A DNA stretch of 64,000 bases from Leucobacter exalbidus (GTDB lineage: Bacteria; Actinomycetota; Actinomycetes; Actinomycetales; Microbacteriaceae): NCBI RefSeq assembly GCF_017834145.1, contig NZ_JAFIDA010000001.1, positions 1,116,001-1,180,000 on the forward strand, in the 5' to 3' direction. The notes under the pieces are model-generated. The model searched no databases, was not told where the DNA came from, and saw only the letters and a list, made by a program, of their open reading frames with translations. Positions 1-64,000 of the stretch are shown here, piece after piece. Position 1 is the first letter of the stretch. Every line of letters starts with the position of its first letter. A program made the translations under genes and the position numbers.

Positions 1-1044
1 TTCAGACAGCGTGCCGTACATCGAGATGCGATCCCAGTTGCCGCCCAGATCGAACAGCGTGCCGTCGGCCCACTTCACGACGTGCGTGCCTTCGCGGTCG
101 CTGCCCACGTTCGCTGCGAGGGCAGCGTTCTGAATCAGATCCTGCGTCAGGTCTGCGATGCCGTTGTAATCGGTGTACGACTCGTACGCTTCAAGCATCG
201 CGAACTCGGGGCTGTGCGTCGAGTCTGCGCCTTCGTTGCGGAAGTTGCGGTTGATCTCGAACACGCGGTCGAGGCCACCGACCACGGCGCGCTTCAGGTA
301 CAGCTCGGGTGCGATGCGCAGGTACAGCTCGGTGTCAAACGCGTTCGAGTGCGTCACGAACGGGCGTGCCGAAGCGCCGCCGTGCATGGTCTGCAGCATC
401 GGCGTCTCAACCTCGAGGTAGTTGCGCTCGGCGAACGTCTGGCGCAGGCTCGACATGGTGCGTGCGCGGGTGACCACGTTGGTGCGGGCCTGCTCTCGCT
501 GAATGAGATCGAGGTAGCGCTGGCGCACCTTGGTTTCTTCATTCAGTTCTATGTACATGTTGGGCAACGGCGCGAGGGCCTTTGCCGCAACCTGCCACGA
601 GGTGACCATGATCGACAGCTCGCCGCGGCGGCTCGAGATCACCTCACCCGAGATGAACAGGTGGTCGCCCAGGTCGGTGAGCTCCTTGTACTGTGCGAGC
701 GATTCTTCGCCCACCTCAGCGAGGCTCACCATGGCCTGAATGCGGGTGCCGTCGCCAGCCTGCAACGAGGCGAAGCAGAGCTTGCCCGTGTTGCGCTGGA
801 ACACCACGCGGCCCGCAACACCCACGGTCGCACCCGACTCGGTGCCGGGGGTCTCCTCGAGGTGACCCCACTCGGCACGCACTGCGGGGATCGTCGTGGT
901 GACGGGCACCGAGACGGGGTATGCACCGCCGCCGAGGGCTGCCCCGGCGTTCAGCTTGTCGCGCTTCTCCAGGCGCACGCGCTTCTGCTCGAAGACGTCT
1001 TCTTCGCTCGTCGCGGGTGTGCTGGCTGCAGGCTGATCGCTCAT
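1..1044 (-). CDS. lysS: Lysyl-tRNA synthetase, class II (C-terminus beyond window)
   Basis: Charges tRNA-Lys with lysine in the cytosol. The minus-strand reading from the ATG at 1044 ([16 protein letters not shown]) gives an OB-fold anticodon-binding domain over roughly residues 60-180 ([24 protein letters not shown]). The start of the class II catalytic core follows, with motif 2 [20 protein letters not shown] near the window edge. The frame runs off base 1, so the last third, including motif 3, is not visible. A GGAGGA ribosome site sits just upstream of the ATG. DUF2520 lies upstream on the same strand. The family call is secure; the protein is incomplete only because the window starts here. 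Confidence 0.95.
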
Positions 1045-1126
1045 TGTGGCGGGGTCCTCCGTGTTCGTGGCTCGCCAGATCCAAGCAGATCGGCGTATCG
1101 AACTATCCTACGCGAGCGAACCGGGG

Positions 1127-1855
1127 TTATTGTTCGTCGAAGGCTGAGGATGGGTCGCTGGCCTCTGATCCGGATCCAGCAGACAGGGCCTCCTCGAGCG
1201 CCGCTCGCACGAGACCGCCCAGCAACTGCGCGGGTGCGTCGATGTTGATCTCGCGTAGCGCGTTGAGCCCCTGCCGCACGACGGCGCCCACGAGGTCGCG
1301 CGAGGCGGTCACCGCGTCGGCGTAGGCCGCGCGATCCGCCTCAGCGACGGTCACCGGTTCGGCCCCCATTTCGACCGCGAGGGCCATGCCGATGGGCAGC
1401 ACGGGCGCGGGCGCGGTGACCGCGATCGACGCGCCAGACAGGCGCGTGAGGTCGAGGCTCGTGCCCGTGAACTGCAGCGCGGGGTGCAGCGCGAGCGGAA
1501 TCACTCCGGCGGCCATGGCGGGCGCGAAGACACCGTAGCCGTATTCGGCGGCGGTGTGGATGACGAGCTGGCCGGGCTGCCAAGCGCCCGTCGCGGTCAG
1601 CCCCGTGATGAGACCGGGCAGTTCGTCGCCGGGGATCGCAATCAGCACAAGCTCAGAGCGACGCACCACCTCGGCAACGTCGAGCACGGGCACGCCGGGC
1701 AGCATCACTTCGGCGCGCTCACGACTTACTTCGCTGATGGCGCTGATGCCGGTGATGGCGTGGCCCGCTCCGGCGAGGGCGCGGGCGAGCACGGGGCCCA
1801 CCTTGCCCGCGCCGATCACGCCAACGCCCAGTCTCGACTCACTTGCTGATGACAT
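1127..1855 (-). CDS. DUF2520 / Rossmann-like NAD(P)-binding protein
   Basis: The N-terminus has a dinucleotide-binding loop (GVGVIGAGKVGPVLARAL), and a second helical domain carries the LHPALQF stretch typical of Rossmann-like/DUF2520 proteins related to F420-dependent and ketopantoate-type reductases. The substrate is unknown. In many actinomycetes a gene of this type lies between folate and pantothenate/lysS genes, so a biosynthetic oxidoreductase is plausible. I place the start at the ATG at 1855 (MSSASESRLG) because the longer frame adds a basic leader lacking family features. This start overlaps the 3' end of the preceding PH-domain gene by 17 bp, consistent with one operon. The 3' end lies 82 bp before lysS. 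Confidence 0.75.
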   Translation of the reverse strand: MSSASESRLGVGVIGAGKVGPVLARALAGAGHAITGISAISEVSRERAEVMLPGVPVLDVAEVVRRSELVLIAIPGDELPGLITGLTATGAWQPGQLVIHTAAEYGYGVFAPAMAAGVIPLALHPALQFTGTSLDLTRLSGASIAVTAPAPVLPIGMALAVEMGAEPVTVAEADRAAYADAVTASRDLVGAVVRQGLNALREINIDAPAQLLGGLVRAALEEALSAGSGSEASDPSSAFDEQ

Positions 1856-3686
1856 GTTTCGCTTTCTGTACGGATTCGTCGGTCTGCGCGCGCAAGACGC
1901 ACGCACTCAGCTCGTCGAAGAATGCTTGCGCCTGCGTGAGTTCGATGCCGCGCGCCTGCATCTGCATCGGGCCGAGCACGGTGTGCGCCTGCACTGAGGC
2001 GAGGCCGATCATACGGTGCACGAGCGGGCGATGCAGCATCACCGACTGGGCGCGCACGACGGGCATCACCCCGAGTGAGCGGGTCATGAAGCCGCGGCGC
2101 ACGCGCAGGGTGGCGTTGTGCTCCCCCGCGTCGGCGATCGTGATGCCTGACCGGCGACGACCAAACCACAGCACCCAGCCGGCCTTCGGCCCGGCGCCCA
2201 GGTAGCCCGCGGCCTGGCCACTGAGGCCGTCCTTCAGCCCCTCGATCTCGTGCGCTTCGTCGCCGATGCCGGGCAGCAGCGTTTCGAACACCCGCAACAC
2301 ATCGGCCTCGGTGCCCACCGGCAGCACAACGTTTTGCATGGCGTTTTGGCCAGCCTGTGCGGCCGAGTGCCCGGCAGTGGTGATGCGCACCTTCCACCAG
2401 CCCAGCGGCCGCCACATCAGCGGCTGCCGTGCCTCAATGGCATGAATGCGGCCAAACGGAATGGTTTCGGTGAGCGTCGAGGTGAGCCCCGCGCCCGTGC
2501 GCACCGTGTCATGACCGCGCGACAGCGTGAAGTTGAAGCCCTTGTTGAACTGCCCGATCATCACACTCGCCATCACGATCACCATCGGCAATATACCTAG
2601 CAAAAGGCCCGGCTCCGTCGTGATCGCGGTCACGATGACGCCCACCACGATCAGGATCAGTGACACCATTTCCCAGCTCAGCGCGATGCTCGCGATCAGC
2701 CGGGGCACCGGCACACGCACCAGGGTGTTCTCGGTGATCGCCTTCGGGTCGATGTCGGCGTCGATGAAGTCGGCGGCGCGTTCGGTGAGGGCAACGTCGA
2801 ACGCCGCCGCCCGGCTGGGCTCGGGTGGCCCCATGTCGGGGTACTCGGTGCTCTGGTACCCCGACACGGGGCCACCAAATGCGCCGTTCACACCGGCTGC
2901 CGCGGCTGCGCCTGCTGTCCCGGCTGCCCCGGCCGTTCCCAGGGTGTCGTCGAGCTTAGGTGGCCACAAATCGTTGTTTTCGGGGCTCTGGTACCCCGAT
3001 TTGTGGCCACCCAACGCGGTGGGGTCGCTTGTCGCAGGTGCGGCGGCGGTCGCTGCGCTGCCACCGCGGAGGGCAGCTGCTGCCCCCAGAATTTCCTGCC
3101 GCACCGTCTTCGCGTGCTGGTAATTCAGGTACGCAAGCTCGACCTTGCCGCCCTGCCCTGCCGTGACGATCTCGATCTTGGTGAGCCCGAGTATGCGCGC
3201 CAGCATCGGGCGCTGCAGGTTGACGCTTTGAATGCGTTCGAGCGGTGCGCGCCGGTGGCTGCGAAATACGACCCCGTTCTTCGCTTCCACCGCCTCGGCA
3301 GAGATGCGGTAGGTCGAGAACCGCCAGGCGATCCACGAGAACAGCACAATGAGGGCGACGACGCCCAGCAGGGCGCCGAGCGCAATCAGCAGCAAGCCTT
3401 TCTCGGCGAAGAACCCGATCGGGTCTTGGGCTCCCGAGTACTCGTTGAGGTCTTCCCCGCCGCCCAAGAAGCGGTCGCCCACGAAAAGCTCGATGAAGCG
3501 ATCACGAAAGTTTGCGACGATGATGCCCGCGATGACGAGCAGCGCAATGCCACCCTTCAACAGGGGCGACAGCGGGTGCATCCGATGCCAGACCTCGGGG
3601 TCGGGCACGGACGCCGAAATCTGCTCGGCCTCGGGTTGTGGCTCGAGGTGCTGCTCGGGGTGCTGCTCGGGCAGTTCGGCGGTCAC
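1839..3686 (-). CDS. Large membrane protein with three bacterial PH (bPH2/YdbT-type) domains and two repeat-derived inserts
   Basis: Membrane segments lie near residues 43-60, 93-120, 330-350 and 352-372. Three bacterial PH-like domains follow the YdbT pattern: YRISAEAVEAKNGVVFRS to about residue 200, FTLSRGHDTVRTGAGL in the middle, and ATLRVRRGFMTRSLGV near the C-terminus. Function in this family is poorly defined; it is usually paired with a smaller YdbS-type protein, as here (4-bp overlap with the upstream gene). Oddity: the linker after the first PH domain carries two copies, 45 residues apart, of a GGxxSGYQSxExxDxxPP peptide encoded by a 53-bp palindromic repeat (2824-2876, 2959-3011). 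They sit in Ala/Gly-rich low-complexity sequence, suggesting they are tolerated insertions. Confidence 0.8.
   Translation of the reverse strand: MTAELPEQHPEQHLEPQPEAEQISASVPDPEVWHRMHPLSPLLKGGIALLVIAGIIVANFRDRFIELFVGDRFLGGGEDLNEYSGAQDPIGFFAEKGLLLIALGALLGVVALIVLFSWIAWRFSTYRISAEAVEAKNGVVFRSHRRAPLERIQSVNLQRPMLARILGLTKIEIVTAGQGGKVELAYLNYQHAKTVRQEILGAAAALRGGSAATAAAPATSDPTALGGHKSGYQSPENNDLWPPKLDDTLGTAGAAGTAGAAAAAGVNGAFGGPVSGYQSTEYPDMGPPEPSRAAAFDVALTERAADFIDADIDPKAITENTLVRVPVPRLIASIALSWEMVSLILIVVGVIVTAITTEPGLLLGILPMVIVMASVMIGQFNKGFNFTLSRGHDTVRTGAGLTSTLTETIPFGRIHAIEARQPLMWRPLGWWKVRITTAGHSAAQAGQNAMQNVVLPVGTEADVLRVFETLLPGIGDEAHEIEGLKDGLSGQAAGYLGAGPKAGWVLWFGRRRSGITIADAGEHNATLRVRRGFMTRSLGVMPVVRAQSVMLHRPLVHRMIGLASVQAHTVLGPMQMQARGIELTQAQAFFDELSACVLRAQTDESVQKAKHVISK
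2824..2876. repeat. 53-bp palindromic element, copy 1 (inside PH-domain gene)
   Basis: Two 21-nt arms (GGTGGCCCCATGTCGGGGTAC and its complement, one mismatch) surround an 11-nt spacer. Same length and architecture as the copies at 2959-3011 and 23011-23063. Read on the minus strand in the frame of the host gene it encodes GGPVSGYQSTEYPDMGPP. Confidence 0.85.
2959..3011. repeat. 53-bp palindromic element, copy 2 (inside PH-domain gene)
   Basis: The outer arms GGTGGCCACAAATCG and CGATTTGTGGCCACC are perfectly complementary; the inner part keeps the CGGGG...GTACCCCG core. It lies 135 bp (45 codons) from copy 1, in the same frame, and encodes GGHKSGYQSPENNDLWPP. The arms differ from copy 1 at matching positions on both sides, so pairing is preserved. 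Confidence 0.85.
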
Positions 3687-4432
3687 AGCCCTGACCGCCG
3701 CGTCTCTGCGAGCTGCACGAGGTGATCGCGCAGCGCTTCGGCGTCCTCGAGCTTGAGCCCGGGCAGTTGCACGCCCGTCGCGGCCGAGGCCGTGACGAAC
3801 TTCAGCGTGGCAAGCCCCAGCGAGCGCAGCAACGGTCCACGCGTGACGTCAACGAGCTGCAGGCGGCCGTAGGGCACCGCGATCACGCGCTCGAACATGA
3901 TGCCGCGGCGAAACAGCAGATCGTCTTCGCGCAGAATGTATCCGATCGCGCGCACCCGTCGAAACGCGAGCAGCGCGTTGATCAGCAGCACGACGACGAC
4001 GCAGGGAATCAGGATCATCGGCACGAGCGGCAGGTCTTGGTCGTTTATGAAGAAGATGAACGCGCCCACCGCGGCAACGGCCACCACGAGCAGCAGGTTA
4101 ATCGCGAGGTCGGCCCAGGCGTACGAGGTGGCGACGCGCGTCCACTCGTGCGCTGGCTGTGCGGCAGGTGTTACCTGCTCTGCTTGATCCTCCGGAGCTG
4201 CCTGCTCTGCAGACGTTGCCTCCGCAGTCTGCGCCGCAGGCACTGGCTGCTCTGCAGGAGCTGCGTGCGCTGCGTGCGCTGCGTGCGCTGCCGTTGCGGG
4301 CACCGCGGCTTCTGTGTGCTGGGCTGCTTCTGCGGGCTGCGCTGATACGGCCGCGCCGGTGGGCGAGCTCACGGTGACGGGCTCAGGGTCGCCCTGACTT
4401 ACGGGGGTCGAGAGATGCTCTTCGGGGTTCAC
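3683..4432 (-). CDS. Membrane protein with one bacterial PH domain (YdbS-type)
   Basis: Starts at GTG 4432 (MNPEEHLSTPV). Residues 1-110 are a low-complexity Ala/Glu/Gln/Pro region, including a HAAHAAHAA run from a 9-bp tandem DNA repeat at 4261-4290. Two membrane helices follow (near WADLAINLLLVVAVAAVGAFIF and LPLVPMILIPCVVVVLLINALL), then a bPH2 domain (YILREDDLLFRRGIMFERVI, PYGRLQLVDVTRGPLLRSLGL). It overlaps the following larger PH-domain gene by 4 bp, so the two are probably translated together and may form a complex, as with ydbS/ydbT pairs. Function is unknown. The repetitive N-terminus is probably disordered and cytoplasmic. Confidence 0.78.
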   Translation of the reverse strand: MNPEEHLSTPVSQGDPEPVTVSSPTGAAVSAQPAEAAQHTEAAVPATAAHAAHAAHAAPAEQPVPAAQTAEATSAEQAAPEDQAEQVTPAAQPAHEWTRVATSYAWADLAINLLLVVAVAAVGAFIFFINDQDLPLVPMILIPCVVVVLLINALLAFRRVRAIGYILREDDLLFRRGIMFERVIAVPYGRLQLVDVTRGPLLRSLGLATLKFVTASAATGVQLPGLKLEDAEALRDHLVQLAETRRSGL

Positions 4433-4441
4433 CCCTCCAGC

Positions 4442-4969
4442 TTACGGTCGACGGTAGGCGGTCTGGGTTTCTGGCCCGCCTTCTTCCTCTTCATTCCCAG
4501 CAGTTTTCTCGCCGTCGTTCGGCGGAACCCTGCACCACCGCTCAGTGAGCACACCGCAAATCACGAGCGCGACCCCGGCAACGAGCGCCATCACCATCGG
4601 CAGCCATGTGCTGGTGGGGGCCGGTACGCTGCGTCCCAGCAGCGACAGCACGAGCCCCGCGCCGAATCCCCCAAATAGGCCGCCGACGAGGCTGCCCGCG
4701 CGCGCCGACACCAGCACCCGCACCGCATGAAACGGGTCGACCTGCTGATGCGGGTCGGCGATGGTGCGCTTCAGGCGCAGCCCGAATACGAGCAGCACCG
4801 CCGCGATCGCGGCGAGCGAGATCGCCAAACTGTAGGGCGGCACGAGGGGCGACTGCCCCGATCGCGCGAGCCCAAACTGCACAAGCAGCCCGGCCACGAG
4901 GCCGAACCCTGCCGCGACGAGCGGCGCGAGCGGCCGCGAGGAAGGCTGGGGGCTGGGCTGATTAGGCAT
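4442..4969 (-). CDS. DUF3180 family membrane protein
   Basis: A small integral membrane protein of 175 aa with about four hydrophobic helices (LAPLVAAGFGLVAGLLVQFGL, LAISLAAIAAVLLVFGLRL, AGSLVGGLFGGFGAGLVLSLL, WLPMVMALVAGVALVICGVL), matching the actinobacterial DUF3180 pattern. The family is found next to folK in this phylum, and here it overlaps folK by 8 bp. No enzymatic motif is visible. The C-terminus is charged and ends in EEEEGGPETQTAYRRP. Its role is unknown; the position suggests only that it is co-transcribed with folate genes and the PH-domain pair. Confidence 0.8.
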   Translation of the reverse strand: MPNQPSPQPSSRPLAPLVAAGFGLVAGLLVQFGLARSGQSPLVPPYSLAISLAAIAAVLLVFGLRLKRTIADPHQQVDPFHAVRVLVSARAGSLVGGLFGGFGAGLVLSLLGRSVPAPTSTWLPMVMALVAGVALVICGVLTERWCRVPPNDGEKTAGNEEEEGGPETQTAYRRP

Positions 4970-5486
4970 GATCCGGATCTTCTGATCGATCGAGCGGAGA
5001 GGTCGTGTCGCCGATGCGCGCGAGCAAATCGGCGACGCGGCCGTGGCCCATCAGCACCGCGGCGGGCTCGAGATCGAGCCAGGGTGAAAGCACGAAGTCG
5101 CGCTCGTGGGCGCGCGGGTGCGGCACCGACAAGCGGTCGTCTGCGATCACCCGGCCGCTGTAGAGAATGAGGTCGAGATCGAGGGTGCGGGCGCCCCAGC
5201 GCACATCGCGCACGCGGCCGTGCTGCAGTTCGATGCGCTGCATGACATCGAGCAGCTCGTGCGGGGTGAGCGTCGTCGTGGCGCGGGCGACGCCGTTGAG
5301 GTACCGCGGGGCCTCGGGATCAGGCCCGTTGAGGGTCATCGCGATTGTCTCGCGCAGCGGCGAGGCCGCCACGTCGAAGATGCCGGGGGTGGCCGCGAGT
5401 TCGGCCTGGGCCGCGAGGATCGTCTCGCCGCGGTCCCCCAGATTCGCGCCGAACGCGATCAGCACGGGGGCCACCTGCGCGATCAT
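4962..5486 (-). CDS. folK: 2-amino-4-hydroxy-6-hydroxymethyldihydropteridine pyrophosphokinase
   Basis: Transfers pyrophosphate from ATP to 6-hydroxymethyl-7,8-dihydropterin, the step before dihydropteroate synthase in folate synthesis. It is 174 aa with the family N-terminus (VLIAFGANLGDRGETI) and the HPPK signature RWGARTLDLDLILY, followed by VPHPRAHERDFVLSPW. The ATG at 5486 overlaps the stop of folP-folB (ATGA), and its end overlaps DUF3180, so the gene sits inside one tight operon. All expected motifs are present and the length is normal. Confidence 0.95.
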   Translation of the reverse strand: MIAQVAPVLIAFGANLGDRGETILAAQAELAATPGIFDVAASPLRETIAMTLNGPDPEAPRYLNGVARATTTLTPHELLDVMQRIELQHGRVRDVRWGARTLDLDLILYSGRVIADDRLSVPHPRAHERDFVLSPWLDLEPAAVLMGHGRVADLLARIGDTTSPLDRSEDPDHA

Positions 5487-6808
5487 GCTGTGCCTCCGGT
5501 CGCGGGGCGGCGAACGACCGTGACGGATACATCGGCGAAGGTTTCGGCGATCGGCGCATCAGGTTTGTGGACCGTGATGCGGGCCTCGCGCACTCCGGCG
5601 AATGACAGCGCGACAGCGGCCACCCGTTCGGCGACCGTTTCGATGAGGTCGACGGGGTCGCGGCGCACGGCCTCGGCGATGGCGTCGGCGAGTTCGCCGT
5701 AGTGCACCGTTTGGCCGAGCTCATCGCCTGCGGCGGCGGCGTGCAGATTGACGGCCACCTCGGCGTCAATAATAAACTTTTGGCCGGCTTCGCGTTCGAA
5801 GTCGAACACTCCGTGGTGCGCGAAGACCTCAAGCCCGGTGAGCGTGATGCGGTCTTCGAGCCCGTCGCGGTCGGCTGCAGTGTCGCTGGTCTCGGCGTGA
5901 GCGTTCGCGCGGGGCTGCGGTAGGGCTGCCTGCGGTTCGGCTGCCTGCGGCGCGATGGTCTGCTGCTCGCCCGCCTGCCACGCCGATGCGATGGCCAGCG
6001 CTTGGGCGGTGCCCGCCACGTCGTGCACACGCACGCCCCAAGCGTTGGCGCGCGCCGAGAACGCACTCACCACTGAGGTGGCGAGGTCGCGTTCGTGGCT
6101 GTCGCAGTCTGCTGAGTGGCCGGTTACGGCGTCGGTCAGCCCGCCCAGCGCTTCGCCCAGCATGCGTTTGCGTGAGGCCCCCACGAGCACGGGATACCCG
6201 GTGTCGATGAGCTCAGACAACCGGGCCAATAGCTCCCAGCACTGCGCATCGGTCTTATCGAACCCGAGACCCGGATCAAGGATGAGGTGGGCCGGGTCAA
6301 CGCCCGCAGCGATCGCGGTGTCAGCGAGCGCGAGCAGGGCGTCGCGCACCTCGGCAACGACGTCGTCATAGGCCGAGCGCACGTGCGCGGCATCGGGGAT
6401 GCCCCGCCAGTGCCCCAGAATGAATCGGGTGCCATGCTGCTGGCTGGCCGCTGCGGCCACCGCAAACATGCGGGGGTCGTGCAGTCCCCCCGAAACATCG
6501 TTGATGTACCGGGCACCGCACGCGGCAACGGCTTCTGCCGTCGCCGCATGAATGGTGTCCACCGACACCGGGATGCCGCGCTCGACGAGCGCGCGCACCA
6601 CGGGTAGTACGCGTGCGGCTTCTTCGGTTTCGCTCACCGGCGTTGAACCCGGCCGCGTCGATTCGCCGCCGACGTCGATCAGGGTCGCGCCCTGTGTCAT
6701 CAGCTGTTCGCCGCGGCGCACCGCGGTGGCGACGTCGAAGTATCGGCCGCCGTCGCTAAACGAGTCGGGTGTGACATTCAGCACACCCATGACTTCGGTG
6801 AGCGCCAC
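5483..6808 (-). CDS. folP-folB: Bifunctional dihydropteroate synthase - dihydroneopterin aldolase
   Basis: A fusion of 441 aa. Residues 1-275 are FolP: TEVMGVLNVTPDSFSDGG and IDVGGESTRPG at the pterin site, and GASRKRMLG near the C-terminal signature. After an Ala/Gln-rich linker (about residues 275-315), residues 318-435 are FolB: ITLTGLEVFAHHGVFDFE, a conserved Tyr-Gly-Glu helix, and VDLIETVAERVA. It joins p-aminobenzoate to the pterin and makes the pterin precursor. In many actinomycetes the two are separate overlapping genes, so the fusion is a local variant. It begins 2 bp after ftsH ends, without the folE gene often found there. Confidence 0.93.
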   Translation of the reverse strand: MALTEVMGVLNVTPDSFSDGGRYFDVATAVRRGEQLMTQGATLIDVGGESTRPGSTPVSETEEAARVLPVVRALVERGIPVSVDTIHAATAEAVAACGARYINDVSGGLHDPRMFAVAAAASQQHGTRFILGHWRGIPDAAHVRSAYDDVVAEVRDALLALADTAIAAGVDPAHLILDPGLGFDKTDAQCWELLARLSELIDTGYPVLVGASRKRMLGEALGGLTDAVTGHSADCDSHERDLATSVVSAFSARANAWGVRVHDVAGTAQALAIASAWQAGEQQTIAPQAAEPQAALPQPRANAHAETSDTAADRDGLEDRITLTGLEVFAHHGVFDFEREAGQKFIIDAEVAVNLHAAAAGDELGQTVHYGELADAIAEAVRRDPVDLIETVAERVAAVALSFAGVREARITVHKPDAPIAETFADVSVTVVRRPATGGTA

Positions 6809-6810
6809 GC

Positions 6811-8904
6811 CTACTGCTCCGAAGCTTCCGATGCCTCCGTACCGTCGGCCTGCGGTGCTTCGGTGTGCGAAGCGGGTGTGGCCGCGTCAGGATCACCCAC
6901 ACCGGTGACCGCGGAGCTCGGTACGCCCTTCATGTCGAGCGACGATACGTCGATGGCTGCGCCGTCGGTGCGCACCGCTGCCGGGACCTCGATCGGAGGC
7001 CGGGTCGATACTGGGCGGTCACCGTGTGACAGCCACACGGCGCGCTTGGGCAGTCGCTTCACGTGCGTGAAGATCTCGGCGATCTGGTTGTGGTCGAGCG
7101 TCTCTTTCACGAGCAGCTCGCGCGCGAGGTTGTCGAGGATGTCACGGTTCGTCGTGAGCACCTCGTACGCCTCGTTGTGCGCCTGTTCCATCAGCGCCCG
7201 TACCTCGGCGTCGATCGACACCGCCAGTCCCTCTGAGTAGTCACGGTTCTGACCGAAGTCGCCCATGAACGCACCCGGCTGAGCCTGGCCCAGCTTCACG
7301 GGGCCCACGATGGCCGACATACCGTATTCGGTGACCATCTTGCGGGCCGTGTCGGTTGCCTTCTCAATGTCGTTACCCGCGCCCGTGGTCGGGTCGTGGA
7401 AGACGAGCTCTTCGGCGACGCGGCCACCCAGCGCGTACGCCATCTGGTCGAGCAGCTCGTTGCGGGTCACCGAGTACTTGTCCTCGAGCGGAATCACCAT
7501 CGTGTAACCCAGCGCGCGACCGCGCGGCAGAATGGTGATCTTGGTAACCGGATCGGTGTGGTTCAGACCGGCCGCCACGAGTGCGTGACCGCCCTCGTGG
7601 TACGCCGTCACCAGGCGCTCGTGATCGCGCATCAAGCGCGTGCGGCGCTGCGGGCCAGCAATCGAGCGGTCGATGGCTTCGTCAAGCGCACGGTTATCGA
7701 TGAGCTGTGCGTTCGAGCGCGCGGTCAGCAGCGCTGCCTCGTTGAGCACGTTGGCGAGGTCGGCGCCCGAGAACCCGGGGGTCTTACGAGCGACCACTTC
7801 GAGGTCAACGTTCGCAGAGAGCGGCTTGCCCTTTGAGTGCACCTGCAGAATCTTGAGACGGCCCGGCATATCGGGCGCGTCCACGCCCACCTGGCGGTCG
7901 AAGCGACCCGGGCGCAGCAGCGCGGGGTCGAGCATGTCGGGGCGGTTGGTCGCCGCGATCATGATGACGTTGGCCTTGGGATCGAAGCCATCCATCTCGA
8001 CGAGCAGCTGGTTGAGGGTCTGCTCACGTTCGTCGTGGCCACCGCCCATGCCCTGCCCGCGACGCTGACCGACCGCGTCGATCTCGTCGATGAAGATGAT
8101 GGCGGGGGCGTTTGCCTTGGCCTCCTTGAAGAGATCGCGCACGCGGCTTGCGCCCACGCCAACGAACATTTCAACGAAGTCTGAACCCGAAATGGAGTAG
8201 AACGGTACGCCGGCCTCGCCCGCCACAGCGCGAGCGAGCAGGGTTTTACCCGTGCCGGGAGGGCCATACAACAGCACGCCCTTGGGAATGCGCGCGCCCA
8301 CTGCTTCGAAGCGGGTGGCGTCTTGCAAAAAGTCTTTAATCTCGTGCAGCTCTTCAACGGCTTCGTCAGCACCAGCGACGTCATCGAAGGTTACCTTCGG
8401 CATGTCCTTGGAGACGAGCTTGGCCTTGTTCTTGCCAAACTGCATCACACCCTTGCCACCGCCCTGCATGGATGACAGCATCCACCAGATCAGCAGGCCA
8501 ATGAGCAGCATCGGCAGCAGGAAGGACAGCAGCGACCAGAACGGGTTGGGCTGCGGCACCTTGTCGTTGAAGCCATCCTTGATGGTGGCATCATCGACGG
8601 CCTTCACGACGTCAGCACCGCGGGGCGTGACGTAGTAGAAGAACACGTCGGTGGCGCCGGTCTTCTTGTCGGCCTTCGTGAGCGTGAGGTTGACGCGCTG
8701 GTCACCGTCAACGATCTCGGCCTTCTTCACCTGACCATCGGCAAGCATCTCGAGGCCCTGCTCAGTGGGCACCTCGCGTGTGTTGCCACCCGACAGCAGC
8801 GACCATCCCAGCAGCACAATCAGCGGTGCCAAGATCAGATAGACCAGCGGCCCCCGCATCAGCTTTTTGCTTTTGGTCGGGCTCTTCGGGGTGTTCTCTG
8901 CCAA
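6811..8904 (-). CDS. ftsH: ATP-dependent zinc metalloprotease FtsH
   Basis: A membrane-anchored AAA+ protease that degrades misfolded and regulatory membrane proteins. Two membrane helices (about residues 20-38 and 121-142) flank an extracytoplasmic domain. The AAA module has Walker A GPPGTGKT at 214-221, Walker [10 protein letters not shown], and the second region of homology with arginine fingers. The zinc site HEGGH is at 436-440. The last 60 residues form an acidic, Ala/Ser-rich tail. At 697 aa the length is typical for actinomycetes. It stands between hpt and folP; a strong hairpin separates it from hpt. Confidence 0.97.
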
Positions 8905-8967
8905 GTCAGCGCCTTTCGGGTACGCGGGGTGCAGGTGTAAGCGTAGCTAATGCCACTGTCATCAACA

Positions 8968-9016
8968 CCGTGCTGGGGCGGTTGTACGCTCATGGCGCAC
9001 AACCGCCCCAGCACGG
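8968..9016 (-). terminator. Perfect 18-bp stem between hpt and ftsH
   Basis: CCGTGCTGGGGCGGTTGT and its exact complement are separated by 13 nt. There is no T-tract, so it may attenuate or process the hpt-ftsH transcript rather than end it fully. Confidence 0.6.
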
Positions 9017-9034
9017 CATCAACGAACGGAGAAG

Positions 9035-9595
9035 CTATTCGCCCTTGGTGTAGACGTGGGGCGCGAGAATCGCGACGTCACGCAGGTTGCGGTAGTCCTC
9101 GGCGTAATCGAGACCGTAGCCGACCACGAACTCAACAGGAATGTCGAAGCCGACGTAGGCCACGTCAACCTCAACCTTGAGTGCCTCGGGCTTGCGCAGC
9201 ATGGTGCAGATACGCACCGACTTCGCGCCACGAATCTCGAGGTTCTCCTTCAGCCATGACAAAGTGAGGCCCGAGTCGATGATGTCTTCGACGATCAGAA
9301 CATCGCGGCCGGCGATGTCGGCATCGAGGTCCTTCAGAATCTTGACGACGCCGCTCGACTTGGTGCCAGCGCCATACGACGAGACAGCCATCCAGTCCAT
9401 CTGTGCGTGGAAACGCAGCTCGCGGGCCAGGTCGGCCATCACCATGACAGCGCCCTTGAGCACGCCCACCAGCAGCGGCGGCTCTTCGGGGTAGTCGGCT
9501 TCAATTTCGCGGGCCATTTCCGCAAGGCGAGCGTGTAGCTCAGCTTCGGTGTGCAGTACTTCAGTGAGATCGTCACTCAGGTGTTCAACGTCCAT
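9035..9595 (-). CDS. hpt: Hypoxanthine phosphoribosyltransferase
   Basis: Salvages hypoxanthine and guanine to IMP and GMP using PRPP. It is 186 aa with the PRPP-binding motif DVLIVEDIIDSGLTLSW, an N-terminal LLVGVLKGAVMVMADLARE segment, the flexible-loop segment SSYGAGTKSSG, and the C-terminal purine-binding VGYGLDYAEDYRNL. In actinomycetes hpt commonly lies between tilS and ftsH, as it does here, 27 bp after tilS. Complete, normal length. Confidence 0.96.
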   Translation of the reverse strand: MDVEHLSDDLTEVLHTEAELHARLAEMAREIEADYPEEPPLLVGVLKGAVMVMADLARELRFHAQMDWMAVSSYGAGTKSSGVVKILKDLDADIAGRDVLIVEDIIDSGLTLSWLKENLEIRGAKSVRICTMLRKPEALKVEVDVAYVGFDIPVEFVVGYGLDYAEDYRNLRDVAILAPHVYTKGE

Positions 9596-9622
9596 TCCAA
9601 TACTTTACCGCCGTCGCCTTAG

Positions 9623-10756
9623 CTACTCCCGAGAAATCGACCGGGGAGACCCGATCTGGGCGTGAAAATGCAGCACGTTTGCCCGCCTGGTGACCGCGAT
9701 CCCCGGCACATACACGGTCGATTGGCCCCGCCAAGCAGTGATCAGCTCAGTGATCGCGAGGGTGTGACCGCGCTCGAGCTGGGCACCAAAATGATCGCGC
9801 GCCATGATGCGCACTACGCGGTGCACAATCGCTGCGGGCTCCCCCGCGAGCGCGGCGACGGCCACCTGCGCATCCCGGGAGTCCCCTGCGGTCACCACGC
9901 GGCGCGTGAGCTGCTCGGCAATCTCGTCAAGGGCGTCGGCATCCTCGCGCGCAAGGTCGGCGGTGCGGGCGAGCGCCGCGGCCACCCCCGGCCCCAGCTC
10001 GGTCTCGAGCACCGGCAGCACGCGATCGCGCACCCGCACCCGCGCGTATCGCGGATCGGTGTTGTGCGGGTCTCGCCAAAACGTGGCGGCCTGATCGAGG
10101 CACGCGGCTTCGGTGGTTTCGCGGTCAATCGCGGGGTCGCTCGCCAAGAACGGACGCCGCATCTGGGTGCCGTTCGCGAGCGCACGCTGCCGTGGAATCC
10201 CCGCCAAACTGCGCAGCCCCGAGCCACGCGCCAGCCCCAAGAGCACCTGCTCGGCCTGGTCTCCGCGGGTGTGGGCGGTCAAAATGGCCGCCGCCCCATG
10301 CAGCTCGGCCGCCCCCGCGAACGCCGCATAGCGCGCCTCGCGGGCCTGCGCCTCGGGGCCCCCGGGTGCCTGGCCCACGCGCACTCGCTCCACGAGCACC
10401 GGATCAAGACCCGCCGCCCGCGCCTGCGCCGCGGCAGCATCGGCCACCTCGGCCGAGCCCTGTTGCAGCCCGTGGTCGACCACCACCGCTCCGGCCCGCA
10501 CCCCACAATTCGGCGCTTCATACGCCACCGCAAGCGCGAGCGCGAGCGAATCGGCACCGCCCGACAGCGCGACCAGCACGAGCGGCGGCGCGGCCGGTGC
10601 AGACTGACCCGGCTGAGCAGTCTGAGCTGGTTGACCAGCCGCGTTGATCTGAGCTGACCGCGCTGCGCGATGCTGAGCGGCGACCTCACGCAACACGCGC
10701 CGCGCAGCCACGCGCGTGGCCACGACCGCTCGGCCAAAGATTCGCTGCTGGGACAT
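9623..10756 (-). CDS. tilS: tRNA(Ile)-lysidine synthetase
   Basis: Converts cytidine 34 of tRNA-Ile(CAU) to lysidine so that it reads AUA. It is a PP-loop ATPase; the loop is LVALSGGADSLALALA near residue 60, followed by VVDHGLQ and the HTRGDQAEQVLLGLARGSG catalytic stretch. The C-terminal substrate-binding part is short, as in other actinomycetes. Residues 25-55 form an Ala/Gln-rich insertion before the PP-loop. It is divergent from ppa; the 147-bp intergenic region should hold both promoters. Start at the ATG at 10756. Confidence 0.93.
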   Translation of the reverse strand: MSQQRIFGRAVVATRVAARRVLREVAAQHRAARSAQINAAGQPAQTAQPGQSAPAAPPLVLVALSGGADSLALALAVAYEAPNCGVRAGAVVVDHGLQQGSAEVADAAAAQARAAGLDPVLVERVRVGQAPGGPEAQAREARYAAFAGAAELHGAAAILTAHTRGDQAEQVLLGLARGSGLRSLAGIPRQRALANGTQMRRPFLASDPAIDRETTEAACLDQAATFWRDPHNTDPRYARVRVRDRVLPVLETELGPGVAAALARTADLAREDADALDEIAEQLTRRVVTAGDSRDAQVAVAALAGEPAAIVHRVVRIMARDHFGAQLERGHTLAITELITAWRGQSTVYVPGIAVTRRANVLHFHAQIGSPRSISRE

Positions 10757-10903
10757 GCTCTTAACGCTACCGCGATGCCCGCCACGGCGGGCGCGGCAGC
10801 TGAAGTGACACTGTGAGACCCGGGCGCTCTTCGCGCGGTGAGGTCGGTTCGGGTAACCTGTTGCACAGCATCACCCTCATTACATTTACGCAAGGAGCAG
10901 CCA

Positions 10904-11395
10904 GTGACCGCAGCGTTCGACGCCGTCATCGAAATCCCCAAGGGGAGCCGCAACAAGTACGAGATCGACCACGAGACGGGGCGCGTCTACCTTGACCGCG
11001 TACTGTTCACCGGTTTTGTGTATCCCGCCGATTACGGCTTCTTTGAGGAGACCCTCGGCGAAGACGGCGATCCGCTCGACGTGCTCGTACTGCTCGACTA
11101 CCCGGTCTACCCCGGCGTGGGCATCAAGGTACGCCCCGTGGGCGTACTACGCATGAGCGACGAGGCCGGCGGAGACGACAAGGTCGTTGCCGTGCAGGTG
11201 AAGGATCCCCGCTGGAGCCACATTCAGGATGTCGAAGATATCCCTGAGTACACCCGCAAGGAGATCGAGCACTTCTTCGAGCGTTACAAGGATCTTGAGC
11301 CCGGCAAGTGGGTCAAGGTTGATGCGTGGGGCAACGCGGCTGATGCCGAGCGCCTCATCGTTGAAGCTCAGGAGCGCCTGGCCTCACAGTCCTAA
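10904..11395 (+). CDS. ppa: Inorganic pyrophosphatase
   Basis: Hydrolyses pyrophosphate in the cytosol, pulling biosynthetic reactions forward. It is a family I enzyme of 163 aa with the signature [12 protein letters not shown] carrying the metal-binding aspartates, plus [14 protein letters not shown] at the N-terminus and [16 protein letters not shown] near the C-terminus. I chose GTG 10904 because AAGGAG lies 10 bp upstream and the protein then begins [14 protein letters not shown], as in homologues. It is followed by a strong bidirectional terminator. Confidence 0.97.
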
Positions 11396-11414
11396 GCTCT
11401 CCACGCAGTAACGC

Positions 11415-11453
11415 AAAAAGCGCTGGGAAACGATTCGTTTCCCAGCGCTTTTT
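11415..11453. terminator. Bidirectional intrinsic terminator between ppa and the M23 peptidase gene
   Basis: A perfect 18-bp stem (AAAAAGCGCTGGGAAACG and complement) with a 3-nt loop; A-tract on one side and T-tract on the other, so it can end both convergent transcripts. Confidence 0.93.
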
Positions 11454-11503
11454 GTCTGTGTGCGGGCCCGCAGCGGCCGGTGTGACCGCCGCGGTGATCG
11501 CGA

Positions 11504-12925
11504 TTACAGCGCGATGTAATCCTGCGGGTTCACGAACCCGTACCAACCGTTGTCTTGGTTGGGCCGCATCTCGAAGTGCAGGTGGCAACCGGTGCTCGCA
11601 CCGGTTGATCCGACGTAGCCAAGCACCTGACCTGCGCCCACGGGCTGGCCCGGGGCCACAGCGGCCCACTGAATCATGTGCGCGTACCGGGTCTGCCAAC
11701 CGTTGGGGTGGTTGACGGTCACCATGTTGCCGCCGGCGCCCTCTTCCCAGTAGGTGAGCGCGACGGTGCCCTCGGCCGCCGAAACGATCGGGGTGCCGCA
11801 AGCGGTCGCCAGGTCTGTACCGGTGTGATCCCAGCGGCCCGGGCTGCGGTAGCCCTCAGAGACGTAGTACCCCGAGGTGGGAATTGTCCAGCCGTTTGAC
11901 GTGTTGGGGGGCGGCGGTGCCGACGGAGCGGGCGCGGCCGGAGTCTCAGCGGGCGGGGCCGGGGCCTCACCGGGTGCTTCGGGCGCGGGAGTTGCGGTCA
12001 GTCCGTCTTCGATGCGGCGCCGTTCCAGTTCATCCAGGCGTGCCTGCTCGGCAGCCTCGGCGGCCTGACGCTCACGCTCAGCCTCTTCTGCGAGGCGCTG
12101 GCGCTCGGCCGCTTCCTCGGCCAGGCGCTTCGCTTCAGCGATGCGCTGTTCTTCTTCGATGCGCAGCCGCTCTTTGTAACCGTCAACGGTCTTCGACGTT
12201 TTGTCCTTCAACGCCTCAAGCTTGACCTCAAGGTCGCGCTGCTGCGCCTCTTGTTCAGCTACTAGTACGCCCTGCTGGGTGACAGCCGCGGCCGCGGATT
12301 CTTCCTTGACCTTCTGTTCCTGGCGTAGTACCTCGCGCTCGGCTTCAGCAGCTTCAGCCTGCTTACTCAGCGACGACGCCGTGTTCGCGGTCTGTTCGGC
12401 TTCTTCTGAGAGCTTCGAGTTGCGTTCGGTGGCCTTCGACATCGACGCCATGCGCTCAAGCAGCGCGTCTGCCGTGCTGGCATCAGAGTCGAGGAAGAGT
12501 TCCATGCTGCGGTCGACACCGCCCGAGCGGTACATCTGCGCGACGATAACGCTGGCCTGATCGGCGGCTTCTTGCGCCTTGATCTTGCTGGCTTCTGCCT
12601 CGGTGTTGAGCGTGTGCGCCTTGTCTGAGGCCACGGCGAGCGCCTCTTCGGCAACCTTGAGCTCGGCCAGCTCGCCCGCGTGCATGTTGCGGCGACGGTC
12701 GAGCTCTTTCTCGCCGTCAGCGATCAAGCCTTCAATTTCGGTGACCTTTTTATCGGCAGCGGCCTGGTTCTTCTTCGCTGCCTCAACGTCGTCCCACGTG
12801 GGGAGGTCAAGAGCCTGTGCTGCGGGAGCATTACCCTGCTGAACTACGGCCATGCCTGCAATGAATGCACACACACCCAGCACCGCGAGCCCTCGTCGAA
12901 ACCTCGAATGGGTCCGTACGCGCAT
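11504..12925 (-). CDS. Secreted coiled-coil M23 family metallopeptidase (EnvC/NlpD-like)
   Basis: A cell-wall hydrolase or hydrolase activator. The chosen ATG at 12925 gives MRVRTHSRFRRGLAVLGVC, a Sec signal peptide ending near AQA-LDLP. Residues about 50-300 form a long Glu/Ala/Lys/Gln-rich coiled coil, then a Pro/Ala linker (TPAPEAPGEAPAPPAETP). The C-terminal 130 residues are a peptidase M23 domain with zinc ligands in HTGTDLA and HLHFEMR and the intermediate RYAHM. All catalytic residues appear intact. Architecture suggests action at the division septum or during peptidoglycan remodelling; whether it cuts peptide bonds itself is inferred. It is convergent with ppa. Confidence 0.9.
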   Translation of the reverse strand: MRVRTHSRFRRGLAVLGVCAFIAGMAVVQQGNAPAAQALDLPTWDDVEAAKKNQAAADKKVTEIEGLIADGEKELDRRRNMHAGELAELKVAEEALAVASDKAHTLNTEAEASKIKAQEAADQASVIVAQMYRSGGVDRSMELFLDSDASTADALLERMASMSKATERNSKLSEEAEQTANTASSLSKQAEAAEAEREVLRQEQKVKEESAAAAVTQQGVLVAEQEAQQRDLEVKLEALKDKTSKTVDGYKERLRIEEEQRIAEAKRLAEEAAERQRLAEEAERERQAAEAAEQARLDELERRRIEDGLTATPAPEAPGEAPAPPAETPAAPAPSAPPPPNTSNGWTIPTSGYYVSEGYRSPGRWDHTGTDLATACGTPIVSAAEGTVALTYWEEGAGGNMVTVNHPNGWQTRYAHMIQWAAVAPGQPVGAGQVLGYVGSTGASTGCHLHFEMRPNQDNGWYGFVNPQDYIAL

Positions 12926-13030
12926 GTGGTGACCTCTTCCCTGCAATTTGTGTCGTCACAACCACCGCTACGCTAGCACCCGGCCGTGCCAGATGTGCTG
13001 AAGCAAGCCTGAAAATCCTGCCGCCCCGCA

Positions 13031-13492
13031 TCACGCTTCATTCAATAGCCCGGTGACTCGATAAGGAATCACCTCGCGAAGAAACAGGCTGGTCGAGGTG
13101 CGATTGATGCCAGGGCACAGGCGAATCTCTTCGCTCACACGGTAGAGGTCATCTGGATCCTTAGCCACCACACGCAAAAGCAAATCGGTGTTGCCAGCTG
13201 GCGCAAAACATTCAAGCACCTCGGGAATACTCGCCAGCGCCGCAATCGCCTCGCTGATTTGGTGCTGGTCGAGCTCGACCTGCACACTCGCGGCGACGGG
13301 CCGGCCAAGCGCTGCGGGGGTGACGCGAGAAGAGTGCGCACGCAGCATGCCCGATTCGCGAAGCTTCTCGAGCCGCGTCTGCACGGTGCCGCGGGCGAGG
13401 CCGAGCCGCATCGCGATCATCGCGGTGGGCATGCGGCCGTCTTCGTCGAGCGCAGCAAGAATGCGGCGATCAGTTGCGTCAAGATCATTCAT
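13031..13492 (-). CDS. Lrp/AsnC family transcriptional regulator
   Basis: 153 aa. An N-terminal winged helix ([40 protein letters not shown]) is followed by an AsnC/RAM ligand domain. The start at 13492 ([10 protein letters not shown]) fits the family better than the longer frame. Lrp proteins sense amino acids and act as octamers. It is divergent from an MFS gene across 199 bp containing two TTGCTCAA boxes, so autoregulation and control of the exporter are likely; that is inference from arrangement. Confidence 0.9.
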
Positions 13493-13536
13493 TTTGACCA
13501 CTTTCTGCTGGGATATTCGCGGCAAGATTGATCATA

Positions 13537-13567
13537 TTGCTCAACTTCAAATTTGTCGCTTGCTCAA
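13537..13567. promoter_or_regulatory. Paired TTGCTCAA boxes between Lrp and MFS genes
   Basis: TTGCTCAA occurs at 13537-13544 and again at 13560-13567 (23-bp period, about two helical turns), in an A+T-rich patch between divergent genes. The spacing suits a multimeric Lrp-type regulator. Binding is not demonstrated. Confidence 0.4.
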
Positions 13568-13691
13568 TACGCCACACTGCGATGTACTTTCTGTGTGCCG
13601 CAGACATCCCTGCAGCATCACACATCACCTGCACCACCCCCGCAGGGTTTCATCGGCAGCCACACCCTGGCTCGCCGCGAAGGAGAGAAGT

Positions 13692-14999
13692 ATGCTGCGC
13701 GCCACCCCCGCACACCATGCACAAGCTCGGCGATCCGGCGCCCGGTTATCGCCCCTGAACGTACCCCCGTTCGCACCCCCAGCAGTACCGCAGGTTGGTC
13801 TGGCCAGACCCCGCATTCGCATGGCGCTCACCGCACTCACCCTCTTCGCGCTGCTCGTGAGCGCGAATCTCAGCACTCCCCTGTTTCCGTTGCTCGAGCA
13901 GAAGCTCGGCATCAGCTCACTGGGCACCGCCATCGCGTTCTCGAGCTACGTGCTCGCGTTGATCGCCGGGCTCGTCGTGTTTCGCCGCGTGGCCGATCGC
14001 GTGAATCGCCGCACGGTGCTGCTCGCGAGCGTGGGCGCCGCGGCGCTCGCCACCGCGGGCCTCGCCCTCGCGCCCTCGCTGGGCTGGTTCTGCGTGGCGC
14101 GTGCGGTGCAGGGCGTTGCGATCGCGTGTGCCACCGGCACCGGATCGGGTGCCCTGCGCGCCCTATCCCCGCAGCGCCCCGCCCTCGTTGGCCGACTTAC
14201 GCTGCTGGCGACGTCGGGCGGTGTCGCCGCGGGCCCCATTCTCGGCGGCGCCCTGTCGCTTGGGGCGTGGCCCCTCGTCACCCCGTACCTGGTGGCGGCC
14301 ACGCTGCTGCTGGCCCTCATCCCCGCGATCGTGTTGCTCGCCCCGCACCAGGAGTGCTTTCCCGCCTATGCGTCGTCACCCATTGCGCTCGCCGACGCCC
14401 CGTACCCGGCCGCCGAAGTCACCGACCCGCAGCTGCATCACCGCGCGGTGGGGGCGTTTCGGATCGCCGCGGCCACCGGCTTCTTGAGCTTCACCGTGTT
14501 TGGGTTCTGCCTCTCACTCGCTCCCGCATACTTCGCCGCCATTGCCGGCACTGACTCGCGCCTGGCTATCGGGCTGCTCGCCGCGGTGACGCTCGGTGCC
14601 TCGGCGCTCACCCAGTTGGTACCGCTGCGGGGAAACTGGCGTATTCCGGTGGGGCTGGCCGCGCTCGCGGTGGCGCTGCTGGGCATCGCGGCCGCCGGTC
14701 TCCTCGGAAGCGTGTGGCTGCTCATTGCGGCGAGCGTGTGCGCCGGCATCGGCCAGGGCATCGCCTTTCAGGCGGCGTTCACCGCGGCCACGGCGGCGGT
14801 CTCCCCCGCACGCCATGCCTCAACGGTGAGCGCCATCTATACGGTGACCTACCTGGGCAGCGCGCTGCCCGTGCTGGGGCTCGGGCTCATGGCCGAACAG
14901 TTGGGGCTGAGCGCGTCTGTGACCGTGTTCGCGGTGGCCACGGCGCTCGCCTGCGCGGTGCTCGCGGCACTGGCGCGCAGTTCGCGAGCTGGCGCGTAG
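13692..14999 (+). CDS. MFS transporter (12-TM exporter type)
   Basis: 435 aa from the ATG at 13692, preceded by GAAGGAGAG. The hydrophobic pattern gives about 12 helices. The loop after helix 2 has [17 protein letters not shown], the MFS motif A equivalent, and [12 protein letters not shown] resembles the antiporter motif C. The substrate cannot be read from sequence. Control by the divergent Lrp-type regulator suggests export of an amino acid or related small compound. The first 40 residues are Ala/Pro-rich and cytoplasmic. Transcription ends near 15 kb, convergent with the FadR gene. Confidence 0.85.
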
Positions 15000-15058
15000 C
15001 CCGCACCCGGTGCCGGCGGGGTCAGCCCGATCAGCACGACCCGCACAGCCAGCGCCGG

Positions 15059-15817
15059 CTACTTCGCCAGCGCCGCCAGCGCTTGGCGGGCCTCGTCATC
15101 GCCGAGCAGCGGGGAAAAGCGGTCGGCGACGGCGCGACGCGCGACGCGGCTCGCTTCCTCCGCATCGCGGCCCGCGATCGCTTCGAACAGGCCGCGGTCA
15201 ATCTGCGCCGAGGCGAGCTTCACGCGGTTGTCGTGGTGCTCGCCCTCGGCGTCTTGCTGCATGATGCCGCGCAGCACGCCCGATACGGCCTGGCCGGTCA
15301 TGCGCAGCACCTCGTTGCCGCTGGCCGCCCAGATCGCCTCGTGAAATTCGAGGTCGGCGTCGGCGAAGCTCTCGGCATTCTGCGCCGCGTCGCGCTCCAT
15401 CCGCTCGATCGCCGCGCGCATGCGTGTGAGGTCATCGGCATCATGCCGCAGCGCCGCCAGCGTGCTCGCGGTGCCCTCGAGCACCACGCGGTACTCGATC
15501 AGGTCGGCGATATCGAGGGCGTCGGTGCCGATCATGGCGCGAAATGAGCGCGACAGCGTCTTCGACGAGGGCGCGAGCACGACGGGGCCGCCGCGGGTGC
15601 CGGGGCGCGATTCGAGCAGCCCCATGCTCTGCAGAATGCGCAGCGCTTCGCGCACGGTCGGGCGACTCACCCCAAACTGCACCATCAGGTCGCGTTCGCT
15701 CGCGAGCTGCGACCCGACCGAGATTTCGCCCGAGACGATGGCTTGCTCGATTTGGTCGACGATGCGTTCGTAGGTGTGCACGGGCACCGCGAGTTCAAAG
15801 CTGTGTGGCGTCGTCAC
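15059..15817 (-). CDS. FadR-subfamily GntR transcriptional regulator
   Basis: N-terminal winged helix (YERIVDQIEQAIVSGEISVGSQL, MVQFGVSRPTVREALRILQSMGLLESRPG) followed by an all-helical FCD effector domain with histidine-bearing metal-site segments (EFHEAIWAAS). I prefer the GTG at 15817 (MTTPHSFELAVP); a longer frame to 15931 adds an atypical leader. It is divergent from a peptide-type ABC operon. The palindrome TGGCCTTACCA upstream of that operon recurs between the ALDH and dehydrogenase genes 9.5 kb away. Probable local repressor responding to a carboxylic-acid intermediate; that function is inferred. Confidence 0.87.
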   Translation of the reverse strand: MTTPHSFELAVPVHTYERIVDQIEQAIVSGEISVGSQLASERDLMVQFGVSRPTVREALRILQSMGLLESRPGTRGGPVVLAPSSKTLSRSFRAMIGTDALDIADLIEYRVVLEGTASTLAALRHDADDLTRMRAAIERMERDAAQNAESFADADLEFHEAIWAASGNEVLRMTGQAVSGVLRGIMQQDAEGEHHDNRVKLASAQIDRGLFEAIAGRDAEEASRVARRAVADRFSPLLGDDEARQALAALAK

Positions 15818-15951
15818 CTGGGTCTCGTTTCTGTCGCGGCGTGGCAGCGCATCGCTGCTGTGCACACACAGCAACTGCAGATTGTGGGCGGTCTGAGGGC
15901 GGCTGACCGCGGCCCCGATGCGCGTGGTCATGATCTTAGCGTGACGTTAAG

Positions 15952-15962
15952 TGGCCTTACCA
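15952..15962. promoter_or_regulatory. Putative FadR-type operator, site 1
   Basis: TGGCCTTACCA (TGGTAAGGCCA on the other strand) resembles FadR-family operators and matches the site at 25463-25473, including the flanking G before and T after. It lies in the 326-bp regulator-transporter gap (15818-16143); I see no gene in the rest of that gap. Confidence 0.6.
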
Positions 15963-16143
15963 TGTATCCTGGTTCAAATCTTCTTTTCTGCACCACACGA
16001 ACACCGGGCTCATCACAAGTGGGTACCCAAATGTTCGGCAATACCCTCATCAGCAATACGCTTGAACCTGACCGGTCGGCTCTGGGCATCGCCGCCCACG
16101 AACCACCCCGGTCATTCCACCAAGACACCAGACAGAGGAAGCA

Positions 16144-17667
16144 ATGATGCGTCGCAAGAATCCACTCCTGCTTACTGCCACAATCGCGTTGACCGCAGCA
16201 CTCGGCTTGGCCGGCTGCTCGGCGGGAGCCAGCAGCTCAGGCGGCGACTCCGGTTCCGACACGCCCACGACCGCAACGATCGCGCTCACGGGCCCGCCCA
16301 CCAACCTCGACTTCACGACCACGGCTGGCTCGGCCATCCCCCAGGCCATGATGTCGAACGTCTACGAAGGTCTCGTGCAGCTCAACGACGCCGGCGAAAT
16401 TGTGCCGTCGCTCGCCACCAGCTGGGAGATCAGCGATGATCTGAAGACCTACACGTTCAAGCTCGAGGAGGGCGTCACCTTCTCGAACGGTGCCGCGTTC
16501 ACCGCAGAAGACGTGAAGTTCAGCTTCGACCGTGTCAAGAGCGACTGGGTATCAAGCCTCAAGGCCAAGATGGATGTCGTCGAGAGCATCGAGGTCATCT
16601 CAGACACCGAGGTCGCCGTGACGCTCAGCGCCCCGTCGAACTCGTGGCTCTTCAGCCTCGCCACGCCCGTGGGCGCGATCTTCACCCCCGAGGGCGTTGC
16701 CGATCTCGCCAACACCCCCGTGGGCACCGGCCCCTACACGGTCGAGAAGTACACCCCCAACGAGAGCATCGTGCTCGACACCCGCGACGATTACTGGGGC
16801 GAAGCACCCGGCGTCGAGGGCGTCACGCTGAAGTACTTCGCTGACTCCACCGCGACCACCAACGCGTTGCAGACCGGCGACATCGACGCGATCGTCAACC
16901 TGCAGGCCCCCGAGCTCGTCAGCGCGTTCGAAGCCGATGACAAGTTCAAGGTCGTCGACGGCACCTCGAGCGGCGAAGTTTCGCTCTCGCTCAACAACCA
17001 GGCCGCACCGTTTGACGATGTGCGCGTGCGCCAGGCAGTGCTGTACGCGCTCGACAAGCAGGCGATCATCGACACCGCGTGGAACGGTTACGGCTCAGCC
17101 GTCGCAACCTTCGCGACGCCGACCGACCCGTACTACGAGGATCTCAACGACGTCTACCCCTACGATCCCGCGAAGGCCAAGGCGCTCCTCAAGGAAGCCG
17201 GCCAAGAGAACCTCACCGTTGAGTACACGGTTCCCACGCGCCCGTACGCGCAGGCCGTGTCTGAGATCGTGGTGTCGCAGCTGAAGGATGTGGGCATCAC
17301 CGCCACCATCAAGTCGGCCGAGTTCCCCGCCGTGTGGATCGACGAGGTCTTCACGAAGCACGATTACCAGATGACGACCGTGCTCGCCGTTGAAGCGCGT
17401 GACATCCTCACCGTGTTCAACGACCCGAACTACTACATCGGGTACGACAACTCGAAGATCGAGCCCATCGCGGCCAAGGCCGACGCGGCCGACGAGGCGG
17501 GCTACATCGACGGCATGAAGCAGGTGTCGCGCCAGATCGTCGACGACGCGGCCAGCGGCGTGCTGTTCCTGTTCCCCAACATCGTGGTCTCGAAGGCCAA
17601 CCTCGAGGGCATCCCCGAGAACGCGATTATCGAGGCGCTTGACCTCACCGATCTGCGCTGGGATTAA
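16144..17667 (+). CDS. ABC transporter substrate-binding lipoprotein (peptide/opine, SBP family 5)
   Basis: Captures the substrate outside the cell for the permease genes that follow. A signal peptide ends in the lipobox LAGC at about residue 25 (LGLAGCSAGASSSGG), then a Ser/Gly linker and an SBP_bac_5 fold (YTFKLEEGVTFSNGAAFTAEDVKFSFDR, DDVRVRQAVLYALDKQAII). The length of 507 aa is normal. It is first in an operon with two permeases, a double ATPase and an amidase, so the ligand is likely a peptide-like or amide compound. A 14-bp stem-loop follows the stop and may stabilise the upstream message. Confidence 0.93.
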   Translation: MMRRKNPLLLTATIALTAALGLAGCSAGASSSGGDSGSDTPTTATIALTGPPTNLDFTTTAGSAIPQAMMSNVYEGLVQLNDAGEIVPSLATSWEISDDLKTYTFKLEEGVTFSNGAAFTAEDVKFSFDRVKSDWVSSLKAKMDVVESIEVISDTEVAVTLSAPSNSWLFSLATPVGAIFTPEGVADLANTPVGTGPYTVEKYTPNESIVLDTRDDYWGEAPGVEGVTLKYFADSTATTNALQTGDIDAIVNLQAPELVSAFEADDKFKVVDGTSSGEVSLSLNNQAAPFDDVRVRQAVLYALDKQAIIDTAWNGYGSAVATFATPTDPYYEDLNDVYPYDPAKAKALLKEAGQENLTVEYTVPTRPYAQAVSEIVVSQLKDVGITATIKSAEFPAVWIDEVFTKHDYQMTTVLAVEARDILTVFNDPNYYIGYDNSKIEPIAAKADAADEAGYIDGMKQVSRQIVDDAASGVLFLFPNIVVSKANLEGIPENAIIEALDLTDLRWD

Positions 17668-17677
17668 TCTCCGGATC

Positions 17678-17708
17678 GCTGGTGCTGCGGCGTCGCCGCA
17701 GCACCAGC
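17678..17708 (+). other. Intercistronic stem-loop after the SBP gene
   Basis: GCTGGTGCTGCGGC pairs perfectly with its complement across a 3-nt loop, in the 90-bp gap before the permease gene. There is no T-tract. Such hairpins often protect the abundant SBP mRNA segment. Confidence 0.6.
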
Positions 17709-17757
17709 ACCAGCACTCTGTTTTACCCGCACCATTGAGCCCACACCAGAGGAACCC

Positions 17758-18705
17758 ATGGCCATACGGATTCTGATCAACCTCGCGAGATTCGCGGTGA
17801 CGTTTCTCGTCGCGACCATCGTCGTGTTCCTCTTTATGCGACTCATCCCCGGTGATCCCGCGCAGATTGCCCTGGGCGTCAATGCGACCCCCGAGCTGCT
17901 CGAGCAGACCCGCGAGGAGTTCGGCACCAACCGCCCCCTCTTCGTGCAGTACTTCGAGTGGGTTGGCGGCATCTTCCGCGGCGACTTCGGCACCTCATAC
18001 GTCACCCGCACAGACATCAGCCCGCTGGTCACTGACCGGTTGCAGGTCAGCCTTATCTTGGTGCTCTCGGCAATGGTCGTCGCCCTGCTCATCGCGATTC
18101 CCCTCGGCACCTGGGCCGCGGTCAAGCACCGCAACTTCTCGGGCGTCGTCATTGGCGTCGGCTCGCAGCTGGGCGTCGCGATCCCCGGCTTCCTCGCCGG
18201 TATTTTGCTCGTGATGGTGTTCGCAGTGGGGCTGGGCTGGTTGCCCGCCAACGGCTGGACCGCCCCGTCTGAAAACTTCGGCGACTTCATACGCCGCCTC
18301 ATTCTTCCCGTCGTCGCCCTCGCCTCGGTGCAGGGCGCGATTCTCACCCGCTACGTACGCTCGGCCGTACTCGAGGTGATGAGCGAGGATTACCTGCGCA
18401 CCGCCCGTGCCAAGGGGCTTTCGAAGTCGGGAGCCCTCGTGAAGCACGGCCTGCGCAACGCCGCCATTCCCGTCATCACCGTCACCGGTGTGCAGATCGC
18501 GGCGCTGATCATTGGCGCCGTTGTGATCGAGCGCGTGTTCGTGATCCCCGGCCTCGGCTCCATGCTGCTCGACGCCGTCGGCAACCGCGACCTGCTCACC
18601 GTTCAATCAGTGGTCATCGTGCTCGTCGCGATCACCCTGATCCTCAACCTCATCGTCGATCTGCTCTACACGATCGTCGACCCGCGTCTGCGAAGGAGCG
18701 CCTAG
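17758..18705 (+). CDS. ABC transporter permease, DppB type
   Basis: Inner-membrane channel subunit, 315 aa with about six helices. It has the DppB-family N-terminus (VTFLVATIVVFLFMRLIPGDPA), the TM1-TM2 loop, and the cytoplasmic EAA motif (EVMSEDYLRTARAKGLSKSGALVKHGLRNA). It pairs with the DppC-type protein encoded 2 bp downstream. Start at ATG 17758 after AGAGGAA. Confidence 0.93.
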   Translation: MAIRILINLARFAVTFLVATIVVFLFMRLIPGDPAQIALGVNATPELLEQTREEFGTNRPLFVQYFEWVGGIFRGDFGTSYVTRTDISPLVTDRLQVSLILVLSAMVVALLIAIPLGTWAAVKHRNFSGVVIGVGSQLGVAIPGFLAGILLVMVFAVGLGWLPANGWTAPSENFGDFIRRLILPVVALASVQGAILTRYVRSAVLEVMSEDYLRTARAKGLSKSGALVKHGLRNAAIPVITVTGVQIAALIIGAVVIERVFVIPGLGSMLLDAVGNRDLLTVQSVVIVLVAITLILNLIVDLLYTIVDPRLRRSA

Positions 18706-18707
18706 CC

Positions 18708-19640
18708 ATGAGCACCAGGCAGGTACCCATCCCTCCCGTCCAAGCCCCGCGCACCACCGCGATCTCGGCGCCCGGCGGAGCGACCACCAGCGGCCCCGTC
18801 GAAACCCAGTCGCCGGCACGCCGCAAGCTTTCAGCCACCCTCATCATCGGCATCATCCTCGTCGCGTTGGTCGCCGTCGCCGCCATCGTTTCGTTCGTGT
18901 GGACCCCGTATGATCCGGTGCAGGCCAACCCCGCCGCGCGCCTCGAAGGATCGAGCTTCGCGCACCTCATGGGCACCGATAAGTACGGCCGCGACGTGTT
19001 CTCGGCCATGCTGTTTGGCGCACGCATCACCCTGTTCGTGGGCGTCATCTCGGTGGGCATCGCGATTCTCATCGGCACCCCGCTCGGCATCCTCGCCGGC
19101 ATTCGCGGCGGCTGGATCGAAGAGGTCATCATGCGCACCTCTGACATCGCGCTCGCGTTCCCCGCGCTGCTGCTGGCCATCATGTTCAGCGCTGTGTTTG
19201 GCGCCTCGACCCTCACCGCCATGGTCGCGATCGGCATCGCGACGATCCCGGGGTTTGCGCGCGTCGCGCGATCCGGAACCCTACAGGTGATGAGCACCGA
19301 GTACATTCTCGCGGCCCGCGCCGCCAGCCAGTCGCGGTTTCGCATCGCCCTGCGCCACGTGCTGCCCAACATCATCGGCATCGTCGTCGTGCAGTCATCG
19401 GTGTCGTTCGCGCTCGCGGTGCTCGCCGAAGCCGGCCTCAGCTTCTTGGGCCTCGGCACTCCCCCGCCCACCCCGTCATGGGGCCGCATGCTGCAAGAGT
19501 CGCAGCAATTTCTCGGCACCGAACCCATGCTGGCCGTGTGGCCGGGCCTCGCCATCGCCATCGCAGTGATGGGCTTCAACCTGCTGGGTGACGGTCTGCG
19601 CGACCGCTTCGACCCCAAACTGAACGGGAGCCGCAGCTAA
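18708..19640 (+). CDS. ABC transporter permease, DppC type
   Basis: Second channel subunit, 310 aa. The N-terminus carries the OppC/DppC leader region and first helix (LSATLIIGIILVALVAVAAIV). It contains HLMGTDKYGRDVFSAMLFGARITLFVG, highly typical of DppC, and the EAA-type loop (TEYILAARAASQSRFRIALRHVLPN). It overlaps the ATPase gene by 1 bp (TAATG). Forms a heterodimer with the DppB-type partner. Confidence 0.94.
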   Translation: MSTRQVPIPPVQAPRTTAISAPGGATTSGPVETQSPARRKLSATLIIGIILVALVAVAAIVSFVWTPYDPVQANPAARLEGSSFAHLMGTDKYGRDVFSAMLFGARITLFVGVISVGIAILIGTPLGILAGIRGGWIEEVIMRTSDIALAFPALLLAIMFSAVFGASTLTAMVAIGIATIPGFARVARSGTLQVMSTEYILAARAASQSRFRIALRHVLPNIIGIVVVQSSVSFALAVLAEAGLSFLGLGTPPPTPSWGRMLQESQQFLGTEPMLAVWPGLAIAIAVMGFNLLGDGLRDRFDPKLNGSRS

Positions 19641-21454
19641 TGGCACCACGCACCTCTTCTCACGCCGCAGACGACCTGCTGCTGCGCGTCGACCACCTCA
19701 ACGTGCGCACCCCGCACCGCACCCTGGTGTCTGATTTCTCGCTGCACATGCAGCGTGGCGAGCGCATCGGGCTGATTGGCGAATCCGGATCAGGCAAATC
19801 CATGACCACGACCGCGCTGCTGGGCCTGCTGCCCAACGGCGTCACCGCCGACGGCTCGGTCAAGATCGACGGGTACGCAGGCAACCTGCTTGAGGCGCCC
19901 GAATCAGATCTCATGAAGCTGCGCGGCAACGACATGGCCATGGTGTTTCAGGAGCCGCTCACCGCGCTCAACCCGCTGATGCGGGCGGGCGCGCAGGTCG
20001 CCGAGATCATGCTGCAGCACAAGCTCGCCCCCAATAAGGCCGAGGCCAACCGCCGCGCCATTGAAATGCTGGCGTCGGTGCAGCTGCCCGACCCCGCGCA
20101 GGCCGCCCGCGCCTACCCCCACCAGCTCTCGGGCGGGCAACGTCAGCGCGTCATGCTCGCGATGGCGCTTGCCAACGACCCCGGGCTGCTGCTGTGCGAC
20201 GAGCCCACCACGGCGCTCGATGTCACCGTGCAGCGTCAGGTGCTCGACCTGATTTTGAACCTCGTGCGCGAGCGCGGCACGGGCCTGCTGTTCATCACGC
20301 ACGACCTCGCGGTGGTCGCCAACATGTGCACCCGCGTGCTCGTGATGAACAACGGTGTGGTCGTCGAGGAGGGCACGACCGAAGAGGTCTTCACCCGCCC
20401 GCAGCACCCCTACACCCGCGGGCTGCTCGCCGCCTCAGACCTCGATGCCCTCGACAGCGACGGCCGCCTCTTCACCGTCGCGACCGCGCAGGCGTATGTG
20501 CCGCCGACCGTCGGCGAGGATGCTGAGGCTGAAGCTGCTGAGGCTGCCGCGGCTGAGATTGTTGCTGAGGTGATTGATCCGGATCATGCCGCATCGTCAC
20601 CCGTCAGCACCGGAGCAGCCAGCGCAGCGTCAGCCAGCACCGCGGCGCCCGTGATGCGGGTCACCGATCTCGTGCGCACGTACACCCGCGGCAAGACGAG
20701 TCTGTTTGGTAAGGCGCCCCAGGTGCAGGCGCTCAAGGGCATCTCGTTTGAGGTGCCCGAGGGCGGCCGGCTTGGCGTCGTCGGCGAATCGGGGTCGGGC
20801 AAATCGACCCTACTGCGCATCCTTGCGGGCCTCGATCAGCCCACCTCGGGCAGCGCGATTGTCGCCGGTAACGAGGTCGCTGGTGCGAAGGAAGCCGAGC
20901 TGCGTGAGCTGCGGCAGAACCTGCAGATCGTGTTTCAAGACCCGATGGGGTCGCTTGATCCGCGTATGACCGTTGAGCAGATCATCTCTGAGCCGCTGCT
21001 GGTGCGCGGCCGCCGCGAAACCTCGGCCGAGCGCAAGCGCATGGTCGCCGAGATGCTCGAATCGGTGGGGCTTCCCGCCGAGGCAGCATCGCGGTTTCCG
21101 CACCAGTTCTCGGGTGGTCAGCGCCAGCGCATCTCGATCGCCCGCGCCCTGATCTGCCGGCCCCGCGTGGTCGTCGCCGATGAGCCCGTGAGCGCGCTCG
21201 ATGTGTCAGTGCGCGCGCAGGTGCTCAATCTGCTTGCCGATCTTGTCGATGAGTATGGGCTCACGCTCGTGTTTGTGTCGCACGACCTGAACGTGGTGCG
21301 GTACCTGTGTGATTCGGTGATCGTGATGCAGTCGGGCGAGATTGTGGAGGCCGGTGACACCGAGTCGGTGTACCGCGACCCGCAGCACCCCTACACGCGT
21401 CGCCTCATCGATTCGTCGCTCACGCTGCGCCAGGAGCTCGCCAACAACCTGTAG
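19640..21454 (+). CDS. Fused double ATPase (DppD-DppF type) of the peptide ABC transporter
   Basis: Two nucleotide-binding domains in one 604-aa chain. The first has Walker A GESGSGKS, signature LSGGQRQR and Walker B LLLCDEPTTALD. The second has Walker A GESGSGKS, signature FSGGQRQR and VVVADEPVSALD. An Ala/Glu-rich linker (about residues 290-335) joins them. Each half ends with the QHPYTR segment typical of oligopeptide ATPases. Powers uptake through the two permeases. The fusion is common in actinomycetes. Confidence 0.95.
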   Translation: MAPRTSSHAADDLLLRVDHLNVRTPHRTLVSDFSLHMQRGERIGLIGESGSGKSMTTTALLGLLPNGVTADGSVKIDGYAGNLLEAPESDLMKLRGNDMAMVFQEPLTALNPLMRAGAQVAEIMLQHKLAPNKAEANRRAIEMLASVQLPDPAQAARAYPHQLSGGQRQRVMLAMALANDPGLLLCDEPTTALDVTVQRQVLDLILNLVRERGTGLLFITHDLAVVANMCTRVLVMNNGVVVEEGTTEEVFTRPQHPYTRGLLAASDLDALDSDGRLFTVATAQAYVPPTVGEDAEAEAAEAAAAEIVAEVIDPDHAASSPVSTGAASAASASTAAPVMRVTDLVRTYTRGKTSLFGKAPQVQALKGISFEVPEGGRLGVVGESGSGKSTLLRILAGLDQPTSGSAIVAGNEVAGAKEAELRELRQNLQIVFQDPMGSLDPRMTVEQIISEPLLVRGRRETSAERKRMVAEMLESVGLPAEAASRFPHQFSGGQRQRISIARALICRPRVVVADEPVSALDVSVRAQVLNLLADLVDEYGLTLVFVSHDLNVVRYLCDSVIVMQSGEIVEAGDTESVYRDPQHPYTRRLIDSSLTLRQELANNL

Positions 21455-21502
21455 GCGCGCTGTTTTTGCTTTCACCTTCGTTTCCCTCAAGAAAGTAGCC
21501 CC

Positions 21503-22912
21503 ATGACTTCCCCCTCCGCGCCCCGCTACGCAGACCTCGACGCCGCCGCCCTCTCGGCTGCGTACGCCGATGGTTCGCTCACCCCGAGCGCGGTGCTTGA
21601 GGATGTCATTGCGCGGGTCGAGGCCCGCGAACCCGTGCTCAACGCGTTCTACCTCTTCGACGCCGAGCAGGTGCGCGCCGATGCTGCGGCCTCGACCGCG
21701 CGCTGGGCAGCGGGTACTCCCCTGAGCCCGTTCGACGGTGTGCCCGTCACGGTGAAGGAGAACGTGGCCCGTGCGGGGCTTCCCAAGCCCTCGGGCACCG
21801 CAATACCGAACCCGCCGATCGCTGAGCACAACGCCCCCATCACCGACCGTCTCCTCGAGGCCGGCACCGTGATCATCGGCTCGACCACGATGCCCGACTG
21901 GGGCATGCTTTCATCGGGCGTCTCGAGCTTGCACGGCGTCACGCGCGGTGGCCTCAACCCCGCTCACACTTCGGGTGGCTCAAGTGCTGGCGCCGGTGCC
22001 GCGGCATCGGCGGGCTACGGTCCGTTCCACATTGGCACCGACATCGGTGGGTCGATCCGGCTGCCAGGCACCTGGCAGGGGCTCACCGCGCTGAAGCCGA
22101 GCGAGGGCCTGATTCCGCTCGACGGCCCGTACATGGGGCGCGCGGCCGGCCCGCTCACTCGCACCGCCGCCGACTCGATCAGGCTGATGTCGATCGTCGC
22201 GCGGCCCGACGCCCGCGATTACCTCACGCGCGCCTACCCCGCCATGGACTGGTCAACGACGCCGCTGGCCCCCGCGGGCATGCGGGTCGCGGTGCAGCTC
22301 GATGCGGGGTCTGGCATCGACGTCGAGCCCGAAACCCGTGCCGCGATCGAGCGCGCGGCTCAGCTCTTCGCTGAGGCCGGCGCCGAGGTGACGCCGCTCG
22401 CGCCGTTCATCGGGCCCGAGGTACTCGACGGCATCGTCGATTTCTGGCGCAGCCGCTCGTACGCCGACTACGAGCTGCTGAGCGAGGAAGAGCGCGCGCT
22501 CGTGCTGCCGTTCATCGCTGAGTGGTGCGCCGCCGGCGCCGATTTCAGCGCGGCGCAGACCGTGCGCGGCCGCGGCATGATGGACCAGATGGCGCGCCTC
22601 ACCCGCGAGGCCACCGAGCCGTTCGATCTCGTGCTGTCGCCGGTGACGCCCGTCGCGGCGTTCCCCGCCGAGGATCCGATGCCGCTCACCGATCCGCGCG
22701 TAACGATGGGCCACATTTCATTCACCGTGCCGTACAACATGTCGGGTCAGCCCGCGGTTTCAGTGGGCGCGGGTATTCAGGCCGACGGCCGCACCATCGG
22801 CTTGCAGATCGCTTCACACATCGGCACCGACGATATGCTGCTGCGCGTTGCCGCATGGTTTGAAACGGTGCGCGGCGCAGACGCAACGGTCGACTGGTCG
22901 CTGCTGCCGTAG
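21503..22912 (+). CDS. Amidase signature family hydrolase
   Basis: Hydrolyses a C-N amide bond with a Ser-cisSer-Lys triad. Visible: the lysine in DGVPVTVKENVA (about residue 84), the Gly/Ser-rich core TSGGSSAGAGAA (about 156-167) and the nucleophile region GTDIGGSIRLP (about 175-185). It is 469 aa, normal. Located 48 bp after the ABC ATPase on the same strand, it probably acts on the imported compound. Substrate class is inferred only. A terminator hairpin follows at 22943. Confidence 0.9.
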   Translation: MTSPSAPRYADLDAAALSAAYADGSLTPSAVLEDVIARVEAREPVLNAFYLFDAEQVRADAAASTARWAAGTPLSPFDGVPVTVKENVARAGLPKPSGTAIPNPPIAEHNAPITDRLLEAGTVIIGSTTMPDWGMLSSGVSSLHGVTRGGLNPAHTSGGSSAGAGAAASAGYGPFHIGTDIGGSIRLPGTWQGLTALKPSEGLIPLDGPYMGRAAGPLTRTAADSIRLMSIVARPDARDYLTRAYPAMDWSTTPLAPAGMRVAVQLDAGSGIDVEPETRAAIERAAQLFAEAGAEVTPLAPFIGPEVLDGIVDFWRSRSYADYELLSEEERALVLPFIAEWCAAGADFSAAQTVRGRGMMDQMARLTREATEPFDLVLSPVTPVAAFPAEDPMPLTDPRVTMGHISFTVPYNMSGQPAVSVGAGIQADGRTIGLQIASHIGTDDMLLRVAAWFETVRGADATVDWSLLP

Positions 22913-22942
22913 CGCCTCCCGGGTCCACGCCCGTCACCACAT

Positions 22943-22990
22943 AAAGCGCGCCTGGCCGGTTCTCTTCTGAGAACCAGCCAGGCGCGCTTT
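22943..22990. terminator. Intrinsic terminator after the amidase gene
   Basis: 22-bp stem with one mismatch (arms begin AAAGCGCGCCTGGC and end GCCAGGCGCGCTTT) and a TTCT loop; it can serve both converging transcripts. Confidence 0.9.
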
Positions 22991-23010
22991 GCGTGGGCTG
23001 AGCCACGTTT

Positions 23011-23063
23011 GGTGGCCTCGTGTCGGGGTACCTTCGCGATATGTACCCCGAGACGCGGCCACC
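23011..23063. repeat. 53-bp palindromic element, copy 3 (abuts SDR stop codon)
   Basis: 21-nt arms (two mismatches) and an 11-nt spacer, the same size as the copies at 2824 and 2959. It ends at the base adjoining the SDR stop codon. Read in the SDR frame past the stop it would encode GGRVSGYISRRYPDTRPP, the same peptide pattern as in the PH-domain protein. Confidence 0.85.
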
Positions 23064-23864
23064 TTAGCTTGCGGGCGGCGTGTAGCGGCCGTCGATAGCG
23101 GTCCAGCCGCCGTCAACGGTCAGCGTGGTGCCGGTCACGAACGTCGACGCGTCTGAGGCGAGGAACACGACGGCGCCCGCGAGCTCGTCGGGGCGCGACC
23201 AGCGGCCCAGCGCGCTCTTCGAGGCGTAGGCGCCGTACCACTCGGGGTTCGCCGTGATCTGCGCGGTGAGGGGTGTCTCCACAACCCCCGGAGCCACCAC
23301 ATTCACGCGCACGCCTGCGGCACCGTACTCGGCGGCCCCGGTCTTGGCGAGCTGCACGAGCCCTGCCTTCGTGGCGGCGTACACGCCCTGGCCGGGCTCG
23401 ACGACCTGCGCGCGAATCGATGCGAAGCCGATGATCGAGCCGCCGCCGTTCGCGGCGAAGCGCGTACCGAACTTACGAATGAGCTGGAACGAGGCCCGCA
23501 GGTTGAGGTTGACCACGCGGTCAAACTCGTCCATCGAGTAGTCCTCCATGCGCTTGCGCACATTGGTGGCGGCGGTGAACACGAGCGCGGCGGCCGAACC
23601 GAAGCGCTCAACCGCGGCGTCGATGGCGTCGTCGTCGAGCACGTTGAGCTGGTAGGCCTCGGCCGACCCGCCCTGCGCCTGAATCAGCGCGGTCGTGGCC
23701 TCTGCCGCGTCGAACGCGTAGTCAGCGATGACCACGTGCGCGCCCTGTGCGGCGAGGGCCTGCGCCGATTCGCGGCCGATCCCGCTGCCGGCGCCGATGA
23801 CGACGACGGTGCGGTTATCGAGGCGAAACAGCTGGGTGTAATCAATCGGTGCCGGGGCGTTCAT
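23064..23864 (-). CDS. Short-chain dehydrogenase/reductase
   Basis: 266 aa from the ATG at 23864 (MNAPAPIDYTQL; GGAGAA just upstream). The cofactor loop is VVIGAGSGIGRESAQALA, and an Asp after beta-2 (VIADYAFD) suggests NAD(H). The active site is YAATK, with the usual Ser-bearing strand (IIGFASIRAQ) before it. It probably oxidises an alcohol in the pathway served by the neighbouring ALDH (66 bp upstream, same strand). The 3' end directly touches a 53-bp palindromic repeat. Confidence 0.88.
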   Translation of the reverse strand: MNAPAPIDYTQLFRLDNRTVVVIGAGSGIGRESAQALAAQGAHVVIADYAFDAAEATTALIQAQGGSAEAYQLNVLDDDAIDAAVERFGSAAALVFTAATNVRKRMEDYSMDEFDRVVNLNLRASFQLIRKFGTRFAANGGGSIIGFASIRAQVVEPGQGVYAATKAGLVQLAKTGAAEYGAAGVRVNVVAPGVVETPLTAQITANPEWYGAYASKSALGRWSRPDELAGAVVFLASDASTFVTGTTLTVDGGWTAIDGRYTPPAS

Positions 23865-23929
23865 GCAATTCTCCTGAGGGTGAGGCAAAGGCGGGGCTGC
23901 GGCGCGCAACCCCGCTAAATGTGTGGGGG

Positions 23930-25402
23930 TTAGCTGCGAGCGCGGGGCCGGATCATGGCCATGCGCGTCACGGTGAACTCTTCGATCGCAAAGCGGGGGC
24001 CCTCGCGGCCCACGCCCGAATCCTTCACGCCGCCGTAAGGCATGATGTCGGAGCGGAAGCCGGGGATCTCATTGACGACAACGCCGCCCACTTCGAGGCG
24101 TTCGATCGCGTCAAACGCGCTCTCGAGTGAGGCCGTGTAGATCGCGGCCTGCAGGCCATAGCGTGAGTCGTTGACGAGGTCGATTGCTTCGTCGACCGAG
24201 TCCACCGAGGTGAGGCAGACGACGGGGCCGAAGACTTCTTCGCCCCACACGTCAACGTCGGCCGGCACGTTGCCGAGCACCACGGGGCGAATGTTGGCGG
24301 CTTCGCCGTCGCCCGGGCCCTCGGTGAGCATGGTGGCGCCCGCGGCAACGGCGCGGTCGATCATGGCGCGAATGCGCTCCCCCGAGGCCGCGTTGATGAC
24401 GGGGGCCACGTTGGTCTCGATGTTGCGGGGGTCACCCACGACGACCTCAGTCATGCGCTCGACGAGGCGCTTCGTGAACTGTTCGGCGATGGGGCGCTCG
24501 AGCACCACGCGCTGCACCGAGATGCAGGCCTGGCCGTTGGCGTAGAACCCGCCGCGCAGCACGGCGTCAACGGCAGCCTCGATGTTGGCGTCTGCGGCCA
24601 CGATGAACCCGGTGTTTGATCCGAGTTCGAGCACGACCTTGCGCGGGGCGGCCTGCTGGGCGATGAGGTGCCCGATCTTGGCCGATCCGGTGAATGACAC
24701 GACCTGTGCCCGCGGGTCGCGCACAAGCACCTCGCCGGTTTCGGGCCCGCCGTTGACGAGCTGCACCGCGGCCGCCGACACACCGTGGGCGACGAGCACC
24801 TCGCGGGTGATCGCGACGAGCTCGAGCGTGGCGAGCGGGGTGTTGGGGGCCGGCTTGATGATCACCGGGCAGCCCGCGGCGATCGCGGGGGCGAGCTTGT
24901 GGGTGGCGAGCAGCAGCGGGTAGTTGAACCCGGCGATCCCCACGACCACGCCCACGGGCTTGCGCGTGAAGTAGCCGATCATGCCGCGGCCCATCTCTTG
25001 CACGTCGAGCGGCACGGTTTCACCGTGCATGTGGGACACCTCTTCGGCGGTGGCCTCGAGGGTGACGATGGTGCGGTTCACCTCGACGCGGCAGTCAGCG
25101 CGGGGCTTGCCTGTCTCAAGCACGAGCAGGTCTTCGAGGCGCGCAGCCTCAGCGCGCACCCGGCCGAGCACGTCCACGATGATCGCGCGGCGCTTTGCCG
25201 ATGACAGGTCACCGATCTCGCGGCGCACCGCAAACGCGGCATCCATGGCGTCGCGCGAATCTTCGGCACCCGAGACCGGGGCCTGGGCCACGACGCTGCC
25301 ATCGAAGGGAAACACGATGTCGCTCGAGGCCGCAAAAGCACGCCATTCGTTGCCGATGGGAAGCGCGCCCTGGGGGGCGCACAAGCTGAGCGCGTATGAC
25401 AT
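23930..25402 (-). CDS. NAD(P)-dependent aldehyde dehydrogenase
   Basis: 490 aa from the ATG at 25402 (MSYALSLCAP), with AAGGAA upstream. Family motifs: GIAGFNYPLLLATHKLAPA, SFTGSAKIG (cofactor), catalytic Glu in VVLELGSNT, catalytic Cys in GQACISVQRV, and EEVFGPV. Oxidises an aldehyde to the acid; the exact substrate is unknown. It is divergent from the isopropylmalate/tartrate-type dehydrogenase, with a FadR-like palindrome between them, and is followed by an SDR that could supply the aldehyde. Confidence 0.92.
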   Translation of the reverse strand: MSYALSLCAPQGALPIGNEWRAFAASSDIVFPFDGSVVAQAPVSGAEDSRDAMDAAFAVRREIGDLSSAKRRAIIVDVLGRVRAEAARLEDLLVLETGKPRADCRVEVNRTIVTLEATAEEVSHMHGETVPLDVQEMGRGMIGYFTRKPVGVVVGIAGFNYPLLLATHKLAPAIAAGCPVIIKPAPNTPLATLELVAITREVLVAHGVSAAAVQLVNGGPETGEVLVRDPRAQVVSFTGSAKIGHLIAQQAAPRKVVLELGSNTGFIVAADANIEAAVDAVLRGGFYANGQACISVQRVVLERPIAEQFTKRLVERMTEVVVGDPRNIETNVAPVINAASGERIRAMIDRAVAAGATMLTEGPGDGEAANIRPVVLGNVPADVDVWGEEVFGPVVCLTSVDSVDEAIDLVNDSRYGLQAAIYTASLESAFDAIERLEVGGVVVNEIPGFRSDIMPYGGVKDSGVGREGPRFAIEEFTVTRMAMIRPRARS

Positions 25403-25462
25403 GGTGGGGTTCCTTGCTGCTGAGAGTTCTGGATTGCGAACGATGCAACCCTTCGCGCCGAG

Positions 25463-25473
25463 TGGCCTTACCA
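25463..25473. promoter_or_regulatory. Putative FadR-type operator, site 2
   Basis: TGGCCTTACCA, identical to 15952-15962, in the 141-bp gap between the divergent ALDH and dehydrogenase genes. Confidence 0.6.
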
Positions 25474-25543
25474 TCTAACATAGATCACCATAGGGAACAT
25501 TTCCAAGATTTTGAATGATCTGCGATCGCGAAAGGATCCACTC

Positions 25544-26674
25544 ATGACTGCCACCTATGCCATCGCAGTACTCCCGGGAGACGGGATTGGCCCCGAAGTT
25601 GTGCAGGGCGCGCTCGACGTGCTCGACGCAGCCGAGGCGCGCTTCGGCTTCACCACCACCCGCAACGAGGTCACCGCGGGTGCCAACCACTACCTCGCCA
25701 CCGGCGAACTATTCGACGAGGTCGAGGAGGAGCTGCGCGGCGCCGACGCCGTACTGTTCGGGTCAATGGGCGACCCCCGCGTCACCCCCGGCATTCTCGA
25801 GCGCGGCTTCATTCTCGAAATGCGCCAGCGCTTCGCGCAGGCCGCCAACGTGCGCCCCGTGCGGCTCTACCCCGGTGTCCCCACCCCAATTGCGGGCCTC
25901 ACCCCCGAGCGCTGCGACATGGTGATCGTGCGCGAAAACACCGAGGGCGCCTATGTGGGCCGCGGCTCAACCGTGCACGCCGGCACCCCCAACGCCGTCG
26001 CCATGCAGGAGTCGCTCAACACCTACGCCGGTATTGAGCGGGTCGTTGACTTCGCGTTTCGTCTCGCGCTGGGCCGTCGCAAGAAGCTGACGCTCTGCCA
26101 CAAGACCAACATTCTGGTGGCGGCAGGTCAGCTCTGGCAGCAGGTAGTCGCCGAGGTGGGCGCCCGCTACCCCGAGGTGGAAACCGATTACGTGCACGTC
26201 GACGCGATGTGCTTCCACCTGCCGCTCACGCCCGAGCGCTTCGATGTGGTCGTCACCGACAATCTCTTCGGCGACATCATCACCGACCTCGGCGCCGTCA
26301 TTCAGGGCGGCCTGGGTGTGGCGACGAGCGCGAACCTCAACCTTGATGGCAGTGCGCCCAGCATGTTCGAGGCAATCCATGGCTCGGCCCCCGATATCGC
26401 GGGCACGGGCGCCGCGAACCCCGCAGGCGCAATCCTGTCACTCGCGCTGATGCTCGGTCACTTGGGTGAGGGCGAGGCGGCGCGCGCCGTCGAGGCCGCC
26501 ACCGTCGAGGTGCTCGCCGAGCTCCCCGCGCTCGCTGGCCCCGCGATGGGCATGAACACGACCGAGATCGGCGCACGCATTGCCGAGCTCGTGCGCAGCG
26601 GCAACGCGAACACCGACCTCGTGCCCGATTCGCTGCTGGGCACGCTCGCGGCCCTGGCGCCCTCGCGCCGGTAA
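25544..26674 (+). CDS. Isocitrate/isopropylmalate dehydrogenase family protein (tartrate/D-malate-type decarboxylating dehydrogenase)
   Basis: 376 aa from ATG 25544 (AAAGGA upstream). It begins YAIAVLPGDGIGPEVV and has the substrate arginines in the LEMRQRF region, the VRENTEG stretch, KTNIL, the metal aspartates in FDVVVTDNLFGDIITDLGA and the cofactor loop EAIHGSAPDIAGTGAANP. Catalyses oxidative decarboxylation of a 2-hydroxy acid. No leuA/C/D genes are near. Divergence from a catabolic ALDH under a shared putative operator argues for tartrate, D-malate or similar acid breakdown rather than leucine synthesis. Confidence 0.85.
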   Translation: MTATYAIAVLPGDGIGPEVVQGALDVLDAAEARFGFTTTRNEVTAGANHYLATGELFDEVEEELRGADAVLFGSMGDPRVTPGILERGFILEMRQRFAQAANVRPVRLYPGVPTPIAGLTPERCDMVIVRENTEGAYVGRGSTVHAGTPNAVAMQESLNTYAGIERVVDFAFRLALGRRKKLTLCHKTNILVAAGQLWQQVVAEVGARYPEVETDYVHVDAMCFHLPLTPERFDVVVTDNLFGDIITDLGAVIQGGLGVATSANLNLDGSAPSMFEAIHGSAPDIAGTGAANPAGAILSLALMLGHLGEGEAARAVEAATVEVLAELPALAGPAMGMNTTEIGARIAELVRSGNANTDLVPDSLLGTLAALAPSRR

Positions 26675-26683
26675 CTCGCGGTC

Positions 26684-26736
26684 ACATTTGAGCCCCGCAC
26701 CCCGCCGGTTTCGGCGTGGGTGCGGGGCTCAAATGT
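26684..26736 (+). terminator. Intrinsic terminator after the decarboxylating dehydrogenase
   Basis: ACATTTGAGCCCCGCACC pairs with its complement over a central CGCCGGTTTCGGCG-containing loop that can itself fold. The remaining 200 bp to 26936 shows no gene. Confidence 0.85.
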
Positions 26737-26936
26737 TCAACAAGACCCAAACAAGCATTTGGCTCTAGCTTTCCTCGTGCACACGGGATATGGTGAATGT
26801 TGATCGTTGACAATGGCGTCCTCGATCACCATTCATTTTCAGGCTCACGCCTCACCACTCAGGCCACGATATCGGGCCAGCTCACCATCTCGTGCGTTCA
26901 CCACGATCGATCTGTGTCAGCCACATTCGATGCGTT

Positions 26937-28175
26937 TCAGTTATCGAGCAGCGCCGCCGCATACATCGGCCGTGCCGAGTCGGCGCTCGGGGGGTGGAAC
27001 AGGCCCGCTGTGGCATCGCGAAAGATGCGGCTCATCTCGTGCCCGTTTCCATAACCCGATCCGCTGGTGCACATCAGCGCGGCTTCGGCACAGCTGCGGG
27101 CTGCGTCGCCGCCAGCGAGACGCGCTGCCACTAAGAGCAGCGGCCAGCGAGCACCGTGATCGATACCCTCGTCAAGGTCACGCGCGCAGACCGCGAGCTG
27201 CGCGGGGGCCGCAAGGTAAGCGCGGTGCGCGTCGGCGAGGCGAGCCCGGGCCTCAGGGTTCTCGGCGAGCGAGGCCCCCGTCTTCACCGAGCGGCGCTTG
27301 TGCAGCCCCGCGGCGCCCAGCTCAAGCGCACGCCAGGCAACGCCCGTGTACACCGAGCCAACGAGCAGCTGGAAGCAGCTGGTGATCGCGAAGACGAGCA
27401 GGTCGGGGGTGCGCCCGGGCGCGAGCTTGCGCGCGACGCGTTCGGGCCTCACCAGCGCACCCTCGAGGCGTGTGGTGCGGCTGTGCGAGGCCCGCATGCC
27501 CAGCACATCCCAGTCACTCGAGGTCAGAATCGTGCCGCCGACGGTCTCGGCGGTCTGATCGGCCAGCGTCGCGGGGTCTTCGCTCTTGATGCGGGGGCGC
27601 TCGATGAAGCCGTACACCAGCTCGGGAGCATCACTATCGGTGGTGTCGAGCCCGTGCACGATCAGCCGCGTCCATGCCGGCGACAGCGACGTGAAGATCT
27701 TGGTGCCGGTGAACAGGTAGCCGCCGTCTGGCTGCGGCACGGCCTGCGTTTGTGATCCCTGCAGCACCCAGTCGTTCGCGGGCTCACTGATACCAAAGGC
27801 GAAGATCTCACCCGCCATCGCTTCGGTCAGTACGTAGTCGAGCGACTGGTCGCCGCGCTCGCGCATCACCCGGGCGACGCCTGTGCACATCAGGTGCATG
27901 TTGACGGCGAGGGCGGTCGCGGGGGCCGCCGTTGCCAGCCGCTGCTGCAGGCACGACAGTTCATCGAGGCTCGCTTCGGGGCCGCCAAACTCTGCCGGTA
28001 CGAGGCAGGTCAGGTAGCCGTTGGCGGCCAGCTCGACAATATCCTCAGCGCAGAATCGGTTTTCGCGGTCGTACACGGCGGCGCGCTCACGAAACCGCTC
28101 CAGCAGTTCAGTGGGCAGAAACCGCTGTGCGAGCTCTTCGTATCGGGCTTCTCGGCTGGGTGTCTGCATGCTCAT
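26937..28175 (-). CDS. Acyl-CoA dehydrogenase-like flavoprotein
   Basis: 412 aa from the ATG at 28175, which overlaps the ketosynthase stop (ATGA) and follows GGAGGAACC. Fold features: an N-terminal helical domain (VELAANGYLTCLVPAEFGG), a middle FAD-binding beta domain (FAFGISEPANDW, LFTGTKIFTSLSPAW) and a C-terminal helical bundle. It probably reduces or oxidises an acyl thioester C-C bond using FAD. Last gene of a ligase-ketosynthase-dehydrogenase operon, so it may act on the product of the condensing enzyme rather than in beta-oxidation. The conserved catalytic Glu could not be placed with confidence. Confidence 0.8.
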   Translation of the reverse strand: MSMQTPSREARYEELAQRFLPTELLERFRERAAVYDRENRFCAEDIVELAANGYLTCLVPAEFGGPEASLDELSCLQQRLATAAPATALAVNMHLMCTGVARVMRERGDQSLDYVLTEAMAGEIFAFGISEPANDWVLQGSQTQAVPQPDGGYLFTGTKIFTSLSPAWTRLIVHGLDTTDSDAPELVYGFIERPRIKSEDPATLADQTAETVGGTILTSSDWDVLGMRASHSRTTRLEGALVRPERVARKLAPGRTPDLLVFAITSCFQLLVGSVYTGVAWRALELGAAGLHKRRSVKTGASLAENPEARARLADAHRAYLAAPAQLAVCARDLDEGIDHGARWPLLLVAARLAGGDAARSCAEAALMCTSGSGYGNGHEMSRIFRDATAGLFHPPSADSARPMYAAALLDN

Positions 28176-29548
28176 CTGGGTTCCTCCACGTTGACGGGTA
28201 AACAGTTGATAGGTCTGCGCAGCACGATGGCCGCGTTGTGGCCGCCAAACCCAAACGATGTTGAGAGGGCGGTGTCGAACCGCGATCCGCATCCGGCCGC
28301 TGCGCCGCGACCGGTTGCGGCAGCGGGCATGGTCCCGTCAGCAGGCACAGTCTCGGCAGCGTGTACGGTGACGACCCGGGGCGCGGTGACGAAGTTCCAG
28401 CCGGGCTCTTCGGGGTCATCGAGGTTGCGGGTGGGCGGCAGCACGCCCGCATTCAGCGCCTGCACCGTGATGATCGCCTCGACGATCCCGGCGGCCCCCA
28501 GCAGGTGCCCCGTGGTCGATTTGGTGGCGCTGATGGGAATCTCGCGCGCCCGCTCGCCGAGCGCCGCGTCAAACGCGCGCAGTTCGGCCGTGTCACCCGC
28601 GGGGGTGCCCGTGCCGTGCGCGTTGATGTGATCGATGGCCGTCGCATCGATCCCGGCGTCTGCCAGGCAAGCTCGAATGGCCTGCGCGGCCCCGCGGCCC
28701 TCAGGGTGCGGAGCGGTGGGATGGTGCGCGTCGCTCGAGGCCCCAAACCCGGCGAGCTCGGCGAGCACCCGGGCGCCCCTGCGGCGAGCGCTTGACGCTG
28801 ATTCGATCAAAATCGCGGCGGCGCCCTGGGCCATCACGAATCCGGAGCGTGCGCGGTCGAAGGGTCTGGAGGCTGCGGCGGGGTCTGATTCGTAGCCTGC
28901 AGCGAGCGCCCGCAGGTTGGCGTTGGAGGCGAGGTTTATGGGGTTGAGGCAGTCTTCCATGCCGATGACGAGCACGGCGTCGGCGTAGCCGTGGCGAATG
29001 CGCCGCATGCCTTCGCCGAGCCCGATGGCCCCGCTTGCGCAGGTCGCCGAGACGCCCTGGGATGGGCCGTGGAATCCGTATCGTTGGCTGAGCAGGGCGG
29101 CGGCCGAATCGGGGGCGCCGTGCATGGCGAGGGTGAGGGGCACGGCGCGGGGGCCGCGGGCGTCGAAGGCGCGGGTGGCGTGCTGCATGGCGTCGATGGG
29201 GCCAGAGCCTGTGGCCGCGATGACCGCGACGCGTGTGCGATCCCACGGCAGCGGGGCGGCGGGGTCGTAGGGAGCAATACCCGCCTGCGTGAGTGCCTCG
29301 TCTGCGGCGGCGATGGCCCACTGCTGCACGGGGCTGATGCGCTTGGCCCGTTGCTGGCCGACGGCGAGCGCGCCGTCGAAGCCGCGCACTTGGCCGCCGA
29401 TGCGCACGGCGAGCGGCGCGAATGCATCACCGGTGAGTGCGGTGACGGCGCTGTGCCCCTCGCGCACAGCTTTCCATAGGGCTTCGGCACTGTTGCCGTT
29501 GGGGGTGATGGCCCCGAAGCCGGTAATTACCACGTGTTCGAAGGTCAC
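28172..29548 (-). CDS. Beta-ketoacyl synthase (FabF-like condensing enzyme)
   Basis: 458 aa from the GTG at 29548 (MTFEHVVITGFGAITPNG), overlapping the ligase stop as GTGA. The Cys-His-His set is complete: Cys in GVSATCASGAIGLGEG, first His in NAHGTGTPAGD, second His in TTGHLLGAAG. It should do decarboxylative Claisen condensation of an acyl group with a malonyl unit. No malonyltransferase, ketoreductase or carrier-protein gene is visible nearby, so it must borrow carriers from elsewhere or use CoA esters. The C-terminus carries an Ala/Thr/Gly-rich insertion (VPADGTMPAAATGRGAAAG). Operon partners are an adenylating ligase and an acyl-CoA dehydrogenase. Confidence 0.88.
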   Translation of the reverse strand: MTFEHVVITGFGAITPNGNSAEALWKAVREGHSAVTALTGDAFAPLAVRIGGQVRGFDGALAVGQQRAKRISPVQQWAIAAADEALTQAGIAPYDPAAPLPWDRTRVAVIAATGSGPIDAMQHATRAFDARGPRAVPLTLAMHGAPDSAAALLSQRYGFHGPSQGVSATCASGAIGLGEGMRRIRHGYADAVLVIGMEDCLNPINLASNANLRALAAGYESDPAAASRPFDRARSGFVMAQGAAAILIESASSARRRGARVLAELAGFGASSDAHHPTAPHPEGRGAAQAIRACLADAGIDATAIDHINAHGTGTPAGDTAELRAFDAALGERAREIPISATKSTTGHLLGAAGIVEAIITVQALNAGVLPPTRNLDDPEEPGWNFVTAPRVVTVHAAETVPADGTMPAAATGRGAAAGCGSRFDTALSTSFGFGGHNAAIVLRRPINCLPVNVEEPR

Positions 29549-31107
29549 AGGCGCTCGGCCTCCCCCGCGATCACGAGGTCGCATGTCTCGCCGCGCCTGA
29601 TCTTGCCGCTTACGGTGCGGGGCAGCTGATTCATTCGGTACCATCTTGTCGGCACGAACTGGGGTGCGAGGTGGGCTTCGGCGTGCGCGCGCAGGGCGTC
29701 ACGGCTGGGGGCCTCCCCTTCAACGACGAGCCCGATCACGCTGCCGAGAGTGGGGTGCGGCAGCGCCACTGCACACACAGCAGCGGCCTCCGCCTGATCA
29801 CCCGTCGCTTCGAACGCGCGCTCCACCTCGAGCAGTGACACTTTGTGCCCTCCGGTGATGGCGATATCTCCTGCGCGGCCGAGCAGTTCGAGCTGGCCGT
29901 CGATGATGCGCGCCTGGTCGTGCACGGTCGCCCAGCCGTCGTCGCCCACCAGCCGTTCGGCGGTAGTGCCCGCCACATAGCCCAGCGAGCAGGCCGCGGC
30001 ATGAATCCACAGGGTACCGGGCTCCCCCTCGGGCACCGGGGCACCCGAGTCGGTGTCGCGCACACTCGCCTGCACTCCCCCGTACAGCGAGACGCGGGTG
30101 CCATCGCCCTCACGGCTGTCGCCGATGAAGCCGATCTCGGCGGCCCCGTAGTAACTGATGAGGCGTGCACCCGGCACCGATGCCGCAAGGGCCGTGCGAA
30201 TGCTCGCGGGCAGGTTCGCGCCGCCCGTAACGACAAGTTCAAGCCCCGCGAACGCTTGCGGGTTGCGCCGGGCCGCGACCGCGATGCCTTGCACGACGGC
30301 GGGTACGGCTACGACCCGGGTGATGCCCTCAGCTATCACGCGCGAGGCGAGCCCAAACGCGTCGAACTGATCGGCGAGGTGCACGCTGCCGCCCGTCGCC
30401 ATGCACTCGATAACGGCGTAGAGCGTGAGGCTGTACGACACCGGCCCGGGGGCAAGGGTGACGACCCCCGGCAGCGGTGCGAGGTGCGCGGTGGAGACCG
30501 CGAGGTTGGCTCGGTATTGGGCGCGCGTCTTCACAAACGCTTTGGGGTTGCTCGTCGTGCCCGACGAGAACAGCAGCAGGAAGGCTTCGTCGCCGTCGCG
30601 CACCGTGGGCTGCGGGGCATCTTGTTGCAGGTCAGTGAGGCGCACCAGCCGCGCGAACTCCATTGGCGCGATGACTGTACCGCCCCAGCCGCGAGCACGC
30701 AGCGCTGGTTCAAGGTCGTCAGCGGCCGAGATGACGACCCCGATGCCGGTGGTGAGGATGACATCGACGCGGTGCGCGAGCGGCCACCGCGGGTCGATCA
30801 CCGCAGACACCGCTCTGAACCCCGCGAGGCCCGCGACGATGCGCCCCGCGAGAAAGGCGGAGTCTGCACTGACCGCCGTCACCGCGATACCGCCTGTTTC
30901 GGGGGCCGGTGTTGGAGGCTCAGTCTGGCCGCGGTGCAGCGCATCGATCACGGCGAACATGCGGGCCGAGTCGGCCACCAGTTCGGCGTAGGTCAGCCGT
31001 TCGTGCCCTCGCACTTCGTCGAGGGCCGCCGCCCCACCAGAGCCCGCGATCGCCACCCGATCGGGGCACTGCGCCGCCGTCTCAAGAATCGCTCCGGTGA
31101 TCGGCAT
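29545..31107 (-). CDS. AMP-dependent acyl ligase (ANL superfamily)
   Basis: 520 aa. Activates a carboxylic acid as acyl-AMP and passes it to CoA or a carrier thiol. Motifs: P-loop-like FLLLFSSGTTSNPKAFVKT (A3), YYGAAEIGF (A5), the hinge region LGRAGDIAITGGHKV (A7/A8) and C-terminal RTVSGKIRRGE with the catalytic lysine (A10). First gene of a three-gene overlapping operon with a FabF-like ketosynthase and an acyl-CoA dehydrogenase. The acid it activates is unknown. It may supply the starter unit for the ketosynthase. Confidence 0.87.
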   Translation of the reverse strand: MPITGAILETAAQCPDRVAIAGSGGAAALDEVRGHERLTYAELVADSARMFAVIDALHRGQTEPPTPAPETGGIAVTAVSADSAFLAGRIVAGLAGFRAVSAVIDPRWPLAHRVDVILTTGIGVVISAADDLEPALRARGWGGTVIAPMEFARLVRLTDLQQDAPQPTVRDGDEAFLLLFSSGTTSNPKAFVKTRAQYRANLAVSTAHLAPLPGVVTLAPGPVSYSLTLYAVIECMATGGSVHLADQFDAFGLASRVIAEGITRVVAVPAVVQGIAVAARRNPQAFAGLELVVTGGANLPASIRTALAASVPGARLISYYGAAEIGFIGDSREGDGTRVSLYGGVQASVRDTDSGAPVPEGEPGTLWIHAAACSLGYVAGTTAERLVGDDGWATVHDQARIIDGQLELLGRAGDIAITGGHKVSLLEVERAFEATGDQAEAAAVCAVALPHPTLGSVIGLVVEGEAPSRDALRAHAEAHLAPQFVPTRWYRMNQLPRTVSGKIRRGETCDLVIAGEAERL

Positions 31108-31217
31108 GCGACACCTCCCAGTGATGCTTTACAGGCCCGTCATTGGCCCTGCGTCCATTCTAGGGACGACCACCGACGCCACAGCAATCACGGGCGGTCG
31201 CAGCGCGTGAAACCCGG

Positions 31218-31682
31218 CTACGGAGTATCGCGGGGCCAGGGCTTGGGGTAGTTCTGCTCGGTCGTTTCGTTGAAGCGGCGCAGCACGCGGGCAAGCTCGG
31301 CATGCTCATCAGGCGTCCACCCTGCCAGGGTGCGGGCCAGGGCCGCACGGCTGTGGGACTGTTCGTATTCGAGCGCAATGTTGCCCGCGAAGGTCAACCG
31401 AAAAATACGTGCAATGCCGCCGTCTGGATCGGCGATGCGTTCGACGTGACCGTCGCGCAACAGCGCTGCGGTCTGCCGGTTTAGCGTCGACGCGTCGAGC
31501 CCGGTTATGTCAGAAAGGGTACTGATGGAGGCCGGCCCGCCCGCCTCGAGCAGCGTCATCAGTGTGTATGCGCTGCCCTCAAGCACCAGCTCGTCTCGTC
31601 GCGCACGCCCCACCGCTGCAGTGATGTGTCGCGTAAACGCCAGCGTCTCAAATTCGATCGCTGAGATGGGGTCGGTGCTCAT
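31218..31682 (-). CDS. MarR family transcriptional regulator
   Basis: 154 aa from the ATG at 31682 (MSTDPISAIEFE). A winged helix is visible (LEAGGPASISTLSDITGLDASTLNRQTAALLRDGHVERIADPDGG), flanked by dimerisation helices. It is divergent from a DHA2-type MFS gene only 54 bp away, so it very likely represses that exporter and itself and is relieved by an efflux substrate. A longer frame upstream runs into the MFS gene antisense and is not used. Confidence 0.9.
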   Translation of the reverse strand: MSTDPISAIEFETLAFTRHITAAVGRARRDELVLEGSAYTLMTLLEAGGPASISTLSDITGLDASTLNRQTAALLRDGHVERIADPDGGIARIFRLTFAGNIALEYEQSHSRAALARTLAGWTPDEHAELARVLRRFNETTEQNYPKPWPRDTP

Positions 31683-31708
31683 ACCCAAAGTGTAGCAACA
31701 TTTATGCA

Positions 31709-31720
31709 AGATACATATCT
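31709..31720. promoter_or_regulatory. Candidate MarR operator
   Basis: AGATACATATCT is a 5-bp-arm palindrome in the A+T-rich 54-bp gap between the divergent MarR and MFS genes. Confidence 0.45.
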
Positions 31721-31736
31721 CATGTAGTATACATAA

Positions 31737-33197
31737 GTGATTCGATCTTCGCGCACTTCGCGCACCCCCTTCCAGCCCACCCCCGGCCTCATCCTGACGG
31801 TGCTCGCTGCCGCCGGCATTCTCGTGTCTCTGGCACAGACCCTCATCGTGCCGCTCATCGGTGAACTGCCCCGCATTTTTGACACGTCGGCAGCCAACGC
31901 TTCCTGGATTATCACATCCACTCTGCTCGCAGGCGCCGTATCGACCCCCATCATGGGGCGCCTCGCAGACCTCTACGGCAAGAAACCGATGCTGATGGTG
32001 GCAATCATCGCGTTCGTCGCGGGCTCGATCGCGTGTGCCCTCGCCCCCAACCTCGGTGTCATGATTCTTGGGCGCACCCTGCAGGGTGTCGCCAGCGGCA
32101 TGGTCGCGCTCGGCATTTCGATGCTGCACCAGCTGCTCCCCAAGGATCGCGCCGGTGCCGCCATCGCCCTGATGAGCTCGTCAATGGGCATCGGCGGCGC
32201 GCTCGGCCTTCCCGTTTCTGCTGCGGTGGCGCAGTTCGCCGACTGGCGCATCTTGTTCTGGAGCGTGGGCATCGCGGGCATTCTCGTCGCCATCGCCATA
32301 GCGGTCGTCATTCGCCCCGTGCCCCAGGCCAAGACTGACGCCACCTTCGATATCGTGGGCGCGATCGGTCTCGCCGTGGGCCTCGTCGCACTGCTGCTGG
32401 GCGTTTCGAAGGGCAGCGAGTGGGGCTGGACCAGCCCCACCACGCTCGGTGCGCTCGCCATCGCCGTGGTCGTGCTGCTGGCGTGGGGTTGGTACGAGCT
32501 GAAGCTGCGCTTCCCGCTCATCAGTCTGCGCACCGCCATCATTCCCACGGTGCTATTCACAAACCTCGCATCGATCATGTTTGGCTTTGTGATGTACGCC
32601 ATCAACCTCGTGGTACCGCAGATCATGCAGCTGCCCGTATCGCTCGGTTATGGCCTCGGCCAGTCAATGGTGCTCATGGGCCTGTGGGTGATGCCCATCG
32701 GTATCGGCATGATGCTCGTCTCGAAGCTGGGCGCTGAGATCAGCCGCACCCGCGGCCCGCGCACCACCCTGATGCTCGCAGGCCTCGTGATCGCGGCCGG
32801 CTACGGTGCGATCATGATCATCCTCGCGACGATGGGTAACCGCACCCCGGGTGACGCCTCAGACACGGTGGTGTACCTCACGCTCGCCCTGATGTCACTG
32901 TGCGCGGCCGTCACGGGCGCCGGTATCGGCTTCGCGTTTGGCGCAATGCCCGCCCTCATCATGGGGGCCGTGCCGCCCAGCGAGGTTGCCGCCGCCAACG
33001 GCTTCAACTCACTCATGCGCTCACTCGGCACCACGAGCGCGGCCGCCGTCATCGGCGTGATTCTCGCCTCGATGATGCACGAGTACGGTGGCTTCCACGT
33101 GCCCACCCTGTCGGGCTTCTTCACCGTGCTCGGTATCGCTGTGGGCGCAGCGCTCGCCGGCACGGCCCTGGCGGCGTTGGTGCCCCGCCGCCCGTAA
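31737..33197 (+). CDS. MFS transporter, DHA2 (14-TM drug:H+ antiporter) type
   Basis: 486 aa from GTG 31737. Motif A is MGRLADLYGKKPMLM; the R-rich helix 4 segment LGRTLQGVASGMVALG and motif C-like MGIGGALGLPVSAAV are typical of drug antiporters. The hydrophobic pattern gives 14 helices. Proton-driven efflux of a toxic compound is likely. Control by the divergent MarR protein is inferred. There is no clear ribosome site before the GTG, so the message may be leaderless or nearly so. Confidence 0.9.
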   Translation: MIRSSRTSRTPFQPTPGLILTVLAAAGILVSLAQTLIVPLIGELPRIFDTSAANASWIITSTLLAGAVSTPIMGRLADLYGKKPMLMVAIIAFVAGSIACALAPNLGVMILGRTLQGVASGMVALGISMLHQLLPKDRAGAAIALMSSSMGIGGALGLPVSAAVAQFADWRILFWSVGIAGILVAIAIAVVIRPVPQAKTDATFDIVGAIGLAVGLVALLLGVSKGSEWGWTSPTTLGALAIAVVVLLAWGWYELKLRFPLISLRTAIIPTVLFTNLASIMFGFVMYAINLVVPQIMQLPVSLGYGLGQSMVLMGLWVMPIGIGMMLVSKLGAEISRTRGPRTTLMLAGLVIAAGYGAIMIILATMGNRTPGDASDTVVYLTLALMSLCAAVTGAGIGFAFGAMPALIMGAVPPSEVAAANGFNSLMRSLGTTSAAAVIGVILASMMHEYGGFHVPTLSGFFTVLGIAVGAALAGTALAALVPRRP

Positions 33198-33238
33198 CGG
33201 GCAGCGGGAAGATCAGCGGTGCGGGCGGGTTCGTGAGG

Positions 33239-33808
33239 TTACGAGCCCGCCCGCACTGCGTATTCCAGGCGTGCGAACTGGCCCACGGCGCGGGCGCCAA
33301 TCAGGCGAAGCTGATCCGGATCAATGCGGCGCGGCAGAAACGGCGCCCCTGAAGTCAGCAGCGCGGGCGCAATCGAGACCGCGATGCGGTCGAGTGCTGA
33401 GGCGTCAAAGAATTGGCCCGCAAGATCGCCGCCGCCCATGATCCAGATCTCTTGCGAGGCCGTGGCTTCGGCCGCGGCCCGTAGTTCGGGCAGCACCTCG
33501 GCCACGCTCGCGTTGCGCAACCGCACTTCAGCGCCCGCCGGCACCGGCAGTGTGCGTGAGCTCAGCACGTAGACGGTTTTCGTGCCGTAAAACTCGGCCC
33601 ATTTGGCCGGGTCGTCGAGCATGTTCTCGTGCGCGAGCACCCACTCGTAGGTGTGCGCGCCCATTACCAGCACGTCAGCGTGCGAGGGATACAGCTCGTC
33701 GGTGGGAGCGTCTCCCCCTTCGACCGTAAACAACCACTCCAGGCTGTGGTGCTCATCGGCGATGAAACCGTTGAGCGTGGCAGCCGCGTCATAGATGAAC
33801 TGAACCAT
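33239..33808 (-). CDS. Dihydrofolate reductase / RibD C-terminal family protein
   Basis: 189 aa. It has the family strands MVQFIYDAAATLNGFIADEHHSLEWL and VLVMGAHTYEWVL (NADPH region), IWIMGGGDLAGQFFD, and a C-terminal LRLIGARAVGQFARLEY. Proteins like this are stand-alone reductases of unknown substrate, distinct from true FolA. It is convergent with the MFS gene (42 bp apart). Complete. Confidence 0.87.
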   Translation of the reverse strand: MVQFIYDAAATLNGFIADEHHSLEWLFTVEGGDAPTDELYPSHADVLVMGAHTYEWVLAHENMLDDPAKWAEFYGTKTVYVLSSRTLPVPAGAEVRLRNASVAEVLPELRAAAEATASQEIWIMGGGDLAGQFFDASALDRIAVSIAPALLTSGAPFLPRRIDPDQLRLIGARAVGQFARLEYAVRAGS

Positions 33809-33825
33809 GGGCCCAGACTACGCCC

Positions 33826-33918
33826 CGCCACCGACCATCAAGAGAATCGCGCCGATTATGCCAACGATCACGACAACAAACCCGCCAACGGGGTGTGTGA
33901 TGCGGGTAAGTCAGTCAT
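33826..33918 (-). other. Possible short hydrophobic peptide remnant after the cyclase gene
   Basis: On the minus strand a frame reads THPVGGFVVVIVGIIGAI and then LLMVGGGA before a stop, resembling a single membrane helix. No ATG lies in that frame; only an internal GTG does, and a stop interrupts it just upstream. The ATG overlapping the cyclase stop leads to a different 16-codon frame. It may be a frameshifted small membrane protein or chance. Confidence 0.25.
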
Positions 33919-34625
33919 GAACGCGGCCCTTCTTCTCCGGGGGCCCACGCCACGGCGCGCACCGGGGCCCCGTCACCGGTGAGTGGCAGCGGAAAGAACC
34001 CGACCTTAGCGAGGCTGCCGAGGCGTTCGAGCCCGCGCAGGTTCTCGACGATCAGCCCGTCGCCGCCCAATACGACATCGTGCACGGGGAAGATGCCGGG
34101 GGCAGCGCCCAAGCCCAGCCCCGCGCCGCCGCCCACGACGGGCCCGTCGCTGGTGCTTGCGGTGCGATCCGGGCTCAGGGCATCGGTGCCCAGCACCCGC
34201 ATGCCGCGCTCCCACAGGGCAGCCGCGGCCTCGCGCGTGAGATAGGGGTGCTCGAGCGCGCGCTCTGAGGCAAAGTGGCGGTCCCAGCCGGTGTGCAGCA
34301 GCACGATGCGGGGCACGGCGACGAATTTAGTGAGCTCGTCTTTAAGCATGGCGGTGTCGATGGGGGCTCCGGCACGCACCCGATCGGTGAGGTGCAGCAC
34401 GAGCGCATCACCCACGAGTTCGCCGAGCGACACCTCGTCGATCGTGCGGCCGCCCGCAATCGAGTGCGCCGGCGCATCGATATGCGTGCCCGTGTGCGAG
34501 CCGAGACTCACAGCGGTCACGGCTGCTCCGTCGGCATCAATCGTCAATGATTGCGCGCAGCGCACCCCCGGATCCCCTGGGTACACCGTCATGCCCGTTC
34601 GAATTGAATGACTCAGATCAATCAT
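33915..34625 (-). CDS. Cyclase family protein (kynurenine formamidase-like metal hydrolase)
   Basis: 236 aa from the ATG at 34625 (MIDLSHSIRTGMTVYPGDPG). It carries the cyclase-family metal motif HTGTHIDAPAH near residue 52, then DALSPD and a C-terminal LPLPLTGDGAPVRAVAW stretch. The family includes kynurenine formamidase, isatin hydrolase and polyketide-cyclase-like hydrolases. No tryptophan-catabolic gene is nearby, so the substrate is open. It is divergent from the DUF2200 gene across 49 bp. Confidence 0.85.
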   Translation of the reverse strand: MIDLSHSIRTGMTVYPGDPGVRCAQSLTIDADGAAVTAVSLGSHTGTHIDAPAHSIAGGRTIDEVSLGELVGDALVLHLTDRVRAGAPIDTAMLKDELTKFVAVPRIVLLHTGWDRHFASERALEHPYLTREAAAALWERGMRVLGTDALSPDRTASTSDGPVVGGGAGLGLGAAPGIFPVHDVVLGGDGLIVENLRGLERLGSLAKVGFFPLPLTGDGAPVRAVAWAPGEEGPRS

Positions 34626-34674
34626 GCTGGCAGTGTATCTGCGCCGTTCAAGGATTTCGGCATACACTCCCAAC

Positions 34675-35019
34675 ATGCACCGAATCTTTCACACCAGCTT
34701 CGCGTCGGTCTACCCGCTCTACCTCTCAAAGGTGGAGCGCAAGGGGCGCACGCAGGCCGAACTTGACACCGTGATTAGGTGGCTGACCGGGTTTTCTGAT
34801 GCCGAGCTGGCGCAGCAGATTGCCGCCGAGACGACGTTTCGGGAGTTTTTCTCGGCGGCCTCACTGACGCCCGCGGCGTCCCTCATTACGGGCTCGGTGT
34901 GCGGCGTCAAAATTCAAGAGGTCGAAGACCCGCTGATGCGCGAGATTCGCATGCTCGACAAGGTGGTTGACGAGCTCGCGAAGGGTCGCCCGCTCGAAAA
35001 GATTCTGCGCACGCTGTAG
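34675..35019 (+). CDS. DUF2200 domain protein; its 3' end borders the Wadjet island
   Basis: 114 aa from ATG 34675 (MHRIFHTSFASVYPLYL). It matches the compact DUF2200 family across its length (KVERKGRTQAELDTVIRWLTG, EDPLMREIRMLDKVVDELAKG). Biochemical function is unknown. The final 110 bp are repeated at 41851-41960 with 9 mismatches, on the far side of jetABCD. The gene is intact, as expected if an incoming element supplied a replacement 3' end during insertion. Confidence 0.88.
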   Translation: MHRIFHTSFASVYPLYLSKVERKGRTQAELDTVIRWLTGFSDAELAQQIAAETTFREFFSAASLTPAASLITGSVCGVKIQEVEDPLMREIRMLDKVVDELAKGRPLEKILRTL

Positions 35020-35060
35020 CGCGCGGGTGATCTGGGGTTGCTGCTAGCGGCTCCGGATCA
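34910..35060 (+). repeat. Left direct repeat flanking the Wadjet island
   Basis: The 3' end of the DUF2200 gene plus about 40 bp downstream. Over 34910-35019 it matches 41851-41960 at 101 of 110 positions; similarity continues more weakly to about 35060. Could mark an att-like insertion boundary. Confidence 0.8.
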
Positions 35061-35159
35061 CGGAGTATTCGCGAACAAACGCATGATCGAGGACTCAATC
35101 CATGATGGTGTTGCACCGAATGCTTCCGGGTGTGCCTCAACATCCGGCAGAATGGCCCT

Positions 35160-36617
35160 ATGTCTGTGCTCCCCACCGCACTCGCGATTCAGCGTCTCAG
35201 CGGCGCCAACGCGACGATCGACATGTTGCGCGCGAACACCTTGCCGGTTATGGCTGCTGTATTGGGCGAATATTTCGGGAGCCCGAGCACCCGTGTTCCG
35301 ACCGATGAGCTCCACGAACTCATCGACGCTGATTTACAGACCCTGCGTGAACATTTTGACCTGGGCACACAATCAGCGAAGGGTTTCTGCGATGGCTGGC
35401 GCGAAAAGAAGGTCATTATTCGACGGGCGGCCGAAGGCTCCCGCGGTGAGACGTATGAGCTCTCAGCAGCAGGCTTCGATGCGATCCGCATCATCGACCA
35501 GCTGATCACCCCGCAGTCAACGCTCACCGAGTCACGGCTGATGACGTTGGCCCAGTCACTACAATCTTTGGCGATTGATACCGACCCCGATACCTCACGA
35601 AAGCTGCGTGCACTAGAACAACAGCGGGAGCGCCTCGACGAGGAGATCACCCGGCTCCGCAGCGGAGAAGTCGAGCCCCTCGACCCGCGGGTCGCCACCG
35701 AGCGCATCACCGATATCTTGTTACAGGCGCAGGGACTCCCTGCAGATTTTGCGCGGGTACGAGCCCGATTCGAAGATCTAAACCAGGAACTTCGCGTCGC
35801 GATACTCAGTCTTGACGATCATCAAAGCAATGTGATCATGGAGATCTTTCGCGGTGTTGACCTCATCTCAGAGTCTGACGAGGGTCGCACATTTCAAGCG
35901 TTTTCAGGACTGATCCGCGACCCCGAAAGCTCTGCAGCATTTGAATCCAACGTACGCGAGATCCTGAACCGTGATTTTGCTTCCCAGCTGCCTGCTAACG
36001 CACGCCGCCAGATTCGCAACCTGTTACGCGACATGAAAATGGGGAGCCGTGATGTGCAGGGCACGCTCACCGAGTTTGCGCGCGGTTTGCGCCGCTATGT
36101 GAGGTCCCAGGACTATCAGCGTGACCGTGCGTTGCGCACGCTGATCCAGGAGGCGCTTTCAACCGCGGCCCCGGCCCGCATGGCGATCAAGCCGTTTACC
36201 GAGATCGGTATGAGTATCGACCTTCCCGTGATCTCGATGAGCAGCATCGGTGGGGTCTCGCCACATGATCCCTCAGCATTTGACGCGGGCGAGCTGCTAG
36301 GTGATGCCGAATCCGGGGAGGTTGATCTGGCACAACTCGTGTTGATCGCCCGCGAGAGTGAAATCGATTTTGCCGAACTCTCTTCAAATGTCAATAGTTA
36401 CCTTGAAGTGGCTGGCACCGGATCAGTAGCCGATGTGTTACGCGAGTTTCCATCTTCTCAGGGCCTCGCAAGCGTTGTGGGGCTCCTGGCTCTCGCCACA
36501 CGGCACGGCCTCGTCGACACAGACAACGCCGAGCAGCTCACCTGGACCGGCCTCGACGACGTTACTCGCACCGCAACTGTCACCCGTCACGTCTTTACCG
36601 AACGGATCGATTTATGA
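35160..36617 (+). CDS. jetA: Wadjet anti-plasmid protein JetA (DUF3375)
   Basis: Kleisin-like subunit (MukF analogue) of the Wadjet SMC complex that recognises and cleaves circular plasmid DNA. It is 485 aa from ATG 35160 (MSVLPTALAIQRLSGANATI); a GTG at 35130 is possible but adds an atypical leader. The N-terminal winged-helix region (FDLGTQSAKGFCDGWREKKVI), the coiled segment (RKLRALEQQRERLDEEITRL) and the C-terminal helix-rich part (DVLREFPSSQGLASVVGLL) agree with DUF3375. First of four overlapping genes; the stop overlaps jetB (ATGA). Visibly lower G+C than the core genes. Confidence 0.92.
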   Translation: MSVLPTALAIQRLSGANATIDMLRANTLPVMAAVLGEYFGSPSTRVPTDELHELIDADLQTLREHFDLGTQSAKGFCDGWREKKVIIRRAAEGSRGETYELSAAGFDAIRIIDQLITPQSTLTESRLMTLAQSLQSLAIDTDPDTSRKLRALEQQRERLDEEITRLRSGEVEPLDPRVATERITDILLQAQGLPADFARVRARFEDLNQELRVAILSLDDHQSNVIMEIFRGVDLISESDEGRTFQAFSGLIRDPESSAAFESNVREILNRDFASQLPANARRQIRNLLRDMKMGSRDVQGTLTEFARGLRRYVRSQDYQRDRALRTLIQEALSTAAPARMAIKPFTEIGMSIDLPVISMSSIGGVSPHDPSAFDAGELLGDAESGEVDLAQLVLIARESEIDFAELSSNVNSYLEVAGTGSVADVLREFPSSQGLASVVGLLALATRHGLVDTDNAEQLTWTGLDDVTRTATVTRHVFTERIDL

Positions 36618-37309
36618 CACAGTTTTTCGTCGACCCCCTCCTCGAAGAACACGCTGAGGGCTCGACCACGCTATCTTCGGGACTGTGGGAGGGCGACTCG
36701 GGTACGCTTGCCGACAGCTCCCGGCGTGCTCTACTCAAACTGATTCAGGGGCCCTATCTCTCGAGCAAACAGCACTCGCGGTTATGGACCGCTCTGCTCG
36801 CTGACCGTGTTCAGATTCAGTCGCGACTACACGATTTGTTTCTCGACGTCGTCATCGATGAGGTCGACGAATTAGCTTTTACCCGCAAGGTACACGCGCC
36901 CGAGTTTGATGCCCCGAGCGCACTCCGAAATGTGGCCCTCACGTACGCCGACACCATTTTGTTGTTGGTGCTGCGTCAGCAGCTACTCGCCACGGGCGGT
37001 GGGCGCCGCACCATCGTAAGCCAGACCGAGATCTTTGAGCAGCTTGCGATCTACCGCAATTCTGACACGGCCACATATGCTCGAAACCTCAACTCTGCGT
37101 GGACGCGCATGAGCAAGCAATACCGTGTCATCCACACCGTCGATGACGACCGTGTGGAGGTCTCGCCCCTCGTGAAATTCATGATCGACGAAGAACGGGT
37201 GCGCGCGCTTACCCAGGTGTACGAGAAATTGGCGGGCCTTGATCCGCAATCGCATACGACGGCCGATTTGCCAGAGCCTACCGCCGAGTCATCTGAGGAA
37301 CTTTCGTGA
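36614..37309 (+). CDS. jetB: Wadjet protein JetB (DUF4194)
   Basis: 231 aa; KITE-type winged-helix subunit (MukE analogue) linking JetA to the SMC protein. Recognised from FVDPLLEEHAEGS, SRRALLKLIQGPYLSSKQH, the DTILLLVLRQQLLATGGGR helix and VHTVDDDRVEVSPLVKFM, together with its fixed place between DUF3375 and SMC genes. Overlaps both neighbours by 4 bp, implying coupled translation and defined stoichiometry. Confidence 0.92.
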   Translation: MTQFFVDPLLEEHAEGSTTLSSGLWEGDSGTLADSSRRALLKLIQGPYLSSKQHSRLWTALLADRVQIQSRLHDLFLDVVIDEVDELAFTRKVHAPEFDAPSALRNVALTYADTILLLVLRQQLLATGGGRRTIVSQTEIFEQLAIYRNSDTATYARNLNSAWTRMSKQYRVIHTVDDDRVEVSPLVKFMIDEERVRALTQVYEKLAGLDPQSHTTADLPEPTAESSEELS

Positions 37310-40300
37310 ACACAGAGGCAATGAACAATGAAGCAGTGCCCGTTGCCCCCGGGCAGTGGCGCCTCGCTGAGGTACAGGTGGCGAACTGGGGAACATTCGA
37401 CGGGGCGATCTATCGCATCCCTGTGTCGCGCAAGGGTCAGCTCATCACTGGCCCATCTGGCTCAGGTAAATCATCACTTCTCGACGCCATCGCCACAGTA
37501 TTAACGCCAGATCGATGGCTGCGATTCAACCTCGCCGCGCAGGGAGCGGGTACCCGAAGCGACCAGCGCAGCCTCATGAGTTACGTGCGCGGAGCTTGGG
37601 CTCGCCGCACTGACGAGTTTGAAGATCGCGTGGTCAGTGAGTATTTGCGCCCAGGTCCCACTTGGAGCGGCATTGTGATGCGCTACGAGAATGGCGTCGA
37701 TCTACCGGTCACCCTGGCTCGACTGTTTTTCGCGAAGGGGAATGACACTTCACGGGAAAACCTCAGCAGCCTCTACGTGCTCGAGCGCGCTGCCCTCGAC
37801 CTGCGTGACCTAGAACCGTTCGCGCGAAGCGGTCTCGAGAGCCGCAAACTCCAAGCCGCATTTCCTGATGCGCTCGTTAATTCTGGCGGCAAGAACACCC
37901 GGTTCTATCAACGACTCCGATCCATATTTGGAATCGCAGACGAGAGTGCGCTGCAGCTGCTCCATAAGACGCAGTCGGCAAAGAATCTCGACAGCCTCAA
38001 CCAGCTGTTTCGTGAATCCATGTTGGAGAAGCCAGAAACATTCAAACTGGCAGAAGAAGCACGTACCCAGTTTGGTGAGCTCAACGAAGCACACGAACAC
38101 GTGGTGCGACTGCGCCAACAACGCGATCTTCTGGCCGGGTTGCGTGACGCCTCTATAGAATATGACCTCGCTGAAAGCCGCGCAGCGGCCGCCAGCACTC
38201 TCGGCGCGCACGTGCTGCTGTATCAGCGCCAGCGACAGCTTGAACTAGCTTTCGCGGAACGTACCAAGATTGAGGAACACCTCATCGTGCTGCGTGCCGA
38301 TAGTGAGTACGCAGCAGCCCAACTGCGCGCTGCCGAGGAATCCTACGATGTCTCGCGTCAACGCACCTTAGAACTGGGTGGCGGCGACGTCGAACAACTG
38401 CGACTCCGTGTAGAAAGCGCAGCCGCGCAGGTTGAATCCACCGAGCGGCGGTGGCAGCAGATGGCAGACCGGCTGGCGAAGCTCGGCATTGCTCCTGCCC
38501 CCGTAAATGCGTCAGAATTTGCTGAGTTGGTGGCGGAGGGGTTTCGATCAGGAGCCGCGGCGAGCGCTGAGAGCGCGAGCGGCCCCAGCATCAAAGAACA
38601 CGACCAGCTTGCGGTCGCGCGACACAACGCTCAGCAGTTGGAACGCGAAATTGATGCGCTCGCGCGCAGCAAGAGCTCTGTTCCAGAGAAGCTACAAGTC
38701 GTGCGTAAAGACTTGGCCGAGCATCTGGGGGTCCCCGTCACAGCCCTCCCGTTTGCTGCAGAGCTACTTGAGGTCAATGCACAGTACGCCGCTTGGACCG
38801 GCGCATTCGAACGGGTCCTGAAGCAGTTCGCACTCACCCTGCTCGTGCGCAGCGAACATCTGATTGCTACCCGCCGATGGGTCGATGCACGGTCATTGCA
38901 ACTTCTACTCGTTTACGAAGAAGTCCTGCCCCATGTCCAGCCGCCCAAGCCCGTCAGTTCGAATTCATCACTGGTGCACCGGGTCACAGTCAAGCCCGGC
39001 GCATTCGAAGCGTGGATGCACCGCACGCTCTCGGAACGGTTTGACTATGCATGCGTCGACCAGCCCGACCAGTTCGATGATCATGCACGCGCAGTGACCA
39101 TTAACGGGCAGATCAAATCATCACGCACCCGGTATGTAAAGGACGACCGCGTTTCAATCGGCAACCGTGGCCGTTGGATTTTGGGGGACCATGAAGCCAA
39201 GCACGAAGCCCTCGTTGAGCTACTGGCTTCGGCCCGCGCAGAGGTGAATCGTTACGAAGACATCGTCGATGCAGCCACCCGTCAACGAGACTTCGCCCTG
39301 CTGCGCGAGGACACGTTGAACGATCTGCGCACACGGCCGTGGGCCGAGTTCGATGTGTCCAGCGCCAAAACCGATGTCGACCGATTACATAAGAACCTCG
39401 TAGAGCTGACGGGCACAAACTCTGATCTTGCAGTAGCGCAAGAGCGTCTGGACAATTCCAGGCAGGCACGCGATCTTGCCAATGGACGGGTGTCGCAGCT
39501 CGAAAGCGATCGACAAACAGCCGAGCGACGTCTCGGTGAGCTCGCCGAAATGATCGCTGAGATCGAATCACGACGAGCTGACGATGGCACCGGTCTGCAC
39601 CTCACTGACGAACTCCGCACCGATCTGCAAACGCGATTTGCCGCTGTACGTCGCAGCATCACGTTGATCACCCTGGCCGAAACCGGTCAGCAGGTTTCTG
39701 AGCGTCTCTATCGAGAGCGAGACCAGGCGAAGGCGATCGCCGATAAAGCCGGTTCTGAAATTACCAGCATCGCTACTAAGTTTCGTGAGCGATGGCGTGG
39801 GGCATCAGCAGACCTCGTGGCAAACGTCGAAGGCCGACACGGGTTCATCGAACTGTATGACGGGATCGTCGCGAATGGGCTTCCCGATCATGAATCACGG
39901 TTCTTTGATCTGCTGCGCGATCGTTCACGCGACATGGTTGGCCAGCTCGTCGACGAAATCATGCATGCACCCGACGAGATTGAAGCTCGCATCGATCCCG
40001 TAAATGCGTCGCTGCGCAGGTCTGCATTTGACGAGGCCCGCTACTTACATATTGAGGTTAAGACGAAGCGGGGCGAAGCTGCCACCCGGTTTTTGCAACA
40101 GCTTCGGTCCATTTCTGAAAACAGTTGGGCTGACGACAATGCCGCTGATGCCGAGCACAGGTTTGCCACGCTTTCGGCGCTGATGCAAAGGCTCGATTCG
40201 AGTGATCCACAGGATCGAAAGTGGCGAGATCTGTGTTTAGACACCCGCCTTCACGTGACGTTCTTAGCTCACGAAATCGACGACAGCGGCAGACGTCATT

Positions 40301-40647
40301 CCACGTATGACTCAGGTGCGGCCATGTCGGGTGGCCAGCAGCAGAAGCTTGTGGTGTTCTGCCTCGCGGCGGCGTTGAGATACCAGCTTGCGGACCCCGA
40401 TGACCCGCTGCCGCGATACGGCACGATCGTGCTTGATGAAGCATTTGATAAGGCCGACAGCAGGTACACCCGACTCGCCCTCGACGTGTTTCAAGAGTTC
40501 GGGTTTCAGATGGTGCTGGCGACGCCACACAAGCTCCTGCAAACCATCGAGCCGTATGTGGGCGGGGCGACTGAGGTGGAGAACCCGACTCGGGCCCGGT
40601 CCCACGTGTCGAGTCTCATGTGGGAGAACCCGCGAGGAGCCGCATGA
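37306..40647 (+). CDS. jetC: Wadjet SMC-like ATPase JetC
   Basis: MukB/SMC-type motor of 1113 aa that extrudes DNA loops to sense small circles. Walker A GPSGSGKS at residues 49-56, two long coiled-coil arms (about 260-450 and 650-780) around a hinge region (about 480-620), ABC signature SGGQQQKL near 1008, and Walker B YGTIVLDEAFDKAD near 1043 followed by a VLATPHK switch. Starts at GTG 37306 overlapping the jetB stop; ATG 37321 is an alternative. All ATPase motifs are intact, so the system looks functional. Confidence 0.95.
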   Translation: MNTEAMNNEAVPVAPGQWRLAEVQVANWGTFDGAIYRIPVSRKGQLITGPSGSGKSSLLDAIATVLTPDRWLRFNLAAQGAGTRSDQRSLMSYVRGAWARRTDEFEDRVVSEYLRPGPTWSGIVMRYENGVDLPVTLARLFFAKGNDTSRENLSSLYVLERAALDLRDLEPFARSGLESRKLQAAFPDALVNSGGKNTRFYQRLRSIFGIADESALQLLHKTQSAKNLDSLNQLFRESMLEKPETFKLAEEARTQFGELNEAHEHVVRLRQQRDLLAGLRDASIEYDLAESRAAAASTLGAHVLLYQRQRQLELAFAERTKIEEHLIVLRADSEYAAAQLRAAEESYDVSRQRTLELGGGDVEQLRLRVESAAAQVESTERRWQQMADRLAKLGIAPAPVNASEFAELVAEGFRSGAAASAESASGPSIKEHDQLAVARHNAQQLEREIDALARSKSSVPEKLQVVRKDLAEHLGVPVTALPFAAELLEVNAQYAAWTGAFERVLKQFALTLLVRSEHLIATRRWVDARSLQLLLVYEEVLPHVQPPKPVSSNSSLVHRVTVKPGAFEAWMHRTLSERFDYACVDQPDQFDDHARAVTINGQIKSSRTRYVKDDRVSIGNRGRWILGDHEAKHEALVELLASARAEVNRYEDIVDAATRQRDFALLREDTLNDLRTRPWAEFDVSSAKTDVDRLHKNLVELTGTNSDLAVAQERLDNSRQARDLANGRVSQLESDRQTAERRLGELAEMIAEIESRRADDGTGLHLTDELRTDLQTRFAAVRRSITLITLAETGQQVSERLYRERDQAKAIADKAGSEITSIATKFRERWRGASADLVANVEGRHGFIELYDGIVANGLPDHESRFFDLLRDRSRDMVGQLVDEIMHAPDEIEARIDPVNASLRRSAFDEARYLHIEVKTKRGEAATRFLQQLRSISENSWADDNAADAEHRFATLSALMQRLDSSDPQDRKWRDLCLDTRLHVTFLAHEIDDSGRRHSTYDSGAAMSGGQQQKLVVFCLAAALRYQLADPDDPLPRYGTIVLDEAFDKADSRYTRLALDVFQEFGFQMVLATPHKLLQTIEPYVGGATEVENPTRARSHVSSLMWENPRGAA

Positions 40648-41813
40648 TGAGCGTGGCGGCTGCTCGCGTGGCCGCCCGCGAGCGCATCGCCAAGAATTTG
40701 GGGGTCTGGGCTTCTTCACTGGCTGCGGGGTCGACAGATCCTTGGTCGCTCTCAATCGCGCTCAAGCCACCGACCGAAGCTCAGGCACTCGCAGATCTCT
40801 CAGCTGCAGAAGTTTGGGCCCGCAGTTGGCGGGCCGCGATGCCCGCCGAAAGCGCCGCACTTGATTGGGAGACGCGTAACTGGCGCAGGATCGGGCGGCA
40901 AGAAGTACCGGTGCGATTGCGCTTCGCCTCCCCTGACGCCATAGCCACGTTCGTTGGTGGTACGGCGGCACATGATTGGCATCTCGTACGTGATCGCACG
41001 GCTCTCGCCGCTGCACAATTTGGTTCGAGTGAGGCTTTAGGTGCTGTGATCCGGCGCCACGTGCGCACTATTCTTGGATACGACGATGCGGAGTGGGAGC
41101 AGGTGCTTGCTGCTGCGCAGTGGCTGAGTGAGAATTCGGTAGCCGGGCTGCGACCCAGGCAGCTGCCGCTCCGAGGCGTCGACACAAAATGGTTTGCCTC
41201 CCATCGCGCGGTGGTGACCGATCTACTCGCGGCGTTAGTGCCCGGCCACGCGCTAGGCGTGGTAGAGAGTGACATGCTCTACCGGGTGCGCGTGCTAGAT
41301 CAGGATCTCAGTGCGCACAGCCTTGGTGGACTCAGCGATTTTTCGGCGCCCCTCATGCAGCTCGCCGGGCTCACCCTCGAACCAAGGGTGGCATTCGTGT
41401 TTGAGAACAAGGAGTCGGTGCTTGCGATGCCTGAGTGGGCGGGTGCCATCGCGATTCACGGGAATGGCCTCGACATCGCTGCCGTCGCCGATCTTCCGTG
41501 GATGCAACGCTGCCCCATTGTGTATTGGGGTGATCTTGATTCGGCCGGGTTTGCGATTCTCAACAGGCTGAGACTTCATCATTCTCGGGTCACAACGGTC
41601 TTAATGGACGACGACACACTACTTGCCCACCGAGACCTGTGGGTCACCGACAAGAGTCCCGTTCGTGGAGAACTCACTATGCTTCTGCCGCAAGAACTTC
41701 GCACCGTGCATCGGCTACAGCTTGAGGCCGATGCTCGGCTGGAACAAGAACGAATTCCCTGGGAGACGGCTTTGGCAGCGTTGCGAAAAGCAGATCCAGA
41801 CGGCGTAATCTGA
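40644..41813 (+). CDS. jetD: Wadjet nuclease JetD (DUF3322/DUF2220, Toprim-type)
   Basis: 389 aa from ATG 40644, overlapping the jetC stop (ATGA) with GAGGAG upstream. The N-terminal DUF3322 region binds DNA; the C-terminal DUF2220 region is Toprim-like. The metal-binding Glu is in FENKESVLAMPE (about residue 253) and the acidic pair in YWGDLDSAGF (about 295). In Wadjet this is the topoisomerase VI-like endonuclease that cuts the plasmid. Catalytic residues are present. Order A-B-C-D fits type I Wadjet. Confidence 0.94.
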   Translation: MMSVAAARVAARERIAKNLGVWASSLAAGSTDPWSLSIALKPPTEAQALADLSAAEVWARSWRAAMPAESAALDWETRNWRRIGRQEVPVRLRFASPDAIATFVGGTAAHDWHLVRDRTALAAAQFGSSEALGAVIRRHVRTILGYDDAEWEQVLAAAQWLSENSVAGLRPRQLPLRGVDTKWFASHRAVVTDLLAALVPGHALGVVESDMLYRVRVLDQDLSAHSLGGLSDFSAPLMQLAGLTLEPRVAFVFENKESVLAMPEWAGAIAIHGNGLDIAAVADLPWMQRCPIVYWGDLDSAGFAILNRLRLHHSRVTTVLMDDDTLLAHRDLWVTDKSPVRGELTMLLPQELRTVHRLQLEADARLEQERIPWETALAALRKADPDGVI

Positions 41814-41850
41814 CCGTCTTCAATGCACCCGGCGCCTCTGCATGCCACCG

Positions 41851-41960
41851 AAATTCAAGAGGTCGAAGACCCACCATTGCGCGAGATTCGCCTGCTCGAC
41901 AAGGTGGTCGTCGAGCTCGCGAAGGGTCGCCCGCTCGAGAAGATTTTGCGCACGCTGTAG
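41851..41960 (+). pseudogene. 3' fragment of a DUF2200 gene (right direct repeat of the Wadjet island)
   Basis: Encodes the last 36 codons of a DUF2200 protein ([20 protein letters not shown]..., ending ILRTL and a stop) without a 5' part. It matches the 3' end of the intact gene at 34910-35019 at 101 of 110 bases, and the similarity continues past the stop to about 41999. Probably the displaced original end of the target gene. Confidence 0.85.
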
Positions 41961-41997
41961 CGCGGGTGCTGCGGGGTCGCTGCGTGCGGCTCGGGAT

Positions 41998-42264
41998 CTA
42001 CTGGCCGCCCTCGTTACTCTCATTGCTCTCGTTGGAGAAAAGCATTTCCATCGTGACCCCCAGCACAGCCAGGGTGTCCATCACCCGAAGGAGCACCGCT
42101 GACGAGCCATCTCGTTCAAATCTCGCGACCCAAGACCGGCTAACGCCAGCCCGGTCAGCAAGCTCCTGCTGCGTCAACCCAAGGTTTTCTCGGCGCTCAG
42201 CCACAAACGCGCCCATCCCTCGCGCGGAACGCATTCGGCGACGACCAACCTCACTTTGTGTCAT
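41998..42264 (-). CDS. XRE family HTH repressor
   Basis: 88 aa from the ATG at 42264 (MTQSEVGRRRMR). The helix-turn-helix is ERRENLGLTQQELADRAGVS, followed by RSWVARFERDGSS, the HipB-like XRE pattern, and a Ser/Asn/Glu tail. Longer starts (42294, 42315) would run through the operators, so the inner ATG is preferred. Two perfect palindromes lie at and just upstream of the start, pointing to autorepression. It lies downstream of the DUF1778 gene and convergent with jetD. It may regulate the adjacent toxin-antitoxin genes, or be the remainder of another module. Confidence 0.8.
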   Translation of the reverse strand: MTQSEVGRRRMRSARGMGAFVAERRENLGLTQQELADRAGVSRSWVARFERDGSSAVLLRVMDTLAVLGVTMEMLFSNESNESNEGGQ

Positions 42265-42300
42265 GGATGACACAATACCCAATGTGTCATCCATGACACA
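42257..42300. promoter_or_regulatory. Twin XRE operators
   Basis: TGTGTCATGGATGACACA (42257-42274) and TGTGTCATCCATGACACA (42283-42300): each is a perfect 8-bp-arm palindrome with a 2-bp centre, 26 bp apart. The first covers the XRE start codon. Confidence 0.85.
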
Positions 42301-42357
42301 ACGGCGACCGATCACCGGAGCCCCGACACGCAGTCTGCCTTTCGCTGATCTCTCGCG

Positions 42358-42627
42358 TTACAAGCCGAGCTGCTCGAGCCGCTGCGCTGCCCGGCGAAGA
42401 GCAGGGGTGGGTTCAGCTTCTGCTTCGATCAGACTTCGCACTTGTTCCACTTCCCGTGAAGTGAGATTGAGGATCGCGTCCTCCAAAATAACACTGCGAG
42501 CTCGCGTGACCGCAGCATCCAGCATAAATGCCGTTCGATCAACGCCCTGCATTTCTGCGGCACGATCGATGACGTCACGCGCCTCTTCAGAAACGCGCAA
42601 GTTGATGCGCGCCGTAGCGATGTTCAT
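42358..42627 (-). CDS. DUF1778 antitoxin (TacA-like, ribbon-helix-helix)
   Basis: 89 aa from the ATG at 42627 (MNIATARINLRVSEEARD). The N-terminal ribbon-helix-helix strand and helices (ARINLRVSEEARDVIDRAAEMQGV, DRTAFMLDAAVTRA) fit DUF1778 antitoxins, and the C-terminal helix should wrap the GNAT toxin. A palindrome at 42647-42663 lies just upstream and may be its operator. Unlike the usual order, the toxin gene is upstream (42682-43185). Confidence 0.88.
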   Translation of the reverse strand: MNIATARINLRVSEEARDVIDRAAEMQGVDRTAFMLDAAVTRARSVILEDAILNLTSREVEQVRSLIEAEAEPTPALRRAAQRLEQLGL

Positions 42628-42646
42628 ATAGCTTGCCCCCTCGGTC

Positions 42647-42667
42647 CGTACATTCATTGTACGTACA
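42647..42667. promoter_or_regulatory. Candidate antitoxin operator
   Basis: CGTACA-TTCAT-TGTACG inverted repeat at 42647-42663, overlapping a second palindrome TGTACGTACA (42658-42667), in the 54-bp gap between the GNAT and DUF1778 genes. Confidence 0.5.
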
Positions 42668-42681
42668 GCATTCAAGCTTAG

Positions 42682-43185
42682 CTACGCCGGATAATCTCTT
42701 TCAAGCGTTTTCAAAGGAAGCATCAGACTGTGAGGGTGATCAACAAATCTCACAAACCCATACGACTCATAGAACTTTGCCGCAGCCTCACTCATGGCGT
42801 GCACCACGACCAGCTCAACCCCGATCTCTTTCGATACCCGCGTGCAAGACCGAAGCGCGTGCGCGAGCAAAAGCTCTCCGATTCCCTGCCCTCGAACCGA
42901 CTGACATCGCGCCAGACGAGCGATCAACACACTCGGAATGGGGTACCTGGGCGTGTTCGACGAGCCAAACACGGCCGACAATTCTTCTGCATCAATTCGG
43001 TAGGAGCTTTGCGAGTAGTAACCAAGCACAGCCGAGCTCCCCTCCGCCACCAAAACACGAGTCAATGTACTTCTTCGACGGTCACTTTGAAACGCGTAAC
43101 GACTTAACCATTCATTGAGGGCAGGCTCCTCGCAGCAAAAAGCAGACCTGTCATGCTTTCGCAAAAGAGTCTCAATCTGCCACAT
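42682..43185 (-). CDS. GNAT acetyltransferase toxin (TacT-like)
   Basis: 167 aa, the usual toxin length. TacT-type toxins acetylate the amino group of aminoacyl-tRNA and stop translation. The acetyl-CoA loop is QSVRGQGIGELLLAHAL; the C-terminal AAAKFYESYGFVRF contains the tyrosine typical of the active site. The N-terminus (CCEEPALNEWLSRYA) matches DUF1778-partner toxins. It is the first gene of the pair, with the antitoxin behind it. Activity depends on partner pairing, which I infer. Confidence 0.87.
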   Translation of the reverse strand: MWQIETLLRKHDRSAFCCEEPALNEWLSRYAFQSDRRRSTLTRVLVAEGSSAVLGYYSQSSYRIDAEELSAVFGSSNTPRYPIPSVLIARLARCQSVRGQGIGELLLAHALRSCTRVSKEIGVELVVVHAMSEAAAKFYESYGFVRFVDHPHSLMLPLKTLERDYPA

Positions 43186-43363
43186 CCACCCAAACTACCC
43201 GGAGCTTGGCCAGTTTCAGGGAGCCAAAAATGTCCAGCAGACCCACCTACAGGCCTTTGCCACCTCACCCCAAACCCACATCCTTCACATCAGCGAGTGC
43301 AGCACGCACACGCCAAACGGGCCGCCCGCGATAACGCGAACGGCCCGTCGATACAGCTTTTCC

Positions 43364-44287
43364 TTACGCGGCGAGCAGGTCTTCCGCACCCGCACCGGGC
43401 AGCTCGAGCGTAACCTGGGTGCCCCACGGGTCGTTGAGCACGATGGAGCGGCCGGTGTCGGCGAACTGCAGGCCGCGGCCGCGCAGCCTGGTGGCGAGCG
43501 CGTCGAGATCTTCGCGGCCCGGCAGCGTAATCGCTACGTCACCCAAGCCGAGGCGTGCGGCGCGGGGGCCCGCGCCGCGGCTGTTCCAGGTGTTCATGGC
43601 GACGTGGTGGTGGTAGCCGCCAGCCGAGGCGAAGAGCGCACCGGGGTGCATCGCCAACGTCGATTCGAAGCCGAGGGCGTCGACGTAGAACTCGCGCGCC
43701 ACAGCAACGTCGCCCACCTGCAGGTGCACGTGACCGATGGTGCCTCGCTGCTGGGCAGCGGCGGCGAGCACCTGCTCGTTGAGGTGGGTCGAGAGGTACG
43801 CGTTGGGGTCAAGATAGTTGGTCGCCATGTCGACCTGGCCGTTGGTGTAGGTCCAGGTGTGGCGAGGCCGATCGAGGTACAGCTCAATGCCGTTGCCCTC
43901 GGGGTCGGTGAAGTAGAAGGCTTCGCTCACGAGGTGGTCGCTTGATCCGGCGAACTGGCTGCGCGGGTCTTGCGCGGCGCGGTAGACCGTGGCGGCGAGG
44001 CTCGCGGCGTCTTCAAACAGGAACGCCGTGTGAAACAGGCCGGCATCGCTGGGGTTCACCGCGGGCAGATCCGGCATATGCACCAGCCGCATCAGCGGCA
44101 CATTGCCCCGCCCCAGCACCCGGTGCACCTCGCGGCCGATGGCGCGCTCATCGAGGGGCACGAGCGCGAGGGCGTTCGCGTAGTAGTCGCTCATGGTTTC
44201 GAGGTTGCCTACCCGCAGAGTCACCGCGCTCATCGCGAGCTCGCTCGAGAGTGTGCGCTCAGAGGTTGCGGCTGTGTGCTGTTCCAA
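43364..44287 (-). CDS. VOC-family ring-cleavage dioxygenase-like protein (CatE-like)
   Basis: Two vicinal-oxygen-chelate modules in about 307 aa. The first runs from VTLRVGNLETMSDYYANAL; the second begins GTIGHVHLQVGDVAVAREFYVDALGF. Metal ligands fit His (HVHLQV), His (GGYHHHVAMNTW) and Glu near TLELPG. Resembles B. subtilis CatE-type catechol 2,3-dioxygenases linked to quinone stress. I favour a TTG start at 44287 because CAGGAACG precedes it; ATG 44233 is a shorter option. On the same strand as the reductase upstream, after a 143-bp gap with a strong hairpin. Confidence 0.82.
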   Translation of the reverse strand: MEQHTAATSERTLSSELAMSAVTLRVGNLETMSDYYANALALVPLDERAIGREVHRVLGRGNVPLMRLVHMPDLPAVNPSDAGLFHTAFLFEDAASLAATVYRAAQDPRSQFAGSSDHLVSEAFYFTDPEGNGIELYLDRPRHTWTYTNGQVDMATNYLDPNAYLSTHLNEQVLAAAAQQRGTIGHVHLQVGDVAVAREFYVDALGFESTLAMHPGALFASAGGYHHHVAMNTWNSRGAGPRAARLGLGDVAITLPGREDLDALATRLRGRGLQFADTGRSIVLNDPWGTQVTLELPGAGAEDLLAA

Positions 44288-44364
44288 TTTTCGTTCCTGT
44301 CTGGATGCGGCGATGTGCCGGGGTGAAATCACGGGGAGGGTGCGGGCCGTGAGCTACGACCGCG

Positions 44365-44389
44365 GCCCGGCACCATTGCGGTGCCGGGC
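44365..44389 (-). terminator. Hairpin between the reductase and VOC genes
   Basis: GCCCGGCACC pairs with GGTGCCGGGC across ATTGC; no T-tract, so termination may be partial. Confidence 0.5.
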
Positions 44390-44430
44390 GGTGCGTGCGC
44401 GAGGTTTTTACACCTCGCACACGGCGACAA

Positions 44431-45012
44431 TTAGTTGTTCAGCGCGAATCCGCCGGTCCACGAGATCTTCTCGCCGGCCGCGAGGGTGAGCTGCAAGAAG
44501 CCGAGGGCCTCGAGCTCGTGGGCACGCTTGAGGCTACCGGCGTCGATGGCGCGAATGCCACCCGCGGTGACTGCTGCGACGAGATCGGCCTTGGCCGCCG
44601 CGTCTTCGCCCGCCACAAGCACGGTGGTGACGCTGTCGGTGTCGCCGACCTTGCCGGTGGCGAGGGTCGAAGCGAAGTTGGTGTTGAACGCCTTGAGCAC
44701 GCGTGACTCGGGCAGCACCTTCTGAATCTCGGCGGCGGCCGAGCTGCCCTCGGGCACGACGAGGTCGTCGAAGGTTTCGAAGTTCAGGGGGTTGGTGATG
44801 TCGATGACGGTCTTGCCGGCGAGCTGCGCACCGTGGCTGGCGACGATCTCGGCGACGGCGGGGAACGGCACGGCGAGCACGACGGTGTCGCCGGTGACGG
44901 CGGCATCAGCATCGTTGTGCGAGATGTAGTCAACGCTTGCGCCACCCGCAGCGAGTACGCCACCAATTGCGTTTGCCATGTTGCCGGTTCCAAAGATTGT
45001 GAACGAAGCCAT
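44431..45012 (-). CDS. NADPH-dependent F420 reductase-like / NAD(P)-binding protein
   Basis: 193 aa from the ATG at 45012 (MASFTIFGTGNMANAIGGVL), preceded by AAGGAGAG. The dinucleotide loop GTGNMANAIG, VVLAVPF, KTVIDITNPL and KAFNTNFAS match the NADP:F420 oxidoreductase-like family. Oxidoreductase of unknown substrate. It is divergent from a MarR gene with repeated operator-like boxes between them, and upstream of a CatE-like dioxygenase, suggesting a quinone or aromatic stress module. Confidence 0.85.
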   Translation of the reverse strand: MASFTIFGTGNMANAIGGVLAAGGASVDYISHNDADAAVTGDTVVLAVPFPAVAEIVASHGAQLAGKTVIDITNPLNFETFDDLVVPEGSSAAAEIQKVLPESRVLKAFNTNFASTLATGKVGDTDSVTTVLVAGEDAAAKADLVAAVTAGGIRAIDAGSLKRAHELEALGFLQLTLAAGEKISWTGGFALNN

Positions 45013-45060
45013 ATCGGGTCTCTCCTTGCGAGGGGCTATTCGTAACCGAAAAGCGGTTGG

Positions 45061-45110
45061 TTGCAGGTACAACTAAATAATACGCACACTTTACTTGCGA
45101 GTGCAACTAA
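45061..45110. promoter_or_regulatory. Candidate MarR operators between the divergent reductase and MarR genes
   Basis: TTGCAGGTACAACTAA (45061-45076) and TTGCGAGTGCAACTAA (45095-45110) form a 34-bp-period direct repeat; each is partly palindromic (TTGC...GCAA). Confidence 0.6.
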
Positions 45111-45128
45111 TTTGCTAGAATGAATTTT

Positions 45129-45821
45129 ATGACCTCCCAGCTCACTCACCCCGAACGCATCGCGGTCGCCCGCCTGCACGCCCTCCTCGAGCTGCTCCCC
45201 ACCGCCCTAGATAAGCGTTTAGGGGTCGCTGGCGTCACCTCATTCGAGTACACCCTGCTCGATGCACTGTCTCAAAGCGATGCCCACCGCATGCGCCTGA
45301 GCGAGGTCGCCCGCAAGACCAACGCGACGCTCCCCCGCATATCGCGGGTGGCAACATCGCTCGAGCGCCGCGGTCTCATCGAGCGTGCCCCCTGCCCCGC
45401 CGACGGCCGCGCGACCAACGCGGTGCTCACTGCCGCCGGCGCCGCCGCGCACGAAACCGCGCGCGATCTCTATGCGCTCGCGGTGCGCGAACTGGTACTC
45501 GAGGGCCTCGCTCAGCTGCCCGGTGACGGCGTCGCCCAGCTCACCGATCTCACCTACGCGATCCTCACGAGCCTTGACCCCGAGCACCCGCGCATCATGC
45601 CCGAGGTGCCAGCGCCCTGCGCTGCTGACCCGGCGAGCGCCCCCGCAGGCCCCGGATCCCCCGCCACCGAGCCACCCACCGAAGTGGTGGGGTGTGCGGC
45701 AGACCCGGTTGCAGAGCAGATCGCCGAGCAGGCCGCATGCGCGGCAGACCTGGCACCGGAGCCGGTCCCGTGCTCCGCCGACCCCGCACCGTCACAGTGT
45801 GCGGCAGACCCTGCGGCATAG
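45129..45821 (+). CDS. MarR family regulator with Cys-Ala-Ala-Asp repeat tail
   Basis: The N-terminal about 150 residues are a normal MarR winged helix (MRLSEVARKTNATLPRISRVATSLERRGLIERAPCPADGR). The last about 70 residues are unusual: five spaced C(A/S)AD(P/L) units in an Ala/Pro/Glu-rich tail, encoded by degenerate repeats of tgtgcggcagac from 45618 to 45821. The tail could be a redox or metal sensor or merely disordered. ATG 45129 (MTSQLTHPERI) is my start; ATG 45120 is possible. Likely represses the divergent reductase and the CatE-like gene. Confidence 0.85.
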   Translation: MTSQLTHPERIAVARLHALLELLPTALDKRLGVAGVTSFEYTLLDALSQSDAHRMRLSEVARKTNATLPRISRVATSLERRGLIERAPCPADGRATNAVLTAAGAAAHETARDLYALAVRELVLEGLAQLPGDGVAQLTDLTYAILTSLDPEHPRIMPEVPAPCAADPASAPAGPGSPATEPPTEVVGCAADPVAEQIAEQAACAADLAPEPVPCSADPAPSQCAADPAA

Positions 45822-45830
45822 ACTGGACGC

Positions 45831-46043
45831 ATGCTCGCATTTGCCGCCATTTTGCTGATCGTCAACGCTATCTACAACGCGATCGTATGGCCGCAGTTTT
45901 GGAAGCGCGTGGCGAAGGATCCCCGCGCCACCGATAAGCAGGGTCGCGCCACCAAGTTCCTCAAGGTACACGCAGTACTCGTGGCTGTTGCCCTGATCCT
46001 CGCGGTCGCATCGGCCATCGCTGGGTTCTCGCTGCTGTTCTAA
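45831..46043 (+). CDS. SCO4848-type small membrane protein
   Basis: 70 aa with two membrane helices (FAAILLIVNAIYNAIVWPQFW and LKVHAVLVAVALILAVASAIAGFSLLF) and a charged loop with WKRVAKDPRATD. This resembles the small actinobacterial SCO4848 family. Function is unknown. It follows the MarR gene by 9 bp and is convergent with hipA. Confidence 0.75.
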   Translation: MLAFAAILLIVNAIYNAIVWPQFWKRVAKDPRATDKQGRATKFLKVHAVLVAVALILAVASAIAGFSLLF

Positions 46044-46079
46044 ACGCTGCTTCTTATAGGCGGTCTTCCCCCCGCTTAT

Positions 46080-47303
46080 CTATTTGCCAGCCACGGTGAG
46101 GCCTGCGCGCAAGTTTGCGACGAAGCCAAGAGTTTGCGCCTTAAGGTCCACAAAAGCCCCCGCCATGGGTTCTTCTGCTTCCAATGCAGATTGCATGTCA
46201 GCAAGGAACTTGTTCACGAGATGTTCCGCGTTGCTTAGACCCCATCCAGAGATTTCTGTCACTAGGTCTTGGACCGTCACGTCTACGTGCCGATACTTAC
46301 GGTTCACCGCCAGAGCCAGCTCCCCGTCCAGGGACAAGTGTGCCTGAGGCACCACGTCATAGGCCGGGGCCAGCGTCACTTCTCCAGCCGCCGAGTGCAG
46401 CAGGCCAATATTTTTTGTATGCATGTCTAAGTTGCCGAGCCCAACAGCGAGTACGACCATACGCGCGAAACGTTTCAGATCTTCCTTGGCTGCATACCTA
46501 TCCAGAGTCTCCGCAACCCTGCGCAAACTAACGACGCCGCCTATGGTTTGATATTTCTGGTTTCCTTTTGCCCCGAGAGCCTGGCTCAGGTCTTCCTGGT
46601 GCACACGACCCTCTTCGCCCCGATCGAAACGCTCAATAACAAGGGCAGCAAGGCCATCAAAATACTCGATCTCAACACCAAAATCAGCTAGCCCTAACCT
46701 CCGGGCTACACGCGCACCATATTCCTCATCAAAGATCACAGTTGCACGGTTTCCGCCAAGCTGTGGCTTCACAATATGCGTGGTCGGATACCCACCCAGG
46801 CCTTGGGCCCAACCTTCCCGAGTGCGCACAAGCACAGCTTTTGGCTGCACTCCTCCTAGCGAGGATTTACCAGCGAGACCATCATTTGCAAGGGGCGCCC
46901 CAATTGGGTCTTCTAGCAGCGCACGAATCTCAGACAAACCCACCGGCCGAAGCGATGGCGTGTGAGGCTCAGTTGGATCTTCTGGGTTCCAAATCTGCAA
47001 AGCGCCCGCAACGTCACGCCCGTATCGGGCCAAGAACGCCAGGGTATCCCCCTGCCGAATTCCACCTTGAGCCAGCATGTAGTCATACTGATTGCCTTCG
47101 GGCAACAATTCTTCAAACCAGTTTTGTCTCCGTCGAGCAAAGTCTCGTCGCTGCTTCGGCGACAGCGGCATTGCTACCGAGATCACGCCACTATTCACGC
47201 CAAACTTTGCCATGCCCGCTTTGCTGGGTGTGAAATCAAATGCGCGCGCATCGCCAGACAGCTCACCCACGACTGTCCCATATAGTTCAACTAAGAGTCG
47301 CAT
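46080..47303 (-). CDS. hipA: HipA-family serine/threonine kinase toxin
   Basis: 407 aa from the ATG at 47303 (MRLLVELYGTVVGELSG). HipA N-terminal (couple) domain, then the kinase: ATP-loop region GKSSLGGVQPKAVLVR, catalytic GNLDMHTKNIGLLHS and metal-binding APAYDVVP. E. coli HipA phosphorylates glutamyl-tRNA synthetase and causes persistence; the target here is unknown. Overlaps hipB by 17 bp. The catalytic set appears intact. Confidence 0.92.
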   Translation of the reverse strand: MRLLVELYGTVVGELSGDARAFDFTPSKAGMAKFGVNSGVISVAMPLSPKQRRDFARRRQNWFEELLPEGNQYDYMLAQGGIRQGDTLAFLARYGRDVAGALQIWNPEDPTEPHTPSLRPVGLSEIRALLEDPIGAPLANDGLAGKSSLGGVQPKAVLVRTREGWAQGLGGYPTTHIVKPQLGGNRATVIFDEEYGARVARRLGLADFGVEIEYFDGLAALVIERFDRGEEGRVHQEDLSQALGAKGNQKYQTIGGVVSLRRVAETLDRYAAKEDLKRFARMVVLAVGLGNLDMHTKNIGLLHSAAGEVTLAPAYDVVPQAHLSLDGELALAVNRKYRHVDVTVQDLVTEISGWGLSNAEHLVNKFLADMQSALEAEEPMAGAFVDLKAQTLGFVANLRAGLTVAGK

Positions 47304-47535
47304 CGTCTTCGTCCCCCCAGCTCGCAGAAAGTTCAAGCCCCGTGGCCCGCGCAAGTTCCAACAGCTGCTTCAAATAGATCGTCGACTTTCCGCTTTCAAT
47401 CTCGCTGATCGAGCTTTGTCGAATCCCTGAGTCAGCGGCCAACTGATTCTGAGTAAGTTCACGCTCCATTCGAGCTTGCTGCACCGCCAGGCCAAAGTCG
47501 GCCGGTGTGCGCAATCGGGCGGTATATCGAGGCAT
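47287..47535 (-). CDS. hipB: HipB-like XRE antitoxin/repressor
   Basis: 82 aa from the ATG at 47535 (MPRYTARLRTPADFGLAV), preceded by AAGGAAAG; ATG 47550 is an alternative. The HTH is RMERELTQNQLAADSGIRQSSISEIESG. Neutralises HipA and represses the operon. Two 18-bp sites with the TATCN(9)N-type HipB operator geometry lie immediately upstream (47552-47596). Confidence 0.92.
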   Translation of the reverse strand: MPRYTARLRTPADFGLAVQQARMERELTQNQLAADSGIRQSSISEIESGKSTIYLKQLLELARATGLELSASWGDEDDATLS

Positions 47536-47551
47536 GTCACTTTCCTTCATC

Positions 47552-47596
47552 TATCGGAATTTAACGATACGTCCAGTGTATTCGAATATTCCGATA
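47552..47596. promoter_or_regulatory. HipB operators O1 and O2
   Basis: O1 TATCGGAATTTAACGATA (47552-47569) is TATCG-N8-CGATA, the same layout as the E. coli site TATCC-N8-GGATA. O2 TATTCGAATATTCCGATA (47579-47596) is an imperfect version. They are 27 bp apart and directly precede hipB. Confidence 0.8.
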
Positions 47597-47682
47597 ACAC
47601 CACCCCTAGGTCCTTACACACCGCGCCATTCACAATGGCTCCTCGGCGCAGCAGTCACGAACTACTAGCGCGAGGGGCTCCG

Positions 47683-47717
47683 CGGCGCGATCCGAATCAG
47701 CTCCAGATCGCGCCGCC
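47683..47717 (-). terminator. Hairpin after the truncated DUF gene
   Basis: GCGGCGCGATC pairs with GATCGCGCCGC over 13 nt, just beyond the stop at 47724. Confidence 0.6.
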
Positions 47718-47723
47718 TCACTA

Positions 47724-48233
47724 CTAGCTGCGACGCACCTCACCCGGATCGTAGGTGGGTTTGCCCAGCGCTGCGTGGTGCGTGCGATAGGAGCGCGGGT
47801 CGAGCCCCGCGTCGGCCAGCTCGCGTGCCCGCTCGGGGTAGTTGAACACTTCGGGCAGTTCGCCTCGTTCAAGCCGCTGCAGAGCTTCGCTCCTCACTTG
47901 CGAGCGGGGGTACATGAAGCCGTGCGGTTCAAACTGGAAGAGGTTCCAGCACCAGGCCGTAGCTTCAGCATACGAAAACCCTCGCCAGCGCCCCTCCGTA
48001 ACCAATTGCTCCGCGGTGTCCGCCGCGTAGGCCGCCTCAATCTTTCTCCAGCCGAGCGCTAAGCGTTCTGCCGCCGCCCGAGATTTCTCCTCATCATGCA
48101 TGTCCTTGATCGCGGCCACGTGTGCGACAACTTCTGCATAGGTCAACTGCTCGACGCTACCGTCGTCAGCCACGCGAGTGAACTGTGTCGGTTCACACGA
48201 CCGAAGAAAGTTTTCAACCCGGGCCAGTTGCAC
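47724..48233 (-). pseudogene. Uncharacterised protein, 5'-truncated copy
   Basis: Encodes about 170 residues (LARVENFLRSCEP ... TYDPGEVRRS) closely similar to residues 56-223 of the intact copy at 62286-62957. The homologous frame continues to 48253, where it is replaced by an IS-like sequence, so the first about 50 residues and the native start are lost. An internal ATG at 48233 could still allow translation. I recognise no domain; the part WRGFSYAEATAWCWNLFQFE is the most distinctive. It lies next to hipB operators. Confidence 0.75.
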
Positions 48234-48253
48234 GCGTTCACTCCCTGTGAGGT

Positions 48254-48352
48254 AAGCGCCACAGCGTTATGCGGGTGGCGCTCACCGCCGCGACCCATAG
48301 CCCCGAACGGGAATAATGGTGGCCCCGAACGGGAATAATGGGTGGCGCTCAA
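48254..48352. mobile_element. IS-end remnant (IS21-like multiple terminal repeats)
   Basis: Two tandem CCCCGAACGGGAATAATGG units (48301-48319, 48323-48341; 22-bp period) next to GGGTGGCGCTCA boxes (48274-48285 and 48340-48351). IS21-family ends carry such repeats; the family is inferred. No transposase remains. It interrupts the DUF gene on one side and a group II intron ORF on the other. Confidence 0.55.
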
Positions 48353-48612
48353 GCCTGCGAATACTCATCTACCCCGGGAGCGCCACGATTCCGCTCAACT
48401 CGTTCCAACGCGGCAGCAAGATTCCCCTCAGAGAAGAGTTCTTCCCACAAGTTCACTTCACTGCCCCAGACTTTCTGTCCAGCAGCCGCCGAGTCCTCGT
48501 TCCACCCAGCACGCGCAAGACCATCACGGTCAGGATCTACGCACTGCCCTGTTTCACCAGGCGATCGGTGTTCCACACGATGACCACGAGAACCACTCTC
48601 CATACCAGTCAA
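48349..48612 (-). pseudogene. Group II intron reverse transcriptase/maturase fragment
   Basis: 87 codons ending in NLWEELFSEGNLAAALERVE then RNRGAPGVD, the standard N-terminal entry of group II intron RTs. The frame is closed by a TGA contributed by the adjoining IS-like sequence; all catalytic RT motifs are missing. Confidence 0.75.
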
Positions 48613-49010
48613 TTCCTAACGTTCAGCCCTTCCCGACCCATATAACTTTCCCGTCGGTACTATGGCGTCTGCTGACTCCTGCCCCATCAGCCCCACCCTT
48701 AAAGCAGAACCGCTGCACCCTCACGAGTGCCGCACTGGGACAGGCCTCCCCAGATAAGAACATCCACTTTCCCCTGACCGCCACCGCATTTACACACAAG
48801 CCGTTCAATGGTGGAACGGGCTTCGACATCGTTTGCTGCCTTACCCCGACCTGCATGCCTGATGCGATTCGTGTTCCTCGGTGCCAGGATTTGCCGCCAG
48901 CTTCCTTCCCACCCCACCTCGCGATGACGCAGTTGCTCTTGGCTAAGAGTTAAACCACCTTCTCCTCCAGAGGACTTCCACCTCCAAGCAGATGCCCATG
49001 CCGGGCGTAC
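48353..49010 (-). mobile_element. Truncated group II intron (class C-like), 5' part
   Basis: On the minus strand the 5' end GTACGCCCGGCATGGGC at 49010 and the GGAAGTCCTCT, GGTAAGGCAGCAAACGATG and GGCACCGAGG segments resemble domain I of bacterial group II introns. The intron starts 8 bp downstream of a terminator stem (49019-49042), the preferred site of class C introns. It contains the start of the maturase ORF and is cut at the IS remnant, so splicing is impossible. Confidence 0.7.
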
Positions 49011-49018
49011 AACAAAGT

Positions 49019-49042
49019 GGGGTGTCGCATACGCGACACCCC
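49019..49042 (-). terminator. Terminator after the TRAP dctP gene
   Basis: GGGGTGTCGC ATAC GCGACACCCC, a perfect 10-bp stem 18 bp after the dctP stop; the intron begins just beyond it. Confidence 0.85.
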
Positions 49043-49060
49043 AACTTTCTGGTCTTCTAT

Positions 49061-50221
49061 TTAACGATCGGCGAACGAAGCTACACAGTTACTGGTCGCG
49101 TCGTCGTAAGCAACATCGTCATATTTATCAAGTCCTGAGATGTACTGTTCCAGTACACCGGCTGCGTCATCGAGCCCCTGTTCTGTCGCAAGATCAATCC
49201 ACATTTGCTTGCCAGACTCACCCAAATCGTCCTTCCACGCTTTCGTTGCGGCTTCAGACCAACCAGTGAGCGTAACCTTGGGCGCTTCAAGCATCGCATC
49301 GCACTGTCCTGCAGCGACTGCGTTGAATGCCTTGACACCTTCGCCTGTGTTGAGTTCCTCCGTCACCTGATCAAACTGCTTACGCAAGTCATCAGGCAAT
49401 CCTGCATATGCTTCTGCATTCACCCACATACCAAACGTCGAGTACTGCCCGATCCCTGGGTCTGTCCAACTCGGCAGCAGCTCCATCAGTTTGTAGTTCA
49501 CCGGGAAATCGATGGCACCTGCAGTGGTTGAGACGACTCCTCGCTCGACAGCTTCGTAGGTCTCTGGCGCTGTGATCGAAACGATATTCGCACCTTGCTC
49601 GCTAATCGCCTTTTGGATGATCGGGCCAGAGACTCGTACTTGAGAGCCGTCAAACTGCTCGATGCTCTCAATAGGATTCTGGTTGCCAATCAGCAGACGA
49701 CCAACAGGCCAAGTACCAACATGGTGCAGACCGTTTCGTTCCATAATGGCCTTGGCTGGTTCGTAATCTGTGTGCAGGTCATAGATTGACTGCATGGCTG
49801 CCTGAGCATTCTGGTTCAAGAATGGAATACTCACCATACTTGTGGAGGGAAAATACTGTGGCGTGTAGTCAGGGACCGTCACACCGATTTGAGCTCGGCC
49901 GTCCCTCACGCAGTCGGCAACTTCTGCCGCTTTACATAGCGCTTCAGTTGTCGTGCGCTCAAAGTTGATCCCACCTTCAGTGACTTCCTCCACCCGGTCC
50001 ATAAACCATTCCTGCACCGCTGCATTCGGGGTTCCTGCCTGCGCACCAGTCGCGAGGGTGAAGGTCACTGACTCTGCACCTTCTGCACCGGCCGCGCCCG
50101 AGCCACCAGCGTTATTCACCCCGGCACAACCAGTGATTAGTAGGCCGGCTACCGCCGCCATCCCAATTACGCCGCTAACACGTCCAACATTCTTTGTACG
50201 AGTGTGTTGTGAGAACATCAT
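49061..50221 (-). CDS. TRAP transporter substrate-binding lipoprotein (DctP family)
   Basis: 386 aa; the signal peptide ends at the lipobox LITGC (about residue 32), then a Gly/Ala/Asn linker and a DctP fold (VSIPFLNQNAQAAMQSIYDLH, GRLLIGNQNPIESIEQFDGSQVRVSG, VVSTTAGAIDFPVNY). Binds a carboxylate outside the membrane for the DctQM permease upstream. Many family members use a conserved arginine for carboxylate; QVRVSG is a candidate. Third gene of the TRAP set on the minus strand. Confidence 0.92.
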   Translation of the reverse strand: MMFSQHTRTKNVGRVSGVIGMAAVAGLLITGCAGVNNAGGSGAAGAEGAESVTFTLATGAQAGTPNAAVQEWFMDRVEEVTEGGINFERTTTEALCKAAEVADCVRDGRAQIGVTVPDYTPQYFPSTSMVSIPFLNQNAQAAMQSIYDLHTDYEPAKAIMERNGLHHVGTWPVGRLLIGNQNPIESIEQFDGSQVRVSGPIIQKAISEQGANIVSITAPETYEAVERGVVSTTAGAIDFPVNYKLMELLPSWTDPGIGQYSTFGMWVNAEAYAGLPDDLRKQFDQVTEELNTGEGVKAFNAVAAGQCDAMLEAPKVTLTGWSEAATKAWKDDLGESGKQMWIDLATEQGLDDAAGVLEQYISGLDKYDDVAYDDATSNCVASFADR

Positions 50222-50335
50222 CGTCCTTTCTAAACAATCCGCATCTTTGCGAGGTAAGTCATTTCATATTCTTCAGGCAAAAGCGTCAACGTAATTGGTA
50301 TTTGACGCACATGAGGCAGCAAACGGCGCAAGGAT

Positions 50336-51814
50336 TCAGCCTGCATTCATCGCTACAAGGGAGGGCAAAAATAGCGTGATCGCTGGCACGAAGAAGAGTA
50401 TTGCTGATACACCGAGATCCATCAGCATCAGCGGCAGAACACCCTTAAAGACAGTCTCTGTGGGAACACCCGCTGTGCCCGCAACGACGAAGCACGTCAT
50501 GCCCACTGGTGGCGTCACCATTCCTATCGCGGTGAGCTTCACGATCATAAGACCCAACCAAATCCCACTAAAACCAAGCTCCATTGCAATGGGGTAAATA
50601 ATAGGGATGGTAATAATCAGGACCGATATCTCGTCAAGGGCTGTGCCTAGCGGCAGCAGCAGTAAAAGCAATAGACCGATAGTCAGCAAAGGTGGAATTG
50701 CAAGGCTGGCCACCCAATTGGTGATGGTGTCAGGCACGTGGGCAGCAATCAAGAAGGTTGAGAAAACACTAGATCCAACGAGAATCATGAACACCATCGA
50801 AGTGGTTTGGGCAGTGTCCAGCAGTGCGCCTTTGACATTCGACCACATCGTGGTGACGCCGTCACGACGAAACTCCCACAGCAGAATCAGCAGTGCCACA
50901 AACGCGGCAATCGAAGCAGATTCCGTGGCCGTGAAAATACCCGAGAACATACCTCCCAGAACGATGAGAAAGATAATTGAGAGCCGCACGAGCCCACGCC
51001 AAGGTAGATTACGCGCTGATTTACCATAAACCTGCTTGACCGCTTCGGTGTTAGGCACCCCAGCCGACACTGGAAGGTGTGCTGGCCCATCAGCTACCGC
51101 ACGTGATCCGCCTCTGGCTGCAGAGTTCCGAGGTGAGGAGACTTTTGCAGAAGCATCTGCGTATGCCACCTCAACCACATCAGCCAGCACTGTTTCTGGC
51201 CGCACAATTTGCCGGTGACCTACGACAAGAATGTAAACGATGTAGCCCACCGCCGAAAGGATGCCCGGAATAATGCCCGCGGCTAGGATCTGGCCCACTG
51301 ATTCACCCGTCATAATGGCGTACAGAACCAGAAATGTACTAGGCGGAATAACGACCCCTAGGGTGCCGGCAATGGCCACGATACCTGTCGCCAACGAAGC
51401 GGGGTAACCGTAGGCTCGCATCTGGCCGACTGAGAGCTTCGACATCGTTGCTGCAGTACCGATGCTTGAGCCCGAGACCGCAGAGAAGCCCGCGCAGGCC
51501 ATGACGGTAGCGATGCCCAGCCCGCCGGGAAAGCGCCCCACCACATGGTTAGCAATAGCAAATACATGCTCTGCAATGCGCGCACGCATAGCGAGCATTC
51601 CCATGAGTATAAACATTGGGATGATCGTCAAAGAGAAGCTGGCCGTAGCTGTAAAAGGGACCGATCCCAGAACATTTGTGGTGTAATTCGTGCCCTGGAG
51701 AATCCCTAGGCCGAGTGCCCCTGAAAGCGCCAGTGCCAGCGCCACCGGCATGCGGAGCATCAACAACAAGATGAGCAGGACAACCACTGTCAGCACTATG
51801 CCTGTGACGAGCAT
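50336..51814 (-). CDS. TRAP transporter large permease (DctM family)
   Basis: 492 aa with about 12 membrane helices (N-terminus VVLLILLLMLRMPVALALALSG; C-terminus TPPVGMTCFVVAGTAG). Na+-driven transport channel. It is longer than usual because a hydrophilic insert of about 60 residues (about 195-260, Ser/Ala-rich, TVLADVVEVAYADASAK) lies mid-protein, where it should face the cytoplasm. Works with DctQ and DctP encoded on either side. Confidence 0.93.
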   Translation of the reverse strand: MLVTGIVLTVVVLLILLLMLRMPVALALALSGALGLGILQGTNYTTNVLGSVPFTATASFSLTIIPMFILMGMLAMRARIAEHVFAIANHVVGRFPGGLGIATVMACAGFSAVSGSSIGTAATMSKLSVGQMRAYGYPASLATGIVAIAGTLGVVIPPSTFLVLYAIMTGESVGQILAAGIIPGILSAVGYIVYILVVGHRQIVRPETVLADVVEVAYADASAKVSSPRNSAARGGSRAVADGPAHLPVSAGVPNTEAVKQVYGKSARNLPWRGLVRLSIIFLIVLGGMFSGIFTATESASIAAFVALLILLWEFRRDGVTTMWSNVKGALLDTAQTTSMVFMILVGSSVFSTFLIAAHVPDTITNWVASLAIPPLLTIGLLLLLLLPLGTALDEISVLIITIPIIYPIAMELGFSGIWLGLMIVKLTAIGMVTPPVGMTCFVVAGTAGVPTETVFKGVLPLMLMDLGVSAILFFVPAITLFLPSLVAMNAG

Positions 51815-51853
51815 GATGCCCCCTTTACTTCCAAGTTCAATATCCCATGCGTA

Positions 51854-52396
51854 TTACACATCGAGAACCGCCTCCTCTTCGCCGTAAATGCTCTTGCCCG
51901 TCACAGAGCGGACAAGGTTAACAACCGCGACGACAGCCCACAGCAGTAGTCCGACAGCGATCACCCAACGCATAGGCCACATCGGCCACTGCACTAGCCC
52001 AAAGCGGGTTTCGTTCATTTTTGTGGCTAGAACCGCACGAAGAAATGATGCATACGTCATCCAGATCAGCAGTGTCGCGTTCAACATCCACACCAGACTG
52101 GAGACCACTCGTGCGGCTTTTGCATTTAGCCGATCCGTCACGATGGACACAGCTACGTGCCCGCCTTGAATAGATGTCCAGGCCAGACCAAGAAATACCG
52201 AAACAACCAGCGCAGACTCCGCCAGTTCCATCATCCCTGGCACGCTTGCCCGAGATATTGCACGAACCACAACGTCGATGACGGTCGCCATCATCAAGAC
52301 GACAAGCGCGCTGGCCGCGATAATGCCGAGGCCAGCGCTAACTTGCCTGAGAACTTTATCGAAAGTTGAGCTTCGTTGCTCTTCTACCGTTTCCAT
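51854..52396 (-). CDS. TRAP transporter small permease (DctQ family)
   Basis: 180 aa with four helices (AGLGIIAASALVVLMMATVIDVVVR, ALVVSVFLGLAWTSIQGGHVAVSIV, VSSLVWMLNATLLIWMTYASFL, MRWVIAVGLLLWAVVAVVNL). Scaffold for the DctM transport domain. Sits 39 bp upstream of dctM and 9 bp after the 3-hydroxyisobutyrate dehydrogenase-like gene, all on the minus strand. Confidence 0.9.
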   Translation of the reverse strand: METVEEQRSSTFDKVLRQVSAGLGIIAASALVVLMMATVIDVVVRAISRASVPGMMELAESALVVSVFLGLAWTSIQGGHVAVSIVTDRLNAKAARVVSSLVWMLNATLLIWMTYASFLRAVLATKMNETRFGLVQWPMWPMRWVIAVGLLLWAVVAVVNLVRSVTGKSIYGEEEAVLDV

Positions 52397-52405
52397 GGTT
52401 TCGCC

Positions 52406-53296
52406 TTATTGCTCTCGCCAAAATTCAAACGCTCGCGTGTGATCGACGTTTCCCAATGCATCCATCGCCGCACCCATCTGACGCGTTACTGCGTCGCAGA
52501 CTGGTGCTTCATGGCCAACGGCCTGCTGCACTTTCTGGGCGATACGCACGTCTTTAGTGAAAAGCGGTAAGGCAAATCCACTAGCAAACTTTCCGTTGAC
52601 GATATGTTCAGGAAGTACGTGCGTGGTGGGAAAACTCTGTCCTGTGGAAGCGTTAAAAACGTCCACCATTACGCCCAGCTCAAGCCCAAATCGTTGGCCG
52701 GCTATAAGTGCCTCCGCCGAAGCAGCAAACGCTGCAGCAGCAACTGCGTTATTAAGGGCTTTCATGGCATGACCGGTACCCAATGAGCCAGTTCGAAAAA
52801 TACCCGAACTCATCGTGTTGATAACAGGTATCGCTCGCTGTGCGCCTTGTTCATCGTTCGCACCGAGCATGATCGTAAGCGTTCCTGATTCGGCACGTTC
52901 TTTTGCACCTGATACCGGCGCATCAATCATGATGTATCCAGCAGCTTCCAGCTCAGCGCCTGTCTCACGCGTTTCAGTGGGGTCGGACGAACTCATGTCC
53001 ACAAACACTGTCCCTGTCCGAGCTGGAATACGAGGTTGACCCGATTCATCGAGCAACACGTCACGTACGATTGCGCTAGTGGGCAGCATCAGGACGATAA
53101 TGTCGCATTCGGCAAGTCCCTCTGCATCAGCCACGGCCACAGCACCAATTTCCTGTGCGTGTTTCGTCGCTTGCTCGAAGTTCATATCGAAAAGAGTGAG
53201 GTCGAATTCACGTGACACCGCGATATTCTTCGACATTGGGGAGCCCATTACGCCAAGCCCAATAAACCCTACTTTTGTGATTTTCTTGCTCATCAT
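52406..53296 (-). CDS. 3-hydroxyisobutyrate dehydrogenase family protein
   Basis: 296 aa. NAD-binding GFIGLGVMGSPMSKNIA, substrate motif DAPVSGAKERAESGTLTIM and the catalytic lysine in GHAMKALNNAVAAA are all visible. The family oxidises 3-hydroxyisobutyrate or related beta-hydroxy acids. With a 3-hydroxyisobutyryl-CoA hydrolase homologue and an alpha-methylacyl-CoA racemase in the same island, oxidation of a 2-methyl-3-hydroxy acid is the best guess. Second gene of the minus-strand operon leading to TRAP genes. Starts MMSKKITK; the second Met is equally likely. Confidence 0.88.
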   Translation of the reverse strand: MMSKKITKVGFIGLGVMGSPMSKNIAVSREFDLTLFDMNFEQATKHAQEIGAVAVADAEGLAECDIIVLMLPTSAIVRDVLLDESGQPRIPARTGTVFVDMSSSDPTETRETGAELEAAGYIMIDAPVSGAKERAESGTLTIMLGANDEQGAQRAIPVINTMSSGIFRTGSLGTGHAMKALNNAVAAAAFAASAEALIAGQRFGLELGVMVDVFNASTGQSFPTTHVLPEHIVNGKFASGFALPLFTKDVRIAQKVQQAVGHEAPVCDAVTRQMGAAMDALGNVDHTRAFEFWREQ

Positions 53297-53324
53297 TAAA
53301 CCTTCATTTCTTCAGGCAAGGTAT

Positions 53325-53738
53325 TTAGGCAGCGCTTTCGCCGTCAATGGTGAATTCGATGCCCTTCTCCACCATGACTTCTTCGAGCGCACGCATTCCT
53401 TCGACCGCGGCAGGAATTCCGCAGTAGAGCAACGAATGCACAATGACCTCGCGTAGCTCATGGATGCTCACACCGTTGGCAATCGCACCACGTGCATGGA
53501 CTCGAAGCTCATGATTTTTTCCTTGAGCGATCAGCATTGCAAACGTGATCTTGCTGCGATCTGTGAGCGAAAGACCATCTCGCTGCCAAATATCCCCAAA
53601 ACAGGACCTGGTAACAAACTCTTGGAGCTTGTCGTTTAAGTCTGTGGTGTGCTCAACCTGGTCTTCAGCGCCTTCTGGCCCGAACATTGCCCGCCTTTGC
53701 TTCAGGCCTGTGGCGTACAGCTCATCATTTCGAATCAC
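53325..53738 (-). CDS. Carboxymuconolactone decarboxylase family protein
   Basis: 137 aa; CMD fold (QRRAMFGPEGAEDQVEHTTDLND, GLSLTDRSKITFAMLIAQGKNHELRVHARGAIANGVSIHELREVIVH, YCGIPAAVEG). It resembles PcaC-type enzymes but no protocatechuate genes are near, so its substrate is open; CMD proteins also act as lactonase/decarboxylase or peroxidase-like helpers. First gene of the operon that continues with the dehydrogenase and the TRAP transporter; divergent from araC over 212 bp. Confidence 0.85.
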   Translation of the reverse strand: MIRNDELYATGLKQRRAMFGPEGAEDQVEHTTDLNDKLQEFVTRSCFGDIWQRDGLSLTDRSKITFAMLIAQGKNHELRVHARGAIANGVSIHELREVIVHSLLYCGIPAAVEGMRALEEVMVEKGIEFTIDGESAA

Positions 53739-53950
53739 ACTCTGCTCCTTTACAGCTCCGTCGCTGCAGTCCGAAAGTCGCTGTCAGCTTCACCAGTATG
53801 TGTGAGCGCTGAGACAAGAACTTGTCTCTGGCCGCACGCCTGATGGGATTCCGCGCAACGACGACGACGCAGAAGAAATTTGAGCAGCAAAAACCTCTTA
53901 ACAAGTTCCGGCCCTACAATCAAGGTGTTACACCGTGCAAGGAGGCATAA

Positions 53951-54916
53951 GTGATAACCGAAATAACTACTCAGCACCATATGGAGTCATATGAGTCATT
54001 GAGCTTTCACGATTGGATTCGTCTTGTCGGAAACCGGTTCGTGCCGCTTTCCATCTCAGCAGTTTCCCCCAAAGAGTTCTCTGGAAATTTCCGTACGAGA
54101 AATATCGGCTCAACTAGCATCACAGATATCCAAGCTTCTCCACATAGTGTGCACCGTCAAATGCACGCGATCCGTCGTGATCAAAATCACCATCTTAAAT
54201 TGAGCATGCAGCTCGAAGGCTCAGGGCTAGTACTCCAGGATGGACGCAGCGCGCGACTGGAACCAGGCGACGTTGCAATCTATGACACTTCGCGTCCTTA
54301 CACAATCGAATATGACGAGCCCATGCGTTCTCTTGTCATGGTTTTTCCGCATAAGATGCTCGGCATCTCAGCTCATCTCGTACAGACCATGACTGCGTCG
54401 AGATTGGCTGGTGATACAGGGATAGGACGGGTCATCTGCCCCTTCATGCAGCACATGGCCGAGAATCTAGATGAGCTCGATGGTGTGAATGGCTCCAGAA
54501 TTATGAATAGCGCGTTCGAGCTCATCACAGCATTGATTTCTTCCGAGCTTCAGACGATGGCTGCTGCTTCTCCTTCAATGTTGACGATTGAGACCGTGCG
54601 ACTTTTTATTGATTCGCATCTCAGTGACTATGAATTGAATACGGACTCAATTGCCAAAGCCCACTTTATTTCCGCTCGTCAGCTGCAGTACCTTTTCAAA
54701 GAAGAGGACTTGACGGTATCTAGTTACATTCGAAGCCGCCGCCTTGAGCGATGCCGGCTTGATCTGGAAGATTCGGCGCTGCACCGTCGATCCATCTTGC
54801 AAATTGCGCAGGCTTATGGGTTTAACGATTTAAGCCATTTCAGCAAGCTTTTTAAAGCAACCTACGGATGCAGCCCCAGGGAACATCGCGCGTCTAGGAT
54901 TCCGGCCAACATCTAG
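53951..54916 (+). CDS. AraC family transcriptional activator
   Basis: 321 aa from GTG 53951, with AAGGAGG upstream. The N-terminal cupin-like ligand domain (LSMQLEGSGLVLQDGRSARLEPGD, YDTSRPYTIEY) resembles the AraC-binding-like/FeaR group. The C-terminal double HTH is LSDYELNTDSIAKAHFISARQLQ and LQIAQAYGFNDLSHFSKLFKATYGCSPREHR. Divergent from the CMD/dehydrogenase/TRAP operon, so probably its activator. Confidence 0.92.
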   Translation: MITEITTQHHMESYESLSFHDWIRLVGNRFVPLSISAVSPKEFSGNFRTRNIGSTSITDIQASPHSVHRQMHAIRRDQNHHLKLSMQLEGSGLVLQDGRSARLEPGDVAIYDTSRPYTIEYDEPMRSLVMVFPHKMLGISAHLVQTMTASRLAGDTGIGRVICPFMQHMAENLDELDGVNGSRIMNSAFELITALISSELQTMAAASPSMLTIETVRLFIDSHLSDYELNTDSIAKAHFISARQLQYLFKEEDLTVSSYIRSRRLERCRLDLEDSALHRRSILQIAQAYGFNDLSHFSKLFKATYGCSPREHRASRIPANI

Positions 54917-54920
54917 TTGA

Positions 54921-55832
54921 TTAGGTGAAGTCACCGCTGAGTTCATCATGGGTGAGCTGCCAGAAAGCTGTCGCACGTCTTGTGAGTTGTGCTCGTGCCA
55001 GGTGACAGAGAACGATAGCTTCCGGGGGTAGCTCTTCAGCCAGAGGTACAGCAACGATACCCAAATCGTTTGGTAGCCCTGCGCTACGTTTTCCCATTAC
55101 CACGAGACTAAATCCGAGCCCTCTGCGAACTAACGCGCGCACGTGTTCTAGGCTGCGCGAACGATAGCGAATTGTCGGCGTCACCCCCACTGTTCGGAAA
55201 GCTCTAATGATGAATTCCTGGCTCGGATCAGCATCTAGAAAAATCATGGGCTCTTCGCTCAGCTCACGCAGGCTGAGCGCAGAAGCACCAGCTAGCCGGT
55301 GGTGGGTGGGAAGCAAAATATGCGGGGTCAGTTCCATCACTACGGAACGTTCCAAACCGACTTGATTAATTCCTTCAACCAGTATTGCAATTTCAATACG
55401 CCCGGTGTCTAGTTCGCGCAGAAGTTCGGCATGCGAACCTTCGATGAAGTCCAGTCGTACCTCTGGATAAAACGATTCAAACTGCTGCAGTAGTCGTGGC
55501 ATTAAGGACGGCGCTAATACGTCAAAACAGCCAACGACCAGTTCGCCTTGCAACTGGTACTGGAGATTATTTGCCGCAAACTTCATCTCTTCAGCATCTG
55601 AAATCAGCTTGGCCGCTCTGGGTAGGAGTTCCCGACCACTTGCTGTCAAGCTCAACCCAATTCCTCGCTGCCTCACAAAGAGTTGCAGATCCAGCGTGCT
55701 TTCCAAATCGGAAATTGCTGCTGACATTGCAGACTGCGAGACAAACATTTCGTCAGCAGCACCCTGAGTTGTCCCGGTTTGTGCCGTGGCAACGAAATAT
55801 GCAAGTTGCTTCAGAGTGAAATCGTTTCCCAT
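54921..55832 (-). CDS. LysR family transcriptional regulator
   Basis: 303 aa. N-terminal HTH (FTLKQLAYFVATAQTGTTQGAADEMFVSQSAMSAAISDLES) and a two-lobed effector domain. Divergent from the acyl-CoA dehydrogenase/ligase operon at 55939, therefore the likely regulator of that catabolic branch. Its 3' end nearly meets the araC stop. Confidence 0.92.
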   Translation of the reverse strand: MGNDFTLKQLAYFVATAQTGTTQGAADEMFVSQSAMSAAISDLESTLDLQLFVRQRGIGLSLTASGRELLPRAAKLISDAEEMKFAANNLQYQLQGELVVGCFDVLAPSLMPRLLQQFESFYPEVRLDFIEGSHAELLRELDTGRIEIAILVEGINQVGLERSVVMELTPHILLPTHHRLAGASALSLRELSEEPMIFLDADPSQEFIIRAFRTVGVTPTIRYRSRSLEHVRALVRRGLGFSLVVMGKRSAGLPNDLGIVAVPLAEELPPEAIVLCHLARAQLTRRATAFWQLTHDELSGDFT

Positions 55833-55869
55833 GGCAACCAGATTAATCGATATGAGATAGAGGGAATAA

Positions 55870-55884
55870 CTATTTTACAGATAG
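55870..55884. promoter_or_regulatory. Candidate LysR-type site
   Basis: CTATTTTACAGATAG contains a T-N11-A core with inverted CTAT/ATAG arms in the 106-bp gap between divergent lysR and acyl-CoA dehydrogenase genes. Confidence 0.35.
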
Positions 55885-55938
55885 CTAGGGATCGAGGAGA
55901 GTTACGAGTATCTTAAGTCCCCCCAAGGAGCGGATCCC

Positions 55939-57132
55939 ATGAATACCGTTTTAAACCTTGAAACACCAGATTTACAAACCTCCAGTGCCATCAGCGAGGA
56001 CCAGCTTCGAGCCTCAGCACGCGAGTTTGCTGAATCCATCGCAGATGGGTATCACGCTCGGGCTACCAGCACGGAGTTTTTTTGGGATATCTACCGCGAG
56101 ATGGGCAGCCGCGGATTCCTTGCACTCTCCACGCCAATTGAACAAGGCGGCTTGGCAGCTTCAGCTCTTTGCACCGGCATAGCAATGGAAGAAATCGGTC
56201 GCGCCGATTTTAATGTAGCGTTTGCACTGTTCGGTGCACTTTGCACCAATGAGCTATTGGCCAAGCATGCAACTCCGACCGTTCAGAAGGAGTGGCTCGC
56301 ACCAGCGCTCAAGGGCGATACCGCCATCGGCTTTGCTCTCACGGAGCTGGTGGCAGGCTCAGACTCTCGAAACATTCAGACTCAGGCCAAGCGTACTGAT
56401 GACGGTTGGGTGTTGAACGGGCACAAAACCTCCTCAGGGTTCGCAGTCGTCGCGGGCGCAGCAGTCGTATTCGCCCGGACCTCCGACGATCCACGCAACG
56501 GCATCACGCCGTTCCTTGTCCCACTCGACTCACCAGGTGTTGAACGGCGACGCATTCCCAGCCTAGGGTTCGTCCCCACTGGTCGAGGTGAATTCTCCCT
56601 CAATAATGTTGTCGTTCCTGATGCCTATGTAATCGGAGAGGTCGGACTCGGTTTCAATCTGGTCAGCGAGTCCTTCGATTACACACGCGCACTTATCGCG
56701 CTCCTAGCAGTGGGTTCAGCGGATTATGCCATCCAGCTCGCCGTTGACTGGGCTCAGGAACGTGAAACATTCGGCGCTAAACTCGCCACCCGCCAAGGAA
56801 TTACGTTCCCTGTCGCAGAGCATCTCACCCGAATCGCGGCGTCTCGGCTTCTCGCCTATGACGTGCTGAAGCGCAAGGACTCGGGGCTACCCATTACTCG
56901 CGAGGCAGCCATGTCAAAGTGGTTCGCCACAGAGACAGCGGTTAATGCTGTCCATGAGGCGATAGTCATTCTCGGCCACCGCGCATATTCCGAGGATCTC
57001 CCCCTTATGCAGCTTTTCCGAGACGTGCAAGGTTTAGAAATTGCAGAAGGGCCTTCCCACATCCAGAAGATGATAATTGCGCGTGAAGTATTCGGGCGAT
57101 CCAGTCTGTCACGGACTCCCGCTTCAGCTTAA
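55939..57132 (+). CDS. Acyl-CoA dehydrogenase
   Basis: 397 aa. Helical N-domain, FAD/acyl site (IGFALTELVAGSDSRNIQTQAKRTDDGWVLNGHKTSSGF), and a C-terminal helical bundle with DWAQERETFGAKLATRQGITFPVAEHL and the EAIVILGHRAYSEDLPLMQLFRDVQGLEIAEG region where the catalytic Glu is expected. Introduces the alpha,beta double bond in an acyl-CoA with FAD. First of six same-strand catabolic genes; starts at ATG 55939 after AAGGAG. Chain specificity cannot be told, but neighbours argue for a 2-methyl-branched substrate. Confidence 0.9.
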   Translation: MNTVLNLETPDLQTSSAISEDQLRASAREFAESIADGYHARATSTEFFWDIYREMGSRGFLALSTPIEQGGLAASALCTGIAMEEIGRADFNVAFALFGALCTNELLAKHATPTVQKEWLAPALKGDTAIGFALTELVAGSDSRNIQTQAKRTDDGWVLNGHKTSSGFAVVAGAAVVFARTSDDPRNGITPFLVPLDSPGVERRRIPSLGFVPTGRGEFSLNNVVVPDAYVIGEVGLGFNLVSESFDYTRALIALLAVGSADYAIQLAVDWAQERETFGAKLATRQGITFPVAEHLTRIAASRLLAYDVLKRKDSGLPITREAAMSKWFATETAVNAVHEAIVILGHRAYSEDLPLMQLFRDVQGLEIAEGPSHIQKMIIAREVFGRSSLSRTPASA

Positions 57133-57149
57133 GAAAGCACAGATATCAA

Positions 57150-58715
57150 ATGATGAGAACCATTGATAATTTTGACGCCGGATTCGCGACAGCACCCAAC
57201 CGCACATTTCTTCTCGACGCGGAATCAGGTGAAACGCTAACGTACGATGAGGTGTCGAAGTTCACCCATCGATTCGCTCATGCCATTCGCACGCACGGTC
57301 TTGGTAAAGAATCAAAAATTGCAGTGCTGTCACACAACAGCACGCTGATGTATCAGTGTGTGCTTGGGGTATTACGTTCCGATGCCATCTGGTTGCCTGT
57401 GAACGCGCGCTCTGGCGTCGACGAGATGGTTGATGTCTTGACTCGTTTCGAGTGCGACCTCCTCTTCTATGAGGGGAGCGCTTCAGCCGTTGCTGAGTCA
57501 TTCGCTTCGTTACCGGGAAACGAAGCGAATATCGTTCTCTTAACCAAACAAACCGTCACGGACTGGATGGGGACACAGCCCGATTCTGCTTTCCAACCGG
57601 CACCCGACAATTTAGACACCGTGTACGCGATCCAAGCTACAGGTGGAACCACCGGGGTTCCTAAGGCTGTGCAATTCTCAAACCGCAATGCTCGGTCCAT
57701 TGTCTCTAGTTTCATGACTGTTGCTCCGTTCCATGCTTCGGCTGGCGCCCCGCACCCTGTCTATTTGGCGACGGCGCCCCTTAGCCATGCTGCCGGCCAA
57801 TTTATGCAGCTCATCATGCGCCAAGCAGGAACAGCGGTCATCCCTCATGGCGCTACCCCGGCCGACTTACTCAAACTCATTGAGGAGTACCGAGTAACGC
57901 ACACGTTCCTCCCTCCAACTGTTATTTACGGGATGCTAGACGAACCCGAACTTAACGCCCATGACTATGGGAGCCTTCAGTACCTCGTTTATGGGGCTTC
58001 TCCGATGTCTCCAGTACGACTCGCTAGGGCTATCAAGGCGTTCGGTCCAGTACTTGCTCAGTTGTACGGCCAAACTGAAACAGGAGTACCAAACACGTGG
58101 TTATCACCGCAGGACCACTTCATCAACGGTGATATTGCACCTCCCGATCGCTTGTCGTCTGCGGGGCGCATCGTTCCAGGTACGCAACTTGTGATCCTCG
58201 ATGAGAGTGGGAACTCCGTTCCGACGGGATCAACCGGCGAGATTGCCGTGCGCGGAGAAGGAGTGACGCCTGGATATTACAAGGATGAAGAAGCTACCGC
58301 GGCAGCTCGCCACGGACAGTACTTTCTCACTGGCGACATTGCTTATATCGATGAGAGTGGCTTCGTCCATATTGTCGATCGCAAGAAAGATGTCATTATT
58401 ACCGGTGGTTTTAACGTGTATTCAGCTGAAGTCGAGCGACGGATACTCGCCTTTCCTGGCATCGCCGAATGCGCTGTACTCGGTATCCCCGACCCCAAGT
58501 GGGGCGAAAGCGTTACCGCTCTTATTGAACCAATTCCCGGCAACAATATCGTCATCGATGAGCTGCGCGCATTCTGCAGAGAGGCTTTAGGGCCAGTCAA
58601 AACTCCGAAGACTTTCATAGTCCGCGATTCTCTTCCCAGAAGCGCCGTGGGAAAAATACTCAAACGGGAACTGAGACAAGAATTTTGGTCAGCTAACGAA
58701 AGGATGGTGTCATAA
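57150..58715 (+). CDS. Acyl-CoA synthetase (AMP-forming ligase)
   Basis: 521 aa. ATP loop IQATGGTTGVPKAVQFS, adenine motif LYGQTETGVPNTW, TGDIAYIDESGFVHIVDRKKDVIITGGFNVYSAEVE (hinge), and the C-terminal catalytic lysine in PRSAVGKILKREL. Complete ANL enzyme; activates a carboxylic acid to its CoA thioester, the entry step for acid brought in by the TRAP system. It resembles short/medium branched or aromatic acid ligases; the substrate is not decided by sequence alone. Confidence 0.92.
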   Translation: MMRTIDNFDAGFATAPNRTFLLDAESGETLTYDEVSKFTHRFAHAIRTHGLGKESKIAVLSHNSTLMYQCVLGVLRSDAIWLPVNARSGVDEMVDVLTRFECDLLFYEGSASAVAESFASLPGNEANIVLLTKQTVTDWMGTQPDSAFQPAPDNLDTVYAIQATGGTTGVPKAVQFSNRNARSIVSSFMTVAPFHASAGAPHPVYLATAPLSHAAGQFMQLIMRQAGTAVIPHGATPADLLKLIEEYRVTHTFLPPTVIYGMLDEPELNAHDYGSLQYLVYGASPMSPVRLARAIKAFGPVLAQLYGQTETGVPNTWLSPQDHFINGDIAPPDRLSSAGRIVPGTQLVILDESGNSVPTGSTGEIAVRGEGVTPGYYKDEEATAAARHGQYFLTGDIAYIDESGFVHIVDRKKDVIITGGFNVYSAEVERRILAFPGIAECAVLGIPDPKWGESVTALIEPIPGNNIVIDELRAFCREALGPVKTPKTFIVRDSLPRSAVGKILKRELRQEFWSANERMVS

Positions 58716-59492
58716 ATGCCCCAGGATGAGCTGCTCGTACATGAGCAAGACAGCATAATGACGGTCACCCTGAATCGACCCGATGCGCTCAACGCGTTGA
58801 CTATCGGCATGATCGATACGTTCAGCACCGCGTTGGATCAAGCACTCAAAAATGACGTCAGAGTCGTAGTCATTGCCGCAGCTGGACGAGCCTTTTGCGC
58901 AGGCATGGATGTCAGCGGATTCGGCAAAGAACCCGGAGATTCTCTCCCAGCGCTTGCACACTTACAGGATTTCCTCGTACGCCTGGCAGAATTTCCCAAG
59001 CCAGTAATTGCACAGGTTAATGGCACCGCCATGGGCGGAGGCACCGAACTCATCCTTGCCGCTGATTTTGCCATAGCAGCGGAAACTGCGCGGGTAGGTG
59101 ACGGTCACACAAACATAGGTGTGATTCCGGGTGGAGGCGGAGCTACTTTACTCGCCCGCCGGGTACCTGTTTCAATCGCCAAGTATGTCGTATTCACAGG
59201 GATACGACTCACAGCGAGTGAATGGCAACGCTACGGATTATTTGCAGAGGTCGTCCCTCTGGACGGGCTAGCCTCTCGTGTTGCTGAGTTGGCTACATCC
59301 ATTGCAGACAAAAGCCCTTTGGGCCTTTCCACCATCAAAAGCCTCATGCTCGAGTCTGCAGCTGACACAGATCCGGCCACTTCGCTTGCACGAGAGCTTG
59401 AAGCCAACCGAACATACTCCACTAGCTATGACATGAGCGAGGGTTTACAAGCCTTTGCAAACAATCGTAAGCCGAAATTCCTGGGCCGGTAA
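58716..59492 (+). CDS. Crotonase superfamily protein lacking one hydratase Glu
   Basis: 258 aa. Oxyanion-hole elements RAFCAGMDVSGF and GTAMGGGTELILAADF are present, the latter with the first catalytic Glu. At the second hydratase position (normally Glu in FGQPEINLG) this protein has VGDGHTNIG, so His/Thr replace the Glu. It may be a hydrolase, isomerase or lyase variant instead of a standard enoyl-CoA hydratase. Directly follows the ligase and precedes a hotdog thioesterase by 2 bp. Confidence 0.87.
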   Translation: MPQDELLVHEQDSIMTVTLNRPDALNALTIGMIDTFSTALDQALKNDVRVVVIAAAGRAFCAGMDVSGFGKEPGDSLPALAHLQDFLVRLAEFPKPVIAQVNGTAMGGGTELILAADFAIAAETARVGDGHTNIGVIPGGGGATLLARRVPVSIAKYVVFTGIRLTASEWQRYGLFAEVVPLDGLASRVAELATSIADKSPLGLSTIKSLMLESAADTDPATSLARELEANRTYSTSYDMSEGLQAFANNRKPKFLGR

Positions 59493-59494
59493 TC

Positions 59495-59911
59495 ATGTCC
59501 ATTTCAATCGCCTCTGTGCAGAGCATTCTGGCAATCGATCCTGCGACGAGGAATGCCGGCATCATGGTCGAACATGCGTCTCCTGATGAATTAGTACTGG
59601 CACTCCAGGTCACTAGCTCGCACACCAACAGTGCCGGAATATGTCATGGCGGCATCATCTTCCTATTAGCCGATTCTGCTTCAGGAATTGCCGCAAACAT
59701 TGGTACTGGAGATTCCGTTTGGGTAACCACCGCGTCTCAGGTACATTATCTTGCTTCGGCACGCCCTGGAGACCGGCTATGGGCGTCCTGCCGACTCCGG
59801 TGGCCCGCCGGGTCGGGAATCGCTCACTATGAAACGATCGTGACCGATGGTAATAACGTGGTATCTGTCGTAGATGCAACAATGAAACGGGTAAGAGGAG
59901 CTGCCCGTTGA
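59495..59911 (+). CDS. Hotdog-fold thioesterase (PaaI-type)
   Basis: 138 aa. The PaaI/4HBT motif HGGIIFLLADSASGIAAN carries the catalytic Asp on the central helix. Cleaves acyl-CoA thioesters, often to free trapped CoA in a catabolic pathway. Embedded in the operon, overlapping the racemase gene by 4 bp. Confidence 0.88.
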   Translation: MSISIASVQSILAIDPATRNAGIMVEHASPDELVLALQVTSSHTNSAGICHGGIIFLLADSASGIAANIGTGDSVWVTTASQVHYLASARPGDRLWASCRLRWPAGSGIAHYETIVTDGNNVVSVVDATMKRVRGAAR

Positions 59912-60921
59912 AAGCGCTCAAGGGCATTCGGATTGTTGAATTTGCAGGGCTGGGACCGCTCGAACACACCGGCATGATGCTCTCTGACCTCGGCGCTGAT
60001 GTCATTCGAATAGTTCGCCCAGGTACCAGTTATCAAACGAGCCCCATTCTTCGCAATCGCACTACTCATTCGCTAGATCTCAAAGCACCTGAGGATCTTC
60101 GTACTGCACGAAACTTCATCACGCAGTCAGATGTCGTCCTCGAAGGTATGCGTCCAGGGACCATGGAACGTCTGGGGTTGGGGCCTAACGAGTTTGCTGA
60201 GGTCGCCCCTAAACTCGTGTACGCACGGATGACAGGCTGGGGACAGGCCGGACCGATGTCGCAACGAGCAGGGCACGACATCAACTACTTAGCTCTGACC
60301 GGAGCACTTTGGAGCACTCGTCGTACCGGCGACCGCCCTGTACCACCGCTTAATCTTGTCGGAGATATTGGTGGTGGTTCGATGTTTCTCATCGTGGGAA
60401 TATTGGCTGCTCTGATCAACCGAGACCGCACAGGATATGGCTCCGTTATCGATGCTTCCATCGTGGATGGGGTTTCTTCACTCTTGCAGAGTGTGCATAG
60501 TCTCCGTGCGGATCAAGAGTGGTCCGATGAGCCCGGAGATAATTTGTTCGACACCGGTCGTCCCTGGTATGACGTCTATCGCTGCGCCGATGAAAAATTC
60601 ATAGCGGTGGGCGCGATAGAACCCCAGTTCTATCACGAGCTTGTTGCAGGGCTCGAACTAGATATATCGTCGCTCCCCCACCGCTCAGATCCGCAGAACT
60701 GGCCAGCCCTCAAGAAACTGTTCACAGAGGTCTTTGCCACCCGAAGCCGCGACGACTGGGCTCAACGCTTTGAACAAAGTGACGCCTGCGTGACCGCAGT
60801 ACTCAGCATTGCAGAGGCACCCGCTGGACACCATCTACGGTCTCGAAACACACTCTTTCCCGTTCCCGGAGGATGGTCTGCCTCGCCAGCACCAAGGTTC
60901 ACGCCGCTGGTCCCTGAGTAA
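59908..60921 (+). CDS. Alpha-methylacyl-CoA racemase-like protein (CaiB/BaiF CoA-transferase family III)
   Basis: 337 aa from TTG 59908. It begins LKGIRIVEFAGLGPLEHTGMMLSDLGADVIRI and has AGHDINYLALTGAL with the racemase histidine, then NLVGDIGGGSMFL with the active-site Asp, the AMACR pattern rather than ordinary CoA transferase. Equilibrates (R)- and (S)-2-methylacyl-CoA so that a stereospecific dehydrogenase can act. Its presence is the strongest clue that the island handles alpha-methyl-branched acids. Confidence 0.88.
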   Translation: MKALKGIRIVEFAGLGPLEHTGMMLSDLGADVIRIVRPGTSYQTSPILRNRTTHSLDLKAPEDLRTARNFITQSDVVLEGMRPGTMERLGLGPNEFAEVAPKLVYARMTGWGQAGPMSQRAGHDINYLALTGALWSTRRTGDRPVPPLNLVGDIGGGSMFLIVGILAALINRDRTGYGSVIDASIVDGVSSLLQSVHSLRADQEWSDEPGDNLFDTGRPWYDVYRCADEKFIAVGAIEPQFYHELVAGLELDISSLPHRSDPQNWPALKKLFTEVFATRSRDDWAQRFEQSDACVTAVLSIAEAPAGHHLRSRNTLFPVPGGWSASPAPRFTPLVPE

Positions 60922-60987
60922 GCCCTGATCAGCGTAAAGCATTTTATCGATTCAGCTTCACGAGCCTTTCACCATTGGAGTATAAGC

Positions 60988-61995
60988 ATGTCCATACAAG
61001 ACGTATTGATTCGCAAGAGCGGCCGTGTGCTGCATATAACGTTGAACCGACCACGCGTCATTAACGCGCTCACCCCTGCAATGAGTATCGCGATCGAGGA
61101 TGCTCTCGTTGCCGCAATCGATGATCCCGATATCGAGGGGGTGCTCCTTGACGGCGCAGGAGAACGCGGCCTTTGCGCTGGCGGCGACATCAACATGTCG
61201 GTCTCTGGGGACTACGACGGTCTGCAAAGGTTTTGGGAGCAGGAATACCGGCTGGATCTGTTCATCTCCAAATACCCGAAACCATACATTGCATTCATGG
61301 AGGGGATCACTATGGGAGGAGGGATTGGCCTCTCCGCACATGCATCGCACCGCATAGTGAGTGAACGATCACGGCTCGCACTCCCCGAGGTACGGATTGG
61401 ATTCATCCCAGACGTGGGAGGCACTCACATTCTCGCGAATGCGCCTGGTGAACTTGGCACTCATCTTGGGCTTACAGCCGGGGACATGACCGCCGGTGAT
61501 GCGATTGCATGCGGTTTTGCCGATTACTTCGTTTCGGAAGACCTTCTGGCTGATTTAAAACATCGCATTATCTTCGGAGAGGACTCATTCACCGAAGAAA
61601 TCAAGCAGCTAGCTTCCCCTGCGCCCGATTCCAATCTACTAAAACAGCAAAAATGGATCGATGATGCATACTCGGCGAACGATATTGGCGAAGTATTGGC
61701 TAGGCTCGACGCTCGTTCGGAGCCGGAAGCTCATGAGGCTGCAACCATCATCCGACAGGTTTCCCCCACTTCTGTTGTGATCACGCTTGCTGCGCTTCGA
61801 AAGGCAAGAGAGCTCAACAATCTCGCATCAGCGTTCGATCTAGAGCTTCGTATTGGGGCAGCGTTACTCCGAACTTTTGATATGGGCGAGGGTGTACGGG
61901 CCCAGATCATCGACAAGGATCGCAATCCTCAATGGCAACCAGCTCATATTGCTGACGTTGACAAGAGCTGGGTCGCATCGCTTATCAAGGGCTAG
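60988..61995 (+). CDS. 3-hydroxyisobutyryl-CoA hydrolase-like crotonase
   Basis: 335 aa, the long crotonase type. GLCAGGDINMSVSGDYDG, YPKPYIAFMEGITMGGGIGLSAHASHRIV, LPEVRIGFIPDVGGTHIL with both acidic residues of HIBCH, SPTSVVITLAALRKARE and DMGEGVRAQIIDKDRNPQWQP are diagnostic. Hydrolyses 3-hydroxyisobutyryl-CoA or a close homologue to the free beta-hydroxy acid, which the dehydrogenase encoded at 52406-53296 could oxidise. Starts ATG 60988; last gene of the island before the direct repeat. Confidence 0.92.
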   Translation: MSIQDVLIRKSGRVLHITLNRPRVINALTPAMSIAIEDALVAAIDDPDIEGVLLDGAGERGLCAGGDINMSVSGDYDGLQRFWEQEYRLDLFISKYPKPYIAFMEGITMGGGIGLSAHASHRIVSERSRLALPEVRIGFIPDVGGTHILANAPGELGTHLGLTAGDMTAGDAIACGFADYFVSEDLLADLKHRIIFGEDSFTEEIKQLASPAPDSNLLKQQKWIDDAYSANDIGEVLARLDARSEPEAHEAATIIRQVSPTSVVITLAALRKARELNNLASAFDLELRIGAALLRTFDMGEGVRAQIIDKDRNPQWQPAHIADVDKSWVASLIKG

Positions 61996-62116
61996 ATAAC
62001 AGCATGTCAACATGGCTTTGGGCATCATATAGTTGAGCAAATTGACGCACCGCTGATTACATTTCATGCGATCACTGTGTCAGAGCGGCAATCAGACAGA
62101 GCACCTATGTATCGAT

Positions 62117-62161
62117 TATCGGAATTTAGCGATACGCCCGTTGTATTCGAATATTCCGATA
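62117..62161. promoter_or_regulatory. Orphan HipB-type operators (second copy)
   Basis: TATCGGAATTTAGCGATA (62117-62134) and TATTCGAATATTCCGATA (62144-62161), same spacing as at 47552, but with no hipBA next to them. Confidence 0.75.
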
Positions 62162-62243
62162 ACGCCTCCCCTGGCTCCCTGCACCATGCCATTCACGAGG
62201 CTCCGCTGTGCAGCAGTCACGAGCAACTAGCGCGAGGGACTCG

Positions 62244-62278
62244 GCGGCGCGATCCGAATCAGCTCCAGATCGCGCCGC
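62244..62278 (-). terminator. Hairpin after the intact DUF gene
   Basis: GCGGCGCGATC pairs with GATCGCGCCGC over 13 nt, identical in layout to 47683-47717. Confidence 0.6.
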
Positions 62279-62285
62279 CTCACCA

Positions 62286-62957
62286 CTAGCTGCGACGCAC
62301 ATCACTCGGATCGTAGGTGGGCTTGCCCAGTGCTTCTTGGTGCGTGCGATAGGAGCGCGGGTCGAGCCCCGCGTCGGCCAGCTCGCGTGCCCGCTCGGGA
62401 TAACTGAACACTTCAGGCAGTTCGCCTCGCTTCAGCCGCTGCAGAGCCTCGCCCCTCACCTGCGAGCCCGGGTGCACGAAGCCGTGCGGTTCAAATTGGA
62501 AGAGGTTCCAGCACCAGGCCGTGGCTTCAGCATACGAAAACCCTCGCCAGCGCCCCTCCGTGACTAATTGCTCTGCGGTGTCCGCCGCGTAAGCCGCCTC
62601 GATCTTTCTCCACCCGAGCGCTAAGCGTTCTGCTGCGGCCCGAGATTTCTCGTTGTCGTGCGCGCCCTTGATCGCGGCCACGTGTGCGGCCACTTCTGCA
62701 TAGGTCAACTGTTCGACGCTGCCGTCGTCAGCCACTCGAGTGAACTGTGCCGGTTCACACGACCGCAGAAAGTTTTCAACCCGGGCCAGTTTCACGCGTT
62801 CGCTTCCCGTGAGGTTCGACCCTGATTCGGTGCCCAAACCCAGCCCGGTCCACCACGGCGCACGCGCGTGCGATGCGGCGCTGCGCGACCCGAGAGCTTC
62901 AGCGGCGGTGCGGGCTCCGGCCGAGCGAATTTCGTTGAGGGTATGAGAATCAAACAT
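62286..62957 (-). CDS. Uncharacterised protein, intact copy of the duplicated gene
   Basis: 223 aa from the ATG at 62957 (MFDSHTLNEIRSAGARTAAEA). No membrane helix or signal peptide. Helix-rich throughout; residues 56-110 (ARVENFLRSCEPAQFTRVADDGS, LTYAEVAAHVAAIKG) and the WRGFSYAEATAWCWNLFQFE segment are conserved between the two copies. I do not recognise the family. Its linkage to HipB-type operators in both copies hints at an ancestral neighbour of hipBA. Base composition is like the host core, unlike the island to its left. Confidence 0.75.
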   Translation of the reverse strand: MFDSHTLNEIRSAGARTAAEALGSRSAASHARAPWWTGLGLGTESGSNLTGSERVKLARVENFLRSCEPAQFTRVADDGSVEQLTYAEVAAHVAAIKGAHDNEKSRAAAERLALGWRKIEAAYAADTAEQLVTEGRWRGFSYAEATAWCWNLFQFEPHGFVHPGSQVRGEALQRLKRGELPEVFSYPERARELADAGLDPRSYRTHQEALGKPTYDPSDVRRS

Positions 62958-63197
62958 GGGGCAGCGCCCCTCTCCGGGGCATTCACCCCATCGAATCTTG
63001 TAGCGCGAGAATTCGCGTTACCCGTTCTTCCCCTGGGACACCCGGGAATCGATGGATTCGGGTTGTCGCGTAACCGGCCAGGTACCTACGGTTACGACTC
63101 TTGAACGTGAAACACACGCTAGCACAGGGCAACGACAACCGGCAGAATTCCTACGCCAGATTGCTTCGGCGACCATAGACACCCCGCCCAAAATGCT

Positions 63198-63220
63198 ATA
63201 TGTTGTCATCAACTACATAT
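63198..63220. promoter_or_regulatory. Candidate operator upstream of xylA
   Basis: ATATGTTGT and ACTACATAT flank CATCA, an inverted repeat with 8 of 9 paired positions, 30 bp before the xylA start; possible site of a ROK-type xylose repressor. The rest of 62958-63249 shows no gene. Confidence 0.45.
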
Positions 63221-63249
63221 CCATGTTTTGTTATCGCAAAGGAGCGATT

Positions 63250-64000
63250 ATGGTTCAGCCCACCCGCGAGGATCGTTTTTCATTTGGCCTGTGGACCTTC
63301 GGGTGGCAGGCCCAAGATCAGTTCGGTGGCCCGACGCGTTCGGCCGTTGACACCGTCGAATCGGTGCACAAGCTCGCCGAAATGGGCGTCTGGGGCATGA
63401 CGTTCCACGACGACGACCTGTTCGCATTTGAGAGCACCGACGCCGAGCGTCGCCGCGAGATCGACCGCCTCAAAACCGCGCTCGACGACACTGGCCTCGT
63501 GATCCCCATGATCACCACCAACCTCTTCAGCCACCCCGTGTTCAAGGATGGCGGCTTCACGTCCAACGACCGCTCGGTGCGCCGCTTCGCCCTGCGCAAG
63601 GTGCTGCGCAACATCGATCTCGCCGCCGAAGTAGGCGCCGAAACGTTCGTGATGTGGGGCGGCCGCGAGGGCAGCGAATACGACTCGGCCAAGGATGTGC
63701 AGGCGGCGCTCGCCCGCTACCGCGAATCGGTCAACCTGCTCACCGAGTACGTCACCGAAAAGGGCTACAACATTCGCTTCGCGATTGAGCCCAAGCCCAA
63801 CGAGCCCCGCGGCGACATTCTGCTGCCCACGCTCGGCCACGCCCTCGGCTTCATTGAGACGCTCGACCGCCCCGATCTCGTCGGCATCAACCCCGAGACC
63901 GGTCACGAGCAGATGGCGGGCCTCAACTTCACGCACGGCATTGCGCAGGCCCTCGATGCCGGCAAGCTCTTCCACATCGACCTCAACGGTCAGCGCAGCA
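63250..64000 (+). CDS. xylA: Xylose isomerase (C-terminus beyond window)
   Basis: Interconverts D-xylose and D-xylulose with divalent metals. The first 250 residues are visible from ATG 63250 (AAAGGAG upstream): [18 protein letters not shown], catalytic-His region [31 protein letters not shown], and metal-binding [11 protein letters not shown] and [13 protein letters not shown]. Actinobacterial class I sequence. Runs off the window end; no xylulokinase is visible. Confidence 0.96.

Follow-up and report, generated by a model that had tools for sequence, protein, structure and literature searches.

A ligase, ketosynthase and flavoprotein operon of Leucobacter exalbidus and its possible kinship with biotin-uptake-linked ligase and condensing-enzyme modules

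Three overlapping minus-strand genes occupy positions 26937–31107 of the window, by which we mean the whole 64,000-nucleotide stretch of Leucobacter exalbidus DNA analysed here. The first gene of the operon (29545–31107) encodes an AMP-forming acyl ligase (LIG) of 520 residues, the second (28172–29548) a FabF-type beta-ketoacyl synthase (KS) of 459 residues counted from its GTG start, and the third (26937–28175) a flavoprotein of the acyl-CoA dehydrogenase fold that lacks the catalytic Glu of that family and resembles the group D monooxygenases. Consecutive genes share four base pairs, as an earlier note on this DNA had described. A GTGA overlap at 29545–29548 joins the LIG stop codon TGA (29547–29545) to the KS start codon GTG (29548–29546), and an ATGA overlap at 28172–28175 joins the KS stop codon (28174–28172) to the flavoprotein start codon ATG (28175–28173). 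On the same strand, a Shine-Dalgarno-like element read from the sequence, GGGAGGTG, precedes LIG at 31112–31119, and comparison by eye places a −10-like TAGAAT further upstream, at 31157–31162; at many of the triad loci this element recurs upstream of LIG in the form TAGAMTGG, again as judged by eye.

Domain assignments agree with those of the earlier note. LIG matches the Pfam AMP-binding family (110 bits) together with AMP-binding_C, KS matches the N- and C-terminal ketoacyl-synt families (140 and 128 bits), and the flavoprotein matches Acyl-CoA_dh_2 (41.6 bits) and Acyl-CoA_dh_N (27.4 bits), all above the respective cut-offs. Alignment of LIG homologues shows that the ATP-binding and A8/A10-type motifs, including the catalytic Lys, are conserved. 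The operon holds no gene for a carrier protein, ketoreductase, acyltransferase or thioesterase, also as first noted, and the absence of ACP, AT and KR genes near the triad speaks against membership of a type II FAS or PKS system. Since the genome, a single 3.18-Mb contig, encodes a free-standing ACP beside its housekeeping FabF, the description 'carrier-less' is true of the operon and not of the cell. This ACP, at 418 kb, is the only free-standing one; one other PP-binding domain is found, within a 1395-residue ORF, and the contig contains only two full FabF-type KSs.

Elsewhere in the window, positions 35130–41813 (plus strand) carry a complete Wadjet type I-like defence operon, jetABCD (DUF3375, DUF4194, MukB-like and JetD), in which all four genes are strong matches in PADLOC. 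A run of acyl-CoA dehydrogenase, acyl-CoA ligase and enoyl-CoA hydratase genes at 55939–59492 (plus strand) has the look of an ordinary catabolic module; the best model for its first gene is cyclohexanecarboxyl-CoA dehydrogenase, under the cut-off, and a LysR-type regulator lies beside the run at 54921–55832 (minus strand). Genes for an ABC transporter permease and a fused ATPase, followed by an amidase, lie at 18708–22912 (plus strand).

The catalytic residues of KS are intact (TCASG, NAHGTG and KSTTGHL), and the Cys-His-His set is kept in every full-length homologue. KS shares its fold, these catalytic residues and about 40% identity with housekeeping FabF (KAS II), from which it differs in forming a separate clade, in its ligase partner and at several acyl-pocket positions; against the FabF model TIGR03150 it scores 377.6 bits, under the curated cut-off of 493.75. 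With FabF numbering transferred by hand on to an alignment of 32 sequences, the position matching I108 is Pro in 28 and Ala in 4, that matching F133 is Leu or Val in 31, and that matching S136 is always His or Tyr. These pocket changes suggest that KS may accept a non-standard acyl group. Basic residues are kept at the positions of FabF Arg127 (29/32) and Arg206 (27/32), which we take to be ACP-docking residues, and their retention is consistent with a KS that could dock to ACP. A simple FAS II paralogue is ruled out by the separate KS clade and the lack of an ACP.

The flavoprotein departs from the acyl-CoA dehydrogenases at their catalytic Glu. In an alignment with 7xp7, this residue (Glu376 of MCAD), the Glu of a YEGT motif, falls on a Pro of FHPP, and by eye no Glu is present at the alternative position, Glu254 of IVD. 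The best matches to its AlphaFold model (pLDDT 82) are 5z8t and 5gj7, followed by KijD3, TdsC and dehydrogenases; 5gj7 and 5z8t are the top Foldseek and VIA matches, with true dehydrogenases close behind. The protein is most likely an FMN-type monooxygenase or oxidase, as far as sequence and model can indicate. The desaturated product suggested in the earlier note, if ascribed to the flavoprotein, finds no support, given that the catalytic Glu is a Pro and that the nearest structures are flavin monooxygenases and nitrososynthases. The missing Glu, together with a KS in the place of a thiolase, also rules out a beta-oxidation operon.

Homologues of the flavoprotein are found in 19 of the 21 genomes tested, including four that lack the module, a spread that rules out its co-occurrence as evidence of function. 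Its neighbours elsewhere, which include nrdHIE (recognised by gene size only), an abhydrolase, an aminotransferase, an M20 peptidase and an FMN reductase, point to no single pathway. Three stand-alone homologues (L197, L198 and L205) lie divergent from a gene for an NADPH-dependent FMN reductase.

The triad is a compact, conserved module, beyond chance, and it is stand-alone because the remaining neighbourhood differs between genera. Of 200 Microbacteriaceae genomes sampled, 12 carry the KS clade, and Leucobacter, Microbacterium, Agrococcus and Pseudoclavibacter all hold the triad as a separate unit. At every intact locus LIG adjoins KS, and 22 of the 30 loci retain the 4-bp overlap between them, a count in which L042 and L060 are one and the same locus. 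The flavoprotein is the third gene in one set of loci, its ATGA junction with KS recurring in L039, L051, L054, L055, L058, L061 and L126 among others, and is missing from the locus in a second set of ligase–KS pairs, or dyads (L044–L050 and L063–L067). In Microbacterium elymi (L068, 8130–12491) the triad matches are split across frames, so that the operon is either frameshifted or misassembled. Genes surrounding the triads vary from genome to genome, and no FAS or PKS set lies beside a triad at any locus compared; the homologous loci are thus not fragments of a standard set, and the earlier view that this is neither a fatty-acid synthase nor a beta-oxidation operon is borne out. A search of viral contigs gave no relative, and a literature search for a Leucobacter or Microbacterium ketosynthase cluster gave nothing relevant.

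The ligase gives an indication of context. In trees without the Microvirga ligase, LIG of the window falls in one clade (100/100) with bioY-linked ligases and those of the Rhizobium plasmids, apart from generic ligases of the same genomes, and the same clade is recovered at 100 in a quick tree with Azospirillum added. LIG relatives adjoin biotin transporter genes at L064–L067, L134, L191 and L215–L217. At L064–L067 bioY is divergent from LIG, as read from the sequence. At L191, from another actinobacterium, bioY and LIG are followed by ATPase and T-type protein genes (bioMN). In L134, from another actinobacterial family, a single-strand run (6303–12517) comprises a YbgC-type thioesterase, ECF genes, bioY, LIG, a thiolase and an MDR reductase with MECR-type enoyl-thioester reductases among its PDB matches. 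Azospirillum plasmids carry, in a single run, genes annotated as ECF ATPase, EcfT, BioY, AMP-binding protein and thiolase, and Microvirga has overlapping genes for an ECF ATPase, a CbiQ-type T protein, BioY, LIG, a thiolase and a MaoC dehydratase. Operons of this bioMNY–ligase–thiolase kind (L134, L215, L216 and L217) span Actinomycetota and Alphaproteobacteria, with a thioesterase, MDR reductase or MaoC dehydratase as extras.

Other observations run against a biotin link. LIG of the window is not beside biotin transporter genes, the bioY of its own genome lying about 0.9 Mb away, and no biotin genes were found near the triads. The LIG homologues of L190, whose host has BioB, and of Rhizobium plasmids, where a thioesterase–LIG–thiolase run lies divergent from an MDR reductase, are likewise not beside bioY. 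Some ligase–KS loci adjoin a different importer: a MetNIQ-like ABC system (MetQ/NlpA lipoprotein, MetI and MetN) lies beside or upstream of the pair in L044–L048 and L057, in several genera and orientations, which suggests an alternative importer for the substrate of the module.

Family models add little for the window copy itself. PRK07638 and PRK06690, which we take to be the YhfT and YhfS models, have cut-offs that were each exceeded by exactly one of 14 control genomes. PRK07638 is the top-scoring NCBIfam model for the ligases of L134, L190, L191 and Rhizobium, and the thiolases beside LIG relatives score PRK06690 slightly under a generic thiolase model. LIG of the window reaches 125.7 bits against PRK07638 (NF005797, equivalog; cut-off 518), the best relative reaches 309, and LIG is outscored by other ligases of its own genome; the model is thus not discriminating here, and the biotin link rests on the clade test.

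Regulatory evidence is confined to part of the family. The published predicted BioQ site, TGAAC-N3-GTTCA (PMC3398298), lies upstream of bioY in many Microbacteriaceae, and in L. exalbidus the strict box, TGAACRNYGTTCA, occurs once only, between a TetR gene and bioY. An exact box is present upstream of LIG in all five Microbacterium dyads, compared with 0 of 300 shuffles for each. In these five genomes the strict box has just two locations, the ligase promoter and one conserved TetR (bioQ) locus, which in L186 and L187 adjoins ECF ATPase and T genes. No BioQ box was found upstream of the triads tested, including that of the window, where the best match to the site has three mismatches and 156 of 300 shuffles do equally well. 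In a careful ligase tree the operator dyads are sister to the triads of the window, L053 and L058 (100/99), with the L043 triad outside; the quick tree leaves the dyad/triad group unresolved. In the KS tree, in which three FabF outgroup rows look mistranslated, the five dyads group together at 100/100 and their placement among the triads is poorly resolved.

We consider it likely that the ligase–KS family is linked to biotin. For the window triad, which has neither the operator nor an adjacent bioY, the link rests on homology, and we favour its persistence there only slightly. No match to BioB was found in the L. exalbidus genome at E ≤ 0.001, and the organism is a biotin auxotroph on the evidence of its genome, but BioB is missing from nearly all Microbacteriaceae whether the module is present or absent, so that auxotrophy is uninformative as a correlate of the module. 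Biosynthesis of pimelate or biotin by the triad is rejected because its hosts lack BioB.

The earlier note saw in the locus a small biosynthetic cluster, and the compact, conserved, stand-alone module that it implied is upheld; isolation of the cluster is not, since the LIG/KS family is physically and regulatorily tied to biotin uptake. A rival explanation in line with its reading, in which the triad has moved out of the biotin context and makes a small acyl product of its own, for example from a starter acid and one malonyl unit with oxidation by the flavoprotein, would account for the triads that have neither a BioQ box nor a biotin gene nearby, for the added flavoprotein and for loci scattered like accessory clusters. 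We nevertheless think it unlikely, because no conserved self-resistance, export or further biosynthetic gene was found near the triads, the dyads under biotin control form a sister group to the triads or fall among them, and the 4-bp overlap architecture is common to both. A variant in which the triad yields not biotin but an antimetabolite of it, oxidised or altered in its chain, would make use of a biotin-linked ligase and KS beside an oxidising flavoprotein of monooxygenase type; the lack of a conserved exporter or resistance gene, in a host that is itself a biotin auxotroph, leaves it highly improbable. The triad probably does not form a secondary-metabolite cluster of its own.

Our preferred explanation, put forward tentatively, regards the operon as a form that the biotin-uptake-linked module of ligase and condensing enzyme (the yhfT-yhfS type) takes in Microbacteriaceae, with a decarboxylating FabF-type KS in the place of the thiolase. 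Thiolases can run in either direction, whereas condensation with malonyl-ACP by FabF-type KSs is normally irreversible. Because KS and thiolase fill the same slot beside the same ligase, formation of a carbon–carbon bond is indicated, and because KSs are normally irreversible the shared chemistry looks like the addition of two carbons to an imported acid. What the analysis shows is the anatomy of the operon, the intact motifs of KS and LIG, the ligase clade, the ties of relatives to biotin genes by position and operator, and the absence of BioB from the host; the direction of the chemistry, the substrate, the use of FAS II and the role of the flavoprotein are inferred. LIG would adenylate a carboxylic acid taken up through a biotin-type importer and convert it to a CoA or ACP thioester. 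The active-site Cys of KS would accept this acyl group, and irreversible condensation with malonyl-ACP of the host FAS II would lengthen it by two carbons; the FAS II ketoreductase, dehydratase and enoyl reductase would then saturate the product, to be released by hydrolysis or transfer. In triads of the Leucobacter type the flavoprotein may oxidatively modify the substrate or an intermediate. The dehydratase, MDR reductase and thioesterase genes that accompany the module in other lineages would suit elongation followed by saturation and release.

The imported acid would be one suited to biotin importers, and a biotin vitamer with a shortened side chain is the simplest candidate; our guess is bisnorbiotin, which would be returned to biotin, or a similar shortened form, so that an auxotroph could salvage damaged vitamin. 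Elongation of a biotin vitamer by two carbons is possible but doubtful. Among the papers listed in our searches on bisnorbiotin, none dealt with its salvage or elongation by bacteria.

Two other readings keep the link to biotin and change the chemistry. In the first, low biotin would limit acetyl-CoA carboxylase, and the ligase would activate exogenous fatty acids from which the condensing enzyme rebuilds chains, sparing malonyl-CoA. Biotin-responsive control of the relatives suits such a starvation bypass, but a FabF-type KS would use up malonyl-ACP that is itself in short supply, the clade and pocket changes show that this is not a generic FabF, and some of the operons hold thioesterase and reductase genes; we judge it distinctly unlikely. 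The second, breakdown of excess biotin by activation and beta-oxidation of the side chain, gains from the ligase and thiolase genes of bioMNY operons, one of which includes a MaoC hydratase. It is improbable, however, given that decarboxylative KSs normally run irreversibly in the synthetic direction, that the flavoprotein lacks the dehydrogenase Glu, and that yhfT-yhfS of S. aureus is repressed and not induced by biotin.

Taken to its conclusion, the preferred explanation amounts to vitamin repair: auxotrophs would import bisnorbiotin, the ligase would activate it, and the KS (a thiolase in other phyla) and fatty-acid enzymes would extend it to biotin. We offer this as speculation that is more probably wrong than right. 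If true, it would be a previously undescribed route, would explain the yhfT-yhfS genes of the BirA regulon and would matter in soil, plant-associated and host-associated communities that include biotin auxotrophs. A ligase of this kind recurs beside a condensing enzyme in bioMNY operons of two phyla, and in Microbacteriaceae a KS, normally irreversible, fills the thiolase slot, which favours chemistry that lengthens an imported acid.

Among described systems the nearest is yhfT-yhfS of Bacillus subtilis and Staphylococcus aureus, which belongs to the BirA regulon with bioY/yhfU. Like it, the module sets an AMP-forming acyl ligase beside a condensing enzyme of the thiolase superfamily, and in relatives of the module these genes adjoin bioY. 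The yhfT-yhfS products of the two species are described as a putative ligase and acetyltransferase, and in S. aureus the genes are repressed by biotin through BirA (PMC7235819, PMC6391492). The module differs in that its condensing enzyme is a FabF-type KS and not a thiolase, in the additional flavoprotein of the triads, and in its biotin-responsive repressor, which is BioQ (TetR), in the Microbacterium dyads only, instead of BirA. BioZ (the subject of PMC7645780 and PMC8024396) is a beta-ketoacyl synthase that makes a pimeloyl precursor. Like the KS of the proposed module, it is a ketosynthase drawn into biotin metabolism to extend an activated acid by a single malonyl unit; BioZ, however, is KS III-like and works in de novo synthesis, in hosts with the later bio genes, whereas the KS described here is of FabF type and occurs in genomes without BioB. 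The group D flavin monooxygenases (5z8t, KijD3, DnmZ and TdsC/DszC) are the nearest sequences and folds to the flavoprotein, at only 19–27% identity, and the triad includes no flavin reductase.
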